Assembly: GCA_020050685.1 (NCBI GenBank)
Contig: JAGVKG010000025.1
Location: forward strand, 62,001-126,000
Reading direction: 5' to 3'
DNA length: 64,000 nt
Origin: Candidatus Obscuribacterales bacterium
GTDB taxonomy: Bacteria; Cyanobacteriota; Vampirovibrionia; Obscuribacterales; Obscuribacteraceae
Shown here: positions 1 to 64,000 of the stretch, piece by piece
Position numbering within the stretch: position 1 is the first letter of the stretch
Layout: every line of letters begins with the position of its first letter
The notes under the pieces: generated by a model
Seen by the model: the letters and a program-made list of their open reading frames with translations, nothing else
Told to the model about the DNA's origin: nothing
The model's database searches: none
Program-made: the position numbers and the translations under genes

Positions 1-2738
1 GATTTTATTCTCCCTTGCACTGCAGAAAAAACTTGCTCGAGCTTGGGTAATGATTCTTCAAGCTCTTCCCAGTTTTGATTGTTTGCCGAAGCTTCCATCG
101 CCAAAGAAAGTTGTTGCAAATAAAGAGCGCGCATCATTGAGCTCGAGCCTTTCAATTCATGCAAGACCGACTTGACGCCTCTTAAGTTTCGCTCGTCAAT
201 CGCAGTAGCCAACTTTTGCAAAAGTGCCTCAGTCGACTTGTCAAAAATCTCCAAGAGTTCATTGACAGAATCCCGACCAAAAATTTCATTCAGTGATTCA
301 ACATCCAGCAAGAGAGCATGATTGCCTGTCTCAATTTGTCCCGAAAAGCTTTGCGAAAGCTCCTTAGCTGATACTGATTCTTTGGCTTTGAAAAACATTT
401 CTGTCGCCCCAAGAGTAATTTCACCAGATGTTTTGCCCGGCATTATTAATGTATCCGAGACCATACCGGTATAAGCATTTGGCATCTTGCACGGAATCCA
501 GCGTTGCAAAATTTGCAATAGTTTTTCTGCATCGATGGGCTTCGAGATGTAATCATCCATGCCAGCAACAATGCACTTTTCTCGATCGCCTTCCATTGCT
601 TGGGCTGTCATAGCAATAATCGGAATGTGCCTGCCCGATAGCATCTCTGCTTTGCGAATCAGCTTGGTGGCATCGAAGCCATCCATTTCCGGCATTTGGC
701 AATCCATCAAAATCAAACCATAGTCATGCAAGGCTAGTGTACGTATTGCTTCTGCGCCATTGGCACAAGTATCCGCCGAAATTCCAAAGGACTGCAATTG
801 CAAAATTGCGACTTGTTGATTGACTTTGTTGTCTTCGACCACAAGCACAAGCTGACTTGCGTCTAACTCGCCGGCAAAATCCAAACTCTGCCGATTTGCC
901 TTGCGTGTTTCTGTTGTCCAAGTCTTGGCGCCGCTACCTTCCAAGGCTCTACCCATGACTGTGGCAATACAATCCAGAAGTTCCGATTGTCTGACTGGTT
1001 TAGTCAAATAACCACTGAAACCGTTGGCAATAGCCATGTCCCCTAAGCCAACTGTGTCGTGGGCCGTGATCAAAATCATCTTAGTGTTAGAAAGCTTGGG
1101 ATCATCTTTGACTTGTGATGCCAATTCCATACCATCTTTTCCCGGCATGACTAAATCAACCAAGAGCACATCGTATGGATCGTTTTGAGCCTTGGCTTTA
1201 TGCAGGATATCGATAGCTTCATCTGCACTGGTGGCTTGAGCTGGACGCATTCCCCAAGAGTCTAAATATGCATGCAAGATGTGTCTGGCAATGGCTTCAT
1301 CATCAACCACACAAACGCGCAAACCACCAATTGCTGGTTTCTCTACTGGTGTCTTGGTCGACTTGCCGGTCCAACCAAAAGGAATCTCGCACCAAAATGT
1401 CGAGCCCTTGCCTTTAGTGCTTTCAACATCAATGACACCACCCATCATTTCAGTAAGATGTTTGGAAATCGTCAGCCCAAGCCCTGTGCCACCATGAGTC
1501 TTGCTTGCCGAAGCTTGTACAAATGGTTGAAACAAGCGGGACTTTTCTTCTGACGTCATACCGACTCCAGTATCGGCAACTTCAAAATGAATAATTGCCA
1601 TCGATTCAGACTTGGTTTTGAGCATGGCTCGAATCACAACTTCGCCATTCTTAGAAAACTTGATTGCATTGGCTGCCAGGTTCAAAAGAATTTGACGCAA
1701 GCGCCCAGGATCGCCAAACAAAACCGCTGGTACATTAGCGTCTACATAAGTCATGAGAGAAATTTGTTGGCTTCTGGCTTGCACTGCCAATAACTCGCCG
1801 ACACTTTCCACGACAGAAACCGGGTCAAACTCCATGAATTCAAGCCCGAGTTTGCCCGCTTCAACTTTAGAATAATCAAGAATATCGTTGATTACCGATA
1901 GCAGTGCATCAGCTGCATCACGCACTGTGGCTGCAGACTTTCGCTGATCATCGGTCAACTCAGTGCGCAATAGCGCATTAATCATGCCAATGATTGCATT
2001 CATCGGTGTGCGAATTTCATGGCTGATATTGGCGACAAATTCCGATTTAAATTTGGAAGCGAGCAAAGCCTGATCGCGAGCTTTACTCAAGGCAGTTTCA
2101 GTATGCTTGCGCTGCCTTATATGTTTGCTCAATTGATGCACCATCACAACATAGGAAATCAAAATGGCAATCGTCAAAATTGCCACTGAAAATGCCGTCC
2201 TCTCAGCGCTTTCCTCCGCAGCTTGCATTCTTTGCTGTAACAAGCGCTCTTCTTCCTGCTTCGTATCCATGACCAATTGTCTAATTTCCAAATACGAAAT
2301 CATCGGACTGCTATTTGCCAATTCTCTTTGCACAGCAAAAATTCCACTTTTCTGTTTAAGTGCAATGAGGCGGTCCAAAATTTCAAGGCGACTTTTGATT
2401 TTCAAATCAAGCCGAGATATCCTGTCCTGCTGAACCGGATTATCAGACGTGAGAAAACGCAGGTGAACGATATGGCGTCTAAGCTGCTTAAGCGCTGTGT
2501 CATACATAGCCAAATATATGGGCTGCTCGGACAAGATATAGCCGCGCTCGCCAATTTCAGCATCCTTAAACGTAGAAAACGCCGATTCAACTTCCGCTAA
2601 AACATCCTTGCTATGCTCAACCGAATGATTTCTTTCGACGAAGCTAATCGTGTTGTGATAAGAAACGTAGGCTGTAACCAATAGGACTACAGCCAAAATG
2701 CCGATTAGGACATATATCTTACGCTCGAAGGAAATCAT
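1..2738 (-). CDS. CHASE3-type hybrid sensor histidine kinase with two receivers and Hpt (C-terminus beyond window)
   Basis: Membrane-bound hybrid histidine kinase for multistep phosphorelay. The start is ATG at 2738. An N-terminal membrane segment (about residues 8-25) is followed by a helical CHASE3-like sensor containing the family's GERGYILS signature. A second membrane segment lies near residues 180-200. The HisKA H-box ([11 protein letters not shown]) puts the phospho-acceptor at His240. A HATPase domain follows, then receiver 1 with Asp528 in VDLVMP, receiver 2 with Asp679 in MDCQMP, and a C-terminal Hpt domain with His860 in HELKGSS. The frame was checked at each of these residues. The reading frame is still open at base 1, so the extreme C-terminus is missing. 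No partner regulator is visible; the output may act through a distant response regulator. The ligand is unknown. Family assignment is firm, sensor-domain naming moderately so. Confidence 0.93.
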
Positions 2739-2969
2739 TTAATTTAATCAAGACCCAGTCTATCTAATAGATATATTTACATTTTAGACATACCACCAGG
2801 CACGAGCCGGTAACCAAGGCAAGGATTTTGATCTGGTTTTGCTCCCGAATTGCCAGTAGCCAATAGCTTTTGCTTATCTAGTTTGGCTGGGTAGAGATAC
2901 CGATAATCTGCTATCGTCTTGGAGAAGAAATTTTTCCCAGACGTTACCCCTTCTGGATATCGACCGTAT

Positions 2970-4112
2970 ATGCGCTTTATTCACACATCCGACTGGCACT
3001 TGGGAAGGCTATTTCATGGCGCCCATTTAACAGACGATCAGGCGCATGTTTTGAGCCAGTTTGTCGATTTAGTTAAGGAGAGCAGACCAGAGGCGATTTT
3101 AATTGCCGGCGATATTTATGACCGAGCCGTGCCGCCGCCCGAGGCAGTCAATCTCCTGGACGAAGTGCTTTCCCAAATCGTCGGTGATTTGCGTATACCA
3201 ACTGTGATTATTGCCGGCAATCACGATAGTCCCGAGCGTTTGAACTTTGGTTCGCGGCTTTTGACCAAGCAAGGTTTGCATGTGCATGGGCGTCTGAGCC
3301 CAAGCTTCCAACCAATTGTTCTGGAAGACGGCTTTGGCAAAGTAAATGTCTATCCAATTGCTTATGCAGAACCACCGGTGGTGCGCGAGCAACTGGAAGA
3401 TGCAAGTATCGATAGTCACAACAAAGCTAACCGAGCAATTGTCGATTCAATTTTAAAAAATCAGAAAGCCCAAGCCAGAAAAATATTGGTTACGCATGCC
3501 TTTGTGGCGGGCGGTCAGGAAAGCGAATCAGAAAGACCGCTTTCACTCGGTGGTTCCGGCTTGGTTGATGTGGCAAGTTTTGCTGGTTTTGATTATGTGG
3601 CGCTTGGACATTTACACAGACCACAAAAGATTGGCAGCGAAAGTATCTGTTATTCCGGCTCGCTGATGAAATATAGTTTTTCAGAAGCAGATCACAAAAA
3701 ATCAATCAACATCGTAGAGATGGACGGTGAGGGAAAAACTCGCATTGAAAAAGTGTCGCTTTCCCCCAGACGTGACGTACGCATTCTCGACGGCTACCTG
3801 GCAGATATTCTCAGCCAAGCAGAAAATGACGCGGCTAAAAGTGACTACCTCATGGTCACCTTGCGTGACACTGGTGCAATTTTTGATGCAATCGGCAAAC
3901 TGCGTCAGGTCTATCCAAACGTCATGCACATTGAGCGTCCTCTCTTAAATTCAGATGGGCGGTTGGCCAATGATAATCTTGATCATCGCAAGGTGAATGA
4001 GGCCGATCTTTTTGCCAACTTCTACCAACAAGTGACAGAAGAAAATCTCACAGATGAGCAATGGCAAGCCTTTCGTGGTGCCGTTTCGAATTTGAGCGGG
4101 AGGGCATTATGA
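2970..4112 (+). CDS. sbcD: Nuclease SbcCD subunit D (Mre11-type exonuclease)
   Basis: Metallophosphoesterase subunit of the SbcCD (Mre11-Rad50) complex, which cuts DNA hairpins and protein-blocked ends in the cytoplasm. Residues seen include TSDWHLGR at the N-terminus (Asp8 and His10 as metal ligands), an AGDIYDR block near residue 50, a GNHDS block and a later GHLH motif, in the family's order. An in-frame TTG at 2919 would add 17 residues, but SbcD proteins characteristically begin at the MRFIHTSDWH strand, so the ATG at 2970 is preferred (380 aa). The stop overlaps the start of sbcC in an ATGA junction, which implies translational coupling. The call is secure; only the exact start is uncertain. 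Confidence 0.95.
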   Translation: MRFIHTSDWHLGRLFHGAHLTDDQAHVLSQFVDLVKESRPEAILIAGDIYDRAVPPPEAVNLLDEVLSQIVGDLRIPTVIIAGNHDSPERLNFGSRLLTKQGLHVHGRLSPSFQPIVLEDGFGKVNVYPIAYAEPPVVREQLEDASIDSHNKANRAIVDSILKNQKAQARKILVTHAFVAGGQESESERPLSLGGSGLVDVASFAGFDYVALGHLHRPQKIGSESICYSGSLMKYSFSEADHKKSINIVEMDGEGKTRIEKVSLSPRRDVRILDGYLADILSQAENDAAKSDYLMVTLRDTGAIFDAIGKLRQVYPNVMHIERPLLNSDGRLANDNLDHRKVNEADLFANFYQQVTEENLTDEQWQAFRGAVSNLSGRAL

Positions 4113-7100
4113 GGCCGATTAAGCTTTGCATGCGTGCCTTCGGTTCTTATTCGCAAGAACAAATCATTGATTTCCGCGACTTGAAAGACAAAACATTCTT
4201 TCTCATACACGGACCAACCGGTGCGGGTAAAACCACAATTTTTGATGCAATTTGTTTTGCTTTGTACGGCGATTCCTCAGGCGATGAACGCACAAGCAAA
4301 CAAATGCGATCGGACTTTGCCCCGCCCACGGTGCAAACCGAAGTAACCTTCGACTTCCAACTCGGCCAAGATTTCTATCGCATTACACGCATTCCCGAAC
4401 AAGAGAAACAAGGTAAAAAAGCTGCCTCGACTCTGGTGCGGGCGCAAGCCACGCTGTGGAAACGCACGCATTGCCAAAACGATCAAGAAGAAGGCACAGT
4501 TCTGGCAACCAAGGCTAGCGATGCCACAACTAAGATTGAAGAATTGCTCGGCTTTGCCAGCTCTCAATTCCGTCAAGTCGTGCTCTTGCCCCAAGGCAAG
4601 TTCCGCCAACTGCTCATGTCTTCTTCTAAAGATAAAGAGCAAATTTTGGAAGCCTTGTTCAAGACAGAAATTTATAAGCGCATCGAGACTGCCCTAAAAG
4701 ATGCTGCTGCAAATATTGGTAATGAATTAGAAGACAAAATGCTACGCGCCAATGTTTTGCTTGAACAAGCAAGCGTCGCCAGCACTGCCGATCTGGCCGC
4801 CAAGCGCGAACAAACCGAACTTGACTTTCGGGAAGCAAAAGCAAAAGTAATGCTATTGCGTGGCAGACAAGAAATTGCCCAGAAAGAACTGAACGAAGCT
4901 TTGCGCGTTAGTCAACTACTAAAGGAAAGTAAAGACTCTCAACTAGCACTTTCATCATTGCACTCACAAGTCGGGGAATATCAGCTCAAAGCAGAGACGT
5001 TAGACAATGCCCAAAAGGCTCAAGCCTTATTTGAATCAGAAAAGGTTTTGAATAGCTTCCGGGAAGAAAACAAAACAATTGAAACTAAAGTCAGCCAAGC
5101 AAAAGCATCATTGGACTTAGCGGAAGAAAAGCAAAAGCAAAGCGACGCTAGATATCAAACCGAACTTGCTAAAGAAGAACAAAGAAAACAATCAGAGCAA
5201 AAATTACTTGTCTTGAATGAGCTTGCCGGCAAAGTCAATGAGCTTGCCTCTGCGCAAAAAAGCCTGCTTTTAGTAAACGAGCAATTTCAGCAGGAGAACC
5301 AGAAACTCAGTCGTCTCCAATCCAGCCTAAAAGCTACAGAAGAAGACTTGCTACATAAGCAGCAATTACTATCGCCTGCACAAAAGATTGCCATTGAAAT
5401 TGACTTGCGCCGAAAATCAAAGTCAGAATTTGAAGAAGTGATCCGCAAGTTCAAGCAACTCAATGCCATAGCTGATAGCTTGGCAAACGCACAAGCAATC
5501 TGCAATCAATCCAAACTAACTTATTCTGATGCAGAAAAACAATTTGATCAAAAGAAAGATCAGCTCGACCAATTGGAAAGCAATTGGATGCATGGTCAAG
5601 CCTCAGTTCTTGCTTCCAACTTAGTTGATAATCAGCCTTGCCCAGTCTGTGGCTCCTGCCAGCATCCGCACAAAGCAGAATTACAAGAGACTCAAACTCC
5701 TGATGATTTGCTCAAATCCAAGCGAGAAGAAATAAAGGAAGTAGGCAAATTTTTTGATTCACTGCGTGCAGAAGTGCAGGAACAAGAAAAAAGGGTAATC
5801 GGCATCGAAGCCAATCACAAGGCTTTGGTTGAGAGCTTGGGCAATTGGGCGACCATGTCTGAGACGCAAATTAAAGAACAATCTATACAAGCCACTCAGT
5901 GCTTATTAGAATCAGAAGAGGCTCAGCGTTTAGCCGACGAGCTTGCCCAAGAAATTGCTGCCCTAAACAAACAGGCGCAAGAGATCAAGCAACACTTGCA
6001 GGAAGCTGAACTCTCTACCAGAAAGCTGAAAGAGGAGCGCGATAAAACTCAAGCAATAGTCAGTGAGCGCGAACAAGCATTCCCAGAGCATCTGCGCAAT
6101 CAAGATGCCTTGAGAAAGTCCAAACAAGAAGCTCAGTTATTACGCGATACTTTATATCAAGCTTTTACAAGCGCGCAAGAAAGCCTTGCTCAAGCCAAGC
6201 AATCTCTCAGCTCCTCGCAAGCAACCTTGAAGGCTTGCTTAGATGAAGAAGTGCGCGTAAAGCAACGTTTAGCCGAAAGACAAGAAGAGTTCAATTCCCG
6301 CTTAAAAGAAAGTGGGTTTGCAAATGAGAGCGAATACAAAACAGGCAAACTAGAGACAGAACAAATTCAATTGTTGGAGTCGGCAATCAAATCATTTGAG
6401 GCAAATTTGCAAGCCACCAGGCTCAGGTGCGAGCGAGCCGCTCTAGCGGCTAAAGATTTGGTCAAACCAAATTTGGAGCAATTTGGGCAAGTGGCTCAAG
6501 AAGCAAGCGAGCTTTTGGAATTTGCACTCAAAGAAGAAGCCACCAAAGAACAAGAGCTTAAGCAAATTGATAAGTTATTGGACGAACTAAGTAAAACCTC
6601 AAACGCGACAAAAGAGCTTGAATCAAAATATGAGGTAATCGGCAAGATTGCCGAAGTAGCAACCGGTCACAACAAACATGGAATTACCTTTCAGCGCTTC
6701 GTCTTAGGTGCTTTGTTGGATGATGTCTTAATTGCCACAACGGAACGCTTGAAGATTATGAGCCGTGGTCGTTATGCTCTGCAACGTGCTCTTTCTCGAA
6801 CGGACAGGCGGACAACCGGCGGCCTCGATTTGGAAATCTACGACAATTACACTGGCACAACCAGAGCGGCTGCCACACTTTCTGGTGGTGAAAGTTTCCT
6901 TGCTTCTTTATGTTTGGCTTTAGGACTTGCTGATGTTGTGCAATCCTATGCTGGTGGAATTTATCTGGAGACAATGTTGATTGATGAAGGCTTTGGATCA
7001 CTTGATCCGGAGTCGCTTGATTTGGCTTTGCGAGCTTTAGTTGATCTGCAAGACGGCCGCCGCCTGATCGGTATCATTTCTCACGTGCCAGAACTGAAAG

Positions 7101-7171
7101 AAAAAATTGAAGCCCGCCTAGAAATCATCCCAGGAACCGTTGGCTCACAAGCTCGCTTTTCGGTTGCCTAA
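4109..7171 (+). CDS. sbcC: Nuclease SbcCD subunit C (Rad50-type ATPase)
   Basis: SMC-like ATPase partner of SbcD. The ATG at 4109 overlaps the sbcD stop and is preceded by a GGGAGGG ribosome binding site; an in-frame start at 4061 lies inside sbcD and is not needed. Walker A GPTGAGKTT spans residues 35-43 (Lys41). A long heptad coiled coil, rich in Gln, Glu and Lys, is broken by a zinc hook with Cys511 and Cys514 (CPVC). The signature LSGG starts at residue 924 and Walker B ends in Asp959-Glu960. At 1020 aa it matches full-length family members, with no sign of damage. The stop codon abuts the stop codon of the convergent GrpB-like gene with no spacer, so no conventional terminator fits between them. 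Confidence 0.96.
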   Translation: MRPIKLCMRAFGSYSQEQIIDFRDLKDKTFFLIHGPTGAGKTTIFDAICFALYGDSSGDERTSKQMRSDFAPPTVQTEVTFDFQLGQDFYRITRIPEQEKQGKKAASTLVRAQATLWKRTHCQNDQEEGTVLATKASDATTKIEELLGFASSQFRQVVLLPQGKFRQLLMSSSKDKEQILEALFKTEIYKRIETALKDAAANIGNELEDKMLRANVLLEQASVASTADLAAKREQTELDFREAKAKVMLLRGRQEIAQKELNEALRVSQLLKESKDSQLALSSLHSQVGEYQLKAETLDNAQKAQALFESEKVLNSFREENKTIETKVSQAKASLDLAEEKQKQSDARYQTELAKEEQRKQSEQKLLVLNELAGKVNELASAQKSLLLVNEQFQQENQKLSRLQSSLKATEEDLLHKQQLLSPAQKIAIEIDLRRKSKSEFEEVIRKFKQLNAIADSLANAQAICNQSKLTYSDAEKQFDQKKDQLDQLESNWMHGQASVLASNLVDNQPCPVCGSCQHPHKAELQETQTPDDLLKSKREEIKEVGKFFDSLRAEVQEQEKRVIGIEANHKALVESLGNWATMSETQIKEQSIQATQCLLESEEAQRLADELAQEIAALNKQAQEIKQHLQEAELSTRKLKEERDKTQAIVSEREQAFPEHLRNQDALRKSKQEAQLLRDTLYQAFTSAQESLAQAKQSLSSSQATLKACLDEEVRVKQRLAERQEEFNSRLKESGFANESEYKTGKLETEQIQLLESAIKSFEANLQATRLRCERAALAAKDLVKPNLEQFGQVAQEASELLEFALKEEATKEQELKQIDKLLDELSKTSNATKELESKYEVIGKIAEVATGHNKHGITFQRFVLGALLDDVLIATTERLKIMSRGRYALQRALSRTDRRTTGGLDLEIYDNYTGTTRAAATLSGGESFLASLCLALGLADVVQSYAGGIYLETMLIDEGFGSLDPESLDLALRALVDLQDGRRLIGIISHVPELKEKIEARLEIIPGTVGSQARFSVA

Positions 7172-7687
7172 TTATTTGCCCGCATCAACATAACACATCA
7201 CAAGCATGACAAAGGCTGTCTTGCTATCTTCATAGGCCGAAAGATCGTGGGCAAATTTTGATGCCAGTGCTTGCTTGAGGTTGGCGTATTCCTCACGCGC
7301 GCGCTCATTGGTTCTGAGATGATCACGAAATTGCAAATATCTCAGGCACTCTTTACTCTCGGTCTGCACGATATACAAAGTAACTGGCAAATCAGATTCT
7401 GCCAATTCCCCTTTGCGAAAGACGAGAATTGCTGCTTCGCAGCTAGAGGGAACATAATAGTAACCAATCGATTGCAGTGGCTTTGTATAAGCATCTTTGC
7501 CGGCCAATTTATCCACAGAAACGAGAATATCAATAATTGGTCTAGCTGGAAGTCCGGCAATTGCAGTCGAGCCAATATGCTCAATGCGGCTGCCATTTAA
7601 TACCGATGCCAGTCTCGTCTCTTCTTCTGCAAAAGCATCAGGCCATGCCGGGCTGTAATTAACCAATAGTTGGGAATCAGCTTGCAC
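7172..7687 (-). CDS. GrpB (UPF0157) family nucleotidyltransferase-fold protein
   Basis: The 171-aa protein resembles the GrpB/UPF0157 family, a nucleotidyltransferase-fold group without a settled function that is related to the C-terminal half of some CoaE proteins. Visible support is an N-terminal YSPAWPDAF block, then IEHIGSTAI and GLPARPIIDI, the family's hallmark sequence around the putative metal-binding Asp. The start is GTG at 7687, only 2 bp after the corA stop, so the two genes are probably co-transcribed. No membrane segment or signal peptide is seen. Its substrate is unknown. Confidence 0.85.
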   Translation of the reverse strand: MQADSQLLVNYSPAWPDAFAEEETRLASVLNGSRIEHIGSTAIAGLPARPIIDILVSVDKLAGKDAYTKPLQSIGYYYVPSSCEAAILVFRKGELAESDLPVTLYIVQTESKECLRYLQFRDHLRTNERAREEYANLKQALASKFAHDLSAYEDSKTAFVMLVMCYVDAGK

Positions 7688-7689
7688 CG

Positions 7690-8820
7690 CTAAATGCCTT
7701 CACCCTTTGCTTGAACACTGGATTCAACCATAGTGCCAAGCCAACCTTTGTATCGCAAAAATGCCAGCATAGAAATCGTCAGCAACGCCATTGCAGCCAA
7801 ACAAATAGGATAACCGTAGTAACACTTTAGCTCAGGCATGTTATATGGCGAAGGTGTGCTGAAAAAATTCATGCCATAAATGCCGGCAATAAAGGTAGGG
7901 GGAATGAAAATTGTCGAGATAATCGTCAGCACCTTCATTACTTCATTCAGGCGATTGCTAACCGATGAAATATAGACATCCATCAGGTCAGAACAGAGTT
8001 CGCGGTATGTTGCCACCAAATCCATAATTCGCACGACGTGATCGTAACAATCGCGCATGTATAAATTGGTATCAGTGGAAATGAACGGTGTCGGATCGCG
8101 AAATAGTTCCGTTACCGCCTCACGCATTGGCCAAATCGAACGGCGCATATTGAGAAGATCGCGCTTCACCTCATGCATTTTAGTCAGAGTCACCCGATCC
8201 GCCTTTTCGATAATCTCATCTTCTAATACATCAAGACGTTCACCGTAATCTTCAAGCACAGGAAAGTAGTTATCGACAATCGTATCGAGAATTGTATAAG
8301 CTAAAAAATCCGCCTTGGGATGCGATAAGTGCTCAACCTGGTTACGAATGCGGTGACGTACCGGCTCCAAGGCATCCGTTTTCTCTTGCTGGAATGTCAG
8401 AACATAATTCGCACCGAGGAACATGCTTATCTGCTCGAAAGAAAGCCGTTCACCCGGAATGACCATTTGCGCGCAAATAAAAAGATGCTTGCCATATTGA
8501 TCCACCTTAGCTCTTTGATGGACGTTGACCACATCTTCCAACGCTAACTGGTGAATCGAAAAAATCTCACCGATTTTAGCCAGCGTTTTTAAATCACCAA
8601 GACCATCGACATTAATCCAGCAGACGGGATACTTAGCCAGGATTTCTCGAATGGCGTCTGCGTTGTCTATTTCCTGATCGAAGAGCTCATCTTGTCCAAA
8701 GGCAAATGCATGGATCTTTGGCGCGGGCGAATCCGGGTCGACTGACAATGTTCCTGGTGCTGAACCAGGCGGATTTCTATAAAGCCGTGTTTTCTTACGC
8801 TTGTGCTTGTGTGCGCTCAT
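7690..8820 (-). CDS. corA: CorA-family magnesium/cobalt transporter
   Basis: Inner-membrane divalent cation channel of the CorA family. The 376-aa protein has a long cytoplasmic alpha/beta N-terminal domain, then two C-terminal membrane helices. The first is followed by the diagnostic YGMNF (GMN) selectivity motif, and the second is rich in Leu and Ala. The basic N-terminal tail (KHKRKKTR) is unusual but compatible with a cytoplasmic N-terminus. No clear Shine-Dalgarno precedes the ATG; instead the leader holds a tandem 12-bp repeat and two hairpins. The GrpB-like gene follows 2 bp downstream. The family call is firm; which ion it carries is not determined by sequence. Confidence 0.94.
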   Translation of the reverse strand: MSAHKHKRKKTRLYRNPPGSAPGTLSVDPDSPAPKIHAFAFGQDELFDQEIDNADAIREILAKYPVCWINVDGLGDLKTLAKIGEIFSIHQLALEDVVNVHQRAKVDQYGKHLFICAQMVIPGERLSFEQISMFLGANYVLTFQQEKTDALEPVRHRIRNQVEHLSHPKADFLAYTILDTIVDNYFPVLEDYGERLDVLEDEIIEKADRVTLTKMHEVKRDLLNMRRSIWPMREAVTELFRDPTPFISTDTNLYMRDCYDHVVRIMDLVATYRELCSDLMDVYISSVSNRLNEVMKVLTIISTIFIPPTFIAGIYGMNFFSTPSPYNMPELKCYYGYPICLAAMALLTISMLAFLRYKGWLGTMVESSVQAKGEGI

Positions 8821-8929
8821 CTATTTGGCAATTCTATTTGGCAATAATTTAGACCGTACTTGCAAGTCAGATCGCATTTCCTTGATCTAACATGCATAAT
8901 GTTAGTCTCTTGATTTGCCATAGGCAAAT
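8821..8929 (-). promoter_or_regulatory. Leader of corA with tandem repeat and two small hairpins
   Basis: Directly upstream of the corA start, the minus strand carries ATTGCCAAATAG twice in tandem (8821-8846), where a ribosome binding site would be expected. Further upstream are two perfect 7-bp-arm hairpins: CTAACAT/ATGTTAG (8887-8905, 5-nt loop) and ATTTGCC/GGCAAAT (8913-8929, 3-nt loop). Metal-responsive leaders are known for some Mg transporter genes, but this does not match a riboswitch class that I recognise. A regulatory role is inferred only from position. Confidence 0.35.
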
Positions 8930-9045
8930 AGAAGAAGCTACTTTGTCGGGCGAGTGCCAGTATTTGCTAATTGACAGCAAAAACTCCTGTTCTCACATAA
9001 GAATATGAGCGTGAAAGTTCAAGCTAAGTCGTTTGAGCTAAATTA

Positions 9046-9255
9046 CTATCCGGATTTTGCAGCACAGCGGCCTTGGAACCAGTGTACTAGTTCGTAAAGG
9101 GCAGCCAGTCCTACTGCTCCGTAAGCAGCCCGTTGCATCATGCCAGAGCCGAGCAGGTTACCGACTAAGTCGTATCCGAAGAATCCGACTAGTCCCCAGT
9201 TCAGACCAGCAACAACAAGTAGCATTGCAGCAATAAAATCAATGTTCAGTTTCAT
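9046..9255 (-). CDS. DUF378 family small membrane protein
   Basis: A 69-aa integral membrane protein with two hydrophobic helices (about residues 5-27 and 38-57), separated by a glycine-rich turn containing NWGLVG and YDLVG. That pattern is typical of DUF378 proteins, short two-helix proteins of unknown function found in many bacteria. It stands alone between corA and the hydrolase gene, each more than 200 bp away. The start is ATG at 9255; a GGAAACTTT stretch lies just upstream as a modest ribosome binding site. No enzymatic motif is present. Confidence 0.8.
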   Translation of the reverse strand: MKLNIDFIAAMLLVVAGLNWGLVGFFGYDLVGNLLGSGMMQRAAYGAVGLAALYELVHWFQGRCAAKSG

Positions 9256-9516
9256 AAAGTTTCCACCAAAATTTTTGCAAATTTTTTCAAGACTATTTCA
9301 ATAAACGATTTTCAAAATGGGTATCGCGGGCTTTCCCGCAGACAGAGAGTTTTGGCCTCTCTTAATATATCTTAATACCACATCCGGGATTGCGCAAGCT
9401 GCACTGGAAGCGGATTTCGCCCAAATTTAATCATTCTGTATTACGGGAAAGCCGCTTCCCATCAGGAAAACACCCTATGTATTACAAAAGAAACAAGGCT
9501 GAACCTGGCTCAGGGT
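9256..9516. other. Non-coding gap with short inverted repeats
   Basis: No gene is seen. The gap holds a small hairpin (GCGGG CTTT CCCGC, 9326-9339) and complementary blocks GGAAGCGG (about 9406) and CCGCTTCC (about 9451) that could pair across some 37 nt. None carries a convincing T-tract, so a terminator for the hydrolase gene or a leader for the DUF378 gene cannot be distinguished. Confidence 0.3.
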
Positions 9517-10548
9517 CTACTTAAACGACCATTCGATGCCGCCTTCACTTTGCTCGGCAAACTGTCTTGAATGGAGGAGCTCAGAGGCTGCGGAATCGGA
9601 CTTAAGATGAGCATCGAAGAAAGCTAGGCTGGTCATCTTTATCCAGCGGGAAATAGTTTGTTGGCTGATTTTGCCTTCTTTCAAATCCGCCTTGGCTATG
9701 GCAAAAGGCCAATCGGCAGGACTAATGGTCGGTGCCGATGTACCTAAGACTCGACGTCGAGCAAAGGAAAGATGAGTGGCCCCATGAAAATATCCTTGAT
9801 ATTTGTCTTGTGCCACGGATAATTCGTAGGCTCGTCGGCGCCAATTAACATCTTCACCATGAGGACCAAGGTCTCTTGAACCGGTCATAAAAAATGCCGG
9901 TATCGAAATTTGAGCAAAAGAGCTCTCTGTCAAACCGGACCGACCTGGGCCTTGGGGCGACATTACCAAACAAGCCGAAATGCGCTTGTCAGAGAAACTC
10001 CGATTTCCGTTAACCGTGGCGCCGGCTATCAGCATGCTGGTATGAGCGCCATAAGAATGTCCAGCAATAGCAATTGCCTTGCCATCAATCCGGCCGGCAA
10101 TTTCTGGAATCATTTCTGAAAGCTTTGGCAGAGCATCGACGACAAATGAAATATCTAAAGCCCGATTAGACCAGCCGTCAAAATCCGTGTCGACAGCGGA
10201 AACAATTTTTGTCAGTTCATCCTTGCGGCTTGTACCCGGTCGCAGCACTAATGCATCTTGATGAGTCGGTGACAAACAAATATATCCATGGCTTGCCCAA
10301 TAATGGGTCCAGGTGGAGTAGCCATCCTTATCCCCACCAGCGCCATGAGAGAAAATAATTACAGGCGAAGCTACGGGAGCCTCGCCTGATTTAGACGTAT
10401 GTTCCTTAGGATAGACAACCCGGAGAGCCAGGTCTTTTTTTCGTGCCGGATCCCAAAGCAATACTAACTCTACGGTACCCACCGGCAGAACATGTTTGTG
10501 CTCGCCATAAGTACCAAAAAGAGCTTTGGTATCACCAGTAGTGCTCAA
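9517..10548 (-). CDS. Dienelactone-hydrolase/PAF-acetylhydrolase-like alpha/beta hydrolase
   Basis: A predicted serine esterase of the alpha/beta-hydrolase fold, 343 aa, without a signal peptide and so probably cytoplasmic. The oxyanion-hole strand reads IIFSHGAGG, and the nucleophile elbow is GHSYGAH with the catalytic Ser. A later TGSRDLGPHG segment should hold the acid, and HGATHLSF a His-containing loop. This layout fits the predicted dienelactone hydrolase group (COG4188), whose members cleave diverse esters. The start is TTG at 10548, 18 bp after the RRM gene stop; the ribosome binding site is weak. Substrate is not predictable from sequence. Confidence 0.8.
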   Translation of the reverse strand: MSTTGDTKALFGTYGEHKHVLPVGTVELVLLWDPARKKDLALRVVYPKEHTSKSGEAPVASPVIIFSHGAGGDKDGYSTWTHYWASHGYICLSPTHQDALVLRPGTSRKDELTKIVSAVDTDFDGWSNRALDISFVVDALPKLSEMIPEIAGRIDGKAIAIAGHSYGAHTSMLIAGATVNGNRSFSDKRISACLVMSPQGPGRSGLTESSFAQISIPAFFMTGSRDLGPHGEDVNWRRRAYELSVAQDKYQGYFHGATHLSFARRRVLGTSAPTISPADWPFAIAKADLKEGKISQQTISRWIKMTSLAFFDAHLKSDSAASELLHSRQFAEQSEGGIEWSFK

Positions 10549-10566
10549 AAAGCTGAAAGCCCAGAA

Positions 10567-10857
10567 TTACCTGTAGCCACCACCGGAACGACCACCGCCT
10601 GAACGTTGCTCTCTTTCCTTGGCAGGATTGACGACAAGCTCACGTCCCTCAATTGAAGAGCCGTGAAACTTTCTAATCGCTTCGTCCGCTTCGCCTGCAT
10701 CTTCCATTTCGACAAACGCGAATCCGCGCTTGCGACCAGTTTCCCGGTCTTTCGGAATTGCAACCGATACTACTTTCCCTGCTTGGCCAAAAAGTTCCTC
10801 TAATTGCTCTTCACTTAGGGTAAAGGGCAAGTTTCCAACAAATAACTTCGTACTCAT
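10567..10857 (-). CDS. Single-RRM RNA-binding protein with Gly/Arg tail
   Basis: A 96-aa RNA-binding protein made of one RNA recognition motif. RNP2 (LFVGNL) is at residues 5-10 and RNP1 (KRGFAFVEM) is near residues 43-51, followed by a short RSGGGRSGGGYR tail. This is the architecture of the cyanobacterial Rbp proteins, which are often cold-induced and bind single-stranded RNA. The start ATG at 10857 is unambiguous. It is the first gene of a minus-strand pair with the hydrolase gene and faces the purine permease across a 326-bp divergent region. The Gly/Arg tail is consistent with non-specific RNA contact. Family certain; targets unknown. Confidence 0.93.
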   Translation of the reverse strand: MSTKLFVGNLPFTLSEEQLEELFGQAGKVVSVAIPKDRETGRKRGFAFVEMEDAGEADEAIRKFHGSSIEGRELVVNPAKEREQRSGGGRSGGGYR

Positions 10858-11183
10858 ATTCTAAATTCTCTCGGTCAGTTTCTATCTCTGGCGCCACACT
10901 GAAATAGTATTTCTCGGGAAACGATATTTCGGGGATTCCAATTTTACGAGGGATCCCTTCGCGCGGAACTGTCTCTAGTATTGCAGATTTCCGGGCAAAC
11001 TTTTAGTTAGATTTCGCAGCTTACTTCAAGACGCTCTGCCTGTGCGCCTGAATCGTCATTAACAATGCGTAAACCTTAAGTGAAAATATCTCTATTAAAA
11101 CCCTTGTACTTTACAGCCTATCGGTTGTTTCCTCTTGGAATTTGGTCTAGACTCTGTCTTTCGTGATTGTAAGTAGGCAGCAA
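10858..11183. promoter_or_regulatory. Divergent intergenic region between the RRM gene and the purine permease
   Basis: About 326 bp without a gene; it must hold promoters for both flanking genes. An imperfect palindrome centred on AGGGATCCCT (10949-10958) is the only notable symmetry. I looked for purine-riboswitch core motifs ahead of the permease and did not find them. Confidence 0.4.
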
Positions 11184-12707
11184 ATGACAAATATCCACGA
11201 CATATCGAAAACTGCTGACCAGGAAATTGCCGCCTGGGACTCTTCCAGCCAGAAAGTCCTCGGTAATACAAATGATACTGGCGGCAACAACGGGACAAAC
11301 AAAGTCTTAGGTCCGCAAGACAATGCCAAGGGATTTCTCGATCGTTTTTTCAAAATATCCGAACGCGGATCAAACGTCGGTACGGAAATTGTTGGCGGAA
11401 TAACGATCTTCATGACGATGGCATACATTATTGTCGTCAACCCAGCGATTTTAAGTTTTGCTGGTCTGCCCGTTGAGCCCAGCACGACAGCGACAATTTT
11501 GACTGCCGTTTTCGGCTCACTTTTGATGGGACTTTATGCCAACCTACCAGTAGCTGTCGCGCCATACATGGGCGAGAATGCTTTCATCGCCTTTGGCCTG
11601 GCTGCCATGGGCATCGGCTGGCAACAGAGATTGGGAGCGGTTTTTGTCTCCGGTGTATTTTTCTTATTGCTTTCCATTCTGCGCATTCGTCCTTGGCTTG
11701 CCCGCTCAATTTCCTCAAGCATGAAATATAGCTTTGGGGTTGGCATTGGTTTGTTTTTGACTTTTGTCGGACTTTATCAAACCGGTATCGTCACCTCTGG
11801 TGCAACCGGATTGGATGTTCGCGCCTTAGTTGTACCATCGACAAACTTGCTACGCGCTCCGGACGTACCGCTGAAGATCGGCAACCTGCACGATCCCCAA
11901 GTCTTGCTTGCCTTGTTCGGCTTTCTCTTAATTACGGCATTGCTTCATCGCCAAATCAAAGGCGCAATTCTGATTGGCATTGTTTTGACTGCCGGATTGG
12001 GAATTTGCTTAGGATATGGTCATGCGCCAACCGCAATTGCCGCACTGCCCTTTGGCGGAAATTACAGTTTGTCTTCCATCGCCTTCAAGCTCGATATTCC
12101 TGGTGTATTGCAGCTTAGCTTTGTGCCAATTTTGCTGACACTTTTCCTGATGAGCTTCCTGGATACTCTCGGCACTTTGGTAGGCGTTGGTGCAGCCGGC
12201 GACATGCTCGATGAGAATGGCGATTTCCCAGAAATTGAACGACCAATGATCGTCGATTCCCTTTCATGCATGTTCTCCTCAGTTACCGGTTCATCAACAA
12301 GTGGCGCCTTCGTTGAATCGGCAACCGGTATCGAAGCTGGGGCTCGCACCGGACTAGCTGCCGTAACGGTAGCGCTATTATTTTTTGCTGCTTTGTTTTT
12401 CGTGCCGCTGTTTGAACCATTGCAACATTTGCGTTTTGCCTATGCGCCTGCCTTAATGGCAGTTGGTTTGTTGATGATGAAAGCAGCAAGCAAAGTAGAC
12501 TTTTCCGATTTGACGGAAGCAGTGCCAGCCTTTGCCACCATTGCCATGATGATCTTCAGCTTCAACATTGCCAATGGTTTGACAGCCGGATTGATTTTGT
12601 ATCCGGCCTTCAAGATTGCCGCCGGTCGTGCCAATGAGCTAAAATCTGGAGCATATTTATTGGCACTGATGTGCTTGGTGTATTACGTATTTGGTCTGCC
12701 ACACTAG
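11184..12707 (+). CDS. NCS2-family (AzgA-like) purine permease
   Basis: A polytopic inner-membrane transporter of the AzgA branch of NCS2, whose characterised members import adenine, guanine or hypoxanthine. The core starts at FLDRFFKISERGSNVGTE and continues into GGITIFMTMAYIIVVNP, the family's N-terminal signature. TM10-region signatures such as SSVTGSSTSGAFVESATGIEAG are also present in pieces. About twelve hydrophobic segments follow in order. The ATG at 11184 is preferred over an in-frame GTG at 11163. The protein has an unusual hydrophilic N-terminal extension of about 50 residues rich in Asn, Gly and Asp. The molybdopterin oxidoreductase gene starts 9 bp downstream and likely shares its transcript. 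Confidence 0.9.
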   Translation: MTNIHDISKTADQEIAAWDSSSQKVLGNTNDTGGNNGTNKVLGPQDNAKGFLDRFFKISERGSNVGTEIVGGITIFMTMAYIIVVNPAILSFAGLPVEPSTTATILTAVFGSLLMGLYANLPVAVAPYMGENAFIAFGLAAMGIGWQQRLGAVFVSGVFFLLLSILRIRPWLARSISSSMKYSFGVGIGLFLTFVGLYQTGIVTSGATGLDVRALVVPSTNLLRAPDVPLKIGNLHDPQVLLALFGFLLITALLHRQIKGAILIGIVLTAGLGICLGYGHAPTAIAALPFGGNYSLSSIAFKLDIPGVLQLSFVPILLTLFLMSFLDTLGTLVGVGAAGDMLDENGDFPEIERPMIVDSLSCMFSSVTGSSTSGAFVESATGIEAGARTGLAAVTVALLFFAALFFVPLFEPLQHLRFAYAPALMAVGLLMMKAASKVDFSDLTEAVPAFATIAMMIFSFNIANGLTAGLILYPAFKIAAGRANELKSGAYLLALMCLVYYVFGLPH

Positions 12708-12716
12708 GAGAAAGCA

Positions 12717-14885
12717 ATGCATCGTAAAACAAGATTTGGTGGTGGCTTTCCAGCAATCTTCTATACGATAAGCAAGGCTTTGGAAGTAGGACCGTGGCGG
12801 GTCTGGAAGAAGATGACCTCGCGCAATGCCTGCAAGACCTGTGCGGTTGGCATGGGCGGGCAACTTGGTGGCATGGTTAACGAGGCCGGTCACTTTCCGG
12901 AAGTTTGCAAAAAGAGTTTGCAAGCGCAAGTGGCAGACATGAAGGGTGCAATACCGTCTGATTTTTTTGAGCGCAATGACTTAGATGCACTTTTGCAGCT
13001 CACGCCAAAGCAAGCAGAAGATTGCGGTCGCTTAGGTTATCCTGTGATTCTTGAGCCAGGTGCAACGCACTTCAAACCTATTTATTGGGATTCGGCATTA
13101 GAGATTGTCGCTCATGCGCTCAAAAGTTCCATCCCGAATAATGTTGCCTTTTATTCTTCCGGCAGATCTTCCAACGAAGCTGGTTTTCTTTTGCAATCGT
13201 TTGCCCGTGTTTACGGCACAAACCATGTAATGAACTGTTCGTTTTATTGCCACCAAGCTTCCGGCGTGGCCCTGAAGATGGCATTTGGCTCCGGCACAGC
13301 CACAATTACTTTGGATGATCTGGACGACTGTGATTTGGTTTTTCTGCTTGGCACCAATCCAGCTTCCAATCATCCGCGCATGATGACGAAGCTAGCGAAT
13401 GTCAGAGCACGTGGTGGCAAGATTGTTGTAGTCAATCCATTGCGCGAATCTGGTCTGGAAAAATTCCATGTGCCTTCGCAAGTCAAGTCACTTTTCTTTG
13501 GTACAGAAATTGCCAGCCATTACATTCAACCGCTTGCTGGTGGCGACGTGCACTTCTTGGTCGGTTTACTTAAGGCAATGTTTGAAGCCGGCACCATGAA
13601 CCAATCATTCATGACAAACTATGCGGATGGTGCCGAGCAAGTAATTGCGCAGGCAAAGCAAACAAGTTGGGATGAATTGATTTTAGGATCTGGTGTCAGC
13701 AAACAAGAAATCGATGAGATTGCTGAACTTTTAGTCAAATCAAAAGCAACAATATTTGCTTGGGCAATGGGACTGACGCACCATGCATCAGGCGTGGACA
13801 ACGTGCTGGCCGTTTGCAATCTAGCAATTGCCACAGGCAATGTCGGCAGAGCTGGTGCCGGGCTTTTGCCCTTGCGCGGACATTCTAATGTACAAGGGAT
13901 TGGCTCAATTGGGTTTACACCATCACTGCAAGAAGGTGTAAAGCGTGCATTGGAAAAAGCATATGGCAAGGCGATGCCGATAAACGAAGGGCTTGATACT
14001 TATGCCATGATTGATGCGGCTGGTCGCGGAGAAATTTCCACACTTTTCGCTCTTGGTGGAAATTTGTGGGGCTCAAATCCTAATCTCAACTGGGCGACCA
14101 AGAGCATGCAAAATATTGGCACGACAGTCTATTTATCAACCAAGCTGAATCCCGGACACTTCCACGGGCGTGGTCAACGCACGCTGATATTGCCAGTATT
14201 GGCTCGCGATGAAGAACCACAATCAACCACACAAGAATCAATGTTCAATTTTGTGCGTTTGTCCGATGGTGGCGAGGCAAATGTACCAGGGCAAATGCGG
14301 GCCGAATCAGATGTGATTTGTGACATAGCCACGCGAGTATTGGGCGACAGCCCGGTCGATTGGTCGCGCTTGAAAGACCACCATGAAGTGCGCAAGTTAA
14401 TTGCCGAAGTGATACCAGGCTGGAAAGAAATTGCCGAAATTGACTCGACCAAGCGGGAATTCACCGTTACCGGTCGCGTCTTCCACAGTCCCGAATTTCC
14501 CACAGCCAACAAACGGGCTTTGATGCACAAAACTCCGCTGCCTAAATTCGACTCCGATGCCTTGCGCCTAATCACCTTGCGCTCGGAAGGACAATTCAAC
14601 ACTGTCGTTTACGAAGAAAATGATTTCTATCGCGGCATGCCCCATCGTTTTTGCATTCTCATGGCCGAAGAAGACGCAAACAAATTAAATGTCCAAGATG
14701 GACAGCGCGTAACCGTGCGAGGTGAAGCCGGCACAATGGAAAACATCGAAGTAATCTTCGGCCAAATCAAACCAGGCGTGGTCGCCATGTTCTACCCTGA
14801 AGCAAACGTCCTAATTGACGGACGCGTCGACCCGCGCTCAAAAACCCCCAGCTTCAAAAGTGCCCCCGTCTGGATTGAACGTTAA
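12717..14885 (+). CDS. FdhF/YdeP-family molybdopterin oxidoreductase
   Basis: A 722-aa molybdopterin-dependent oxidoreductase of the FdhF/YdeP family, which resembles formate dehydrogenase but whose physiological reaction is not established. N-terminal cysteines (CKTC near residues 39-42, then Cys near 64) resemble the family's reduced iron-sulfur motif. NCSFYCHQAS puts Cys178 where formate dehydrogenases have Cys or Sec as molybdenum ligand. The pterin-binding LLGTNPASNHP block and a C-terminal molydopterin dinucleotide domain (FNTVVYEENDFYRG) follow. An AGGAGA ribosome binding site overlaps the permease stop, so the two genes are probably co-translated. A link to purine oxidation is tempting, but this family is distinct from xanthine dehydrogenases. 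Confidence 0.88.
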   Translation: MHRKTRFGGGFPAIFYTISKALEVGPWRVWKKMTSRNACKTCAVGMGGQLGGMVNEAGHFPEVCKKSLQAQVADMKGAIPSDFFERNDLDALLQLTPKQAEDCGRLGYPVILEPGATHFKPIYWDSALEIVAHALKSSIPNNVAFYSSGRSSNEAGFLLQSFARVYGTNHVMNCSFYCHQASGVALKMAFGSGTATITLDDLDDCDLVFLLGTNPASNHPRMMTKLANVRARGGKIVVVNPLRESGLEKFHVPSQVKSLFFGTEIASHYIQPLAGGDVHFLVGLLKAMFEAGTMNQSFMTNYADGAEQVIAQAKQTSWDELILGSGVSKQEIDEIAELLVKSKATIFAWAMGLTHHASGVDNVLAVCNLAIATGNVGRAGAGLLPLRGHSNVQGIGSIGFTPSLQEGVKRALEKAYGKAMPINEGLDTYAMIDAAGRGEISTLFALGGNLWGSNPNLNWATKSMQNIGTTVYLSTKLNPGHFHGRGQRTLILPVLARDEEPQSTTQESMFNFVRLSDGGEANVPGQMRAESDVICDIATRVLGDSPVDWSRLKDHHEVRKLIAEVIPGWKEIAEIDSTKREFTVTGRVFHSPEFPTANKRALMHKTPLPKFDSDALRLITLRSEGQFNTVVYEENDFYRGMPHRFCILMAEEDANKLNVQDGQRVTVRGEAGTMENIEVIFGQIKPGVVAMFYPEANVLIDGRVDPRSKTPSFKSAPVWIER

Positions 14886-14903
14886 AACTATTTGCGCAGC
14901 TTC

Positions 14904-16415
14904 TTAAACCATGCGCACTTGCTTAATGCGTCCAGTATCGTTCTTGAATGGACCTTGACCGAGACGGTAAAGCTCAATTTCTGGAACTAGTGTTTCCGGA
15001 TATTCGTGATAGGCTTCGCGGAAGTCAGCGTTCAGTTTAACGAGATGCTGCAAAATAGATTCAGAGAAACGTTGTTTGAGCTCATCAGTTGGTTCGACTT
15101 CTAGCTCAAAGAGAAAGCGTGGTTTTACTCCGCCATTTGCCGTTTCTGCGAGAGATTGACAAAATGACCTGGTGATCTTTGCCAGCTCCGGATGTGCATA
15201 AAGACACTGCTCCAAGTCTTCCGGATAAATATTTGCGCCCATTACGCTGATCGTAAAATCACGTCGGCCATAGACCCAAAGAAATGGCATTCGCAAAATA
15301 GGCTCACCATTTTGTGGTGCCAGACTTTTGATCTCCACACCTAGTTGAGCCAAGGCACGCTCCATCTCGTCATATCGCATGACGCCACCTTCATCGTGAA
15401 CGTTATAACGAATCCTGGGTGACAATAAAGATGAACGCGTGATCGTGAAGATCAATTCCCGATTTTCGTTGACTTCCACATAGTGCATCAAGGGATTGAA
15501 TTGAAATATCATGGGCAGGCGGGAATCGCGACCAAATATTTGGTGACGAACTTGCTCGTTGTCGCGAGCTAGACGGCGGATTGCCACGGAGAGCGGTGTT
15601 TCCCCTGCGATACCAATTTCCAGATCTGTGGCGCCATAACCACTGTAGACTTTTTTGAATCGGGTCAGGAGATAGTCACGTAACCCTTCGGACATTCCCT
15701 CGCCACCAACCAACGCATTCAATCGATACTGCTCAAGCGGAAAGCCTGTTTTCTCCGCCACATCAATTAATTGCTTAAGAAACGGAGGGTATCCTAAAAT
15801 CAAGTAATTATGTTTATTGCCGAAGAAAGACAAGGTGTTGAATATTTTTGTCAGGTCTGGCCCAGTATTTTTTACAATACTATTTCGCTGCAAGGCAATT
15901 CCCATGTTGAGACCGGTTGCCCATGCTCCCATCGAAAACGCATTAATCGTTATCCATGGCTCCGAGCCAAAACAGTACGATGCAAAATAGCTAATGAACA
16001 AATGACTATCATGTCTTTCTCTCAGTGAGCGCACCCAATTGTAAGGCGTGCCTGTACTCCCCGAAGACTCATCTATCATCGTCTGCGTTATGGGAATCTC
16101 TCCGCCAACACATCGAGCATCAGGAGAAAACTTCTTGATATAGGAATCCTTGTCAGTTTCTGGAGTCACCGCAGGGTTTGAATTTTGCTCGCCAACAAAC
16201 TGGCCATATGCAGGAACATTTTTGACAGCGCGATAGAATGCTCGGCGAGCACGAATGCGACTAGTCCAAGCTAAGTATCTTGGCGGTAATAATTCAAAAC
16301 CCGAAATGAAAGTGCGGTAGCTCTGACAAATCAGAAAAAGCAGAGCATCGCGCGGTCCAAGAGCTAGTAACTGAAGCTGCTCCCACCAGGAAGGACGAGG
16401 AAGGTGACGATCCAT
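14904..16415 (-). CDS. PaaK-like adenylate-forming ligase
   Basis: A 503-aa member of the phenylacetate-CoA ligase-like adenylate-forming family. The AMP-binding P-loop appears as DESSGSTGTP (about residue 113), followed by a YSGYGATDLE block and the hinge segment YGRRDF, then GANIYPEDLEQCLY, as in PaaK and CapK relatives. Family members activate carboxylates as acyl-adenylates and often transfer them to CoA. A GGAGG site 4 nt before the ATG at 16415 fixes the start. It lies 13 bp downstream of mazF on the same strand, and an acyltransferase gene lies upstream of mazE. A lipid or aryl acid substrate is plausible but not shown. It has no linked phenylacetate pathway genes. Confidence 0.82.
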   Translation of the reverse strand: MDRHLPRPSWWEQLQLLALGPRDALLFLICQSYRTFISGFELLPPRYLAWTSRIRARRAFYRAVKNVPAYGQFVGEQNSNPAVTPETDKDSYIKKFSPDARCVGGEIPITQTMIDESSGSTGTPYNWVRSLRERHDSHLFISYFASYCFGSEPWITINAFSMGAWATGLNMGIALQRNSIVKNTGPDLTKIFNTLSFFGNKHNYLILGYPPFLKQLIDVAEKTGFPLEQYRLNALVGGEGMSEGLRDYLLTRFKKVYSGYGATDLEIGIAGETPLSVAIRRLARDNEQVRHQIFGRDSRLPMIFQFNPLMHYVEVNENRELIFTITRSSLLSPRIRYNVHDEGGVMRYDEMERALAQLGVEIKSLAPQNGEPILRMPFLWVYGRRDFTISVMGANIYPEDLEQCLYAHPELAKITRSFCQSLAETANGGVKPRFLFELEVEPTDELKQRFSESILQHLVKLNADFREAYHEYPETLVPEIELYRLGQGPFKNDTGRIKQVRMV

Positions 16416-16428
16416 TTACCCTCCTACG

Positions 16429-16824
16429 TCAGTTTTCAAAAGTATCTCGTAGACAACCAAGTAAAGCAATTAACGTATTATTCGTCACCGTTCCCAGGCG
16501 CCTAATCAGCCTCTGCTTATCCAATGCACGAATTTGATCTACTAATATCAATCCGTCCTTACCTCTAAAGGTAAGCGATATTCGAAATGGAGCAGGTTGA
16601 TTGCCTGTCGTCATCGGCGCCACTAATACTGTTCGCAAATAATTATGCATCTCAGGAGGAGAAATGACCACACACGGCCTTGTCTTTTTGATCTCGCTTC
16701 CAACTGTAGGATCAAGAGCAGCAAGCCAGACTTCCCCCCGTCTCACTGTATTTTCTGAACGTGATGTCGGGGTGCTCCTTTTGTCTTGCACAGCTTTGCC
16801 TGGCAATCGCGACTTCTTCACCAT
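16429..16824 (-). CDS. mazF: MazF/PemK-family endoribonuclease toxin
   Basis: A type II toxin; MazF enzymes are sequence-specific mRNA interferases. The fold begins at RRGEVWLAALDPTVGSEIKKTRPCVVIS, whose pieces match the MazF N-terminal strand and catalytic Arg loop. LVAPMTT and LVDQIRALDKQRL follow in the expected order. A basic N-terminal extension of about 28 residues precedes the core, so translation could start somewhat later. The start ATG at 16824 overlaps the end of mazE by 7 bp, the usual coupling in these modules. At 131 aa it is slightly long for the family because of that extension. Confidence 0.93.
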   Translation of the reverse strand: MVKKSRLPGKAVQDKRSTPTSRSENTVRRGEVWLAALDPTVGSEIKKTRPCVVISPPEMHNYLRTVLVAPMTTGNQPAPFRISLTFRGKDGLILVDQIRALDKQRLIRRLGTVTNNTLIALLGCLRDTFEN

Positions 16825-17072
16825 TTCAAAGACTCATCATCTTGGTTGCTAAATTCAGGCCAAACAAGAGAATCGTCACCAGCCTCGGCAATTTTTTTTG
16901 CGGACTCCGCCCAACCTTGGCGAGGACTCCTTTTGACCGGCGAAAGAACAATCTGCCCTTCTTTTAAGGATAAATCCAAATCGTCTCCAGGCTCCACGCC
17001 AATTTGCTGCAAAAGCGGCTTTGGTATTATCACACCTGATGAGTTTCCCATTTTTCGCAATGCCGCACGCAT
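16818..17072 (-). CDS. mazE: MazE/AbrB-family antitoxin
   Basis: An antitoxin with an N-terminal swapped-hairpin (AbrB/MazE) DNA-binding domain: ALRKMGNSSGVIIPKPLL near residues 4-21, a near-canonical MazE sequence. An acidic, probably disordered C-terminus that would wrap the toxin follows. The start is chosen as ATG at 17072, 8 nt after a GGAG ribosome binding site; an in-frame GTG at 17081 overlaps that site and is less likely (84 versus 87 aa). The ribosome binding site lies within the 35-bp palindrome just upstream, so binding there could block both transcription and translation. Confidence 0.92.
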   Translation of the reverse strand: MRAALRKMGNSSGVIIPKPLLQQIGVEPGDDLDLSLKEGQIVLSPVKRSPRQGWAESAKKIAEAGDDSLVWPEFSNQDDESLKW

Positions 17073-17082
17073 ATTAAACACT

Positions 17083-17117
17083 CCAACTATGTTATAACAT
17101 TGTTATACCATAGTTGG
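17083..17117 (-). promoter_or_regulatory. mazEF operator palindrome
   Basis: A 35-bp palindrome with outer arms CCAACTATG/CATAGTTGG and inner arms TATAACA/TGTTATA around a central T at 17100; 16 of 17 base pairs match. It sits directly upstream of mazE and overlaps its ribosome binding site. Autoregulation by MazE or MazEF through such sites is well established for the family; here the role is inferred from position and symmetry. Confidence 0.75.
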
Positions 17118-17133
17118 ATAGATTGAGCAAACA

Positions 17134-17901
17134 TTACCGAGCAATCACTACCGGTTTTTTGCCTTCGCGCATGTCAGCGAGCGTATCCACCATCAGATCA
17201 TGCACGTAATCCTTCATTTTGATTATGTCGCCGGAGAATTGACTGGGATCGACTTCCGGTAAGATTTTTACACGAATATCGGCATTGAAATTCATCGAGC
17301 GTCCTGTTTTGGTGATAATGTCATAAGTGCCATCTAGTACAATTGGTTGTACTGGCACATTGCATTCAACAGCCAGACGGAAAGCACCGTCTTTGAAGTC
17401 ATGGATCTCGCCATCTTGAGTGCGCGTTCCTTCAGGGAAAATCACCAGGCAAGCGCCGCGTCTCAACCAATCTTCACACGCCTTCATCATTTCAATAATG
17501 CTCTTGCGGTCGCCTCGCTTCAAACGGATACATTCGTTTAGTATCAAATTCCAGCCAATAATCGGCATTTTGAAAAGCTCTTCTTTGGAGACCCACTTAA
17601 AAGGTGTAAACAAGCCATAGAGAAGATTGATATCAGCAAGCGACTGGTGATTTACGACATAGACACAGGCACGATGGCGATTGATGTTTTCTCTACCTTC
17701 GAATTTCAATTTCCAGCCCGGATTGATCCATATATAGTGGAATGCCCAGGCGGAAATGTAATAAGCAACAATCCGACGCAGAGGATCAAACCAGGAAGTG
17801 CAAACCATAACCACCCAAGCAATTCCCAGGAAAAACACGGATGACAAAAAGAAATAGATGTAAAAGAGATACGACACAATTGTATTTAACTTATCTTTCA
17901 T
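17134..17901 (-). CDS. 1-acyl-sn-glycerol-3-phosphate acyltransferase-like (PlsC family)
   Basis: Membrane-associated acyltransferase of the PlsC/LPLAT family, probably acylating lysophosphatidate or a related acceptor in phospholipid synthesis. An N-terminal hydrophobic stretch (about residues 8-45) anchors it. The catalytic HX4D box is NHQSLAD, and the substrate box is FPEGTRT with KDGAFRLA after it. The ATG at 17901 has a GGAG site 10 nt upstream; an in-frame TTG at 17970 would add 23 residues without hydrophobic character and lacks such a site. The mazEF operator lies just downstream of its stop. Acyl specificity cannot be read from the sequence. Confidence 0.9.
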   Translation of the reverse strand: MKDKLNTIVSYLFYIYFFLSSVFFLGIAWVVMVCTSWFDPLRRIVAYYISAWAFHYIWINPGWKLKFEGRENINRHRACVYVVNHQSLADINLLYGLFTPFKWVSKEELFKMPIIGWNLILNECIRLKRGDRKSIIEMMKACEDWLRRGACLVIFPEGTRTQDGEIHDFKDGAFRLAVECNVPVQPIVLDGTYDIITKTGRSMNFNADIRVKILPEVDPSQFSGDIIKMKDYVHDLMVDTLADMREGKKPVVIAR

Positions 17902-17998
17902 TTCAACTAAGCTCCTACACCAGAAACATTCAATTCTATTTTTGATTCCATTTGTGAAAGCCTCACTCAAAGTTCAGAGGCGTCGTACTTCGCATTTG

Positions 17999-19795
17999 TC
18001 ATAACACCTTTTGAATATTGCTAAACAAGGCAGCGTCGCTTGAATAGCCAACCATATAATCCACTACTTCGTTATCACTATCGAGAAATAAAATCGTCGG
18101 AATTGGGCTAACACCATATTCTTCGATAAGCGGAGCATTCTTTGGATCGTCTGCATCAACTGAAACAAAGTTGACTCGATCGCCAAAAGTATCCTTGGCT
18201 CGTTCCAAGGCTGAATCAAGTTGATTGCAAGGCTCACACCAAGCAGCACAAAAGCTGATCACTGTTGGCTTTTTTACACTAACGTCAGCGAGGTTTCCAC
18301 CAACTATTGGTTTAACAGCGCTTACAGGATCAACCTTTGATTTTATCCGTGCTTGTTTTGCTTTGGTCAAAAGGCCATATCGGCCTGCAATTGGACGAGT
18401 AGCCGTGCCTAGATTCGGCTTGATGATGTGAGCCGGCAATCTCAATAATTGTGAATTAGCTTGCTTAGCAGTCTGCGGATCAGCAGCCATCGACAAAGCT
18501 TTGCGTAAGTGCAAGCGCGCATTCTGAGGATCGCTGGTCATAAGCATTTTGGCAATGTGCACATGTGTCATAGCTGTATTGCCTGCGCGGGCGGTAGCAG
18601 TTAATGGAACAAAAGAGTCACTGCTCAAAGAAGCAGACGCCACCGCATTTGGTGGCATAGATGTCGACGCTGGTGACGACGGCAGTTGTGGCACCGCCGG
18701 CAAATCGGATGTTGCCATTACCATAGATTTGATGAAAGCAATTGCCGCTGCCTTCTTAAATGTATGGCGGTAAAGCCAGGCTGTCACCCCATCGACTATG
18801 GCACTGTCGAACTGACCTTTCTCAAAAATCAAATGTTCAGCATCACCAAGAAGAACTAAATTCTTGTCCGACGTGGTCATCTCATTGAAAAGTTCAATTG
18901 TTCCCTCGGGCTTAACCAATTTGTCTTGGCTCCCCTGAAACATCAGCACAGGCTTTGCCGTGATCAACTTTGCCTTATCATGATTCTGATTCATGAAGTC
19001 TTGGAATTGCACCAACTCTTTGGGCGAAAGATCCATGCGATCGAGCGGATCGTTTTCCCATCGCTCAGCCAATTCCGGATTGTTCGTCGCTTGATTGACA
19101 ATTTCTTTACCAATCGGAAATTCTTTGTTTGGTCCGGCAGAAAGAATCTGCAGCGCCACTTTCAAATCAGTGCGCTTCTGTTTGAACCTTTCCCCAGCCG
19201 GCACCGCCGAAATCAATCCATCGATCAAATCGGGATACAATGCCGCCGCCTGCAGAGCAACCGCACCACCCATAGATTCACCCAAAAGGAAAACCGGAAT
19301 ATCGGGGTTGGCGCGGCGAATTGCTTTGAGTGCACCAGCCACATCCGATAAGCAAGCCTTGAAATCAACTTGCTCATGGCCTTTAGCACGCATCCACGAT
19401 CCAAAGCCACGCACATCAATTGCATAAGTGGCAACACCTAACGCGGCCATGTGCTTGCCAAAACCTGTATAGGCATCGCTGGCCAAACCCAATCCATGCA
19501 CGCAAAGCATTGCTGCCCATGGTTTGACATTAGGATCAATCCAGCTCAAGCAAGGCGCATCGCCTCCGGCGGACTTGTCCTCTGTTTTTACCTTCTTACT
19601 GTCTTTTGCGCTGACGTCTTTGCTCTGGTCTTGAGATTGCGCCTGTGCGCCGTCCGATGAATTGGACATGCCGCTTGGATCATCGAGTGCTTGTTGGCAA
19701 AAGCCAGGTGATGAGACAGAGAGGACAATAGAAAACGCGAGCAAGAATTTCGAACAATTGCCAAGAGAAACGTTAAATTTCACAATCTCACCCAT
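17999..19795 (-). CDS. Exported alpha/beta-hydrolase fused to a C-terminal thioredoxin domain
   Basis: A 598-aa two-domain envelope protein. A signal peptide ends near residue 33 (SPGFCQQA) and is followed by a low-complexity Ser/Asp/Lys linker. Residues about 80-345 form a lysophospholipase-like serine hydrolase: HGLGLASDAY, catalytic Ser174 in GESMGG, a later FQGSQDKLV acid loop and DAEHLIF for the His. A Pro/Ser/Ala linker and a short helical segment precede a thioredoxin domain (about 500-598) with Cys520 and Cys523 in WCEPC and a cis-Pro loop PIPTILF. Both domains look intact. A hydrolase covalently tied to a thiol-disulfide domain is unusual. A GTG at 19783 is an alternative start. Confidence 0.85.
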   Translation of the reverse strand: MGEIVKFNVSLGNCSKFLLAFSIVLSVSSPGFCQQALDDPSGMSNSSDGAQAQSQDQSKDVSAKDSKKVKTEDKSAGGDAPCLSWIDPNVKPWAAMLCVHGLGLASDAYTGFGKHMAALGVATYAIDVRGFGSWMRAKGHEQVDFKACLSDVAGALKAIRRANPDIPVFLLGESMGGAVALQAAALYPDLIDGLISAVPAGERFKQKRTDLKVALQILSAGPNKEFPIGKEIVNQATNNPELAERWENDPLDRMDLSPKELVQFQDFMNQNHDKAKLITAKPVLMFQGSQDKLVKPEGTIELFNEMTTSDKNLVLLGDAEHLIFEKGQFDSAIVDGVTAWLYRHTFKKAAAIAFIKSMVMATSDLPAVPQLPSSPASTSMPPNAVASASLSSDSFVPLTATARAGNTAMTHVHIAKMLMTSDPQNARLHLRKALSMAADPQTAKQANSQLLRLPAHIIKPNLGTATRPIAGRYGLLTKAKQARIKSKVDPVSAVKPIVGGNLADVSVKKPTVISFCAAWCEPCNQLDSALERAKDTFGDRVNFVSVDADDPKNAPLIEEYGVSPIPTILFLDSDNEVVDYMVGYSSDAALFSNIQKVL

Positions 19796-19956
19796 TCAAC
19801 TTGCACCCTACCCAATGTTGTCCAGCAAGACCAATGCGACAACCAGGTTGTCATCAACCAACCCGCGGATTTGCTTCAAATCAAGCTCCGGCGTTATCTA
19901 ACTTGGGCACCAGGCTAGTTTACCAAAATAGTGAATAAGGCAAAAAGCAGATCGAC

Positions 19957-19976
19957 GTTAAGTTCGAAAACTTAAC
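19957..19976. repeat. 20-bp inverted repeat upstream of the secreted helical protein
   Basis: GTTAAGTT and AACTTAAC arms flank a 4-nt CGAA centre. It lies in the 297-bp gap between the divergent genes at 19795 and 20093, so it may be an operator. No T-tract follows on either strand, which argues against a terminator. Confidence 0.4.
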
Positions 19977-20092
19977 TTGGGCGCATCAGTGGGGATACCA
20001 CGGTAGCTGATTGTCATCAGCACGCGTATTCTATGGCCGGCTCCTGGTATCAATCAGGCTTGCCGACGTCGCTACGATCAAGTGGGCAAATC

Positions 20093-20515
20093 ATGATTTC
20101 CGCCAAAAAATTTCTCAATACGTTCCTAGCAATTCTTGCTCTGACAGCGATAAATATTTCCGCTGGCGCAGAGCAGAGAGCGTATGCTCAGGATGGTGAT
20201 CCAGCACCGATTGTGCGAATTCACTTACAGATGGCACACTATGAAGCATTACAAGCAGAATCCGCGGCCAATCGGGCGAGAGTCTCTTACGATCGTTGGG
20301 CGCGCGATGGTGCGGTGCGTGAAGCGTATCAACACGCATTTGCAGCCAGACAGTATGCAGAACGCGCATTGCAAGTTGCCTATGGCGCACCACAAGATAT
20401 TCGTGAATTAGCTAAGCTTGCTCGTTATGAAGCCAGACGCGCTTCCGACCTCGCCAAAAAAGCAGCCGCAGATGCGGCAGCACTGCGAGCCGACGAAGAC
20501 TCACGTCGGGGATAA
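20093..20515 (+). CDS. Exported Ala/Arg-rich helical protein, unknown function
   Basis: Unrecognised 140-aa protein. The ATG at 20093 starts a signal peptide with a basic MISAKKFLN head, a hydrophobic core and a cleavage-like AYAQDG region; an upstream in-frame start at 20033 would bury it and is rejected. The mature part is almost wholly helical, dominated by Ala, Arg, Glu and Tyr (for example AARQYAERALQVAYG), ending in a charged RADEDSRRG tail. No cysteine or enzymatic motif is seen in the mature part. It resembles periplasmic coiled-coil or SMC-like small proteins only in composition. It precedes the higBA operon but is probably transcribed separately. Confidence 0.6.
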   Translation: MISAKKFLNTFLAILALTAINISAGAEQRAYAQDGDPAPIVRIHLQMAHYEALQAESAANRARVSYDRWARDGAVREAYQHAFAARQYAERALQVAYGAPQDIRELAKLARYEARRASDLAKKAAADAAALRADEDSRRG

Positions 20516-20570
20516 CTTGCCCATCTGGCACCGCTAATTTGCAAGCTCAATGGTCATAGTTCACATTAAA

Positions 20571-20620
20571 TTTCGCAAAACGCGATAGTTTTGACTTGCC
20601 CATTATCGCAAAACGCGATA
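20571..20620 (+). promoter_or_regulatory. Paired higBA operators and -35-like box
   Basis: Two palindromes of the form TATCGC-AAAAC-GCGATA lie at 20571-20587 (one mismatch) and 20604-20620 (perfect), 33 bp apart, about three helical turns. A TTGACT -35-like hexamer sits between them (20591-20596), and the second palindrome covers the expected -10 area. HigA antitoxins commonly repress their own operon at such sites. Confidence 0.7.
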
Positions 20621-20643
20621 GACTGCAATTGAAAGGATCAGTG

Positions 20644-20925
20644 ATGCTAATCGAAAATCGCAGAGCTGTCGACAAGTTCGTCGATAAACATGCAGATTCA
20701 CGAGTTCCTTTTATCGAATGGATCGAGAAGGTGGAAGCGGCGCAATGGTCTAGTCCGGTAGACATAAAAAGCACTTTTAACAGTGCAGATTACGTCAAAG
20801 GTTTAGTGGTGTTCAACGTTGGTGGCAACAACTTCAGGGTGGTAGCGGAAGTAGTTTATAAAGATGGAGTCGTTCGAATCGCTAAAGTTGGTACACATGC
20901 CGAATATGATGGGTGGAAACTATGA
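20644..20925 (+). CDS. higB: HigB-family toxin
   Basis: A 93-aa toxin of the HigB_toxin family, ribosome-associated mRNA interferases of the RelE superfamily. Features seen are ENRRAVDKFVDKHADSR at the N-terminus, the NVGGNNFRVVAEV strand pair and a C-terminal KVGTHAEYDGW, all typical of HigB. The ATG at 20644 follows an AAAGGA ribosome binding site; an in-frame start at 20596 would run through the operator region and is rejected. The gene order toxin-then-antitoxin and the ATGA overlap with higA are characteristic of hig modules. Confidence 0.93.
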   Translation: MLIENRRAVDKFVDKHADSRVPFIEWIEKVEAAQWSSPVDIKSTFNSADYVKGLVVFNVGGNNFRVVAEVVYKDGVVRIAKVGTHAEYDGWKL

Positions 20926-21338
20926 CGAGTACAATTCACGCAAGCAAAGAGTATCTAACACTGATAAAGCGTTTTCCTTTGCGCCCAATTCGCGATGAGG
21001 AAATGCTTGATGCCGCCTCTGAAATTTTTAGTCAACTCGTGATCAAGGCGGAAAACAGATCACCTGATGAAAACGACTACGTAGCTATTTTGGGCAAGCT
21101 CATTCGGGAGTACGAAGAAGCACATAAGCCTCAAGCACCAAATATGACACCACAGCGCGCACTTGAATCACTGATGGAAGATAATAAACTTAGCCAATCA
21201 GAGCTTGCAAGACAGCTAGAGGCGCCGCAATCGGTAATTTCCGAATTCCTGACCGGCAAACGAGGCTTAAGCAAAACACTTGTGCTTAGGCTGGCTGATC
21301 GTTTTAAAGTGTCGCCGGAACTTTTCCTATCTAAATAA
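20922..21338 (+). CDS. higA: HigA-family antitoxin (XRE helix-turn-helix)
   Basis: A 138-aa antitoxin. The N-terminal half (YLTLIKRFPLRPIRDE) is the HigA toxin-binding region. The C-terminal half has an XRE helix-turn-helix: KLSQSELARQLEAPQSVISEFLTGKR, in pieces, followed by the VSPELF tail common to this family. The ATG at 20922 overlaps the higB stop as ATGA; a GTG nine bases earlier is an alternative. It is the likely repressor acting on the palindromes at 20571-20620. Confidence 0.93.
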   Translation: MTSTIHASKEYLTLIKRFPLRPIRDEEMLDAASEIFSQLVIKAENRSPDENDYVAILGKLIREYEEAHKPQAPNMTPQRALESLMEDNKLSQSELARQLEAPQSVISEFLTGKRGLSKTLVLRLADRFKVSPELFLSK

Positions 21339-21389
21339 GTCCGGAATATATGGACTAACAATAAACATGCAGTCCATGGATGATTTTCA

Positions 21390-21785
21390 TCAGACAATTT
21401 CGTCATCAGGAACATACGTAATATTATCCTGATCATCCCTTGGCGTGCTGACTATCAGCAATTCAGCATCATCGGCAGTATCATTTACCACCATGTGGGC
21501 GACTTCAGGTGGAAAGCCCATTGTCGTGCCGGCACTAGCCGTCTGCCAATGTCCATCGATCCATACACGTACTGATCCCCGCAGCACATAGATAAATTCT
21601 TCTTTGTGGGAATGACTATGTGCTGGTGACGAGCGGTGTCCTGGTTTCAGCACTTCATGTTCAATACATAACTTTCGCAATCCAACTGCTTCTGAAAGAT
21701 TTGCCAATGAACCTAGAACCTCCCGCGTGCTGGTTCTTTCTGAATCGAAGTGAGAAAGATCGTGCGGATTGATTATAGAATTCAC
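21390..21785 (-). CDS. Small single-domain cupin
   Basis: A 131-aa single-cupin protein. Cupin motif 1 is visible as HSHSHKEEFIYVLRGSVRV with metal-ligand histidines and Glu. Motif 2 is GFPPEVAHMV with the third histidine. Such cupins bind a metal or sugar ligand and may be isomerases, dioxygenases or simple sensors. Starts are TTG at 21788 or GTG at 21785, both after a GGGGA ribosome binding site. It begins only about 15 bp after the hydrolase-ThDP fusion gene, so it is the last gene of that operon. In ureide pathways, ureidoglycine aminohydrolase is also a cupin, but that enzyme is usually a longer bicupin; equivalence is not claimed. Confidence 0.82.
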   Translation of the reverse strand: MNSIINPHDLSHFDSERTSTREVLGSLANLSEAVGLRKLCIEHEVLKPGHRSSPAHSHSHKEEFIYVLRGSVRVWIDGHWQTASAGTTMGFPPEVAHMVVNDTADDAELLIVSTPRDDQDNITYVPDDEIV

Positions 21786-21802
21786 CAAAAGTTCCCCAGA
21801 GT

Positions 21803-24442
21803 TTATGCGTCGCGTTGGCAGGTTACGTTTACTAGGACGTGTTTTTTGTCTTGGCGTACTGTGCGCAGAGCTTGTTTGAGAGTGAGGAGCAATTGCTCTG
21901 TTGTGCTCACGGTAACACCTACGCCACCACAGGATTCTGCTACTTTTTCGAATTTTACATTGATATCAAAATTGCAGAGCGGGAAGAAGTCTTTCTTTTC
22001 CGCCCAGCCATTTGGAGTGGTGCCAAGATAGGATTTTTTGATTGTTGACCAGCCACTATCGTTGAAGACAATTATCAATATCGGCAATTTGTACGCCGAC
22101 GCTACATAGTGCGCGGACAGTGGCGTATTAAACATATAAGTGCCGTCACCTAATGTTGCCACCATAGTTTTATCCGGGCAGGCAATCTGAGCACCTAGCG
22201 CGGCTCCGAGCGACCAGCCGAGTCCTGAGGCAATTGAATTTTCGAACCAAGAATCAGGAAGGTTTCTCGGGATCAATTGCGGATCTAAATTGTATTCGTT
22301 AAAGATCACGCAATCATCATCAATTGTTTGACCAATGCAATAGGACAAATATGATTTTGTAATTTCTTTCAGATCACCGTCAGCCTTTGCCTTAGCAAAT
22401 GCGTTGTCGAATATTTTTCGGTGATCCTGGGCAATACTTTCATATCTCGTGCGAATTGTAGTCTGATTCAAATTCTCATGGCCATTATTACTTGAGATGA
22501 CATTCGTCAAAGATCGCAAGGAGGAAACAGGATCGCCAGCCAAAATAACATCGGTCGGGAAGCTGCGCATTGGAATGCGCTGGCAAAGCGGATCAACACC
22601 AATTTGAATGATTGTCGGCGGTTCTTTGCCTTTGGAGAATTCCGATGAGAGTTCCGGAATCCACGGCACAGGATCTTCAATTGCAATTACCAGATCTGCT
22701 TCTTCCACAAATGGGCTCGGCCAAAAACCAAGATGCATTGTGTTATCGGTTGGGAAATTGAAAAAGTTGCGCTTGCCAAATTCAATTACTGGAATGGCAA
22801 ACTTTTGCGCAAATTGGACAAGAGCTTCTACACCACCCGCGTAGCGTCCAAGTTCGGCAACAAGAACCAAGGGCTTTTTAGCATCAGCGATTAAGCGCGC
22901 TGCTTTGGCAATTGCCGTCTCAGATGCTTGCTGTGGATAAGTTGGCAACTGACGAGGCTGGCTGGAGATTTCCAGATCGTCTATTTCTTTACACAAAGCT
23001 TCTTTCGGCAATGTTAAATAAACCGGACCTTGGGGATCGCTTTGACTAATTGCCAATGCCCGATCGAAAGCAGACTCTAGATTCTCCGGTCCCTTCAGTT
23101 CGTAATCCCATTTAGTGAATTCTCGGAAATAGGCTGCCTGATCGAAAGTATCTTGTCCCCATTGAACAAAATTAGTCCGGCAACCATCCACACGAGATTC
23201 AAACCACGGCGTCTTGCCTGACATCACGAGCATCGGAATGCGCGAGCGGGAAGCATTGATGATTCCCAAGCCCATGTTTGCTGTGCCAACATTCACGTGA
23301 CCCATAACCACAGCCGGCTTGCCAGAAAGAAGATAGTATCCATGCGCCATGGCAACGGAAGTATTTTCATGTGGCGCAATGATGGTCTTCAATTTAAAAT
23401 CAGGATCGCCATCATATCTGGCCAAACCATCAATGATTGGCGTAAAGTCCGTTCCGGAATTGGAAAAGAAATATTCAATGCCACGCTTATTTAGCAATGC
23501 CACCAAACCATGCGCAACTGTATCAGCTTCCACAGTTATATTGGCACGCGGAGTCTCGGCGATTCTTTGGCTTGCTCTTGAGCGAGCCCGAAACAGTTGA
23601 GCGCGCAAAGCACGATTGAATTCTTCCGGATGATCCAAATTGGAATAGTGACCTGCGCCTTCAATATTGATCAATTGTGATGTCATCACCCGCGAATGAA
23701 TTGTCGTCAAAAGTGGCTCAGTCGGAGTGATCTTATCTTCCGTACCACCAATCAAAAGCACCGGCACATCAATTTCTTCGAGCATGCTTAAGTAATCGAC
23801 TTTGAACATGGAATGCCAGGAAGCCAGAAACACTCCTTTGTTTTTGCTGCCCTCAGACTGAATACCTTTTTCGATAATTTTTGGATCGGTACCTGGCGCA
23901 AAGAGTCCCGGCACTAATTGTGCAGCACTTTCAGCTAAAGTCATTTTGCTCAGTTGCTCGGTCATAAATTCAATCTTGACTTTTGCATCGGCTTGTACGC
24001 ACCAACTATTTGCCAGCGTCATCGATTGAACAACCTTGCGGTTCTGTTTAAATACTTCCTGCGCCACCACACCTCCCATGGAGAGTCCAACCAGGTGGGC
24101 TTGACGATAACCAAGGTAACCAATCAAAGCAATTACATCTTCAGCAAACGATTCAATAGTGACACTACTTTTGACACTTTCCGCATTTTCTGGAATTGTC
24201 GACTGATTATGTCCTCTCAAATCCAAACTTACGCAAGCATACTTGTCGGCGAAGGCATCGACCTGCGGCTCCCACATCGAGTGATCCGCACCAACTGAAT
24301 GAATGAAAACGATCAGCTCTTCGCCCATGCCCTTATGCTTGACGAACAAGCGAGCGCCGGTAGATAGTTCGACAATTTCTCCAGCAATAGCACCGGTTGC
24401 GACTTTTTCACTCTTATGATTCGATATTACTTTCGGTTTCAT
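21803..24442 (-). CDS. Fusion of alpha/beta-hydrolase and thiamine-diphosphate-dependent enzyme
   Basis: An 879-aa bifunctional protein without a signal peptide. Residues about 20-290 are an alpha/beta-hydrolase of the enol-lactonase/MenH-like type: FIHSVGADHSMW, nucleophile Ser121 in GLSMGG, acid region GGTEDKITP and GAGHYSN with the His. After a short linker, residues about 305-879 form a ThDP enzyme of the acetolactate-synthase/benzoylformate-decarboxylase superfamily. The catalytic Glu359 lies in APHENTS, a central domain follows, and the ThDP/Mg site is GDGTYMFN (Asp766) through FNDSGW. The retained catalytic Glu argues against a glyoxylate-carboligase type, which lacks it. No FAD-binding claim is made. 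Flanking genes suggest catabolism of a ring-opened N-heterocycle. Confidence 0.88.
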   Translation of the reverse strand: MKPKVISNHKSEKVATGAIAGEIVELSTGARLFVKHKGMGEELIVFIHSVGADHSMWEPQVDAFADKYACVSLDLRGHNQSTIPENAESVKSSVTIESFAEDVIALIGYLGYRQAHLVGLSMGGVVAQEVFKQNRKVVQSMTLANSWCVQADAKVKIEFMTEQLSKMTLAESAAQLVPGLFAPGTDPKIIEKGIQSEGSKNKGVFLASWHSMFKVDYLSMLEEIDVPVLLIGGTEDKITPTEPLLTTIHSRVMTSQLINIEGAGHYSNLDHPEEFNRALRAQLFRARSRASQRIAETPRANITVEADTVAHGLVALLNKRGIEYFFSNSGTDFTPIIDGLARYDGDPDFKLKTIIAPHENTSVAMAHGYYLLSGKPAVVMGHVNVGTANMGLGIINASRSRIPMLVMSGKTPWFESRVDGCRTNFVQWGQDTFDQAAYFREFTKWDYELKGPENLESAFDRALAISQSDPQGPVYLTLPKEALCKEIDDLEISSQPRQLPTYPQQASETAIAKAARLIADAKKPLVLVAELGRYAGGVEALVQFAQKFAIPVIEFGKRNFFNFPTDNTMHLGFWPSPFVEEADLVIAIEDPVPWIPELSSEFSKGKEPPTIIQIGVDPLCQRIPMRSFPTDVILAGDPVSSLRSLTNVISSNNGHENLNQTTIRTRYESIAQDHRKIFDNAFAKAKADGDLKEITKSYLSYCIGQTIDDDCVIFNEYNLDPQLIPRNLPDSWFENSIASGLGWSLGAALGAQIACPDKTMVATLGDGTYMFNTPLSAHYVASAYKLPILIIVFNDSGWSTIKKSYLGTTPNGWAEKKDFFPLCNFDINVKFEKVAESCGGVGVTVSTTEQLLLTLKQALRTVRQDKKHVLVNVTCQRDA

Positions 24443-24544
24443 ACTTTTCCCGCTATCTTCGTGTTATCAGAATTGACACTGTTGCATTGAGGGCGGGAAG
24501 ACCCCGCCCCTACAATTATCATTGGATATTACTTTCGGTTTCAT
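24423..24544 (-). repeat. Tandem duplication of the fusion gene's start region, with 25-codon leader ORF
   Basis: A 20-bp sequence comprising the fusion gene's first codons (MKPKVIS) occurs at 24423-24442 and again at 24525-24544, 102 bp upstream, with similarity continuing at lower identity on both sides. The upstream copy keeps its ATG (24544) and opens a 25-codon reading frame, MKPKVISND onwards, that stops at 24467-24469. It could act as a leader peptide or be a relic of the duplication. Confidence 0.6.
24491..24513. repeat. REP-like GC-rich inverted repeat, copy 1
   Basis: GGGCGGG and CCCGCCC arms followed by CTAC form a short hairpin unit. A related unit lies 89 bp away at 24580-24602 and another at 48691-48714, so this is a dispersed intergenic repeat. 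Here it lies within the 25-codon leader frame. Confidence 0.6.
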
Positions 24545-24551
24545 CATTACG

Positions 24552-24602
24552 TGTCATCCTAATCGATTCGTTCCGGGGAGGGCGAGGAAACCTCGCCCCT
24601 AC
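24552..24602. repeat. REP/MITE-like element, copy 2, overlapping the amidohydrolase stop
   Basis: Begins with TGTCATCC (24552-24559), the same octamer that bounds the copy at 48634-48722, and ends with the hairpin GGGCGAGG/CCTCGCCC plus CTAC (24580-24602). The right-hand octamer is absent. The minus-strand TAG stop of the ring-opening amidohydrolase (24599-24601) lies in the final CTAC, so the repeat end forms the end of that gene. Confidence 0.6.
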
Positions 24603-25693
24603 ATTTTGGCAATGATAGCCAATGTGCCACCACCGAGCGGTCCATGGTGCTCGGCTCTCGTACTTATATAAACAGCTGTATCACCAATGATACTGGACAA
24701 AACAGCACCGAGCACACAACGGGAATATCGTGTGTCGCTAAAGTCATCATCAGTCAACATCGTATGGCGGCGTCCGCGAATAGTACCTCGAGGATCGGCC
24801 TCGGATTTGGCAAAGACGCCGACGATTCTGCTTACTTGTTCAGGCGAAAGCTGATCTTCAAACGTGATACCAAGTCCTTTAAGAACTTGGCGAACGGTTG
24901 AGACATCAATCATATCTTTCAATACGCCATGATTAATCTCCAAGTCACCTGTCCAATAAGGGCTATTGCCCATAACCATAATTTCTGTCCGCTTAAGACC
25001 TGGTTTTGCTGAGCATGAAGCAACACTAGAAAAAAGATCGAAGTCACGGCAAACTTTATCGTCGCTCAACTGAGAGCTGTCCACTTCCTTCAAAGCAATA
25101 GCACTAGCCAAAGCAGATGCACCGCGCGAATAAACCATATCGGAGCGCAAGGGTTTGCCCTTCTTCTCCCATGCCTCTGCCTCTACATAGCTAAAACTTG
25201 GAATGGCGCCCTTCATCTGAATCAAGTGCACATCTTTTTCCGAATCCAATTTCAAGCTTTCGATAATTGAACGAATGACTTTTGCTGTCTCTTCAATCTG
25301 CGGCAGGCGACCAATTTCTTCTGGAGAAAATTCTCGGGTAAATCCAATACCAATCGCCAAACGTTTTTTGTCATGTCGCTCGTTAAGTGCTGCACCACCG
25401 CGAGTGAAGACAACACAGTGCGGGCTAACCACTCCTTCGCATCCACCGGACACAGAAAATATGATGCGATCGACAACTTCCTGACGCGTTAATTTCAAAC
25501 GCTCCACGAACAGATCTTCAAACGCTCTCATAGCTAATTCACGCGTAAAATCATTCGTGCCACCATTGCCTTCTGTCTTGGCAATAATGCAAATGACCTC
25601 AGAAGGATTAATTGCACCATCGGCAATCAGCCTCTGCAGTCCGCTAACATCTGCCGGGCCGCTAGTAGCAATCTTGAAGGCTTTAACTTCCAT
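24599..25693 (-). CDS. Ring-opening amidohydrolase (cyanuric acid hydrolase/barbiturase family)
   Basis: A 364-aa enzyme of the small family that hydrolyses a cyclic amide bond in N-heterocycles such as cyanuric or barbituric acid. The three-fold internally repeated architecture is complete, with three Lys-Ser pairs at family positions. These are Lys39 in AKTEGNGG with Ser82 in SGGCEG, Lys161 in QMKGA with Ser193 in SRGASAL, and Lys296 in FAKSEAD with Ser344 in STRAEHHGP. The NDFTR block and the AEHHGPLGGG tail also match. No frameshift or missing residue is seen. The flanking ureidoglycolate-lyase-like gene favours a product containing a ureido group. Substrate is not resolvable by eye. Confidence 0.93.
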   Translation of the reverse strand: MEVKAFKIATSGPADVSGLQRLIADGAINPSEVICIIAKTEGNGGTNDFTRELAMRAFEDLFVERLKLTRQEVVDRIIFSVSGGCEGVVSPHCVVFTRGGAALNERHDKKRLAIGIGFTREFSPEEIGRLPQIEETAKVIRSIIESLKLDSEKDVHLIQMKGAIPSFSYVEAEAWEKKGKPLRSDMVYSRGASALASAIALKEVDSSQLSDDKVCRDFDLFSSVASCSAKPGLKRTEIMVMGNSPYWTGDLEINHGVLKDMIDVSTVRQVLKGLGITFEDQLSPEQVSRIVGVFAKSEADPRGTIRGRRHTMLTDDDFSDTRYSRCVLGAVLSSIIGDTAVYISTRAEHHGPLGGGTLAIIAKM

Positions 25694-25728
25694 CTACCGT
25701 ACTTTCATCGAAAATTAGAGATCAGGAC

Positions 25729-26364
25729 CTACAAATTCACACGCAAAATCTTGCCAGTGCGTTTCTTGATATCGATTTTGTAAACATCACCGCTATTCAT
25801 TTCATCAGGAGTTTTCTGGCTGGCAAGCGCTGCCACCACTTCTTCTGAATTTGCAGTCAATACAGTGACTGGATCTTTTACGCACATTGGGAAATCGTGC
25901 CATGTGCCTTTCCAAATCATCACACCATGACCAGGCGGAATCAGGAAGCACTTAACTTGATCCAAATCCGGCACATCTTGGGCTGCCGGCTTGCCGTCTA
26001 CTGTACCCAGCAAACCGCTCAGTTCTGCGGCCTCCGGGCCACCCTTGGCACCAGGATGATTCGGCTTGCCCAAAACCATGGCGAGCGGCTGATCGCCAAG
26101 CCCAACGAAAAGCTGCGTCATATCCATGTGACGCTCAAGCCAGACAATGTCGCCCGAGCGCTTGCTAATGCGAGCAGTGCGCACAACCGCTTTGCCATTA
26201 TATTCAAAGGGAATGTTGTAGCCTTCCTCGACGGAGCCCTTGTAAAAGGGGATGCTCAAACCAGCTTCCGGCAATTCGGCGCCAATGAAAAGCCCATAGT
26301 CAGCAATGTTCTCGCGGGTCGCCTGAATCACGGGTACATTCACAATTTGCAGAGTCTCGGTCAT
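25729..26364 (-). CDS. Ureidoglycolate-lyase-like protein (AllA family)
   Basis: A 211-aa protein resembling the ureidoglycolate lyase (AllA) family, beta-barrel enzymes that release urea from ureidoglycolate. Recognisable parts are the WLERHMDMTQLFVGLG segment in the first half, and the IPPGHGVMIWKGTWHDFP segment with histidine and Trp in the second. It is slightly longer than typical AllA. An AAGGAA ribosome binding site precedes the ATG at 26364. It lies 17 bp after the ketopantoate-reductase-like gene and 35 bp before the amidohydrolase. The actual substrate may be another ureido acid released by that amidohydrolase; that is inference. Confidence 0.8.
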   Translation of the reverse strand: MTETLQIVNVPVIQATRENIADYGLFIGAELPEAGLSIPFYKGSVEEGYNIPFEYNGKAVVRTARISKRSGDIVWLERHMDMTQLFVGLGDQPLAMVLGKPNHPGAKGGPEAAELSGLLGTVDGKPAAQDVPDLDQVKCFLIPPGHGVMIWKGTWHDFPMCVKDPVTVLTANSEEVVAALASQKTPDEMNSGDVYKIDIKKRTGKILRVNL

Positions 26365-26381
26365 GGCAAAATTTCCTTAGG

Positions 26382-27299
26382 TTATGGCTTGCGCTTCTGG
26401 GATTTCTCCAGGTAAGACACTATATCTACGATTGTCTCATTTAGAGGCGCTTTTTGATCATGAATCCTGGCAACTTCGCAGACTGCACCGTTAAGAAATT
26501 CTAGTTCTGGGTGACGCCCGGCTCGCAGGTCTTGCAAAGTGGCATTGATGTTGTCACGAGTCTTCTCCAGCGATTGAAATACCGCAGCCAAGTCCGCGTC
26601 AGAAAGGTTAACTCCATCAGCCTTCGCAATTCGTACTGCTTCGCTAGCTATTTCCTTGGCAACACGACCCAATGCCGGATAGTCAAGAATCGCTCCGTTA
26701 GGCGCATCGGCAATGGCACAAAGTCCATTGACGGTGATATTCCAAAGGGCCTTTTTCCATTCGGAAAGTCTGGCGTCGGTGCTAACCGAACTTGTAACGC
26801 CAGCATCGTTCAATACCTTGGACCAATCTTCCATGAACTTTTGGTTTTCCGTGGCAGAAGCGAACTCGAATTTGTGAATGCCGGCAATGTGAATATGATC
26901 GAGATCGATTCTTTGCACACCAATCCAACAAAGCAAGCGAACAATAGGATTTTTAGGCAGAATCTCGCAAGCTTCATCATAAATGCCGATGCCATTTTGG
27001 CAAAGCACAATCGGATTTGTCTCGCTAATTTTGTCTTGGAGAATTTCTAAAAGTGCCAGAGCCTCGTGCGCCTTAGTGGCAATAAAAAATGGTGCTTGTG
27101 GATCAACATTTACCACGTCCTCCAAGAGCAAACAATCCAGATTGAGATTGTCTTCCATAGCCCCTGTAACTTTTAGTGGACTAGCTTTCAAACGGTCATA
27201 AGACGATTGGCGGCAAATCAATTTTGCACCGCGAGCCTTTTGCAAAAGACACTGCAAATGCAATCCGATACCGCCGGCGCCAAGGACATATGCTGTCAT
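26382..27299 (-). CDS. Ketopantoate-reductase-like NAD(P)-dependent dehydrogenase (ApbA/PanE family)
   Basis: A 305-aa dehydrogenase of the ketopantoate reductase family. The N-terminal Rossmann motif is LGAGGIGLHL, FIATKAHE marks the cofactor strand, and QNGIGIYD stands at the family's conserved QNG position. The C-terminal helical domain has the catalytic Lys region WKKALWNITVNGLCAI and an LRAGRHPELEFLNGAV tail, as in PanE. A GGAG ribosome binding site precedes the ATG at 27299. Family members reduce 2-keto or oxidise 2-hydroxy acids besides ketopantoate. Its place in a catabolic operon, without other pantothenate genes, makes a pathway-specific role more likely than CoA synthesis. Confidence 0.87.
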   Translation of the reverse strand: MTAYVLGAGGIGLHLQCLLQKARGAKLICRQSSYDRLKASPLKVTGAMEDNLNLDCLLLEDVVNVDPQAPFFIATKAHEALALLEILQDKISETNPIVLCQNGIGIYDEACEILPKNPIVRLLCWIGVQRIDLDHIHIAGIHKFEFASATENQKFMEDWSKVLNDAGVTSSVSTDARLSEWKKALWNITVNGLCAIADAPNGAILDYPALGRVAKEIASEAVRIAKADGVNLSDADLAAVFQSLEKTRDNINATLQDLRAGRHPELEFLNGAVCEVARIHDQKAPLNETIVDIVSYLEKSQKRKP

Positions 27300-27321
27300 A
27301 TTTGCTCCTTACGTAACGCCT

Positions 27322-28356
27322 CTACAAATCTGCGTCCCAATCCGGTTTTTTCTTTGCCGCTGGCAAATCTGGCTTGAGATCCAAAAATGCCACCACTGCA
27401 AATTTGCCGGACTCAAGAGCCCTAACTCGCAATGAATGTTCTGCCGTACCTGATTTTGCCGAGACATACAGTACTTGCGTGTTGCCGCCGGCAAGTGATA
27501 CCACTTGCGGTGTGCGATTCACAACTCTAATTGGCACCGTATAGGAAATTCCCGTCAACCCCGCCACTTTGATAAGCACAGAACTGCACTGGCCTTTGGT
27601 AATTTGATCGTGCAACATCGAAACCTTAATCGCTAAGTTGCTGAAGTTTGCTTGCTTGCTGCGACCATTTTCCGTCAGCTCAATAAACGTTGGGCCGACA
27701 GTTTCCGTCGGACTTTCAAAAATCAGCTTGCGCGGCGACTCGGCAAGCATCATTACCGACTTGCCCCCAACCTTAATTTCCGTGTTACCAAAATTGCCAT
27801 CAAATTCTCCCAGACATTCTGCCGGTCGTCCTGTCTCACCAAGCTTGGGCAAACCGAAATCTTGGCGATAGGCTTTGGTCGACTTGGACGCTCCTCGGCC
27901 AGTATCTTGGAATGCAGCCGGCATCAAGCTCGGCTGCAAACGCAAAGCCTGCACACAAAGAATTGCACCGTAACGATCTTTGAGAATCAAATCCGAAACC
28001 GCTTGCGAATCGGAAAACTGGCATGTGAAATCTCCGTCTTTCACCACAGTTTGAGCGTTGGCCAGAAAAATCACATACTCATCCAACAACTTTTGGTTCT
28101 TAATTCGCTCATTGTCATTCCGACCGACCGGATCAATTTGTACCGATCCGGAAATGGTATCACCGGAGCTTATGTCGTCCGGGAGATTGACGATTATCCT
28201 GCCTTGCGGAGTATGAAAGCTCACCGAGGCAATTCCCATCGCCAAACTGAGCGTACCAAAAATCTGATTAAAGCGTTTGGATTCAGCCATGCCTATTGGC
28301 ATCGACAGGCAAACCAAACTGATAAAAGCTAATGACCAAGCCAAATAACTGCGCAT
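27322..28356 (-). CDS. Exported protein of unknown function, possibly beta-rich
   Basis: Not recognised. The protein (344 aa from ATG 28356, with AGG 7 nt upstream; a GTG at 28374 is an alternative) has a clear signal peptide, ending around MAES. The mature part is rich in alternating hydrophobic residues suggestive of beta strands or Ig-like modules, for example GTAEHSLRVRALESGKF. It has a GDTISGSV segment often seen in surface proteins. No catalytic motif is obvious. It lies 22 bp upstream of the dehydrogenase gene and overlaps or nearly abuts the next exported-protein gene, so it probably belongs to the same transcript as the catabolic cluster. Confidence 0.65.
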   Translation of the reverse strand: MRSYLAWSLAFISLVCLSMPIGMAESKRFNQIFGTLSLAMGIASVSFHTPQGRIIVNLPDDISSGDTISGSVQIDPVGRNDNERIKNQKLLDEYVIFLANAQTVVKDGDFTCQFSDSQAVSDLILKDRYGAILCVQALRLQPSLMPAAFQDTGRGASKSTKAYRQDFGLPKLGETGRPAECLGEFDGNFGNTEIKVGGKSVMMLAESPRKLIFESPTETVGPTFIELTENGRSKQANFSNLAIKVSMLHDQITKGQCSSVLIKVAGLTGISYTVPIRVVNRTPQVVSLAGGNTQVLYVSAKSGTAEHSLRVRALESGKFAVVAFLDLKPDLPAAKKKPDWDADL

Positions 28357-28363
28357 AATCAAC

Positions 28364-28720
28364 CTAATGTTCACCGGTCATATCAGTGCTGGAGACATCC
28401 AAGTCGGCATTTCTATCATGGCGAAAAACCCGCATCACGTTCTTCGATTCCAAAACATAGCCGCAAGCCTCGTCCGTATGCTTGGTCAGAAGCCTGTGCA
28501 TGCCCGGGCGCTCGATAACCATACCTTCAAAAGTGAAATCAAAAAATTGCATAGGCGGCGCATCCACCACGACATCGGCAAATTCTTCGGCAAGGGAAAC
28601 CTCGCCTTGCAAAATCGCCGTTTCCACCGGCAAGTCCGCCGCACGCGAAAGAGGACACGCAGCAATTTGTCCGATAATTGCCAACCAAATAGGTAAATTC
28701 CGCAGCCCAAACAAGCGCAT
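28364..28720 (-). CDS. Small exported protein of unknown function
   Basis: Not recognised. Starting at ATG 28720 it has a signal peptide (about residues 1-27, cleavage near SRAAD) and a mature part of about 90 residues that is acidic and may contain beta strands (AEEFADVVVDAPP). A GGAAAC/AGG stretch upstream serves as ribosome binding site. Longer in-frame starts up to 28792 would add residues ahead of the signal peptide and are less likely. Its stop overlaps the alternative start of the next gene. It is the first gene of the minus-strand run and faces the 2-hydroxyacid oxidase gene across about 216 bp. Confidence 0.6.
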   Translation of the reverse strand: MRLFGLRNLPIWLAIIGQIAACPLSRAADLPVETAILQGEVSLAEEFADVVVDAPPMQFFDFTFEGMVIERPGMHRLLTKHTDEACGYVLESKNVMRVFRHDRNADLDVSSTDMTGEH

Positions 28721-28936
28721 ATGCCTAGTTTCCGTGAAGCACAAAACCGAAATACCAATACCTAATTCATACCCAATGCGCCATGCAAACAATCACTTGA
28801 GAACCGGCAGGGAAACTACCAATCGTAGGCAAAGCCGACAATTAACCTGGGCTTGAGAGCCGTGATGGCGGCACGCAATCTGCCAGACAACATGTGAGAA
28901 AATAGGGGACAACTTTGGCAATGGCGGAGAAGAATT

Positions 28937-30028
28937 TTGGACACGAGCGCTCAACCAGTAAATGTCTTTGAGTACGAAAAGCTGGCCAAAGAAAAATTGC
29001 CCGGCATGGTTTACGACTACTATGCCTCCGGTGCCAACGATGAGATTACACTGCGCGACAATCATGAAGCCTACGACCGCATCAAGTTGCGTTATCGAGT
29101 CCTGGTTGATGTGAGCAATATCAGTTTGAAGGCCTCAATTTTTAATCAAGAAATCTCCATGCCGATAATGGTGGCGCCGATGGCCTTTCAGGGAATGGCG
29201 CATCCGGATGGTGAGCTTGCCACGGCGCGGGCTTGCGGAAATGACGGCACCATCATGGTCTTAAGCACGCTTTCCAATCATTCCATCGAGGCGGTGACGC
29301 GAGAAGCAACCGGCCCAATTTGGTTTCAGCTTTATGTGTTTAAGGATCGCGGCATGACCAAATCATTGGTCCAAAGAGCAGAGGCTGCCGGCTGCAAGGC
29401 ACTGGTCTTGACTGTGGATTCGCCTTATTTAGGCAGGCGCGAACGGGACATTCGCAACGGCTTTAGTTTAGGTGGCGCGCTCAAGGCAAAGAACCTGGAA
29501 AAGTCCGTACAAGAAAACGTACCGGCGAAGAAAAACACTTCAGGGCTTGCCGCTTACTTGGAAGCATTTTACGATACTGGACTGACCTGGAAAGATCTTG
29601 AATGGTTCAAGTCCATTACCAAGTTACCAGTCTTGGTGAAAGGCATTGCGCGCGGAGACGATGCGCAATTGGCGATCAAAAACGGAGCAGATGGAATTGT
29701 TGTCTCCAACCATGGCGGAAGACAATTAGACACATCTCCTGCCACCATTGAAGTCTTGCCAGAAATTATTGAAGCGGTTGATGGGAAATTTGATGTAATT
29801 GTCGATGGTGGCATTCGCCGCGGCACCGATGTTGTAAAAGCTCTGGCATGTGGAGCCAAAGCCGTGTTTGTCGGCAGACCAATTCTTTGGGGATTAGCCA
29901 CCGAAGGCGAAGCCGGCGTCAGCAAAGTGCTCAACATGTATCGCGAAGATTTTCAAACATCAATGGCATTATGCGGCTGCACAACGCCAGACCAAATCAA
30001 ACGCGATCTGATCTGGACACGCAAATAA
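28937..30028 (+). CDS. FMN-dependent 2-hydroxyacid oxidase/dehydrogenase (glycolate/lactate oxidase family)
   Basis: A 363-aa flavoenzyme that oxidises L-2-hydroxyacids to 2-oxoacids. The TIM-barrel begins with YDYYASGANDE, and FMN contacts include APMAFQGMAHPDGE and WFQLYVFKD. The catalytic His259 lies in VVSNHGGRQLD, followed by the conserved DGGIRRGTDVVKALACGA and VGRPILWGLA blocks in pieces. The start is TTG at 28937 behind a GGAGAAG ribosome binding site. It is divergent from the catabolic cluster and could feed or use 2-oxo acids handled there, for example glycolate to glyoxylate. Family call firm; substrate open. Confidence 0.93.
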   Translation: MDTSAQPVNVFEYEKLAKEKLPGMVYDYYASGANDEITLRDNHEAYDRIKLRYRVLVDVSNISLKASIFNQEISMPIMVAPMAFQGMAHPDGELATARACGNDGTIMVLSTLSNHSIEAVTREATGPIWFQLYVFKDRGMTKSLVQRAEAAGCKALVLTVDSPYLGRRERDIRNGFSLGGALKAKNLEKSVQENVPAKKNTSGLAAYLEAFYDTGLTWKDLEWFKSITKLPVLVKGIARGDDAQLAIKNGADGIVVSNHGGRQLDTSPATIEVLPEIIEAVDGKFDVIVDGGIRRGTDVVKALACGAKAVFVGRPILWGLATEGEAGVSKVLNMYREDFQTSMALCGCTTPDQIKRDLIWTRK

Positions 30029-30030
30029 AA

Positions 30031-30900
30031 TCATTTGGACTTGTCCTGACCGGACAGATCGGCAACAAATTTTTTCATTGCGGCGACATACTGCTCTGAA
30101 TCAACGCCATAAATATCGTTATGTCCGGCATTCGGCAAGAGTACAAGTGTCTTTGGTTCAGATGCTAGTTTATTCAGTTCTTCCGAATTACTTACGGGAA
30201 CAATTTCGTCGTTCACACCGTGCACCAATAAAAGCGGTGGGTGGGCACCCTTGAGATAACTGAGATTGTCCAGCATGATTTTCGGATACATCCAGCGTGG
30301 ATAAAGCCACAACCAAAATATTCTACTGCGGGCAATTGCAAGCAAAGAAGAAAATGGTGACTGCAAAATAATTCCAGCACAAGGACGATTTTCAGCAACA
30401 TAACAAGCAACACCAGTGCCCAAGGATTCTCCAAAACAAATCAAATCAGCTGGTTTTACTGCTTCCTGATTGACGACAAAATCATACGCGGCAAGACCAT
30501 CTGTACAAATGCCATCGATGCTTGGTGAACCTTGACTCAAACCATATCCCTGATAGTCGTACATAAAAACAGAAGCGCCTGATTGCAAAATCAATTTTGC
30601 CAACGCCAAGCGATAGGTGATATTGCTTCCATTGCCATGATTAACTACACAAGTTTTTTGCGCACCGGGCAACTTAAAATACAAAGCATGCAGTTTGTTA
30701 CCGTTGGCCGTCGGGAAAAATATTTCTTCCTGCTTAACGCCGAGCACAGACTCAGTTTTGTATGCTTCGTACGTTTCCTTGATTGGGAAAAACAGCATCG
30801 AGCTGTAGTATCCCATCGCTACCCAGGGCGACAAGATCACGTACATAAAAATGTAAAAGAGAAACGCAAACGCATCCATTCTTGGCCATTCCAATTTCAT
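30031..30900 (-). CDS. Membrane-anchored alpha/beta-hydrolase (BEM46-like)
   Basis: A 289-aa alpha/beta-hydrolase. An N-terminal hydrophobic anchor (about residues 9-35) precedes the hydrolase domain. Features are VVNHGNGSNITYR, YDYQGYGLSQG, the nucleophile elbow FGESLGTG, VHGVNDEIVP as acid region and PNAGHNDI with the His. This matches the BEM46/S33-like hydrolases. It converges with the 2-hydroxyacid oxidase gene: their stops are only 2 bp apart. The upstream gene ends in a strong terminator, so this gene needs its own promoter. Substrate unknown. Confidence 0.85.
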   Translation of the reverse strand: MKLEWPRMDAFAFLFYIFMYVILSPWVAMGYYSSMLFFPIKETYEAYKTESVLGVKQEEIFFPTANGNKLHALYFKLPGAQKTCVVNHGNGSNITYRLALAKLILQSGASVFMYDYQGYGLSQGSPSIDGICTDGLAAYDFVVNQEAVKPADLICFGESLGTGVACYVAENRPCAGIILQSPFSSLLAIARSRIFWLWLYPRWMYPKIMLDNLSYLKGAHPPLLLVHGVNDEIVPVSNSEELNKLASEPKTLVLLPNAGHNDIYGVDSEQYVAAMKKFVADLSGQDKSK

Positions 30901-30927
30901 TTGGTCTTCATTCCCTCAATCAAAAAC

Positions 30928-30961
30928 TTGCGCCCCTTAAGAGTAATCCTAAGGGGCGCAA
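30928..30961 (-). terminator. Rho-independent terminator of the Gly/Lys repeat protein gene
   Basis: A perfect 12-bp stem (TTGCGCCCCTTA with TAAGGGGCGCAA) and a 10-nt loop. On the minus strand it is followed by GTTTTTG. It lies 21 bp after the stop of the repeat-protein gene, as expected for a terminator. Confidence 0.9.
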
Positions 30962-30982
30962 TGCAACTTATGCAAGCAAAAC

Positions 30983-31384
30983 TTACTTGCTGGTTGCTGG
31001 CTTCTCTTCTTTTTTCTTGCCAATTGAGGTGATGGCTTCGCCGGTCTTCTTAGCGCCAGTGCCTACGGCTTCTGCGCCTTTCTTGACACCCTTGCCGACG
31101 GCTTCGGCAGTCTTTTTGGCGCCAGTACCAACGGCCTTCACACCTTTGACAGTGCCTTTGCCGACGGCCTCTGCACCCTTGCCTACAGCTTCAGCGCCTT
31201 TTTTCAAACCGCCGCCAACGGCCTTAACGCCCTTGCCTGTGCCTTCGCCAACTTTTTCGGCACCTTTTTTAATTCCAGAACCAACATCTTTTGCGCCTTC
31301 GACGACTTTGTTTTCAGCAAAGGAAGCACCTGTTCCTATGGTCAAAGCAACGGATAAAGCCAATAGTAAAGAACCGAACTTCAT
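30983..31384 (-). CDS. Exported Gly/Lys/Ala repeat protein (LEA-like)
   Basis: A 133-aa protein with a signal peptide (about residues 1-23, cleavage at SFAEN). The mature part consists almost entirely of degenerate 11-residue-like repeats such as KKGAEAVGKG, VKAVGTGAKKT and GKGVKAVGGG. The composition is Gly, Lys, Ala and Val with little else, strongly basic, with a short KKKEEKPATSK tail. Such repeats recall LEA-type or amphipathic surface-binding proteins. It has its own strong terminator and is followed by an unrelated gene, so it is a single-gene unit. Role unknown; stress protection or envelope binding is a guess. Confidence 0.75.
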   Translation of the reverse strand: MKFGSLLLALSVALTIGTGASFAENKVVEGAKDVGSGIKKGAEKVGEGTGKGVKAVGGGLKKGAEAVGKGAEAVGKGTVKGVKAVGTGAKKTAEAVGKGVKKGAEAVGTGAKKTGEAITSIGKKKEEKPATSK

Positions 31385-31573
31385 GTCTACCTCCTTGGGT
31401 CACATTTCAGAAGAATCTTGACTCTTATAACATGCAGGCGAAATACATTCCAACCCCTGGCAATTGAGGGGGCGCAGACCCTTAACAATCCAGCGCTTAT
31501 GGCAGCCAAGCGCTATTACGAAGATAAACAATCGATATATCCTCCTTACAACCGCCCATAAAATCGAACCTGC

Positions 31574-31589
31574 ATGCTAACATGCTAAC
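31574..31589 (+). repeat. Tandem ATGCTAAC repeat upstream of cysteine desulfurase
   Basis: ATGCTAAC occurs twice in direct tandem about 40 bp before the desulfurase start, with a further GCAT nearby. It may be a regulator site, but nothing identifies the regulator. Confidence 0.3.
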
Positions 31590-31624
31590 TTGCATAGGCT
31601 AGAAACAAGATTGGCAGACAAATT

Positions 31625-32797
31625 ATGACAAACCCAGTTTACTTGGACACGAGCGCGACCACTAAAGTACACCCCGATGTGGTTGAGGCTATGTTACCTT
31701 TCTTGCAAGAGACCGTGGGCAATGCTTCATCCCTACATTTTTACGGACGCAAATCGCATGAAGCTGTCGATGTCGCACGCGCGCAAGTGGCAAAATTGCT
31801 AAATTGCCAGCCGGAAGAAATTTACTTCACGCCATGCGGAACTTATAGCAACAACACAGCACTTTTAGGGCGCGCGCGTTTTTGCGAAGCCAATGATTTA
31901 GGCAAACACCTGATCACAAGCGTGGTCGAACACCCATCTGTGATTGGGCCGGCAAAATATCTTGAAGCCAACGGCTGGAAAGTCACGTATCTTCCTGTGG
32001 ACAAGGAAGGATTTGTCAGCGTGCCAGAGTTGAAGAAGGCAATCACCAAGGACACTTCGATAATTTCGATCATGTGGGCAAATAATGAAATTGGCACCGT
32101 TCAGCCAATTGCGGAAATTGCCGAAGTCGCTAAAGAAAAAAATATCTATTTCCACACCGATGCAGTGCAAGTTGTCGGCAAGATGGAAGTCGATATGCAA
32201 GCAATTCTTGTCAGTGCTCTTGCGCTATCCGGTCATAAACTTAATGCACCAAAAGGCATCGGCGTTCTGTTCGTGCGTGGTGGCACTAACTTGATGCCCA
32301 TCGTATTCGGCGGCGGACAAGAGCGCGGCTTGTTTGCCGGCACAGAAAACATTGCCTCAATTGTCGGCATGGGCAAAGCGGCCGAAATCGCTCACAGAAG
32401 TCTGGCAAAAACAGAAAAACATTTGCGCAATTTGCAAGCAATAATCACCGAGAAATTGTTGGCAGTCGATGGTATTAAAATCACCGGACCGAAAGATCCG
32501 GAATTGCGTGTCCCCGGTCATGTCAGCGTTGTCGTTCCAGGCGCGCAAGGTGATGCAATTATCTTGCAATCGGATCTAAAAAACATCTGCATCTCGTCTG
32601 GATCAGCATGCCATTCCGGAGTAATCGAACCATCATCAGTCCTCAAAGCAATTGCTCTGCCTCGAGAAGAAGCACTAGGTTCCGCCCGCATCTCCGCCGG
32701 CATATTCAACACCGACAAAGAATGCCGCGAAGCCGCAGAAACTTTGGCCGGCGTCTTCAAGTCCTTGATGAAAAAGCCAGCTGCGGTAAAATATTAG
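31625..32797 (+). CDS. Cysteine desulfurase (NifS/IscS family)
   Basis: A 390-aa PLP-dependent cysteine desulfurase that supplies sulfur for iron-sulfur clusters and thiolation. The N-terminus YLDTSATTKVHPDV is characteristic. The PLP Lys205 lies in LSGHKLNAPKG, and the persulfide Cys329 in SSGSACHSG, as in NifS/IscS rather than SufS. No IscU, IscR or Suf genes are nearby. The start ATG at 31625 is well placed. It may serve a general or house-keeping sulfur-transfer role. Confidence 0.94.
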   Translation: MTNPVYLDTSATTKVHPDVVEAMLPFLQETVGNASSLHFYGRKSHEAVDVARAQVAKLLNCQPEEIYFTPCGTYSNNTALLGRARFCEANDLGKHLITSVVEHPSVIGPAKYLEANGWKVTYLPVDKEGFVSVPELKKAITKDTSIISIMWANNEIGTVQPIAEIAEVAKEKNIYFHTDAVQVVGKMEVDMQAILVSALALSGHKLNAPKGIGVLFVRGGTNLMPIVFGGGQERGLFAGTENIASIVGMGKAAEIAHRSLAKTEKHLRNLQAIITEKLLAVDGIKITGPKDPELRVPGHVSVVVPGAQGDAIILQSDLKNICISSGSACHSGVIEPSSVLKAIALPREEALGSARISAGIFNTDKECREAAETLAGVFKSLMKKPAAVKY

Positions 32798-32827
32798 TGG
32801 GCTATATTAAACATCGGGGCAAGCAAA

Positions 32828-33034
32828 ATGAATGAAGTGACATTTCTAGTTGAAGAATCCCCCGAGGGCGGCTATTCGGCAAGGGCTTTGGGCGAATCAA
32901 TCTTTACCGAGGCCGATGAACTTGCCGAACTCAAAAAGCAAATAGTAGATGCCGTAAGGTGCCACTTTGAAGAAGCCAACTTGCCAAAACTTATAAGACT
33001 GCACTTCGTACGGGAAGAACTTATCGCCGTATGA
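32828..33034 (+). CDS. HicB-like antitoxin
   Basis: A 68-aa protein of the HicB-like fold: VTFLVEESPEGGYSARALG matches the antitoxin's partial RNase-H strand pattern, followed by an ELAELKKQIVDAV helix. It lacks a C-terminal DNA-binding domain, so repression may need another factor. The stop overlaps the start of the HicA-like gene as ATGA, coupling them. Proteins of this type are sometimes mis-annotated as oxoisovalerate dehydrogenase; nothing here supports that. Confidence 0.8.
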   Translation: MNEVTFLVEESPEGGYSARALGESIFTEADELAELKKQIVDAVRCHFEEANLPKLIRLHFVREELIAV

Positions 33035-33279
33035 GACTTCCGCGCGATCTATCTGGTAGTAATCTTGCAACAGCGCTAAAAGCTTTCGGTTACCAAATAA
33101 CTAGACAAACCGGCAGTCACTTGCGATTAACAACCGACCTTGGCGGACAGCATAGTATTACAATTCCAGCTCACTCTGCGCTTAGAATTGGAACATTATC
33201 TGCGATCATTTCAGATATTGCCGAACACCACAAAATGACTAAAGACGAAGTGTCCCAAAAGCTGTTCAAAGACAAATAG
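33031..33279 (+). CDS. HicA-like mRNA interferase toxin
   Basis: An 82-aa double-stranded-RNA-binding-fold toxin of the HicA/YcfA family. TRQTGSHLRLTT carries the family's catalytic Gly-x-His, and HSITIPAHSALRIGTL is the following strand and helix. ATG at 33031 overlaps the antitoxin stop. Antitoxin-first order differs from many hicAB loci but is common for this subgroup. The cysteine desulfurase gene ends 31 bp before the pair. Confidence 0.85.
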   Translation: MRLPRDLSGSNLATALKAFGYQITRQTGSHLRLTTDLGGQHSITIPAHSALRIGTLSAIISDIAEHHKMTKDEVSQKLFKDK

Positions 33280-33286
33280 GATTTGC

Positions 33287-34039
33287 TTAGAACAAGTCAA
33301 CTGCATGCAGGTGACAATAAATACTTTCGCGTGTGTCGTCGGACCAAGACGGATACGTCTTTTCCATTTGCTCCCAAGCATTTTGAATGCGCTTCGAGAC
33401 AATCTGCGCTTCCGGTATTTTCAGCACGGGCTCCATTGAACTATTTGGTGTACGCAGCTTGACGGCTTTGCGAAAGAAGTTTGCTTGCAATTTCACTGCC
33501 GAATCGAGATAAGACTCGAACGGTTGCAGCTTCTTCGGCAATGGCTCCTCGTGAATTTTTTGCAGTGCTTTGCCGGTGACCTTGTTGTATTTTTCAAATG
33601 CTTTCTTGACGTGCTGGTTATTCACCAATGCCTGCCACATTTCTTGTTTTGCCTGCACGATTTTCAAAAGCGTAGCGAACACATGGTTAACATAACGCTT
33701 GTCACCATCGGTGATACCACTCAGCGCTTTCGGCAACGGAATTAGAACAGTCGAGTAAGTCGCGCCATTAGCACCGACAACTTCTAGTTTATTTGGATAC
33801 CAATCTTCATAAGTAGTAATAGACTTCTGGGAAATCTTATTCTCCATAAAAGAAGATATAGAAGACTTATTTTGAACGGCAGCATAAATTGCCGCCAACG
33901 CCAAAACCAATGCCAGAAAACCGTTGTAGCCGGTGATCACACCGGTAACACAAATGCGGTTTGGGCGCCGGGCGGGTTTTTCCGCCATTTTCACCGGCTC
34001 TGGCTTTAACGGGGTCAAAGTCTTCATGCCCGAAATCAT
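33287..34039 (-). CDS. Single-pass membrane protein of unknown function
   Basis: Not recognised. 250 aa with a basic cytoplasmic N-terminus, one membrane helix (about residues 37-55, FLALVLALAAIYAA) and a large, mostly helical external part. The latter contains Trp- and Lys-rich segments (for example TYEDWYPNKLEVVG). No cysteine-based or catalytic motif is seen. A second in-frame ATG at 34027 is equally possible as start. The gene ends 7 bp from the HicA-like gene on the opposite strand and begins about 200 bp from the giant LysM gene, with no sign of an operon. Confidence 0.55.
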   Translation of the reverse strand: MISGMKTLTPLKPEPVKMAEKPARRPNRICVTGVITGYNGFLALVLALAAIYAAVQNKSSISSFMENKISQKSITTYEDWYPNKLEVVGANGATYSTVLIPLPKALSGITDGDKRYVNHVFATLLKIVQAKQEMWQALVNNQHVKKAFEKYNKVTGKALQKIHEEPLPKKLQPFESYLDSAVKLQANFFRKAVKLRTPNSSMEPVLKIPEAQIVSKRIQNAWEQMEKTYPSWSDDTRESIYCHLHAVDLF

Positions 34040-34245
34040 ACCTGGCCCATGCCCACCAATCCTGTGTAGGCATTAATGGGCGCCAACATTAATGCGTGTT
34101 ACCCCATAATTTCACGCTTATAAATGGGACTTCGTAGGTTCCCCATTGAGAGCCCTTGGCAAGTGCTTTAATCTATCCCCATTCTTGATTTCGGCTATCG
34201 CGATGCGGTGGCGCCTTAAAAATCCCTGGACAATGGTGTCGGTGA

Positions 34246-37200
34246 ATGAGCAGTAACCTGTCAGACAATAACAACCTTCCAGAACTCTTACCAGGATCCA
34301 CAAGCGATCTTTCCATTTCCTACGAGCGCAAACCCAAGTCCCTTGGCGAATCGACCTACAGCGAAATCGAAGCCCAGCAAAAGGCTGCCTTGCAAAAGGC
34401 TCAGGATGCAAGCCAGCAAGGCAATAAGCCTGATTCGGCTAAAGAATCCGGCACCGTCAAGCCGCGCAGCTTCGGCAATTCGGAACTGGTCGAAATCAAA
34501 AAGGGCGACAGCATTTGGAACGCAGCCCAAGCCAAATATGGCCCAAATATTCCGTTGGCAGCAATTTACGAAGCCAATCGTATGACGCCGCGCAAAATTG
34601 AGATTGTTAACGGCAAAAGATTAATCACTCCTCCAGTTTATGAACCCGGACAGTACATTCTTCCGGATGAAAGATTGGTCGAGCAGTTAACCAAAGCATT
34701 TTGGGCCCGCATGAATAGCAATGCGCCTGCAGGCGATTCTGCGGAAAGCAAACCGGCTCAAACAGCTCCTATCAGCGACAGCACTGAAAAAACACCCGCA
34801 CCAGTTGGTGATTCATCCGGTAAGACACCGGCGCAAACTGCACCAGCAAGTGACAGCACCGACAAAACACCGGCACAAACAGCACCGACTGGTGATGCAT
34901 CCGGCAAGACACCTGCACAAACTACACCTGCCGACACAAGCACCAAAAATCCTTCTGAAAAAATACCGCCAGTATCGAGTGATACATCTGGCAAGACACA
35001 ACCAAGTGACAAGACTGGTGATACCACTCAATGTCCGCCCGCACCATCAGATAAACAAACACCAAAAATGCCAGATGGCAGGCCGCTTGATCCTGAAGTT
35101 AAACAGGCTATGCAGGATCGCTATGCCCAACTGAAGGGCGAGTTCGACAAAGCCAAAACCGGCTTTGAAAAAGAACATAAGCAAGAAGGTCTGCTCGGTA
35201 TGGCGAGCGACTTTATCCATAACGTGCTTGGCACACATAAAGAAGATGAGAATCCATTTGCTTCACTCTGGTCACATATCGTAAATAGGAAAGACGGATC
35301 GGAAGATATTAAAAAATGCATGCAAGAGCAAGTGACATTGCTTTCTCAAATGAAAGATGCAGTGGACAAAAATGATTTGGAGAAATTCTCCGAGATTCAT
35401 AAAAACAAATTATTGACCGGTGGTAGAGACGGTGTCGGTAAAGAATTTAAATATACAAATGCTAACAAAGTGCATGTTAAGGCGAAAGAAGACGCCAAAC
35501 ATTTTAGTGGCTCGCAAGAAAATACCGTTCATGGTCTAACTGATCTTGGCACTGCCACAACATCATTGATTGCTGCGGGACTCATCTTGAGAAAAAATCC
35601 GGCAACCGGCATGCAATTGTTAATGCGTGCAGCCCCAATTGGCATGGGTGTGGGTGCAGTTGCTAGACCAACATTTACGCACCTTGTCGATGCGCCATTA
35701 AATGATATCGGACAAGGCAAATTCTGCTTCGGACAATATGCCAGCCTTGGTAGAGATGTTGGCACTGGTGTTGTGGTCGGTGGTCTTGCACCAGCTACAG
35801 ATATTCTTGGCGGTATGGCTACCAAGAAAGTAGCTGAGACAATTGCTCCTGGACTTGCCGTCAAAGCAGGACTAACGCTAAATAATGGTGTCGCTCCATT
35901 TGAACGTGAGATTCTTGGCGAAAGATTGATCACTCCAAATAAGATTGACTGGAAAGATTGGTCCCCATGGAAGTCTGGTACATTGTTAGGTTCAACCAAG
36001 GATCAATGGACATACAAATTCCTCGGTGCCGCTTCCAAGTATGGCGTGGCTGGTGGTGCGTTCAGTGGTGCCGATACAACTATTCGCAGTGTCACTGATG
36101 GACGCGTGCCATCGGTAGCTGAAGTCGCAACATCAACAGTGTTGGGCGCAGCAACCGGCACAGCGCTCGGTTTGCGATTCGATCCGCTGGCAGCAGCGGT
36201 ACATCCGCCTGTTAACAATCCTGGTGATGCAAATACTCCTCCTGCTGGTGATGCAAATACTCCTCCTGCTGGTGACGCAAATACTCCTCCTGCCGGTGAT
36301 GCAAATACTCCTCCTGCTGGTGACGCAAATACTCCTCCTGCTGGTGACGCAAATACTCCTCCTGCCGGTGATGCAAATACTCCTCCTGCTGGTAACGATA
36401 ATTCAAAAGCGATCCCGCCAGAGTTGACTGCTGTTAGAGATCACATCCAACACGTTGGTAAGCAGAGCATTAGCGAACTGAAGCCTGGCGTAAATAGCAA
36501 AGGCGAAGCCGGTTTCTTCATTGATGGCAACGACAGAGCAATAAGATACTTCAAGCACTATTTGCCTGAAGGTTACGAAATTGAGAAAGCTGGCACAAAG
36601 ACACCCGATGGTCTTTTCGACATTTACTTTGTCAAGAAAAATAGCAGTGCACAACCTGAAGCCTCGATTGAAAATTCAACTAAGCAATCACTTGTCGGTG
36701 ACACACAACGATCTCTCATAGATGACAGTCCAGCAGACACTGTGGCTGATTCAGGTGATGCTCCAATCGTCACTGACTCGAGTACGATTGGTAAAAATGA
36801 TGGTTCCCTCGCACCACAAGTGAAACCGTTTGAGAATGTTGCACAATATGTTGGGGATAATCTTTCAGATCAGGTGGGTTGCTCGCGACACGAAATTGAT
36901 CCGAAGCGACTGGACACAGTCCGCAGTACGCTCGCCGCAAGTCTCAGTAAAAATCCAAATGTCAAAGGCGCACCTCCGGAAGCAGCGGTAGATGCAGCTG
37001 TGCTTGAATGGCGGCAGCCACGGTCCATGGATCCAAACAGAACTGAAGTTCTCCAAAAATCGCTTACAACCGATCTGCAGAAAAAGCTCGGGCGCACTCC
37101 AACAGATATTGAAGTGGATGGCGCAATGCGTGAATGGCTCGAATCACCGGGAATGAAATCACTTATTGAAGGTGGACACGTACTTCTTAATGTAACCGAC

Positions 37201-40185
37201 AATGCTTCAGATCCTAGACCGAGATTAATCGTAAAGACATATGGTAACAAAGCACTAGAAGATGCTATTCGAAGTGATGCACGAACAGTGAGCCCTGATC
37301 ACAAGCTTGTGGTGCTAGACAACAGCGGACGCGATCATAATCCTAGCCTGAACGGCGACCTCAACCAAATGAAGGCGGCAATTGATCTTATCGCCCAAAA
37401 GCATCGCACTTCCTTAGATCAAGCCAGAGCCAAGTACATTCAAGATCATCCGACGGAAATCTCAGCACCCACTAGCAGTAGCGGCGATGGAACCTTTAGC
37501 TCAACTGGCGCAGTCAGGCGTCCAGATCGCATAAAAGAAGATAAGTTCCTTAGATGCTCATTGCAGGTGATACCGGGAGGTGAAGATGCACACCTCCAGA
37601 TTTCGTTTCACCGAAGCATCCAGGGACAAATGGACAAGAATAAGCCATCAAGAACGGCTTTAGTCAACAATACCCAGGAACAACTTGACCCGAAGGAAGC
37701 AGCAAGGAAGGCTTTAGTCGGGAACATCGAGCGCCTTATCGCCGATAAGCAGCTAAAATCAAGTTCGTTTGATAACGAAACATTTGATCTTATCGGTAAG
37801 AAAGAAATCCTCGCTGAAATTCAAGATACGTTGCTCGGTAACAATGGCATCAATGGTGGCATGCATTTTGCACCCGATAAGATACATGGCTTATGGGTCG
37901 AGCAATCGAGAAGCAAGTTGAGCAAACCAGGAGATGTCAAGGTTGACATCTACAGCGGCAAGGATGCTGCGACCATAAAACCGTTAATTGAAGCGGAAAT
38001 AGCCTCGCGAAAACTGGAGTCAAAGATAGGCTCTGATGCATATTATCGTGGTAAGCCAAAAGGCGACACTCCTGCTGAACCGAATGTAGTATCAATTTCT
38101 GGAACAGTAAAAGATATCGAAGAGTTCACTAGTTTTCTGAAATCTCAAGATGCATTATCAACTGCCGAACTAAATAAAGTACGCGAGCACCTCAATAAGA
38201 GTCAACAAAAGACAACTGCAAAGGACCAAATACAAGAAGTTGCTCAAGAAGTTGCTGATGACGAAGTCTTTAAGACAATTGTCGGTGTTCAATATAACAA
38301 TCCAATTGAATTCACTATCGGTGTGGACAGGCTGAGACCATGGTTCAACAGAGATGGTGTGCAAACTGATGCCGGAGGTGTGACGATTATCATCGGTGGC
38401 ACACCAAAGCAACAACTTGATATGGAACCAATTATCCATGCCACCGCTAACAAACACAATTTGAGGTTTATCGACAATGATGGCCGTTTCGCAGTCAAAC
38501 AAGCTGAAGCCATCGACAAAATCGTTGCTGATGCCGAAGAAATGGCTCGGACCCAAGGCTTAAAACCAGACGAAATCAAAGCTGCAGGCCAAGCCGCAGC
38601 AGAAAATGCTGCCAAAGCCATTGCCGAAGGAAAACCCAGCAGATTGTCGATACGGGTTAAGGCCGATGTGGCTTACAGCAAGGATCCGGACCAATTTGCT
38701 AGAAATATCCAGCGTGGAGAATCCCAGCTAAGACGTTTTGAAACAGAACTGCTTAATGATAATGGAATTTCAGGCGGTGGCGTCCACCAATATACACCGT
38801 ACCAATGTCTTGGTCGCATTCCCTCCAGAGGATTGAACGAAGGTGAGATTGCAGTTAGAGCAACTTGGCCAAAGGATGACCCAAGCATCACAACATTTGT
38901 CGACCTGTTGGACAAATACAATTGCAAACATGCTCTCAATGACACCAAGTCTGTCGCAAGTATCAGCGGACAAGTACGCGATATGCAATTGCTAGACGCG
39001 GCGATGGCCCATGAAGCTCCAGATCTGTATGTTCAAACTCTTCAAGCAACCGATATCGCGGGCTCCAAGGCTCAAGCGGCTGCAAAAGCGATTGAGAGAT
39101 TCGGCGGAACGTATCATAAGGCTCTTGAAAAAGTAAATGAAATAATAGACAAACACCCGGTAGGCTCAAAAGAGCGCAAAGAAGCCGATTGGGGACGTGA
39201 AGCGATTGAAGCTATTCGCAACCGTGCACCACTGTTTAGTGCCGAATTTGAACCAATGAAACAATGGAATGAGGCTTTGCGAACACCTGCAAACGATTCC
39301 CAATTCAAGATACCATTTGGCAAAGACTCTCACGCCGAGACCGCAGAACAAGCACTCCTTGATTCTGGTATCGCAAGCGAACTGGACAAGCTCGCCAATG
39401 AGCCTGTTTTGATCATTGGCAAAGAAGATGCATCTGCTGCATTGGAGATCCTCAATCGCGAGCCACACGCCAAAGAGAGCATTCGCCATGGTCTCGAAGA
39501 AGTTCGGGAGCGAATTCCATTGGTAAAACAGGTGCAGGCGCAACTGGATGCTATTGGTCCAGAAGAACTTGAGAAATCACTCAACCGATTTGCTGCCACC
39601 ACCGATGCAAATGGAAACGAAACATTTAGTCTTGAAATTGCTACTGACACGCCGGAAGGAAGCAAACTGCTCAGCGATGTCCTCGACATATGCCAGAAGT
39701 CGAAAGACGCTATTGAACTTGGTAACGCGTATCATGCTAATTCCGACATATCCGTGAATGGAAACAACACCATTGTCACCGTCAGCGGCGATACCAAAGC
39801 AAGACAATTTATCGCTCATGAATTGCTCAAGAGTGTTGAAGTTGAAAAACATATGCAGAAGTCGTCAGCTCCAGTTGTTCAATTCGAGCATCTTAATCCG
39901 AGCGAATTTGCAAGCGACGTCAACGCATTCAAACAGCAAGAATTCTCAATTCCAAGTAGCGACGCGGCAATGACAGGCAAGATCACTGGCTTATTACGTT
40001 CAGCCGGTCTCCAAGATTACGTTGACTTCGAGCCAGTTGCCGAGGGCATTAAGTTGACCGGACAACGTGACGGCAAGAATTTCGCCGCCCTGAATGCACT
40101 CAACGCTGAAGCCGATCTCGTAACATATATTAGACAACAAATTGAATCAAAGAACAGCGGTGCACCAAACCCGGGAAACCCGTAG
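34246..40185 (+). CDS. Giant LysM-containing repeat protein (zero-frame product)
   Basis: A 1979-aa protein with no obvious signal peptide. A LysM domain lies near residues 83-135 (VEIKKGDSIWNAAQAKYG), suggesting glycan or peptidoglycan binding. A Pro/Thr-rich linker of PAQTAP repeats follows (34744-35050), then a hydrophobic Gly/Ala-rich section (about residues 430-650). Seven exact GDANTPPA units begin at residue 660. The second half contains a tandem pair around AAVLEWRQP and GAMREWLESP. It also has several related alpha/beta modules marked by NNGINGG/NDNGISGG and VSISGTVKD/ASISGQVRD. No enzyme is recognised. The frame ends 3 nt after a GGGAAAC heptamer, and a -1 frame continues for 381 codons. 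Confidence 0.85.
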   Translation: MSSNLSDNNNLPELLPGSTSDLSISYERKPKSLGESTYSEIEAQQKAALQKAQDASQQGNKPDSAKESGTVKPRSFGNSELVEIKKGDSIWNAAQAKYGPNIPLAAIYEANRMTPRKIEIVNGKRLITPPVYEPGQYILPDERLVEQLTKAFWARMNSNAPAGDSAESKPAQTAPISDSTEKTPAPVGDSSGKTPAQTAPASDSTDKTPAQTAPTGDASGKTPAQTTPADTSTKNPSEKIPPVSSDTSGKTQPSDKTGDTTQCPPAPSDKQTPKMPDGRPLDPEVKQAMQDRYAQLKGEFDKAKTGFEKEHKQEGLLGMASDFIHNVLGTHKEDENPFASLWSHIVNRKDGSEDIKKCMQEQVTLLSQMKDAVDKNDLEKFSEIHKNKLLTGGRDGVGKEFKYTNANKVHVKAKEDAKHFSGSQENTVHGLTDLGTATTSLIAAGLILRKNPATGMQLLMRAAPIGMGVGAVARPTFTHLVDAPLNDIGQGKFCFGQYASLGRDVGTGVVVGGLAPATDILGGMATKKVAETIAPGLAVKAGLTLNNGVAPFEREILGERLITPNKIDWKDWSPWKSGTLLGSTKDQWTYKFLGAASKYGVAGGAFSGADTTIRSVTDGRVPSVAEVATSTVLGAATGTALGLRFDPLAAAVHPPVNNPGDANTPPAGDANTPPAGDANTPPAGDANTPPAGDANTPPAGDANTPPAGDANTPPAGNDNSKAIPPELTAVRDHIQHVGKQSISELKPGVNSKGEAGFFIDGNDRAIRYFKHYLPEGYEIEKAGTKTPDGLFDIYFVKKNSSAQPEASIENSTKQSLVGDTQRSLIDDSPADTVADSGDAPIVTDSSTIGKNDGSLAPQVKPFENVAQYVGDNLSDQVGCSRHEIDPKRLDTVRSTLAASLSKNPNVKGAPPEAAVDAAVLEWRQPRSMDPNRTEVLQKSLTTDLQKKLGRTPTDIEVDGAMREWLESPGMKSLIEGGHVLLNVTDNASDPRPRLIVKTYGNKALEDAIRSDARTVSPDHKLVVLDNSGRDHNPSLNGDLNQMKAAIDLIAQKHRTSLDQARAKYIQDHPTEISAPTSSSGDGTFSSTGAVRRPDRIKEDKFLRCSLQVIPGGEDAHLQISFHRSIQGQMDKNKPSRTALVNNTQEQLDPKEAARKALVGNIERLIADKQLKSSSFDNETFDLIGKKEILAEIQDTLLGNNGINGGMHFAPDKIHGLWVEQSRSKLSKPGDVKVDIYSGKDAATIKPLIEAEIASRKLESKIGSDAYYRGKPKGDTPAEPNVVSISGTVKDIEEFTSFLKSQDALSTAELNKVREHLNKSQQKTTAKDQIQEVAQEVADDEVFKTIVGVQYNNPIEFTIGVDRLRPWFNRDGVQTDAGGVTIIIGGTPKQQLDMEPIIHATANKHNLRFIDNDGRFAVKQAEAIDKIVADAEEMARTQGLKPDEIKAAGQAAAENAAKAIAEGKPSRLSIRVKADVAYSKDPDQFARNIQRGESQLRRFETELLNDNGISGGGVHQYTPYQCLGRIPSRGLNEGEIAVRATWPKDDPSITTFVDLLDKYNCKHALNDTKSVASISGQVRDMQLLDAAMAHEAPDLYVQTLQATDIAGSKAQAAAKAIERFGGTYHKALEKVNEIIDKHPVGSKERKEADWGREAIEAIRNRAPLFSAEFEPMKQWNEALRTPANDSQFKIPFGKDSHAETAEQALLDSGIASELDKLANEPVLIIGKEDASAALEILNREPHAKESIRHGLEEVRERIPLVKQVQAQLDAIGPEELEKSLNRFAATTDANGNETFSLEIATDTPEGSKLLSDVLDICQKSKDAIELGNAYHANSDISVNGNNTIVTVSGDTKARQFIAHELLKSVEVEKHMQKSSAPVVQFEHLNPSEFASDVNAFKQQEFSIPSSDAAMTGKITGLLRSAGLQDYVDFEPVAEGIKLTGQRDGKNFAALNALNAEADLVTYIRQQIESKNSGAPNPGNP
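36223..36390 (+). repeat. Seven tandem 24-bp repeats encoding GDANTPPA
   Basis: Seven uninterrupted 24-bp units within the giant LysM gene, differing only at silent positions (GAT/GAC, GCT/GCC). The near-identity in DNA suggests recent expansion and length variability between strains. An antisense reading frame through them is a by-product of the repeat. Confidence 0.95.
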
Positions 40186-40227
40186 GGCAACCGAATAGTT
40201 CATCAGCTGCCGCTGAACGAGCAGCTG
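40173..40227 (+). promoter_or_regulatory. Candidate -1 ribosomal frameshift site with pseudoknot potential
   Basis: G GGA AAC (40173-40179) is a canonical X XXY YYZ slippery heptamer in exact phase with the giant gene, one codon before its TAG stop (40183-40185). Arms GTTCA (40198-40202)/TGAAC (40214-40218) and CAGCTGC (40204-40210)/GCAGCTG (40221-40227) interleave in the order needed for an H-type pseudoknot. The 18-nt spacer is longer than the usual 5-9. The -1 frame is open only from 40146, so the signal falls in the sole 40-nt overlap. Confidence 0.5.
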
Positions 40228-41324
40228 GAAGTGACATTGAAATTTCGGAAGCTGGTAGTTACACTCGCAGTACAGAACGCATTGGGCAATTTGAAAAAAT
40301 AGGCCATGGAGACGAAAATGGATTTTTCATTCCGTGCATTGATCCCGCCCTGCAAACAAGGATCGAAACCAAGCTCAAATCCAAAAATGCAACTCTCGGC
40401 AGAAAAGGCTTAGAGACATTTGAATTCGGACCAATGGTTGATGCGGACGAAACAACCGTACTTGGCATAGGTGTCTTTGGCAATGACAAAACTCTTGCTC
40501 AGGTGGCGAAGGATATTTATAGCAGCAAAACACTGCAAAAGGATTTACAAGAACAGATTGCTCTAAATGAAAGATCCGCGGCTTCGGGTCTTTTGCCAGC
40601 AGAAAAACACGAAATCGAGTTGAAACTCAACACTCTTGACGAAGAGAGCCATAAGCCAAGTACACCGAACATCACATCAAACGATATCATTTACGGCAGA
40701 ACTCCTCGCTCACCATTACCTTTTCTTGGATCGATAGAATGGCCGGATTCGCAAGCAATCAGGCTGTTCGAGAAGGCTGGTCTTGTAGAGTGCATTCAAA
40801 TCAAAGGACAGAAAGAACCAGCTCTTATGTTCAATTCAAGCGGTGACAAAGAAATTAGCAAGCTTTTGAGCCAGCATATCAAAGAAGCACGTAAAAACAC
40901 AGACAAAACGTTTGAAGTATACCGGAAAGAAAATTTAACCATCGTCAAAGCTCCATACGAAAAACTGAATGAGTTCATGACTGGTGTAAGTGAGGACTTG
41001 TCGATCACAAGTGCACTGCACCGCATCGTTACTGAAAGACTCGAGATTGAAAATAGAACGTTCAACGCTACCCGGACGCCAGATCGAGATATTCAAATCA
41101 ATATCCCTAATGATAGAGACATGGGTAGATCCATGGATCTATCAATGGATAGATCTACTGATAGATCTATGGGTAGAGATATAAATACGTCTGTTGACAG
41201 AGATATGAACAAAGACATGGACAGAGACATGGGCAGAAACATGGACGAACATATGGACAGAGACATAGACGAAGATATGGACAGATATATGGATAGTGAT
41301 GACGATTTGGAATTAGAATACTAA
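40179..41324 (+). CDS. -1-frame C-terminal extension of the giant LysM protein
   Basis: An open frame of 381 codons continuing the giant gene in the -1 frame. From the heptamer it reads CCC GTA GGG CAA onward without a stop. It has no convincing ribosome binding site or start until ATG 40434, about 85 codons in, so it looks like part of the upstream gene rather than a separate one. The sequence is coding-like, with helical segments (KEISKLLSQHIKEA) followed by an acidic/Met/Arg tail of 16 four-residue repeats. Full product after a shift would be about 2359 aa. Alternatives are a single-base error in the sequence or a genuine disrupting mutation. Confidence 0.7.
   Translation, partial: PVGQPNSSSAAAERAAGSDIEISEAGSYTRSTERIGQFEKIGHGDENGFFIPCIDPALQTRIETKLKSKNATLGRKGLETFEFGPMVDADETTVLGIGVFGNDKTLAQVAKDIYSSKTLQKDLQEQIALNERSAASGLLPAEKHEIELKLNTLDEESHKPSTPNITSNDIIYGRTPRSPLPFLGSIEWPDSQAIRLFEKAGLVECIQIKGQKEPALMFNSSGDKEISKLLSQHIKEARKNTDKTFEVYRKENLTIVKAPYEKLNEFMTGVSEDLSITSALHRIVTERLEIENRTFNATRTPDRDIQINIPNDRDMGRSMDLSMDRSTDRSMGRDINTSVDRDMNKDMDRDMGRNMDEHMDRDIDEDMDRYMDSDDDLELEY
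41112..41303 (+). repeat. Sixteen degenerate 12-bp repeats encoding [D/G]R[D/S]M
   Basis: Sixteen consecutive 12-nt units based on GAYAGAGAYATG encode tetrapeptides such as DRDM, GRSM and DEDM at the C-terminus of the -1-frame extension, ending in an acidic DDDLELEY. The periodicity ties the region to coding in that frame. Confidence 0.85.
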
Positions 41325-41365
41325 GGTCACTATAGAAATCTAGGGAAGCAATCTCATTATCTTCT

Positions 41366-42607
41366 TTACAGCAGTTGCTGGAGGCGTGCGCTGTTTTTGT
41401 TAGCGCATTCGACAATCTTGTCGGCGATTTCATTGTCAAAATCCGTTTGTTTCAAAAGAGCTCGCTCTTCCGCAATGGCTTTTGGTAGATCGTTTGCGAA
41501 TTTCTGTAGCGTTTTCTTGACGGACGGAAAGGATAGTTCGCATTGGCGGGAAAAATCTTCCCAGTCAGCAATACGTACATCGGCAAACAAGTATTTATCG
41601 CCGACTTTCATGGACATATCCTGTGTGAGTTCGGAATATGCTTGCGTGCAAAGCAAGTCATAAAACGGTGCAAGACGCACATTGCCACCAGGATGATGAA
41701 GGTAAGCAAAGTTTTTGGCATGAGCATCTGCGTTACCAATCAAGAAATTGAAAACATTGGCTTGCATCAGGTAATTACGATCGACTACTGGAATACTGGA
41801 TTTGAGGAGCAAGTCAAAACATTGCTTCAAGCTTGGTCCACCAAAGCGTTGATACTTCTCGCGCGCACTCAAGGCTTGGGTGAAATCCTCTTGGTGGATG
41901 CGAGCAATTCTATTTTTGTCATCAAACTTTCTATCGTATCGCTCAACTAACAAATACATTTGGTCTTCAGCACGACGCATTTCCACGTGAGGCGTTGGCA
42001 GACCAATACGCTTTGCCGTGCGGAGGCAAAGATATTCGTTTTGCACAGTGCCTTGATAGTTTCTGATTGAGGGTTTCAAGATGTGCGTGGTCGGTGTGCC
42101 GTGTGCCGGCAAACAAACCTTTTTATCTACAACACATACAGCGGCTTTTTCTTGCACGCCGGCCAGAGACAATCTCAATCCATGCAAATCGAGAAACAAT
42201 GGTTTTTCCGGTAATTCGCGAATATGTTTGGCTAGCGATTTGTCCGAAAGTGGTTCGATTTCAATATGATGCGACGAGTCCGCTTCCACAGGCTCATCTG
42301 GTGCATGAAAGGAAATTGCCCCAGCACAATCGTGGCCAATCACGCTCAAGAGGCTAAACGTGTTATTTGGATTAGCATCAAACTTAAGCGCAATTGCTTT
42401 GCGTGCTTCCGTGCTTTCCGGCAGTAGTCCACCAAAATATACTTCGCACGGAACGTTACCATAACGCTCCTGTGTCAAAGGCATACTGAGAGAAATGGCT
42501 TGTTTAGCTTCTGGCAAATAAGTAAACTTCAGCTTGCCATCACGTGTTTGCTCAAGCGTGCCCACGGGCAATCCATGCAGGCGCACGGAAAGAACTTTTT
42601 GTTTCAT
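41366..42607 (-). CDS. hipA: HipA-family serine/threonine kinase toxin
   Basis: A 413-aa kinase toxin; characterised HipA proteins phosphorylate glutamyl-tRNA synthetase and induce persistence. The N-terminal subdomain (VSVRLHGLPVGTLEQ; GGLLPES) and SVIGHDCAGAISF are typical. LSLAGVQEKAA marks the nucleotide loop, followed by HILKPSI. The catalytic NADAHAKNFAYL contains the Asp and Asn, and APFYDLL holds the metal-binding Asp. All key residues are present. Its start overlaps the hipB stop by 4 bp. The neighbouring palindromes indicate autoregulation. Confidence 0.95.
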   Translation of the reverse strand: MKQKVLSVRLHGLPVGTLEQTRDGKLKFTYLPEAKQAISLSMPLTQERYGNVPCEVYFGGLLPESTEARKAIALKFDANPNNTFSLLSVIGHDCAGAISFHAPDEPVEADSSHHIEIEPLSDKSLAKHIRELPEKPLFLDLHGLRLSLAGVQEKAAVCVVDKKVCLPAHGTPTTHILKPSIRNYQGTVQNEYLCLRTAKRIGLPTPHVEMRRAEDQMYLLVERYDRKFDDKNRIARIHQEDFTQALSAREKYQRFGGPSLKQCFDLLLKSSIPVVDRNYLMQANVFNFLIGNADAHAKNFAYLHHPGGNVRLAPFYDLLCTQAYSELTQDMSMKVGDKYLFADVRIADWEDFSRQCELSFPSVKKTLQKFANDLPKAIAEERALLKQTDFDNEIADKIVECANKNSARLQQLL

Positions 42608-42909
42608 TTCCGCGCTCCTTTGATTGCACCCTTATTTTTTTTCGGTTTCTCGTCGGACTCTTGATCAGATTGCTCATCGGCAATTTCTTCTGATTCGATA
42701 TGAGATCCTTGCGCTTCGATTTTCACACCAAGCATCATTGCTACGCGCAATGCCTTGCCCAACTCGCAGGTCGGTTTGCCACGTTCGAGATCAACAATGA
42801 AGCGCAGGCCAACACCACTGGCGCCAGCAACGTCGCTTTGGGTCAGACCCAACGATTTGCGAGCCTTCTTGATGATTCCGCCAAATTCCTCAGCAGCACT
42901 GATTTGCAT
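42604..42909 (-). CDS. hipB: HipB-family antitoxin (XRE helix-turn-helix)
   Basis: A 101-aa DNA-binding antitoxin. The XRE helix-turn-helix is GLTQSDVAGASGVGLRFIVDLERGKPT, in pieces, the standard HipB pattern. A Lys/Glu/Asp-rich disordered tail follows (SDEKPKKNKG). ATG 42909 has a GGTGA ribosome binding site; a TTG at 42921 is an alternative. The first palindromic operator starts 17 bp upstream. Confidence 0.93.
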   Translation of the reverse strand: MQISAAEEFGGIIKKARKSLGLTQSDVAGASGVGLRFIVDLERGKPTCELGKALRVAMMLGVKIEAQGSHIESEEIADEQSDQESDEKPKKNKGAIKGARK

Positions 42910-42925
42910 GATTTTCACCAAAATG

Positions 42926-43037
42926 TTACCGTACGGTAAAGTTTATCACAATTTGAGCCATACTGACTATAATTTTCCCGTTCGGTAAAATTATTATCCG
43001 GATCGCTTAAAATTTAATAGAATTTCCCGTACGGTAA
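42926..43037 (-). promoter_or_regulatory. Three evenly spaced hipBA operators
   Basis: Palindromes TTACCGTACGGTAA (42926-42939), TTCCCGTTCGGTAA (42975-42988) and TTCCCGTACGGTAA (43024-43037) lie upstream of hipB with start-to-start spacing of exactly 49 bp. HipB dimers recognise such palindromes in known systems; the identical spacing suggests cooperative or looping binding. Confidence 0.8.
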
Positions 43038-43044
43038 AATCAGC

Positions 43045-44415
43045 TTAAGGCTTTTGCCCACCAATTGGGCGAACATCCCCAACCGTCAGGCCCGTACGAG
43101 TAAAATACTTGGTCGCGACGCGCTGAATGTCGGCGGCTTTCACATTCATATATAAAGGAATGTCCTTGACCAATAAATCAGGATTGCCAAAAAAGGCTGT
43201 GTATTGAGCAAGCAACTGAGCGCGGTGCAAAGAAAGCTGAATATTCTCCTCGTCGCTACCGTCGCTTTTACTGGCAAAGACGTCATGCAAAATTTGGTTC
43301 TTGGCCTTTTGCAATTCATGCGCCGATACCGGTTTGGTTTTGAGCTTTTGCAATTCAGCAAAGACAAGCTCACGCACTTGAGCCTGAGTATGCCCAGGCT
43401 TATAGATCACGAGAAAGGAAAAATCCGATGGACCGAACGCATCATCATATTCGGCATTGATTTCGACTGCCACCTTGCTGCCTTTCACAAGTCGTTGATA
43501 AAGGCGAGACGAATCACCGGCAATCAAAATTTGCTCAAGCACGCGCAAAGCATAATAGTCACGGTCACGCTTGGCTGGTACCTTCCAGGAAAGGAGAAGC
43601 AGCGGCAACTGGGCGTGCTTATCCTTATATATAAAGTACTTGCCTTTAGCCTGCATTGGCTCTTTCGTATTCGGCAATGGTGGCTGGGATTGGCGGGCGA
43701 TTGTGCCAAAGTATTTTTCAACCAAAGGTCTCATCTTTGCTGCATCCACGTCGCCAACAATGGCTAAAACAGCATTGTTTGGTTCGTAATAAGTACGAAA
43801 GAATTTTTGTACATCGTAAATAGAAGAAGATTCCAGATCAGAGAATGTGCCAATGATATTGTGCGAGTTTACCCAATTATCAAACATCACTTCGCGCAAT
43901 TTTAGTTCCGCCGGAATATAAGGTTGATTATCATAGCTTTCGCGCTTTTCTTCCTTAACCGTTTCCAATTGATTTTGAAAGTTCTCTTCCGTCACTTTTA
44001 ACGAACGCATGCGATCGGATTCCAGCCACAGCGCCAGTTCAATTTCGTTGCTCGGCAAAGTCTCGTAGTAAATTGTGAAGTCTTCATGCGTTTCGGCGTT
44101 GCAGTCGCCACCGGCTTTCTCAATATATTTGAAGTGTTCTGATTTACCAACATTTTCCGAGCCTTCAAACATCATATGCTCAAACAAATGCGCAAATCCC
44201 GATTTGCCTTTCAGCTCATTACGAGAACCAACCTTATAAACAAGCGCAAGCGAAGCAATTGGAGCTGAGTGATCTTCGGATACAACAACACGCAATCCAT
44301 TAGGTAAAGTGAAATCAGAAGTAATTGGGATCTGCGGTAAAGAAATCACCGCTATTGCCGCAACTTGAATACTTAAGAGCAGAGACAGTACAAATGCAAG
44401 AATTTTATAAATCAC
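43045..44415 (-). CDS. M16-family zinc peptidase, copy C
   Basis: A 456-aa exported metallopeptidase of the M16 (pitrilysin/processing peptidase-like) family. A signal peptide (about residues 1-23) is followed by the inverted zinc motif HLFEH in GFAHLFEHMMFEGS and the third ligand Glu region about 75 residues later (ETVKEEKRESYDNQP). A second, inactive M16 half follows. It starts with GTG at 44415, preceded by AGGTAAA. Compared with copy A (46091-47539) it shares long identical stretches, so it is a paralog. It has its own regulatory region with perfect palindromes. Likely substrates are peptides in the periplasm. Confidence 0.9.
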   Translation of the reverse strand: MIYKILAFVLSLLLSIQVAAIAVISLPQIPITSDFTLPNGLRVVVSEDHSAPIASLALVYKVGSRNELKGKSGFAHLFEHMMFEGSENVGKSEHFKYIEKAGGDCNAETHEDFTIYYETLPSNEIELALWLESDRMRSLKVTEENFQNQLETVKEEKRESYDNQPYIPAELKLREVMFDNWVNSHNIIGTFSDLESSSIYDVQKFFRTYYEPNNAVLAIVGDVDAAKMRPLVEKYFGTIARQSQPPLPNTKEPMQAKGKYFIYKDKHAQLPLLLLSWKVPAKRDRDYYALRVLEQILIAGDSSRLYQRLVKGSKVAVEINAEYDDAFGPSDFSFLVIYKPGHTQAQVRELVFAELQKLKTKPVSAHELQKAKNQILHDVFASKSDGSDEENIQLSLHRAQLLAQYTAFFGNPDLLVKDIPLYMNVKAADIQRVATKYFTRTGLTVGDVRPIGGQKP

Positions 44416-44448
44416 TTTACCTGGCCCTCGAGGGGGATCTTTTTCGGT

Positions 44449-44508
44449 GATAACCTATAGGTTATCATTTATAACTTATACGCCGTCATTGATAACCTAT
44501 AGGTTATC
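44449..44508 (-). promoter_or_regulatory. Twin perfect 18-bp palindromes upstream of M16 copy C
   Basis: GATAACCTATAGGTTATC occurs identically at 44449-44466 and 44491-44508, 42 bp apart (four helical turns). A degenerate copy with 12 of 18 matches sits exactly midway (44470-44487), over a TATAAG/TATAAA stretch that resembles a -10 region. This looks like a cooperative operator over the promoter of the M16 gene. Confidence 0.75.
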
Positions 44509-44510
44509 AG

Positions 44511-44543
44511 AACGCGGAGACCCCACAAAGGAACCTCCGCGTT
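44511..44543. terminator. Hairpin with T-run, orientation unclear
   Basis: AACGCGGAG/CTCCGCGTT 9-bp stem with a 15-nt loop; the T-run (44542-44546) follows on the plus strand, while both neighbouring genes are on the minus strand. It may end minus-strand transcripts from 44576 inefficiently or stop antisense transcription. Confidence 0.5.
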
Positions 44544-44575
44544 TTTGAATTTGAACTATGGATTCACCTTATTAG

Positions 44576-46078
44576 TTATGCACCTGGTTTGGATGATGAG
44601 GCTGTTCCCTTTATGGCGTTGCCAGAGACATCATACAATTCGATTGGTGCAAAGAACTCGAGGTCTGGTTTGATCTTTTGCGCATCGCCAACTACGGAGA
44701 TGACGATGTTGTTCAGATCGATGTACTTACGAGCTACCTGGCGAATTTGATCTGGTGTGACCGCCATTACTTTATCTGTATAGGCTTCCAGATAATTGCT
44801 TGGCAAATCATATAATTGCACTTCCATCAAACGTTGAGCCAAACCTGCTTGGGTTTCCAAACCAAGTTGGAATGAACCGGCAAGGTAAGTCTTTGCGTCT
44901 TGCAATTCCTTGTCGGAAACTTTTACGTTTCTGATCCGATCCAATTCGTAAATGAATTCTTCCAAAGATGGTGCAGTTACGTCGGTACGTACTTCAGCAT
45001 TTGCAGCAAAGGAACCGGGTTCCTTACGAGCAGAAAAGCCGCTGTAAGCACCATAGGTGTAACCCTTTTGCTCACGAATGTTGATGAACAAACGGGCATT
45101 ACCACCACCACCAAGAATTTGGTTGGTCACCAAAAATGGGAAGTAATCGGGATCAACTTTCTTGATGCCGATATTGCCCAACTTGATTGATGTCTGCACA
45201 GATCCTGGTCTGTCAACAAGATAAATGTGTCTGCCATCTTGCTTTGGTGTGATTGGCGATTGAACTACTTGACCTTGTCCGGAATTCCAGGAACCAAAGT
45301 TTTTGGCAATCAAGTCCTTCATTGCTTGGGTGTCGAAGTCACCAACGACAACTAAAACCGCTTGATTGGGCAAATAGTTCTTCTCGTGGAAAGTGCGCAA
45401 ATCAGCAATTGTCATCTTCTCAACCATTTCTGGTTTAGGCGCCACCACAGAATATGGATGGTTACCGAAAACAACTTTGGCAAAGCGCTCGTCAATCAAG
45501 AAATCCGGATCTGATCTCTTCATCACCAGCTCTTGCAACAAATTGGTCTTCTTGAGCTTGAACTCGTCTTCCGGAAAAGACGGGTTGAGCAAAACATCGG
45601 AGACCATGTTGAAAAGTCTATCTGTGTATTTGGAAAGCGAAGAAGCGCCGAGCAAAGTAAAGTCGGCGTCGGAACCAGCCTTCAAGCCACCGCCGATAAA
45701 GTCGACTTCTTCGGCAATTTCCTTGCTCTTCTTAGTTTTTGTACCTTCCGTCAGCATGGCCGCTGTCAAACTGGAAACACCCAAAAGATCGCGTGAATCT
45801 AAAGAGGAACCAGCCTTGATACCAAGTTGCACAGTCACAAAAGGAACTCTGTGATCTTCCAGTAATTGCACGTTCAAACCGTTGTCCAATTTATAAGACA
45901 CGATGTTTGGTGCCTTAAAAGGACGCGGACCAGGTAATGCCGGTGGCGTTTTACGCCAGGCTTCCGGACTGGCATTACCTGTAGAAATTGGCTCTGATGC
46001 AATTGCCGGCATAACGCCAGAAGCTAAAACAATTGCGGCTCCCAAAATGGCTTTTGAAGCGAGAAATAAATTACGCAT
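44576..46078 (-). CDS. M16-family protein lacking the zinc motif, copy B
   Basis: A 500-aa M16-family protein with a signal peptide (cleavage near AIASEP). At the place of the HxxEH motif it reads LTAAMLTEGTKTKKSKEIAEE, so the zinc ligands are missing. In two-subunit M16 peptidases one subunit is catalytic and the other is this kind of non-catalytic partner. It carries the M16 C-terminal features such as ARLFINIREQKGYTYGAYS. It starts 12 bp after copy A, so A and B probably form a heterodimer encoded in one transcript. Confidence 0.9.
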   Translation of the reverse strand: MRNLFLASKAILGAAIVLASGVMPAIASEPISTGNASPEAWRKTPPALPGPRPFKAPNIVSYKLDNGLNVQLLEDHRVPFVTVQLGIKAGSSLDSRDLLGVSSLTAAMLTEGTKTKKSKEIAEEVDFIGGGLKAGSDADFTLLGASSLSKYTDRLFNMVSDVLLNPSFPEDEFKLKKTNLLQELVMKRSDPDFLIDERFAKVVFGNHPYSVVAPKPEMVEKMTIADLRTFHEKNYLPNQAVLVVVGDFDTQAMKDLIAKNFGSWNSGQGQVVQSPITPKQDGRHIYLVDRPGSVQTSIKLGNIGIKKVDPDYFPFLVTNQILGGGGNARLFINIREQKGYTYGAYSGFSARKEPGSFAANAEVRTDVTAPSLEEFIYELDRIRNVKVSDKELQDAKTYLAGSFQLGLETQAGLAQRLMEVQLYDLPSNYLEAYTDKVMAVTPDQIRQVARKYIDLNNIVISVVGDAQKIKPDLEFFAPIELYDVSGNAIKGTASSSKPGA

Positions 46079-46090
46079 TGCTTGTCACTC

Positions 46091-47539
46091 CTATTTGATC
46101 TTGCGGGAAGAATTGGTGGCGAGGGCGGGCTTCGTATCAAGAGAAGCCTTGTCGCCAGATTTGGCAGCCACTGGATTCACATCAATAACCGTTGAATTTG
46201 CTTCGTTAAACACTTTAGCGGCAACTCGCTGGATATCAGCTGGAGTGACTTTCATAAAGGCATCCAAATCCTTGTCGATCAGACTAGGATCACCCCAGAA
46301 AGATGTGTACTCCGCCAGCATTTCCGCCCGTCCTAAAGAACGTTGCAAACTCGAATAGCTACCGGAAGCAAACAATTCGCGCAAAATTTGATTGCGTGAT
46401 TTTTCCAGTTCCGTTTCGCTAACCGGTGTTGCCTTTAGCTTTTCCAATTCCGAAAAAAGGATCTGACGAACTTTATCCGGCGAATTACCTGGCTTGACTA
46501 CGACAAATGCTTCAAACGCTTCTGGTCCACGTCTTGAATCAATTCCAGAATCGATTTTTAAAGCAACTTGATCACCTTTAACCATGCGCTGATACAAACG
46601 TGAAGATTCACCAGCACCCAAAAGCTTTTCAATTACGGCTAGAGGATAGTAATCCGGATCACGCTTGGCTGGCGCTTTCCAACCTATCCAAAACGCTGGA
46701 AGCTTGGCTTGAGCATCAGGCATCTTTTCATACTTGGCTTTTGCTTGTACAGGCTCAGACACGTCAGGACGCGACGGTTGCGGCTGTGAAGCAATCGAAC
46801 CAAAATATTTTTCAATTAGTTTGGCCATCTTTTCTGAATCTATGTCACCAACAATAGCTAAAACCGCATTGTTTGGTGCGTAATAGGTCGTGAAGAATTG
46901 CTTCACGTCTTGCGTTGAGGAAGCTTCTAAATCTTCAAAACTTCCGATTACCGGATGTGCATTGGCCCAATTGTCGTACATAATTTCTTCGAAGCGAATT
47001 GCCGCTGGCGTGTATGGCTGATTATCAATGCGCATACGCTTTTCTTCTTTTACCGTCTGCAATTGATTCTGGAAATTCTCAGCGGTAATTTTTAATGAAC
47101 GCATGCGGTCAGATTCCAACCACAAGGCTAATTCAATTTGATTGCTCGGCAACTTCTCAAAATAATTAGTGAAGTCAGGATGAGTGGAGGCATTTAAAGA
47201 ACCACCGGCACCTTCCACATATTTGAAGAACTCATTTTTGCCAACATTATCTGAACCTTCAAACATCATATGTTCAAACAAATGGGCAAAACCAGAGCGC
47301 CCCTTCTTTTCATCACGCGCACCAACGTCGTAAACAATCGCCAGCGATGCCACTGGCACCGAATGATCTTCTGAAAGAATACAACGCATTCCATTGGCAA
47401 GCTTGAAATCTTTGGTGACTGGAATCAAAGGAGTCTTCCAATCGGCAGCCGAAGCTGCTGGACCAAAAGAACAAGAGAGCATACCAAACGAAAGAGCTAA
47501 CGTAATCCAAACCGGCAATTTATTCAATTTATTCTTCAT
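46091..47539 (-). CDS. M16-family zinc peptidase, copy A
   Basis: A 482-aa exported M16 peptidase with intact HLFEH (GFAHLFEHMMFEGS) and the downstream ETVKEEKR region (residue names as read in the frame). The signal peptide ends near AASAADW. The ATG at 47539 is preferred because GGTGA lies 8 nt before it; an ATG at 47554 lacks a ribosome binding site. The start overlaps the end of the small membrane protein gene by about 11 bp. Probably the catalytic partner of copy B. Very similar to copy C. Confidence 0.9.
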   Translation of the reverse strand: MKNKLNKLPVWITLALSFGMLSCSFGPAASAADWKTPLIPVTKDFKLANGMRCILSEDHSVPVASLAIVYDVGARDEKKGRSGFAHLFEHMMFEGSDNVGKNEFFKYVEGAGGSLNASTHPDFTNYFEKLPSNQIELALWLESDRMRSLKITAENFQNQLQTVKEEKRMRIDNQPYTPAAIRFEEIMYDNWANAHPVIGSFEDLEASSTQDVKQFFTTYYAPNNAVLAIVGDIDSEKMAKLIEKYFGSIASQPQPSRPDVSEPVQAKAKYEKMPDAQAKLPAFWIGWKAPAKRDPDYYPLAVIEKLLGAGESSRLYQRMVKGDQVALKIDSGIDSRRGPEAFEAFVVVKPGNSPDKVRQILFSELEKLKATPVSETELEKSRNQILRELFASGSYSSLQRSLGRAEMLAEYTSFWGDPSLIDKDLDAFMKVTPADIQRVAAKVFNEANSTVIDVNPVAAKSGDKASLDTKPALATNSSRKIK

Positions 47540-47765
47540 CGTCGTCATCACCATGTGAGTAAGGACCTAAATCTGTGAGTGTCCAAAAGCAAGCGACCAC
47601 AAGTATAGTAAGTATTGTGGCACTGACAACAATTTTGTGCGGCACGCCGACCTTGTCCAACAAGAAATATATGGTCGCTGCCAGCGTTACAGCCAATATT
47701 GCTGCTACTTGATGATTGTTAATGATAGCGAAAAATTTCCTTTTTAGCTTATGTAAAGCGGGCAC
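47529..47765 (-). CDS. Small two-helix membrane protein
   Basis: 78 aa with a basic head (HKLKRKFF), two hydrophobic helices (about residues 20-35 and 44-62) and an acidic GDDDDEE tail. Unrecognised. Its GTG start at 47765 lies inside the last codons of the MTA phosphorylase gene and its end overlaps the M16 start, so it sits in the middle of a tightly coupled operon. That coupling, rather than homology, supports it as a gene. Confidence 0.65.
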   Translation of the reverse strand: MPALHKLKRKFFAIINNHQVAAILAVTLAATIYFLLDKVGVPHKIVVSATILTILVVACFWTLTDLGPYSHGDDDDEE

Positions 47766-48552
47766 CAGCTAAAGCTGAGGCACAGCCGCAACCATTGCGT
47801 GACTCCGGCAAAGCTTCAATTAGTTTGACCAACATCGATTGCAATTTGCTGATGTTTTGTTCGAAAACCTTGATTACTTCGGAATGCGATACCGGCTCAA
47901 CGTCACCAACCAAACCAGAGTCGTAATCGGTGATCAAAGAGATGTTTACAACACACATTTCCTGTTCACGCACCAAATGCACTTCCGGATATTGGGTCAT
48001 GTTGATCACTTCCCAACCCATTGATGTGAACCATTTTGATTCGGACTTGCTGGAAAAGCGTGGTCCTTGAATCACTACCACGGTACCTTTCGGATGCACG
48101 GTAATGCCGCATTGTTTGCCGGCAATTTGAGCAAACTTGGTCATTTCCGGGCAATAAGGCTCGGCTGAGGAAACGTGGGTAGCAATTGGACCATCATAGA
48201 AAGTGTCTTTGCGTCCGGATGTACGATCGACAAATTGATCGCAAACCACGAATTCGCCCGGCTTCACATTGGTCTGCAAACTTCCGGCAGCACAAGGCGA
48301 AATAATCCGCTGAACACCAAGCGACTTCATCGCCCAAACGTTGGCGCGGTAATTAATTTGATGGGGCGGAATTTGGTGATGCGAACCATGACGCGGCAAA
48401 AATGCCACCCGTTTGCCACCGAGTGTGCCAATCACCACCTTGTCAGAGGGTGGTCCATAGGGCGTTTCAATCACATGCTCTTCAGCCTTGTCAAAAAGCT
48501 TATAAAAGCCCGAACCGCCAAAAACTCCAATATCTGCTTGCGTCTTGTCCAC
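47749..48552 (-). CDS. mtnP: S-methyl-5'-thioadenosine phosphorylase family enzyme
   Basis: A 267-aa purine nucleoside phosphorylase of the MTAP group, which cleaves methylthioadenosine to adenine and methylthioribose-1-phosphate in methionine salvage. Typical blocks are GVFGGSGFYKL, FLPRHGSHHQIPPHQINYRAN (in pieces), SPCAAGSLQ, the IQGPRFSSKSESKW block and NMTQYPEVHLVREQEMC. A GTG start at 48552 follows GGAGTGAG. No other salvage genes are nearby; it heads an operon of the small membrane protein and two M16 proteins. Confidence 0.92.
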   Translation of the reverse strand: MDKTQADIGVFGGSGFYKLFDKAEEHVIETPYGPPSDKVVIGTLGGKRVAFLPRHGSHHQIPPHQINYRANVWAMKSLGVQRIISPCAAGSLQTNVKPGEFVVCDQFVDRTSGRKDTFYDGPIATHVSSAEPYCPEMTKFAQIAGKQCGITVHPKGTVVVIQGPRFSSKSESKWFTSMGWEVINMTQYPEVHLVREQEMCVVNISLITDYDSGLVGDVEPVSHSEVIKVFEQNISKLQSMLVKLIEALPESRNGCGCASALAGARFT

Positions 48553-48633
48553 AGCTCACTCCATCATATAGATATCTCGCGCCCTTGCAGGCAATATGAA
48601 ATATTAGCACCCGGTCTTGGCTTTTCTGCCCTT

Positions 48634-48722
48634 TGTCATCCTCAAAACATGAGCGACCCATTGGCATGCGATTATGAGAGATTCTTCTGCGGGCGAGGCA
48701 TGCCTCGCCCCTACGGATGACA
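48634..48722. mobile_element. MITE/REP-like palindromic element
   Basis: An element of about 89 bp bounded by inverted TGTCATCC (48634-48641) and GGATGACA (48715-48722), containing the perfect 20-bp palindrome GGGCGAGGCATGCCTCGCCC (48691-48710). Related units at 24491-24513 and 24552-24602 show it is dispersed. No transposase is encoded; it would be mobilised in trans if at all. It occupies the centre of the 310-bp gap 48553-48862. Confidence 0.65.
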
Positions 48723-48862
48723 GATTGCTTGGCCAAGATTAAATTCCCGGGGCTGAGGGTACAAAGTAAATGACTAATTTTCATTTGTTAGGCATATCTT
48801 TTAGATGTATCTTCAGGGACAGATTGGTATGATGAAAATTTGTTAGGGACAGGCAAAAGGAA

Positions 48863-50200
48863 ATGGGACGCTCTATGTGGTGGAAACTAGGCTTAGCAGT
48901 TTCAGTGTTTATGGCCGCAGCACTGGGCGGTGCTTCTGTCGTCCAAAATGGCACGCTCTTGGCAGACGGCTCGCAGGCAACTTATTTGGTCCAGCGCGTC
49001 TTTACTGGAGCATCGGCCACGCCTGATCAGGTCTACCACAAAGTTTGGGAGCTGATAAAGGAAGACTTTTACGATACTACTTATAACAGCCAGAGTTGGG
49101 CTCGCTGGCAAAACCGCTACGACGGCAAACTAAAGAATCTCGATGATGCCCATAAAGCAATCGAAACCATGCTCGCTTCACTTGGCGATCGTTATACGCG
49201 ATTTTTAGATCGTGATGCTTTTGATGATGAAAAGACCCAAATTGATGCCAGGTTTTATGGCATAGGCATTCAAATTGGTATGGATAAGACGCAAAGAATT
49301 GTAGTTATCGCCCCTATCGATGGCACACCGGCATCACGTGCAGGTCTCATGCCTGGAGACGAAATTGCCGAAATTAACGGTAAGCCGACCAAAGGCTTAT
49401 CAGTCGAAGAGGCTGCCAAACAAATTAAGGGGCCAATCAACACACAAGTAATTCTCTCTTTGGTGCGCGGCAAGCAAAAACTGAAAGTTGCCATCACCCG
49501 TGGTGAGATTCCAATTAAGGCAGTGCAAACCGCCAAAATGCTACCGGGTGAAGTTGGCTATATACGCCTATCAAGCTTTATTTCCGAACAAGCCACACGG
49601 GAAATGAAAGAAGCCCTACAGAAATTGGGCAGTGCCAAAGGGATTATTTTGGATTTGAGAGGCAATCCTGGTGGTCTCCTCACTAATGCCATCGATATTT
49701 CCAACATGTTTTTGGATGGTGGCAACATTGTTTCCACAGTCGACCGTGATGGTTATAAAACACCAGCCATGTCTGATGGCAAGCCAATTTCACATTTACC
49801 GCTTGTGGTTTTGATCAACGAAGGATCTGCCAGCGCATCTGAAATTACGAGCGGTGCCTTGAGAGATAATGGGCGGGCAACTTTGGTGGGCGAAAAGAGT
49901 TTTGGTAAAGGACTGGTGCAAGGCATCAACCGTCTTGATGATGGCTCGGGCGTCAACATTACAATTGCCCGTTATTTGACACCGAATGATACGGACATTC
50001 ACAAGAAGGGGATTGTACCGGATGTAGAAGTCAAGCTTTCGGAGAAGGACATTCTTGGTGGCAAAGGACCGTGGTGGTTCAATCCGGATAATCCAACCGT
50101 AAAGCGTACTCCGGATGATCTGAAAGATGTGCAGCTTGGCCGAGCCATGGAAGTGCTCAAGAAAAAAATGAATAGCCCACATATGGCACACAATAAGTAG
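48863..50200 (+). CDS. Carboxyl-terminal processing peptidase (S41, CtpA-like)
   Basis: A 445-aa serine protease that trims or degrades envelope proteins from the C-terminus. A signal/anchor (about residues 6-25) is followed by a PDZ domain (RAGLMPGDEIAEINGKP) and the S41 catalytic core. Ser324 (the middle Ser of GSASASE) and Lys349 in FGKGLVQ are 25 residues apart, as in characterised CtpA enzymes. ATG 48863 has an AGGAA ribosome binding site. The C-terminus is Lys-rich. Intact. Confidence 0.93.
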   Translation: MGRSMWWKLGLAVSVFMAAALGGASVVQNGTLLADGSQATYLVQRVFTGASATPDQVYHKVWELIKEDFYDTTYNSQSWARWQNRYDGKLKNLDDAHKAIETMLASLGDRYTRFLDRDAFDDEKTQIDARFYGIGIQIGMDKTQRIVVIAPIDGTPASRAGLMPGDEIAEINGKPTKGLSVEEAAKQIKGPINTQVILSLVRGKQKLKVAITRGEIPIKAVQTAKMLPGEVGYIRLSSFISEQATREMKEALQKLGSAKGIILDLRGNPGGLLTNAIDISNMFLDGGNIVSTVDRDGYKTPAMSDGKPISHLPLVVLINEGSASASEITSGALRDNGRATLVGEKSFGKGLVQGINRLDDGSGVNITIARYLTPNDTDIHKKGIVPDVEVKLSEKDILGGKGPWWFNPDNPTVKRTPDDLKDVQLGRAMEVLKKKMNSPHMAHNK

Positions 50201-50252
50201 GTGCATTGACTGCGGTGCTACACTAAACAAGCACTAAGTCAAAGGACCTGCC

Positions 50253-51050
50253 GTGGACGATTCCCATTCACAACCAATTGCGCAAGCCCAAACCAAGGTG
50301 CCACCACGCCGTAGGCGAATTGCACCACCTGGATTGGCTATCGTTGGCACGAGCATTGGCTGCGGAAAAACCGTTTTAGCAACTGGCTTAGCACGCACGC
50401 TTTTAGATGAAGGTCTGCAAGTAAAAGCTATCAAGCCGATATGTACTGGTGATGCCACTTCCGCCTCAGGCGAACTTGCTTTTATCAGCTCAATCAGTCA
50501 TACACCGCTTGATTACAGAGTACAGTACATCAGTCAACCAGGTGGCCTTAAACCATCACAAGTGCAAGAGGCAATCCGCATTGCCACACAAGGCACCGAA
50601 TTGACCTTGGTGGAATTGCCTGGGTCGCCAGCTTTTCCCCTGACTTACTTTGATGCACAAAACACTGCTTTGCCAAGAACATATACCGATACTTGCGATT
50701 TAGCCTACGAATTGGCTTGGCCTTGTTTGGTGGTCGGGAAATTCGGCGTAGGGTCATTTGAAGATTTGGTTGTAAATGCGACTTATCTGCAATCACGCGG
50801 GCTGGAAGTAATTGCCCTTGCCTTAGTCAAGACAGCGGCAGAAATAACTGGGGACAAAGCAAAACAACTTTCCGAACAAGCACAAATTGCCTTACAAGAG
50901 CGCACCGGTGTTCCATATATAGGTACTCTTGAATACAGCCAATCTATTAGCGTGGAACGAGTCAATCAAGGCAACTTGATCAAAACCACATCGCAGGCAC
51001 TCGATCTCTTGCCAATCATCAAATCGTTGAATGTGCGTGTCGCCTCGTAA
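50253..51050 (+). CDS. Dethiobiotin-synthetase-like P-loop ATPase
   Basis: A 265-aa P-loop protein resembling BioD. Walker A is GTSIGCGKT (versus GTDTxVGKT in BioD), and AIKPICTG follows as the conserved KP strand. VELPGSPAF lies where BioD has the EG[A/V]GG region, but it is altered. A Pro/Arg-rich N-terminal extension of about 25 residues is unusual. No other biotin genes are in the window, so dethiobiotin synthesis is not assured; a cobyrinate-amidase-like or dedicated role is possible. The start is GTG 50253 after AAAGGA. It sits 52 bp after the CtpA gene. Confidence 0.65.
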   Translation: MDDSHSQPIAQAQTKVPPRRRRIAPPGLAIVGTSIGCGKTVLATGLARTLLDEGLQVKAIKPICTGDATSASGELAFISSISHTPLDYRVQYISQPGGLKPSQVQEAIRIATQGTELTLVELPGSPAFPLTYFDAQNTALPRTYTDTCDLAYELAWPCLVVGKFGVGSFEDLVVNATYLQSRGLEVIALALVKTAAEITGDKAKQLSEQAQIALQERTGVPYIGTLEYSQSISVERVNQGNLIKTTSQALDLLPIIKSLNVRVAS

Positions 51051-51193
51051 TTAATCTAAAAGGTTGCCAAATATGTTATTTCTAGAGCTGCAAAAAACAG
51101 CTCGGGCACAACTTTGAAACAAGTGCCCAGCCAAGCGAGCGCCACATGCGCGGACGAGGCGAGGCACGAGCCGCAGGGAGCACTTAAAAGTAG

Positions 51194-52045
51194 ATGGACA
51201 TAAAACAGCCATTAGGTCTTGAAACGAAACTTCCGGTCGGTGAGAATCAACTGATAATTTACACTCTCTCCGATTCGTCTGGTGAGACCGCCGAGGCTGT
51301 AGCGCGCGCAGCACTGGTGCAATTTCCACCCGGACAAGCCTCTATCTATCGCTTGCCACAAGCACGCAACAAATTACAAATAGTCGAATACGTTCGGCAA
51401 ATTGCCACCGGCAGATCAGTGCTTGCTTACACACTTGTGCTTCCGGAATTGCGTGAAACTTTGGAAGCAGAAGCGAAGCTGCACAATTTGGTGACGATAG
51501 ACTTTCTTGGACCCCTAATAAGCACACTGGAAAAACAAACCGGCTCAAAGCCGCTATCTGAGCCAGGTAGACTGCACCTTCTCGATGAAACTTACTTTCG
51601 TCGCATAGAAGCAGTTGATTTTGCGATTCGATTTGACGACGGAAAAAATCCGGATGGACTGACACAAGCCGATGTGATTCTTAGTGGTGTTTCGCGCACA
51701 AGTAAAACACCAAACAGCATGTATCTTGCCCATCACTATGGCTTGCGTGCAGCAAACGTACCAATCGTCAGTGGTGTTGATCCACCTGAGGCATTATTCA
51801 AAGTTGATCCGCACAAAATCATCGGCATGACGATTGATCCACTTTTATTGCACGATATTCGCTCAATGAGAGCCAAAGTTTTAGGCATGAGTCCAGAAAC
51901 AGATTATGCCGATTTGGAAAAGATTCGCACTGAGGTGCGTTATGCCAGGCGAATCTTCCGCGATCTCAAATGCCACGTGATTGATGTTTCTTCCAAAGCA
52001 ATTGAAGAAATATCCAGTGAAGTTTATTTACATTTACGCCAGTGA
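51194..52045 (+). CDS. Pyruvate, phosphate dikinase regulatory protein (kinase/pyrophosphorylase)
   Basis: A 283-aa bifunctional regulator that inactivates PPDK by ADP-dependent phosphorylation and reactivates it by phosphorolysis. Recognised by IYTLSDSSGETAEAVARAAL at the N-terminus (in pieces) and the P-loop GVSRTSKTP, both diagnostic of DUF299. GVDPPEALFKVDPHKIIGMT is also typical. It lies 46 bp upstream of ppdK, its target, which fixes its role. ATG 51194 follows a weak ribosome binding site. Confidence 0.94.
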   Translation: MDIKQPLGLETKLPVGENQLIIYTLSDSSGETAEAVARAALVQFPPGQASIYRLPQARNKLQIVEYVRQIATGRSVLAYTLVLPELRETLEAEAKLHNLVTIDFLGPLISTLEKQTGSKPLSEPGRLHLLDETYFRRIEAVDFAIRFDDGKNPDGLTQADVILSGVSRTSKTPNSMYLAHHYGLRAANVPIVSGVDPPEALFKVDPHKIIGMTIDPLLLHDIRSMRAKVLGMSPETDYADLEKIRTEVRYARRIFRDLKCHVIDVSSKAIEEISSEVYLHLRQ

Positions 52046-52091
52046 CCATCATACCGACGGAATTCACAAGGAATTTACTAAGGAGCATAAA

Positions 52092-54863
52092 ATGATCAGC
52101 ACCACTGAAACAGGCCAGAAAAAAGGTCAAGCTACAAAGAATCAAACAAAAAGAGTCTTTCAGTTTGCCGATGCATTTAAGGCCTTCGATGGCAATCGCG
52201 GCACGATGCGCGAAGCGCTGGGTGGCAAAGGTGCAGGACTGGCGGAAATGACTGCCAGTGGTGTCAATGTACCGCCTGGTATCACAGTGATTACCGCCTC
52301 GTGCCGCGAATATTCAAACAATGGGCAATCGATGCCGCAAGGTTTGATGGAAGAAATCAAACAAGAACTGAGCCTGATTGAAGCGAAAGTCGGACGCAAG
52401 TTGGGTGATGCAGAAAAACCGCTTTTGATTTCGGTTCGCTCCGGTGCAAAGTTTTCCATGCCTGGCATGATGGATACGATTTTGAACTTGGGTTTGAATG
52501 AAAAAACCGTTGCATCATTAGCAAAAATGACAGGCAATAAACGTTTTGCTTGGGACAGCTACCGCCGCTTTATTCAAATGTATGCAAGCGTCGTCTTAGA
52601 ACTGAGCAAAGACAAGTTTGAAGATTTGATTGAAGATAAGAAAGACGAACTTGGTATCACTTTGGATACGGAGTTTACTGCCGAACAGCTGGAAGAACTG
52701 GCAAATGAATTTAAACAGCTGGTCAAAAAGGTTTCGGGCAAACCCTTCCCAGAAAATACCGATGAACAACTGGCGCTTGCCGTAGAAGCTGTATTTAAAT
52801 CCTGGAATAACAGTCGGGCAATTTACTATCGCAATCTGAACAAAATTGATCACAACCTCGGCACCGCAGTCAACATTCAAGCCATGGTATTTGGCAATAT
52901 GGATGATACTTCGGCAACCGGTGTTTGCTTCACCAGAAATCCTTCCACCGGTGAAAAGACTCTGTATGGCGAATATCTCGTTAATGCCCAAGGTGAAGAT
53001 GTGGTGGCAGGCACGCGCACTCCAAAGAAAATATCCGAGATGGGCAAAGAAATGCCAAAGGTCTATGAAGAGCTGATAGCGACAGCGGCCAAATTGGAAA
53101 GTCATTATCGTGACATGCAGGACATTGAGTTTACCGTCGAACAAGGTAAGCTTTATTTATTGCAAACTCGTACGGGCAAACGTACAGCAGCAGCCGCTGT
53201 GAAAGTGGCCTGCGACCTAGCTTCCGAAAAAATCATCAACAAGAACGAAGCACTCGGTAGAGTCGAGCCATTGCAGTTAAATCAATTGCTTTTGCCCAGC
53301 TTTGATTTTGAAGATAAGGACAAAGCAAAAAAATCAGGCAGACACTTAGCCACCGGTTTAAATGCATCGCCGGGAGCGGCAATTGGTGAAATTGTCTTTG
53401 ACCCTAACGAATCAGAATCTTTATCCAAGCAAGGCAGAAAGGTTATTTTAGTACGCGTAGAAACTTGCCCGGATGATATTCATGGCATTGTCCCAGCGCA
53501 AGGTGTGGTCACCAGTCGTGGTGGCATGACCAGTCACGCGGCCGTCGTGGCTCGCGGAATGGGCAAACCTTGTGTGGCTGGTTGTGAATCTTTCAAAGTT
53601 GATTTACAAAAGCAAGAAGTACAAGTGGCTGGCACCAATCAGATTTTGCGTAAAGGCGAAATAATTTCTATTGATGGATCGACCGGCGAAATATTCAAAG
53701 GTGCAATCAAGACACAGGATCCAAATCTTTCCAAGGAATTTGGCACGCTTTTGCAGTGGGCAGATGAAGTACGCAAGCTCGGGGTACGAGCCAATGCCGA
53801 TACTCCGGACGATGCTAAAGTGGCTCGCCAATTTGGGGCAGCCGGAATTGGACTTTGCCGCACAGAACACATGTTCATGAGCCAAGAGCGCCTACCTGTT
53901 GTGCAGCAAATGATCATGGCTGCAAACGATAGCGATCGCGCGCTGGCTCTGGCAAAACTTTTGCCCATGCAAAAGGAAGACTTCATTGGCATATTTAAGG
54001 CCATGGAAGGTCTGCCGGTAACAATCAGACTCTTAGATCCACCACTACATGAATTCCTGCCAAAACTTTCCGAGTTAATTGCTCAAGTGGCAACTTTGCG
54101 GGCAACTAGTCCTAAGTCGCCAGAGCTAAAAGCAAAAGAGACTCTTCTGAGAAAGGTCGAAGAACTGCATGAATCCAATCCGATGATGGGCTTGCGTGGC
54201 TGCCGTCTGGGACTTTTGTATCCGGACATTTCTAAAATGCAAGTGCAAGCAATTTTTGAAGCAGCAGTTGCCTTGAAAAAGGACGGTAAAAACGTCCATC
54301 CGGAAATCATGATTCCCCTGGTTGGACACGTAAATGAATTGAAGGTAGCAAGAACTGAACTTGAGCAAGTAGCCAAAGATGTAATGCAGAGGGAACAGAC
54401 TACTGTCGACTACAAGTTCGGCACCATGATCGAAATTCCGCGTGCTTGCCTAACTGCCGATGAAATTGCCGAACATGCAGAGTTCTTTAGCTTCGGCACA
54501 AACGACTTGACTCAAATGACTTTTGGTTACAGTCGTGACGATGCAGAAGGCAAATTCTTGCAACGCTATATGGAAGGTATCGATTGCCTGGGCGAAAAAC
54601 AAAAGATCTTGAACGAAAACCCATTTGAAGTTTTGGATCGCAATGGCGTGGGCAAATTGATGAAAATTGCCGTCGAGCAGGGACTAAAGGCCCGTCCGGA
54701 TCTCAAGCTTGGCATCTGTGGCGAACATGGTGGCGAACCATCCTCAATTGCCTTTGCTCATCAAATTGGTTTGTCCTATGTCAGTTGTTCTCCTTATCGC
54801 GTACCAGTTGCTCGCTTAGCAGCCGCTCAAGCGATTCTGGACATCAGCGAAAAAGACAAATAA
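52092..54863 (+). CDS. ppdK: Pyruvate, phosphate dikinase
   Basis: A 923-aa enzyme interconverting pyruvate, ATP and Pi with PEP, AMP and PPi, for gluconeogenesis or glycolysis. The N-terminal ATP-grasp domain begins with GNRGTMREALGGKGAGLAEM in pieces. The phospho-carrier His482 lies in GGMTSHAAV, and Cys876 in ICGEHGGEP closes the PEP/pyruvate barrel. The regulatory Thr precedes the His as in regulated PPDKs. The ATG at 52092 has an AAGGAGC site; an in-frame start at 51981 lies inside the regulator gene and is rejected. Length is normal. Confidence 0.96.
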   Translation: MISTTETGQKKGQATKNQTKRVFQFADAFKAFDGNRGTMREALGGKGAGLAEMTASGVNVPPGITVITASCREYSNNGQSMPQGLMEEIKQELSLIEAKVGRKLGDAEKPLLISVRSGAKFSMPGMMDTILNLGLNEKTVASLAKMTGNKRFAWDSYRRFIQMYASVVLELSKDKFEDLIEDKKDELGITLDTEFTAEQLEELANEFKQLVKKVSGKPFPENTDEQLALAVEAVFKSWNNSRAIYYRNLNKIDHNLGTAVNIQAMVFGNMDDTSATGVCFTRNPSTGEKTLYGEYLVNAQGEDVVAGTRTPKKISEMGKEMPKVYEELIATAAKLESHYRDMQDIEFTVEQGKLYLLQTRTGKRTAAAAVKVACDLASEKIINKNEALGRVEPLQLNQLLLPSFDFEDKDKAKKSGRHLATGLNASPGAAIGEIVFDPNESESLSKQGRKVILVRVETCPDDIHGIVPAQGVVTSRGGMTSHAAVVARGMGKPCVAGCESFKVDLQKQEVQVAGTNQILRKGEIISIDGSTGEIFKGAIKTQDPNLSKEFGTLLQWADEVRKLGVRANADTPDDAKVARQFGAAGIGLCRTEHMFMSQERLPVVQQMIMAANDSDRALALAKLLPMQKEDFIGIFKAMEGLPVTIRLLDPPLHEFLPKLSELIAQVATLRATSPKSPELKAKETLLRKVEELHESNPMMGLRGCRLGLLYPDISKMQVQAIFEAAVALKKDGKNVHPEIMIPLVGHVNELKVARTELEQVAKDVMQREQTTVDYKFGTMIEIPRACLTADEIAEHAEFFSFGTNDLTQMTFGYSRDDAEGKFLQRYMEGIDCLGEKQKILNENPFEVLDRNGVGKLMKIAVEQGLKARPDLKLGICGEHGGEPSSIAFAHQIGLSYVSCSPYRVPVARLAAAQAILDISEKDK

Positions 54864-54876
54864 CGAGGGAAAAATC

Positions 54877-55233
54877 GTGACAGAAAAAATTACCGTATAC
54901 GAAAAACCCACTTGCACAAAATGCCGCGAAGTAGACAAAGTCTTGCGCGAAAGTGGTATCGATTACGAGAAGATCAATTACTACGTTGAACCACTGACGC
55001 AAGACAAGCTAAAAAAGCTAATTGATAAAATGGGCATTGAGGCCAGTGAACTTTTGCGCACAAGCGAACCAATTTATCGCGAACTGAAATTGGCCCAAGC
55101 CGACAAGAGCGAGAAAGAATTGATTGCCTTGATGGTGAAACATCCGGATTTAATTCAAAGACCAATTGTCGAACGCGGGACGAAAGCCGTCTTAGGCAGA
55201 CCAGTAGAAAATATCAAAGCGCTATTGCAGTAG
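54877..55233 (+). CDS. ArsC/Spx-family thioredoxin-fold protein
   Basis: A 118-aa protein of the ArsC family (arsenate reductase-like, Spx/YffB). CTKC at residues about 13-16 is the redox pair, with EKPTC at the strand end and VERGTKAVLGRP near the C-terminus holding the basic residues typical of the family. A GTG start at 54877 follows GAGGGAAAAA. It lies 13 bp after ppdK and may be in the same transcript. Whether it reduces arsenate or acts as a regulator is not decided by sequence; no ars genes are nearby. Confidence 0.85.
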   Translation: MTEKITVYEKPTCTKCREVDKVLRESGIDYEKINYYVEPLTQDKLKKLIDKMGIEASELLRTSEPIYRELKLAQADKSEKELIALMVKHPDLIQRPIVERGTKAVLGRPVENIKALLQ

Positions 55234-55262
55234 TAGGCCACCTGCTAGCATAGGGAGTCAAG

Positions 55263-56108
55263 CTAACGAGAGGCGGGCACCCGTTTACTTATTGCCGCAA
55301 CTAACCCTGGTGCAAGACCGGATAGCCTTTCAATAAAGACTCCCGGTGTGGTGAGAATGATTTCGCGGCTGCCTCCAGCATTACAGGCTTTGATGATTTC
55401 TCTGGCCGCATCTTCTGAGCTGATGCTCAAATGATTGCGCATCAACCAACCTTGCAAGTCTGACTTTTGAGCAATGAAAGTTGGATTGCGGCTGGCATTA
55501 TGTTGATTATTCTCAAAAAATTCCGTACGCACCCAGCCAGGGCAAACGGTAATCACATCAATGCCTTCTGGTGCAAGCTCAGCTGCCAGACCTTCGGAAA
55601 AACCTGTCATAGCAAACTTAGAAGCCGAGTAACAAACGGAGCCTGGAAACGATACTTTGCCGGCCACGGATGAGACGTTGACTATTTTGCCTGAGTGTTG
55701 CTTGAGGAAATGCGGTAAGGCTGCATAAGTAGCGTAAATCGCTCCAAAGAAGTTAACCGAAAAGACGTGTTGCCAATCCTCTGGTGTAATTGATGTAACT
55801 GGACCAGGTTTAGCCAGACCAGCATTGTTCACCAAAAGATCTATTTTGCCATAGTGGCTAAGACAAAGATCAATCGCTTCTTGCGCAATATCTTGCTTGC
55901 CAATGTCACCGGCTAAAACACAAGCAACACCTCCTGCTTGTCGCACAAGATTTGCCGTCTCTTCCAAAGGCTCTTGCCTTCTCGCATTAAGCACAAGTTT
56001 GGCTTTGTATCTTTTTGCCAGCTCAATAGCCAGGGCTCGACCGATACCTGAGGATGCGCCTGTTATTACTGCTTTAACTTCCTGTTGCAAATTCCAGCTT
56101 TCCACCAT
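55263..56108 (-). CDS. Short-chain dehydrogenase/reductase
   Basis: A 281-aa SDR oxidoreductase with the Rossmann TGASSGIG motif, NNAG, and the catalytic Ser-Tyr-Lys set in VSSVAG and YSASK. ATG 56108 has a GGGAG site 5-6 nt upstream; ATG 56138 would add ten residues with a weaker site. Substrate unknown. Its upstream neighbour on the same strand ends only 39 bp away, so the two may be co-transcribed. Confidence 0.9.
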   Translation of the reverse strand: MVESWNLQQEVKAVITGASSGIGRALAIELAKRYKAKLVLNARRQEPLEETANLVRQAGGVACVLAGDIGKQDIAQEAIDLCLSHYGKIDLLVNNAGLAKPGPVTSITPEDWQHVFSVNFFGAIYATYAALPHFLKQHSGKIVNVSSVAGKVSFPGSVCYSASKFAMTGFSEGLAAELAPEGIDVITVCPGWVRTEFFENNQHNASRNPTFIAQKSDLQGWLMRNHLSISSEDAAREIIKACNAGGSREIILTTPGVFIERLSGLAPGLVAAISKRVPASR

Positions 56109-56147
56109 TTTTTCTCCCTCGACAATTTGTCTTTTCATTTCGTATCT

Positions 56148-57278
56148 TCAAATCAATAGCCATAAAGTTTCAATGCCATACAAAGCCAGAATTTCAGAGA
56201 ATTGTGGATCATATTCTTTCGTTAGCAAGACACTTTTGAAAGTTTCAAATGGGCTAACATCTTCCAATTTTTTTCTATACTCAAGTACAAGACGATTGGC
56301 TTCCCTGGTGGGCATGAAGCCCAGATCAAGGCGACGCAGGTGCAAAGCAAGTTCTAAATCTGCCAAGAAACAGAAGGTCAAGCCAATCACAGAGACTGCC
56401 ACGATGCCCATATCCAATGCCCAAGCGAATTTAATGATAAACACTTCGCCAAACAGAACAAACAATGTCAGAAACGCGAAGGCAAAGCGCGTAAACCAAG
56501 TAATAAAAGCAATCACAAGACGCAAGATTACCAGACGAACGTCTTCTCGCTTAACGTGCTCAAGCACATCCTTTACTTCGGAATAGAGGGGAATGAACTT
56601 ACGCACAAACCAAATTGTCCTAAATAGGATCGCATTAAGAGAGGAAGCCACTATAAAACAGGCTATCGCCTGCCAGGGCAAACTATGAGCAAGCAAGACA
56701 AAAGGCAAGATACAAGCGCTCAGTGTAACAACAACTACCGCCAGCCAAAGTTGCTTTCGCCGGAATTTGCTTTGCCTTTGGTACTCGCCAGGAAGCAAAA
56801 GCAATTGATTTGCCTGCATATCCACTTCGATTTCTCTGCCAACAATTTCTTCCAATCCAGAACCAAAGATTTCTGTCAGCAAACGCATGATCAAAGTGGG
56901 CGAAAAATACTTCTTTAAATGTAAGGGATCTTTGATCACTTTAGCAACAACATGTCTCAGCTTCTGCCAAACAAATTGATAAACCCGCCAAGCAAAAAAT
57001 ATTAGGCCGATACCAACTCTTTCTCTTTTCTTAGGGATTGGCAGGACTTGAGCCACCCTTTCGCTAGCTTTAGTTTGCAAATGATCTTTTATTTTCAAGG
57101 CAATTTCTTTTTCATAGGGCGCAAATTCACAGTCTTGCCAATTAGTTTTGAGAACTCTGTGGACAAGATCGACGATCATAACTAAAAGAGTATGCGTCAT
57201 ATCGCCGCCGGAAGCTAAATAAGCCAGTTCGGCTGGTCGAAGTTCTGTTTTCCCTTTCCAATTGCTTTGTTGGAACAT
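56148..57278 (-). CDS. Multi-pass membrane protein of unknown function
   Basis: Not recognised. 376 aa with a cytoplasmic N-terminus that begins TELRPAELAYLASGGD, similar to the N-terminal motif of TIGR04222-like membrane proteins. Basic helices follow, then two membrane helices (about residues 180-220) and two more (about 250-300), and a C-terminal soluble helical tail. It has no enzymatic motif. The start is ATG 57278. It faces the candidate structured RNA and the FecR gene across a 413-bp region. Confidence 0.6.
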   Translation of the reverse strand: MFQQSNWKGKTELRPAELAYLASGGDMTHTLLVMIVDLVHRVLKTNWQDCEFAPYEKEIALKIKDHLQTKASERVAQVLPIPKKRERVGIGLIFFAWRVYQFVWQKLRHVVAKVIKDPLHLKKYFSPTLIMRLLTEIFGSGLEEIVGREIEVDMQANQLLLLPGEYQRQSKFRRKQLWLAVVVVTLSACILPFVLLAHSLPWQAIACFIVASSLNAILFRTIWFVRKFIPLYSEVKDVLEHVKREDVRLVILRLVIAFITWFTRFAFAFLTLFVLFGEVFIIKFAWALDMGIVAVSVIGLTFCFLADLELALHLRRLDLGFMPTREANRLVLEYRKKLEDVSPFETFKSVLLTKEYDPQFSEILALYGIETLWLLI

Positions 57279-57362
57279 ATTTGTCTAATATAGAGTCATA
57301 ACCTAGCGGGGAGAGATTTACAGGGCATTGTGCCATGGAAAAATTGGACCCATCAATTCTAA

Positions 57363-57530
57363 CGCTTTTCAGGCTTGGCCGTGGAGGCCTTGGTGTGGAA
57401 TTCGCGCTCGCAGGGGCAAAGATGTCCGGTTTGCTGCAAGATTACTTCCAGTGAGCTGGCAACGGCTGGTCATCTGCGCGCCCAGCAGCTCCTGCGTCGC
57501 GAAACCCACAACATAAGCAAAAATAAAGCG
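57363..57530 (+). ncRNA. Candidate structured RNA, 6S-like
   Basis: In the otherwise featureless 413-bp gap 57279-57691, a GC-rich block folds into a long interrupted hairpin. Paired arms are CGCTTT/AAAGCG (57363-57368/57525-57530), TGTGG/CCACA (57394-57398/57506-57510), TTCGCG/CGCGAA (57401-57406/57498-57503) and CGCAGGGGC/GCTCCTGCG (57409-57417/57488-57496, one G-U). The innermost is AGATG/CATCT (57420-57424/57471-57475). An inner CCAG-TGAG-CTGG hairpin sits at 57448-57459. Length and rod shape with internal bubbles recall 6S RNA. A possible plus-strand promoter, TTGCTT (57262-57267), 18 bp, TAATAT (57286-57291), lies upstream. Strand is tentative; signal recognition particle and RNase P motifs are absent. 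Confidence 0.45.
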
Positions 57531-57691
57531 GATTAGAGCTCATACTTCACATTCAACTCACGTTGTTCCATCTAGCATCAGGTTAGAGTGGGGCAGCGGG
57601 GCAGTCATTTGGCGCATCTCATAGATTGTGAGAGTAGGCTAATTAAATATACAAGTCTTGCGCAATCGAGATTTTGAAGGGGTGTAAGGGC

Positions 57692-58960
57692 ATGGCATAT
57701 TTGGGCAGACACTTTCGAGAAAGAACAATTACTAAGTCAACAAAATTATTGGCCTTGATTTTTTCGATCACCCTAGCGGGGGATTTTATTCTTGTTTGTC
57801 CAGCGAAAGCCGCATCACCTGCCGCTGAAGTAGCAACCGCCAAATTAACCGAAGCGCATGGCAATATCTTCAAGCGTGGCTTTATTGATTGGACCAAGGA
57901 AACTTGGGCAGATCCTGAACCGGCTATCATCGGCGATGCCTTACATGAAGGCATGCAAATTGGCACCGGCGATAAATCATGGGCACAAGTAACCTGGCCA
58001 AATGTAACAACCAGAGCCTGGTCCAACACTGTCTTTGCTATTGCCCCTAATCAAAAGCTTGTTTATTTAATTGGCGGCGAAATGCTCTTTAATCTTAAGA
58101 AGGAAAGAAAAGACAAAAGTGCATATTTGATCTGGACAAAGACATTGCAAGCACGCATTCGTGGCACCACCGTCTTAGTCCAAGCTTTGCCTACTTCCTC
58201 AAAGATTACAGTTCTAGAAGGAACTATTGATGTGATGAATCGCATTGATCACAGTTTAGTGCGTCTCACTCCCGGCTGTGTCCTGGAAATTAAAACACCA
58301 GAAGAAAACCCGCAAGAAAAAAGGCAAGCAAGCGAGACAAAGAAGATTTCCCTGCAAAAGAGTTCGCCAAAAGCACTTTTTTCTTCCGAAAAATCATTCA
58401 CAGAAATTACGTCTGCCGATCCGGATGCTTTGGCCAACCATCCTTTAGTAGTTGGATTTGAGAGTAAACTTGAAAGCAAACCGCTGGTTGATGACTCTCT
58501 CGAAGAAATGCCTCGTCTAGCTACCCAAGAAACGGATAAGGATTTTGACCAAGCTATAGTGAAAGTGGACAAATCGTTGTGCAAACAATTGCATGTGGTT
58601 CGCGTACCGATCAATATTCCTTATTTAATTGGTCCGGATTTAGGCAAAGATATTTCCATTGCTCAAGAAGCGCTCTATAACTCACCACCGTCCGGCACAA
58701 TTGCTCAAGGTGATCTGGATGATAAAAATGGTAAAAAACTCGAAACCGCCTTCACAACAATTTCGGAGCACGTGGGTCGGCAAATAACCAATGCCACCAC
58801 ATTGCGACCAAGCACTTTCTTTGTGCCAAGCAATACGAATTTCATTCCGGTGCAAACACAAACCTTTGTGCAACAAACACGCTCAATGCCATCGACCACT
58901 TCCACATCGCCGCCCAATTATAAACCCGGGCCTAACAATTTCCAAAAAACGGGTCCTTAA
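57692..58960 (+). CDS. Exported FecR-domain protein
   Basis: A 422-aa exported protein with a signal peptide (about residues 1-40, cleavage near AKAAS). The FecR-like domain (about 45-200) has KLTEAHGNIFKRG at its start and GGEMLFNLKKE and IRGTTVLVQALP later, the family's beta-rich features. A Ser/Thr/Pro-rich C-terminal half follows, including NPQEKRQASETKK and a Pro/Asn-rich tail, suggesting surface exposure. The ATG at 57692 follows a GGGGTGTAAGGG stretch. It starts an operon with the CHASE2 kinase. FecR proteins commonly act in extracytoplasmic signalling; here CHASE2 could sense or process its product. Confidence 0.8.
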   Translation: MAYLGRHFRERTITKSTKLLALIFSITLAGDFILVCPAKAASPAAEVATAKLTEAHGNIFKRGFIDWTKETWADPEPAIIGDALHEGMQIGTGDKSWAQVTWPNVTTRAWSNTVFAIAPNQKLVYLIGGEMLFNLKKERKDKSAYLIWTKTLQARIRGTTVLVQALPTSSKITVLEGTIDVMNRIDHSLVRLTPGCVLEIKTPEENPQEKRQASETKKISLQKSSPKALFSSEKSFTEITSADPDALANHPLVVGFESKLESKPLVDDSLEEMPRLATQETDKDFDQAIVKVDKSLCKQLHVVRVPINIPYLIGPDLGKDISIAQEALYNSPPSGTIAQGDLDDKNGKKLETAFTTISEHVGRQITNATTLRPSTFFVPSNTNFIPVQTQTFVQQTRSMPSTTSTSPPNYKPGPNNFQKTGP

Positions 58961-58982
58961 TCGGAAAGGATAACTAAGGCTT

Positions 58983-61316
58983 ATGCGCGGTAGATTCGAG
59001 CCTAAATCTAGTGGCAAACACTTTTTGCTTAGTTTGTTTGCAGTTTATGTTGTCGTAGCAATTTTGTTTACGGTGATTTTGCAAACTACACAACTATTTG
59101 CCAGGCAAGAATTGCAAACAATCAACAAGCGATTTGAAATGCGACCTTGGCTTTCATGGTCACAAGAAAGCCTGACCAGACTAAACCCCGAGAGACTCTG
59201 GCAATATCATCAAGCGCATGAAATACCACGCCAATGGTGGGCTTGGGACTATACACTTAGTTGGCTGATTGAAAATAATCATCCAAAAGCGATGAATAAG
59301 TTTGTCATCTTCAATCATTTGTTGGAAGATGAACCGCCGGCAGAGGCAATTGCCACATTCCCTTGGATGAAACCATTGTTGCATCATCCTTTGCCTCGCA
59401 CAGCATTAGCGGAAGCAATTAGTTTCATTGCTAAATCAGATGCCCGTTTGATTATTCTGGATAACGACTTTCCTCAATATTCGGAAGATGATTCTGCTTT
59501 AGCTAAAGCGATTCACGATGCATCTTCCGGGAAAACATCGGGAAAGCCAGTACCGGTTTTAACAGCCAGAACGATAAATCGCCGGCAGCAAGCCAACATT
59601 ATTGCCCTGGAAATTCCCTCGGCACCATCCGGATTATTGCATGAGCTGCAGGCATTGGAGCCAAGCAGTCAATCACCACGCGATGTGATGAATAAATTTA
59701 CTGGCATTACTGGCATCTTGCCGGATGAAGACCAAGTAGTGCGCACACTCGCAGTACGTATTCGTGGCATCGATGGCCGTCTGCATGAGTCCATTGCACT
59801 TAGGGCTCTGTCCAGTCTCGGGCAATTGCCCCAAGGAATTTCCGAAGCCCTGCCTGACGCCATGGACATTGATTTTTCCATGCCACCAAATTCAGAACTT
59901 TATCCCGTGCGGCCCATGACATATTTATTGGACCCGGAACGCAAGAGAGCCTTGCAATCACAAAACGAACATGCGGGCGATGTGACCTTAAAAAATACCA
60001 TCGTCGTAATCGGCGATGGCGTAACTGACGTTTACAGCACACCGCTGACAAACACCGGACTAAATCAGATGAGCGGAGCCGAGATTCTTGTTCATGGCAT
60101 TGAAACGATTGCCCGCGGCAGTTGGCCTACCAGGCTGGATGGTCTAAGTGCGATTTTCTATTCAACCTTGATTAGTTTAGCTGGTGGCTTAATTTGGATT
60201 GCCTCCAAGAGCGTGCAATATAAAGTACTGGGGATAGCCCAAGACAGAAAGACGCCAGGAATTTTGATCATGTTGATCGACATGACTTGCATGCTGGCTA
60301 CACTTTATGGTGCATTCTTAGTTGCTTGCCTAGCATTTGCTTATTGGTCCTTAATTGTGCCAGTCTTTGTCACAGCCATTTCCTTGGGTGCCGCATCAGT
60401 AGCCTCTCTTTTGTGGGAACGCGAAAACAAACGCCAGGAAGCGTTGGCAGCAAAGTTAGACGCAGCCGAAGAAAAGCTGATTCTTTCCCGCGATAAATAC
60501 GAATCGGATTTGAAACGACAAGAAGCAGAAGCCAAGTCACGCGAAATTCTTTTGGACAGACAACGCCGACAAGAATTTGTCCGCCGTATCAACCATGATC
60601 TTAATGCACCAGTAACTGTGCTCAATTGGATTTTATCGGATCTTGAACATGAGGGTTTCGATACACCGGATGCCCAAGAAAAAATTGCCCGCATGTCCAA
60701 AAATTCGGACAAGCTTTGTGGCTTAATAGATCAGCTTGTCCAATCTTACGATTACGATACTGAACCTGGTGCTCATGATAAAAGTGCTGTTTGCGACTTA
60801 ACCAAAATAGTTTCGGATTGTCTTGATTTACAAAAACCACTGGCACAAATGCATTCATCTCAGATTGAACAAGAACTACCAGATGCACCACTACTAACTG
60901 AAGCAAGCAGCCTGGAAGTTTCGCGCGTGATCGATAATCTGATTCGCAATGCCATCAAACACAATCCACCTGGCACCAAAGTTAGTGTCAAATTGCAAAC
61001 CACCGGTCACCATCACATCGTTGATGTCATCGACAATGGTCAAGGTATCAAGCCGGAGCATATTGAACATATTTTTGAAGCCGGTTATCGAGGGCAAGCC
61101 AATGGCGAGCCACATGCCAAAGACGGCCAAGGTTTAGGACTGGATATTGTAAAGACATTAGTCGAGAGAATGGGTGGTCAAATTTCCACAGAAAGCAAAG
61201 TCGGTGCAGGCACTCGGTTTTCAGTCGTTTTCCCCAGCTCGCTACATGGCGCTGAAGAAATTCATGGTTCCAACGGTAAGAAAATAAAGGATAATGATAA
61301 AGATGAGCAAGACTAA
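58983..61316 (+). CDS. CHASE2-domain sensor histidine kinase
   Basis: A 777-aa membrane kinase. One N-terminal membrane helix (about residues 14-36) is followed by a periplasmic CHASE2 sensor (to about 360) and three C-terminal CHASE2-type membrane helices (about 380-455). Next come a coiled-coil stretch (AAEEKLILSRDKYE) and the HisKA box with His538 in RINHDLNAP. The HATPase domain includes NLIRNAIKHN and DGQGLGLDIVK. The start is ATG 58983, 22 bp after the FecR protein gene. The response regulator follows with overlap, so all three genes form one signalling operon. Confidence 0.93.
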   Translation: MRGRFEPKSSGKHFLLSLFAVYVVVAILFTVILQTTQLFARQELQTINKRFEMRPWLSWSQESLTRLNPERLWQYHQAHEIPRQWWAWDYTLSWLIENNHPKAMNKFVIFNHLLEDEPPAEAIATFPWMKPLLHHPLPRTALAEAISFIAKSDARLIILDNDFPQYSEDDSALAKAIHDASSGKTSGKPVPVLTARTINRRQQANIIALEIPSAPSGLLHELQALEPSSQSPRDVMNKFTGITGILPDEDQVVRTLAVRIRGIDGRLHESIALRALSSLGQLPQGISEALPDAMDIDFSMPPNSELYPVRPMTYLLDPERKRALQSQNEHAGDVTLKNTIVVIGDGVTDVYSTPLTNTGLNQMSGAEILVHGIETIARGSWPTRLDGLSAIFYSTLISLAGGLIWIASKSVQYKVLGIAQDRKTPGILIMLIDMTCMLATLYGAFLVACLAFAYWSLIVPVFVTAISLGAASVASLLWERENKRQEALAAKLDAAEEKLILSRDKYESDLKRQEAEAKSREILLDRQRRQEFVRRINHDLNAPVTVLNWILSDLEHEGFDTPDAQEKIARMSKNSDKLCGLIDQLVQSYDYDTEPGAHDKSAVCDLTKIVSDCLDLQKPLAQMHSSQIEQELPDAPLLTEASSLEVSRVIDNLIRNAIKHNPPGTKVSVKLQTTGHHHIVDVIDNGQGIKPEHIEHIFEAGYRGQANGEPHAKDGQGLGLDIVKTLVERMGGQISTESKVGAGTRFSVVFPSSLHGAEEIHGSNGKKIKDNDKDEQD

Positions 61317-62028
61317 CATGACAAATATTTTGATCATTGAAGACGACGAAGATTTCGCCACAATTTTGCAGCGAACCCTTGAACAAGATGGCAGTTTTTT
61401 CGTCTCCGGTGTAATTTCGTCTGAGTCTGAAGCGCTCAAACATATTGCTGAAACGCGTCTTCGCGATTGTGATTGTGTTTTGCTTGATTTGCAATTGCCT
61501 TATCAGCCAGGCGATAAGTCAGTCAATTCCATTGCCGGCATTCGCATTCTCAACGAATTGAGAAAAACTTATGGCTTCTACAAAACAATTATTGTCTTGA
61601 CCAGCTCACGTGCACAACAAGATGGTGAACGCGCATTGGCTGCTGGATGCGATGGCTATCTGTGCAAACGGGCCAAAATTTCTGACGTAAAAGAAATGCT
61701 CACCGAATTAAAAATGGCCATTCGTGGTGACGTAATCATTGTTGCCAGTCAAATGCGTCACGTATTTTTGCGTGATGACATTTCGGCCAAGGAAGCACGT
61801 CTATTGGATCTACTTGCCGACGGAAAAGGCTGGCAAGACATTGCCCGTGAACTTGGTTACAAAACATCGAAGGCGGCTGCCAATATCGGTGATCGCATCT
61901 TTGATAAATTGCTGACGCCACAAGATCAAGAGGAAATATTGGCAAGCGGTGCCAAGAAGCGACTGCGGGCAGTTGAACTTTGGTTGAATCGAAAACGCCA
62001 AGGTGGCGTAGTAGTAAATAGTAAATAA
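61303..62028 (+). CDS. Response regulator with C-terminal helix-turn-helix-like domain
   Basis: A two-domain regulator of 241 aa (from ATG 61303; ATGs at 61294 and 61318 are alternatives). The receiver has the acidic pair IIEDDED and phospho-acceptor Asp62 in VLLDLQLP. VLTSS holds the switch Ser/Thr and CKRAK the conserved Lys. The C-terminal region has a LuxR-like pattern (ISAKEARLLDLLADGKGWQDIARELGYKTS, in pieces) and probably binds DNA. It overlaps the kinase gene by about 14 bp, consistent with coupled expression and a cognate pair. Confidence 0.85.
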   Translation: MSKTNMTNILIIEDDEDFATILQRTLEQDGSFFVSGVISSESEALKHIAETRLRDCDCVLLDLQLPYQPGDKSVNSIAGIRILNELRKTYGFYKTIIVLTSSRAQQDGERALAAGCDGYLCKRAKISDVKEMLTELKMAIRGDVIIVASQMRHVFLRDDISAKEARLLDLLADGKGWQDIARELGYKTSKAAANIGDRIFDKLLTPQDQEEILASGAKKRLRAVELWLNRKRQGGVVVNSK

Positions 62029-62283
62029 AAATATTTGTTTGTAAGCGCTCCGTCGCCTTTGGGCTCCTCCGCGCGTCAAGACGCTTCACTACGCATTGCT
62101 CCTCGCAATGCTGCGCTACGCTGTTATTCAGCAGCACGGTATATGAAGAAATTCTAAAGGCTGCATGACAACCGCATTGCAACCTTTTAACAGTAGAATG
62201 AATTCTTGATTATGGATTCCCATTCTTTATATAGATTGCACTTAGACTAGGGTCAAGTAATTTAAGTAGTTAGGAAAAGGGCA
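62029..62283. other. Non-coding gap with a small hairpin
   Basis: No gene is seen. A GCATTGC/GCAATGC hairpin (62093-62111) follows a GC-rich stretch; no T-tract makes a terminator unlikely. Confidence 0.4.
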
Positions 62284-62589
62284 ATGTTTAATCGAATGAG
62301 TTGGCAACCAAAGCTAACCAGAAGACAATTGAAAACAGCTATCCTTTTGTTAGTTGTTTTTGCACAGACAGTATCCGGAGCGTACGCACGTAACCAAGCA
62401 GTCTATGACAATTTGATGAAGTCGCGAGACGCGCTCTTGTCACAAAGAGCATATTTGCAAAAAGCTGTAGATGACTTGGGTAATCAGATAAACGAGTTGC
62501 AAGACAAACAAAAAAGAGTAAGTGATTACGAGCACCAAGTAGATAAGGCGCTCAGAGATGTGGAAAATGCCATACGGCAATCCGACTAA
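62284..62589 (+). CDS. Exported coiled-coil protein, paralog 1
   Basis: A 101-aa exported protein: a basic head (WQPKLTRRQLKTA) and hydrophobic core to about residue 35, then a mature coiled coil. The core block NLMKSRDALLSQRAYLQKAVDDLGNQ and the NELQDKQKRVSDYEHQVDKALRDVENA segment (quoted in pieces) match the paralog at 63524 position for position. ATG 62284 has an AGGAAAAGG ribosome binding site. Function unknown; such short helical exported proteins may be periplasmic scaffolds or chaperones. Confidence 0.75.
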   Translation: MFNRMSWQPKLTRRQLKTAILLLVVFAQTVSGAYARNQAVYDNLMKSRDALLSQRAYLQKAVDDLGNQINELQDKQKRVSDYEHQVDKALRDVENAIRQSD

Positions 62590-62664
62590 TTGGACGAACT
62601 AGAAAAGGTGACTGATGGTCTTGTAGATGAACTGACGAAAGTCAGTGGAAAGGGAGAACAAAGC

Positions 62665-63312
62665 GTGATTAGATCCAGCATTTTTAGTGCTACCAAATCA
62701 GCCAGCCTGAATTACCTGCTTGCGCTTACAATTTCTCCTTGGCTCTTGCAGGCACCACCCGTGATGGCACAAGAAACTGAGACCGACAAATCAAAAACTA
62801 CAGTCGCCCCGATTCCAGAAGATATTCAACATTTATGCAAAGTAACCTGCATTGAGCCGCACGCCAATTGCGATGAATCAAAGAAGGTTATTGAGACTCT
62901 GCAAGCCATGGCTCATGCCTTGAACAAAGGTGATATTGCCACATACGAAAGTTATTTAGATGACGGCTGCACAACTTTTGACGAAGGCTCCAAAAAACTT
63001 TTAGTCGGCAAGAAAGCAGTTATGGAAAACATGACTGTCCGCGACGGCAAAGGCAAAGACAGCCAACTTTTGAATTCCATTACTATTGATCAACCTTATT
63101 GCCAGGTTAGTGGCAACACCGCAGTCGTAACATTCAAAGCAATTCGCGAATTGGGCGGCGAGCATCCATACACAGAAGTCTGTCATGCAACCGATGTGTT
63201 TGTCAGAGTTGGTGATGGCTGGAAACGTCTACACTTTCGTGGACACTGGAAGAAGCTGACTGCCAGCCAAACTGATCATTTGAAGCCGAAACCTCAAGCG
63301 CATAAGTCATAA
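62665..63312 (+). CDS. Exported SnoaL/NTF2-like domain protein
   Basis: A 215-aa exported protein. GTG 62665 follows an AGGGAG ribosome binding site and opens a signal peptide (LNYLLALTISPWLLQ, cleavage near VMAQE). The mature domain resembles the SnoaL/CaMKII-association (NTF2-like) fold: ALNKGDIATYESYLDDG, KKAVMENM, a VSGNTAVVTFKAIRE strand, then DVFVRVGDGWKRLHFRGHWKK in pieces. Such domains bind or transform small ligands or mediate assembly. A conserved-looking Cys set (CKVTC, CTTF, YCQV, VCHA) may form disulfides. The frame is open back to the preceding TAA, but the signal peptide fixes the start. Confidence 0.75.
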   Translation: MIRSSIFSATKSASLNYLLALTISPWLLQAPPVMAQETETDKSKTTVAPIPEDIQHLCKVTCIEPHANCDESKKVIETLQAMAHALNKGDIATYESYLDDGCTTFDEGSKKLLVGKKAVMENMTVRDGKGKDSQLLNSITIDQPYCQVSGNTAVVTFKAIRELGGEHPYTEVCHATDVFVRVGDGWKRLHFRGHWKKLTASQTDHLKPKPQAHKS

Positions 63313-63523
63313 GACCGCATCTTTTACCGACTCTGGGCAGCTCCATGTCTGAGGTCTGTTTTGCTTGTCTTTGTGTTCATATATTTAATTTCCCATTCCT
63401 TCATTTTTGACCTAAGATTGTTAAGAAATTGTGGATAGCTTGTTGCCCAAGCAACATTAGCTGATCTCACGACAAGCTTGACATCTTGTGCTTTGCCACA
63501 CTAGGAGGGAATTGGGGAGGAAA

Positions 63524-63805
63524 GTGAAACGACTGATACTAGTTGGTTGTTTTGTATTTCTGGGGATTTTCATCGCACTTGTACTACCAAGTTTTGCTGG
63601 TCTTGATTCTCAAACTTACAACAATTTGATGACTTCCAGAGACGCCTTACTAAAACAACAAGACTATTTGAAAGACGAGTACGGAAAAGTCCAAGATCAG
63701 ATAAATACCCTGCAGGACAAACAGAGCCGCATCAACGATTACCTGAACTCAACTGCAGATGCTCTCAGAGATGTGAATAACGCCCTAAGTCAATCCGGCA
63801 ACTAA
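63524..63805 (+). CDS. Exported coiled-coil protein, paralog 2
   Basis: A 93-aa exported protein paralogous to 62284-62589: NLMTSRDALLKQQDYLKDEY and NTLQDKQSRINDYLNSTADALRDVNNALSQSG, in pieces, align with its core. GTG 63524 has a GGGGAGG site 4 nt upstream; in-frame starts at 63488 would place a non-signal sequence first and are rejected. The signal peptide ends near SFAG. The two copies, each followed by another exported protein, indicate a tandem gene-pair duplication. Confidence 0.72.
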   Translation: MKRLILVGCFVFLGIFIALVLPSFAGLDSQTYNNLMTSRDALLKQQDYLKDEYGKVQDQINTLQDKQSRINDYLNSTADALRDVNNALSQSGN

Positions 63806-63844
63806 AGCCTTTTTGATAATTTGAAGATAATTGGAGGTGAGCGC

Positions 63845-64000
63845 GTGAATAGTTTCAACAAATTTGCATATTCATTGACCTTGTTAGGTTTAGTCATTCT
63901 CAATCCGATGGCAAACCGAGCCATGGGCAACGAAGTGATGCAAACAATTATTGTTGGACAAAGCGTTGACACAGCCACCAAACTCGATCAAACCGACTTG
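63845..64000 (+). CDS. Exported protein, truncated by window end
   Basis: A 52-codon fragment starting at GTG 63845 behind a near-perfect GGAGGTGA ribosome binding site. It has a signal peptide (NKFAYSLTLLGLVILN, cleavage near ANRAMG), then the start of the mature part. It runs off the end of the window, so function cannot be assessed. It is 39 bp downstream of the second coiled-coil paralog, probably in the same transcript. Confidence 0.7.
   Translation, partial: MNSFNKFAYSLTLLGLVILNPMANRAMGNEVMQTIIVGQSVDTATKLDQTDL

Follow-up and report, generated by a model that had tools for sequence, protein, structure and literature searches.

A Group IV ring-opening amidohydrolase operon in Obscuribacterales with a possible role in purine catabolism

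Gene content and conservation of the operon

The locus analyzed here raises the question of which compound is degraded by an operon that joins a ring-opening amidohydrolase (RingAH) to an AllA-like protein and a hydrolase-ThDP fusion. In the window (the whole stretch of 64,000 nucleotides that was analyzed), we confirmed the seven closely spaced minus-strand genes of a preliminary description, all of which are open and together span 21390 to 28792. The first of these genes, exp142, starts with TTG, and the end point given previously corresponds to an ATG in the same frame at 28720. We also verified the divergent FMN oxidase gene reported there. The features relevant to our analysis are as follows.

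28364-28792, minus strand: exp142, putative exported protein of 142 aa (TTG start)
27322-28374, minus strand: exp350, putative exported protein of 350 aa
26382-27299, minus strand: PanE/ApbA-like 2-oxo-acid reductase (ApbA/ApbA_C)
25729-26364, minus strand: AllA-like protein, ureidoglycolate-lyase fold (PF04115, E = 2.1e-9)
24599-25693, minus strand: RingAH, ring-opening amidohydrolase of 'Toblerone' fold (PF09663, E = 2.9e-125)
21803-24442, minus strand: alpha/beta hydrolase-ThDP fusion (Abhydrolase and TPP_enzyme N/M/C)
21390-21788, minus strand: small cupin (Cupin_2)
28937-30028, plus strand: divergent FMN-dependent alpha-hydroxy-acid oxidase (PF01070, E = 7e-143)
11163-12707, plus strand: AZG-type purine (adenine/guanine) permease
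12717-14885, plus strand: FdhF/YdeP-family molybdopterin oxidoreductase (TIGR01701, 688 bits; cut-off, 582)

From exp142 to the cupin gene, intergenic spacings were -11, 22, 17, 35, 156, and 14 nt, with a GC-rich hairpin (24580 to 24598) inside the 156-nt gap between the RingAH and fusion genes. The N termini of exp142 and exp350 resemble signal peptides as judged by eye rather than by a prediction tool, and neither protein matched a Pfam or NCBIfam family in a profile search.

The expectation that the gene set would be conserved elsewhere held for a core of four genes, encoding the PanE-like reductase, the AllA-like protein, RingAH, and the fusion, which we found in 8 of 50 Obscuribacterales genomes. 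The core, mostly without the PanE-like gene, also occurred in about ten Myxococcota loci, including Nannocystis. Five related loci and one deltaproteobacterial operon have a PanE-like gene beside the core, and a homolog of the FMN oxidase (61%) is likewise divergent from the operon in one related locus (L014). Because the core is conserved across two phyla, its arrangement represents more than a chance neighborhood. We did not find exp142, exp350, or the cupin in the loci of relatives and dropped them as module members for this lack of conservation. The MtnA-like and FtsZ neighbors of three loci (L015 to L017), identified by eye, were also dropped as either unconserved or merely part of a shared genome neighborhood. 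Our literature search found no paper naming both a ring-opening amidohydrolase and a ureidoglycolate lyase, consistent with the earlier statement that no pathway with this set has been described.

Classification of the ring-opening amidohydrolase

RingAH had previously been interpreted by reference to cyanuric and barbituric acid hydrolases. Assignment to this family (PF09663) stood, with a profile match and all three Lys-Ser pairs that had been reported (K39/S82, K161/S228, and K296/S344), but the specificity residues and clade of RingAH are those of Group IV. These residues are R190, T321, R325, T345, and R346 in RingAH numbering, which coincides with AtzD numbering from T321 to R346. The Group IV signature, described for Acidithiobacillus and Sulfobacillus, is R195, M/T321, R325, T345, and R346, and in 2013 the group was proposed to have a function connected with the unusual physiology of acidophiles (Peat et al. 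2013, PMC3758960). We observed this signature in all 17 sequences of the clade, A. caldus included. Group IV formed a single clade with the Acidithiobacillus enzyme at 100/100 support in a tree of 24 sequences, a sample outside which Sulfobacillus lay.

RingAH shares with AtzD/TrzD and barbiturase the fold family, the three Lys-Ser pairs, the carbonyl-binding arginines, and a C-terminal metal-loop motif, but differs from them in T345/R346, in its MKGAIP and SAKPG motifs, and in its partner genes. With R/T/R/T/R at the specificity positions, RingAH departs from the signatures of both cyanuric acid hydrolases (R195/T321/R325/G345/G346) and barbiturase (Bar, Group VI; N195/H321/K325/V345/S or A346). 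The AtzD-type sequences compared keep GG at positions 345/346, whereas every member of the Group IV clade has TR. By its specificity residues, RingAH thus belongs to the uncharacterized Group IV rather than to the cyanuric acid hydrolases or the barbiturases.

A triazine route, in which RingAH would be a cyanuric acid hydrolase with incidental neighbors, is very unlikely. RingAH does exceed the cut-off of NCBIfam NF052395 (CyanAcHdlAtzD; 394 bits versus 360), cyanuric acid hydrolases are its top hits in the PDB (E = 3e-99), and A. caldus carries AtzG/E/H-type genes. In addition, NE0047-type deaminases, a relative of which is encoded in the deltaproteobacterial operon, may also act on ammeline, which would fit such a route. 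Against it, TR replaces GG at 345/346, and Group IV falls outside the AtzD-type sequences at 100/100. We did not find downstream biuret/allophanate genes for RingAH; the genome that contains the window has two clear amidase-family genes, neither of which, where tested, reached the cut-off for AtzF or AtzE, and it lacks urease. Furthermore, an AllA partner would be pointless for carboxybiuret. The NCBIfam name of cyanuric acid amidohydrolase is probably wrong for RingAH.

We also consider it quite unlikely that the operon serves a pyrimidine route, in which RingAH would open a (5-substituted) barbiturate from uracil or thymine, the AllA-like protein would free urea as a ureidomalonase-type enzyme, and the malonate-level acid would be processed on. 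RingAH is in the same protein family as barbiturase and retains three carbonyl-binding arginines, and T345, as V345 of barbiturase, fills a position that is Gly in AtzD. In the oxidative pyrimidine route, a dehydrogenase converts uracil to barbiturate, which would fit the Xdh-type genes of A. caldus. However, RingAH lacks the N195/H321/K325/V345 signature, an absence that also places barbiturase itself low among the candidates, AllA chemistry is a hemiaminal elimination whereas ureidomalonate requires amide hydrolysis, and purine rather than pyrimidine genes occur in the operon contexts.

Our search of open papers found no study of the uncharacterized Group IV 'Toblerone' enzymes later than that of 2013. 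The group is now seen in nonphotosynthetic relatives of cyanobacteria (Obscuribacterales) and in myxobacteria, extending its host range to Obscuribacterales and Myxococcota. The acidophile enzymes have a signature identical to that of RingAH, fall in the same clade through A. caldus, and are also adjoined there by an AllA-like gene. Their other partners are Xdh, AtzE, HpxZ, and GGT, in contrast to the hydrolase-ThDP fusion and PanE-like reductase in Obscuribacterales.

Purine contexts and exclusion of OHCU decarboxylase

Group IV RingAH was nearly always found with an AllA-like partner, and several contexts of this pair contain genes of purine metabolism. In A. caldus, three Xdh genes precede genes for an AllA-like protein (59%) and RingAH (49%), followed by XdhC, DUF4089, AtzE, HpxZ, and GGT. 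Acidiferrobacter has the order Xdh subunits, AllA-like protein, RingAH. The first gene of the deltaproteobacterial operon (L038) is related both to NE0047 (2G84, E = 6e-30) and to B. subtilis guanine deaminase (1WKQ). In the window, the AZG permease gene lies about 9 kb from the operon and is convergent with it, as in two related loci (L012 and L014; 68 to 70% identity), where the molybdopterin oxidoreductase (70%) is syntenic with the operon as well; this synteny of permease and molybdenum enzyme extends to only two of six genera. The window's own genome contains xdhAB and xdhC away from the operon. A point against a purine link is that G001 and G005, both among the eight operon genomes, showed no xanthine dehydrogenase. 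Taken together, these gene contexts point to purines. The preliminary description had made no such connection, whether to the Xdh genes, the guanine deaminase relative, the permease, or the OHCU decarboxylase pattern described below.

We scored the classical uricolytic route in genomes by its marker, OHCU decarboxylase. This gene was absent from all eight full-operon genomes searched, including the window's own, compared with its presence in 31 of the 42 others (P = 1.4e-4). Among Xdh-bearing genomes alone, it occurred in 0 of 6 with the operon versus 31 of 38 (P = 2.4e-4). Calculated without a species tree, the exclusion had P values of 0.013 by genus and 0.005 when stratified by size; given this setting and the weaker by-genus value, ancestry could explain part of the exclusion. 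The single genome in which RingAH occurs by itself (G013) retains the classical set, consisting of HIU hydrolase, OHCU decarboxylase, allantoinase, and allantoicase. OHCU decarboxylase was also absent from all six Nannocystis genomes tested. As evidence to the contrary, it was present in two MAGs with partial sets: L039, which has AllA-RingAH-ThDP but lacks the hydrolase domain, and L037, which has AllA-RingAH. Classical uricolytic clusters of related genomes, which encode HIU hydrolase, OHCU decarboxylase, allantoinase, and allantoicase, would share the proposed role of the operon but have no genes in common with it, and the two are mutually exclusive in the sampled Obscuribacterales when the operon is full.

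Partner enzymes and a proposed route

A model of the AllA-like protein aligned with E. coli AllA (1XSQ/1YQC) at a TM score (target) of 0.77 and about 15 to 17% identity in the structural alignment. It has the AllA fold and conserves the LERHxxxxQ and GxWH motifs; its equivalog score was 23 bits (cut-off, 260), and a PDB sequence search found no match, such that structure comparison alone found AllA. We propose that it is a urea-releasing lyase. The fusion consists of a PcaD-like alpha/beta hydrolase (S121, D236, and H265) and a PRK08327-type ThDP enzyme (NF006203, 573 bits; cut-off, 456) that keeps E359, H382, and GDG at 765 to 767. It scored far below the cut-offs for glyoxylate carboligase (103 versus 791 bits) and benzoylformate decarboxylase (NF005485, 131 versus 493 bits). 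The PanE-like reductase exceeded the TIGR00745 (2-dehydropantoate 2-reductase) cut-off (184 versus 141 bits).

On the evidence of gene content, conservation, purine context, Group IV membership, intact catalytic residues, and the AllA fold, we give an even chance that the core forms a previously undescribed module for the catabolism of purine-derived compounds in place of the classical urate-to-allantoin route. The AZG-type permease would admit purines, which xanthine dehydrogenase would bring to the urate level. RingAH would then open an oxidized urate-level compound with a cyclic imide, with 5-hydroxyisourate, alloxan/alloxanate, and 5-hydroxyhydantoin as candidates; RingAH has an additional Lys and Arg close to the pocket, which suggests that its substrate is anionic or hydroxylated. 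From a ureido hemiaminal, the AllA-like protein may eliminate urea to leave a 2-oxo acid, either glyoxylate or, if the carboxylate is kept, mesoxalate. The ThDP enzyme may decarboxylate or ligate this acid, and the PanE-like reductase and FMN oxidase may interconvert 2-oxo and 2-hydroxy acids. More tentative, and rather doubtful, is a specific version in which Group IV enzymes open an oxidized urate-level ring to bypass OHCU decarboxylase and allantoin, the divergent AllA frees urea, and a 2-oxo acid such as mesoxalate passes to the dedicated hydrolase-ThDP fusion. The earlier outline of an N-heterocycle or ureide being opened, its ureido group removed, and a 2-oxo or 2-hydroxy acid processed fits our sequence-based evidence, although the exported proteins and cupin fall outside the conserved module and PanE belongs to it only in part.

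Urease was absent from the six full-operon genomes searched (all but G031 and G073), including the window's own, and we rejected it as a urea sink. Without urease in this genome, urea would be waste, and the idea that the cell gains nitrogen from it lacks support.

A narrower purine reading follows the E. coli AllB, AllA, Gcl, and GlxR allantoin route. RingAH would act as a nonorthologous allantoinase or 5-hydroxyhydantoinase and the AllA-like protein as a genuine ureidoglycolate lyase, and the ThDP and PanE-like enzymes would replace glyoxylate carboligase and tartronate semialdehyde reductase. The two systems have in common the AllA fold, a ThDP enzyme and 2-oxo-acid reductase after ring opening, and putative urea release, giving a gene-by-gene analogy with the allB-allA-gcl-glxR regulon, but the ring opener, ThDP enzyme, and reductase are nonorthologous. 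Structurally, the ThDP part came closest to E. coli glyoxylate carboligase, only marginally ahead of AHAS, and in the relatives that we examined, the classical allantoinase and allantoicase occur together with OHCU decarboxylase. However, Val replaces the catalytic Glu in glyoxylate carboligase, whereas the fusion keeps E359; RingAH retains a six-ring pocket with three arginines; and the AllA-like protein scores far under the AllA cut-off. We therefore judge replacement at the allantoin level to be unlikely.

We assign a similarly low probability to an unrelated function, in which another imide (e.g., orotate-like, flavin or pterin derived, or xenobiotic) would be degraded and PanE would serve pantothenate synthesis. 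The PanE-like reductase is the sole ApbA_C protein of the genome, which has panB and a panC-like gene on another contig, and two operon genomes are without Xdh. PRK08327-type ThDP genes also occur in unrelated catabolic clusters; on plasmids, their Neorhizobium neighbors encode PanE, aldehyde dehydrogenase, a TRAP transporter, and FMN oxidase, and no common substrate emerged from the plasmid contexts examined. Opposing this reading are four separate purine associations (the Xdh operon, guanine deaminase relative, AZG permease, and OHCU decarboxylase exclusion) and the movement of PanE together with the core in several loci.

The purine contexts and AllA partner allow the Group IV question to be tested directly on a few candidate substrates. 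If true, the purine module would give purine catabolism an alternative branch and correct an automatic annotation as cyanuric acid amidohydrolase that hints at herbicide or pool-chemical degradation. We did not find hpx-type genes near the operon in Obscuribacterales, and to our knowledge the classical hpx cluster is without RingAH; the genes following the AllA-RingAH pair in A. caldus (DUF4089, AtzE, HpxZ, and GGT) resemble the Klebsiella hpxWXYZ oxalurate cluster.

Gene set and host

The window (G000:C11:62001-126000) belongs to a 4.2-Mb MAG of 98.7% completeness whose GTDB family takes in depositions named Candidatus Obscuribacterales and Candidatus Melainabacteria, so the host is a non-photosynthetic relative of cyanobacteria. 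ORF checks and profile matches recovered all seven genes of the set reported in the preliminary description, with families as claimed. Besides two putative exported proteins and a cupin, the genes and sites considered here are as follows.

21803-24442, minus: alpha/beta hydrolase-ThDP fusion
24580-24598: perfect 8-bp, GC-rich hairpin
24599-25693, minus: ring-opening amidohydrolase
25729-26364, minus: AllA-like protein
26382-27299, minus: PanE-like reductase
28937-30028, divergent: FMN alpha-hydroxy-acid oxidase

Adjacent genes of the set, which we infer to form a single transcript, are spaced at -11 to 35 nt. One wider gap, of 156 nt, separates the amidohydrolase and fusion genes. The hairpin lies in this gap, immediately 3' of the amidohydrolase stop codon, and is a possible attenuator or processing site.

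Beside the operon, a HigB-type toxin gene is overlapped by an HTH antitoxin gene (20596-21338), the latter with a near-copy on another contig (L058:13026-13451). The window also encodes a 1979-aa ORF with zero Pfam matches (34246-40185), a putative exported low-complexity protein with VGKGAEAVGKG-like repeats (30983-31384), and a putative exported alpha/beta hydrolase fused to a C-terminal thioredoxin domain (17999-19795).

The amidohydrolase and its partner enzymes

Five specificity positions defined for the AtzD/Bar family are R, T, R, G, G in cyanuric acid hydrolases, N, H, K, V, S/A in barbiturase, and R, M/T, R, T, R in Group IV, an uncharacterised set from Acidithiobacillus and Sulfobacillus (Peat et al. 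2013, PMC3758960). In our alignment, every sequence of the window amidohydrolase's clade carried the Group IV residues, and the A. caldus protein had M at 321, in agreement with that study. By these residues, the window enzyme is neither a cyanuric acid hydrolase nor a barbiturase. Group IV is further marked by K161-G-A-I-P, compared with K-C-P-L-L or K-T-P-L-L in the other sequences, and by S228-A-K-P-G, compared with S-A-G or S-S/G-G. The phylogeny suggested earlier separated Group IV on a branch with 100/100 support (IQ-TREE, 24 sequences). Because the amidohydrolase passes the NCBIfam cyanuric acid model (394 bits against a cut-off of 360), automated pipelines would probably annotate the group wrongly, as cyanuric acid type.

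Chloroflexota amidohydrolases (L040, L041, L042) were 40-41% identical, and the two aligned had a specificity loop, SAGWGYHQGP, differing from CAH, Bar, and Group IV. Another ring-opening amidohydrolase, found again on many Citrobacter/Klebsiella plasmids, lies on an IncX5 KPC plasmid (L011, NZ_OQ821180, 8909-16550) with a nucleobase symporter, DUF2877, FdrA, DUF1116, and carbamate kinase.

The AlphaFold model of the 211-aa AllA-like protein (mean pLDDT 79) matched E. coli and Pseudomonas AllA structures at target TM 0.73-0.77. The fusion protein retains an intact Ser-Asp-His triad and intact ThDP residues. Its ThDP part is a PRK08327 model member (573 bits), with glyoxylate carboligase and AHAS as nearest structures, the two not separated. 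In Neorhizobium, a PRK08327 gene has genes for an aldehyde dehydrogenase, a PanE, and an FMN alpha-hydroxy-acid oxidase as its company, a grouping that supports a role in the turnover of 2-oxo and 2-hydroxy acids. Since PanE is the sole ApbA_C protein in the genome, it possibly doubles in pantothenate synthesis; panB and a panC-like gene sit on a different contig from the operon. The stretch L059:7515-10190 holds panB, a panC-like gene, and then a gene for a 303-aa protein of Rossmann type, a possible ketopantoate reductase.

Distribution of the core

Nine of the 50 genomes analysed from the family encode the amidohydrolase. The order PanE, AllA-like, amidohydrolase, and hydrolase-ThDP was found in the window and in loci L012, L013, L014, L022, and L024, and the same order without PanE in L015/L020, L016, and L018. 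L017 (genome G013) has the amidohydrolase without the other core genes. A scan of ~85,000 species genomes recovered this core from Myxococcota as well, namely from six Nannocystis genomes, where the fusion gene lies a few kb downstream of the rest, and MAGs L030, L031, and L038. Partial versions included L036 (amidohydrolase and fusion; an AllA-like gene was looked for and not found), L039 (ThDP part, hydrolase domain missing), and L027 and L037 (AllA-amidohydrolase pair without the ThDP part). Conservation of the gene set, raised in the preliminary description, therefore extends to the core in the family and in Myxococcota but not to the exported proteins and cupin, which had zero homologs in any fetched locus.

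In L015, L016, and L017, from three genera, the core or lone amidohydrolase adjoins an MtnA-like isomerase and an ftsZ-like gene (identified by eye). With AllA and ThDP missing and a classical OHCU cluster elsewhere in the genome, the pattern in L017 would fit loss of the operon.

Proposed route and purine context

AllA needs a ureido hemiaminal beside a carboxylate and yields a 2-oxo acid, the type of substrate used by both a ThDP enzyme and a 2-oxo-acid reductase. Ring-opening amidohydrolases hydrolyse a ring imide and liberate a carboxylate, and HIU hydrolase likewise cleaves an imide bond to open the six-membered ring. In the simplest scheme on this basis, imide opening is followed by urea release and 2-oxo acid processing: the amidohydrolase would open an oxidised urate-level imide, the AllA-like protein would release urea, and glyoxylate or mesoxalate would pass to the ThDP enzyme. 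HIU hydrolase would be dispensable.

Four lines bear on a purine context: exclusion of OHCU decarboxylase, Xdh gene runs in A. caldus and Acidiferrobacter, the L038 deaminase, and permease synteny. Within the family, OHCU decarboxylase occurred in 0 of 8 full-operon genomes, compared with 31 of 42 without the full operon (p = 1.4e-4, kinship ignored; G073 was scored as full although its contig, L022, ends within the fusion gene). The exclusion held at completeness of >=85% (p = 5.1e-4), among Xdh-bearing genomes only (p = 2.4e-4), counted by genus (p = 0.013), and stratified on genome size (p = 0.005). G013, the sole genome with a lone amidohydrolase, has an OHCU decarboxylase gene that shares a cluster with those for allantoinase, HIU hydrolase, and an allantoicase-like protein. 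Of 15 further genomes bearing the operon or part of it, just two, those of L037 and L039, had OHCU decarboxylase. Xdh was not detected in operon-bearing G001 and G005, nor was urease found in the window's own genome.

In A. caldus, three Xdh-type subunits, AllA-like, amidohydrolase, XdhC, DUF4089, AtzE, HpxZ, and GGT genes lie on one strand, and in Acidiferrobacter (L043) the AllA-like and amidohydrolase genes immediately follow Xdh subunit genes. Because the HpxZ name is also borne by the AtzH-position gene in a cyanuric acid operon and the A. caldus Xdh large subunit scores under xanthine-specific cut-offs, these runs are only suggestive of purines. In L038, a same-strand deaminase gene upstream of the AllA-like gene is closest to 2G84 (NE0047, a guanine deaminase also accepting ammeline), with guanine deaminase 1WKQ as the second-closest match. 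Finally, an AZG-type purine permease (11163-12707) and an FdhF/YdeP-family molybdoenzyme (12717-14885) are convergent with the operon in the window, as are their 68-70% homologs in L012 and L014; in L014, a 61% homolog of the FMN oxidase is divergent at the operon's other end.
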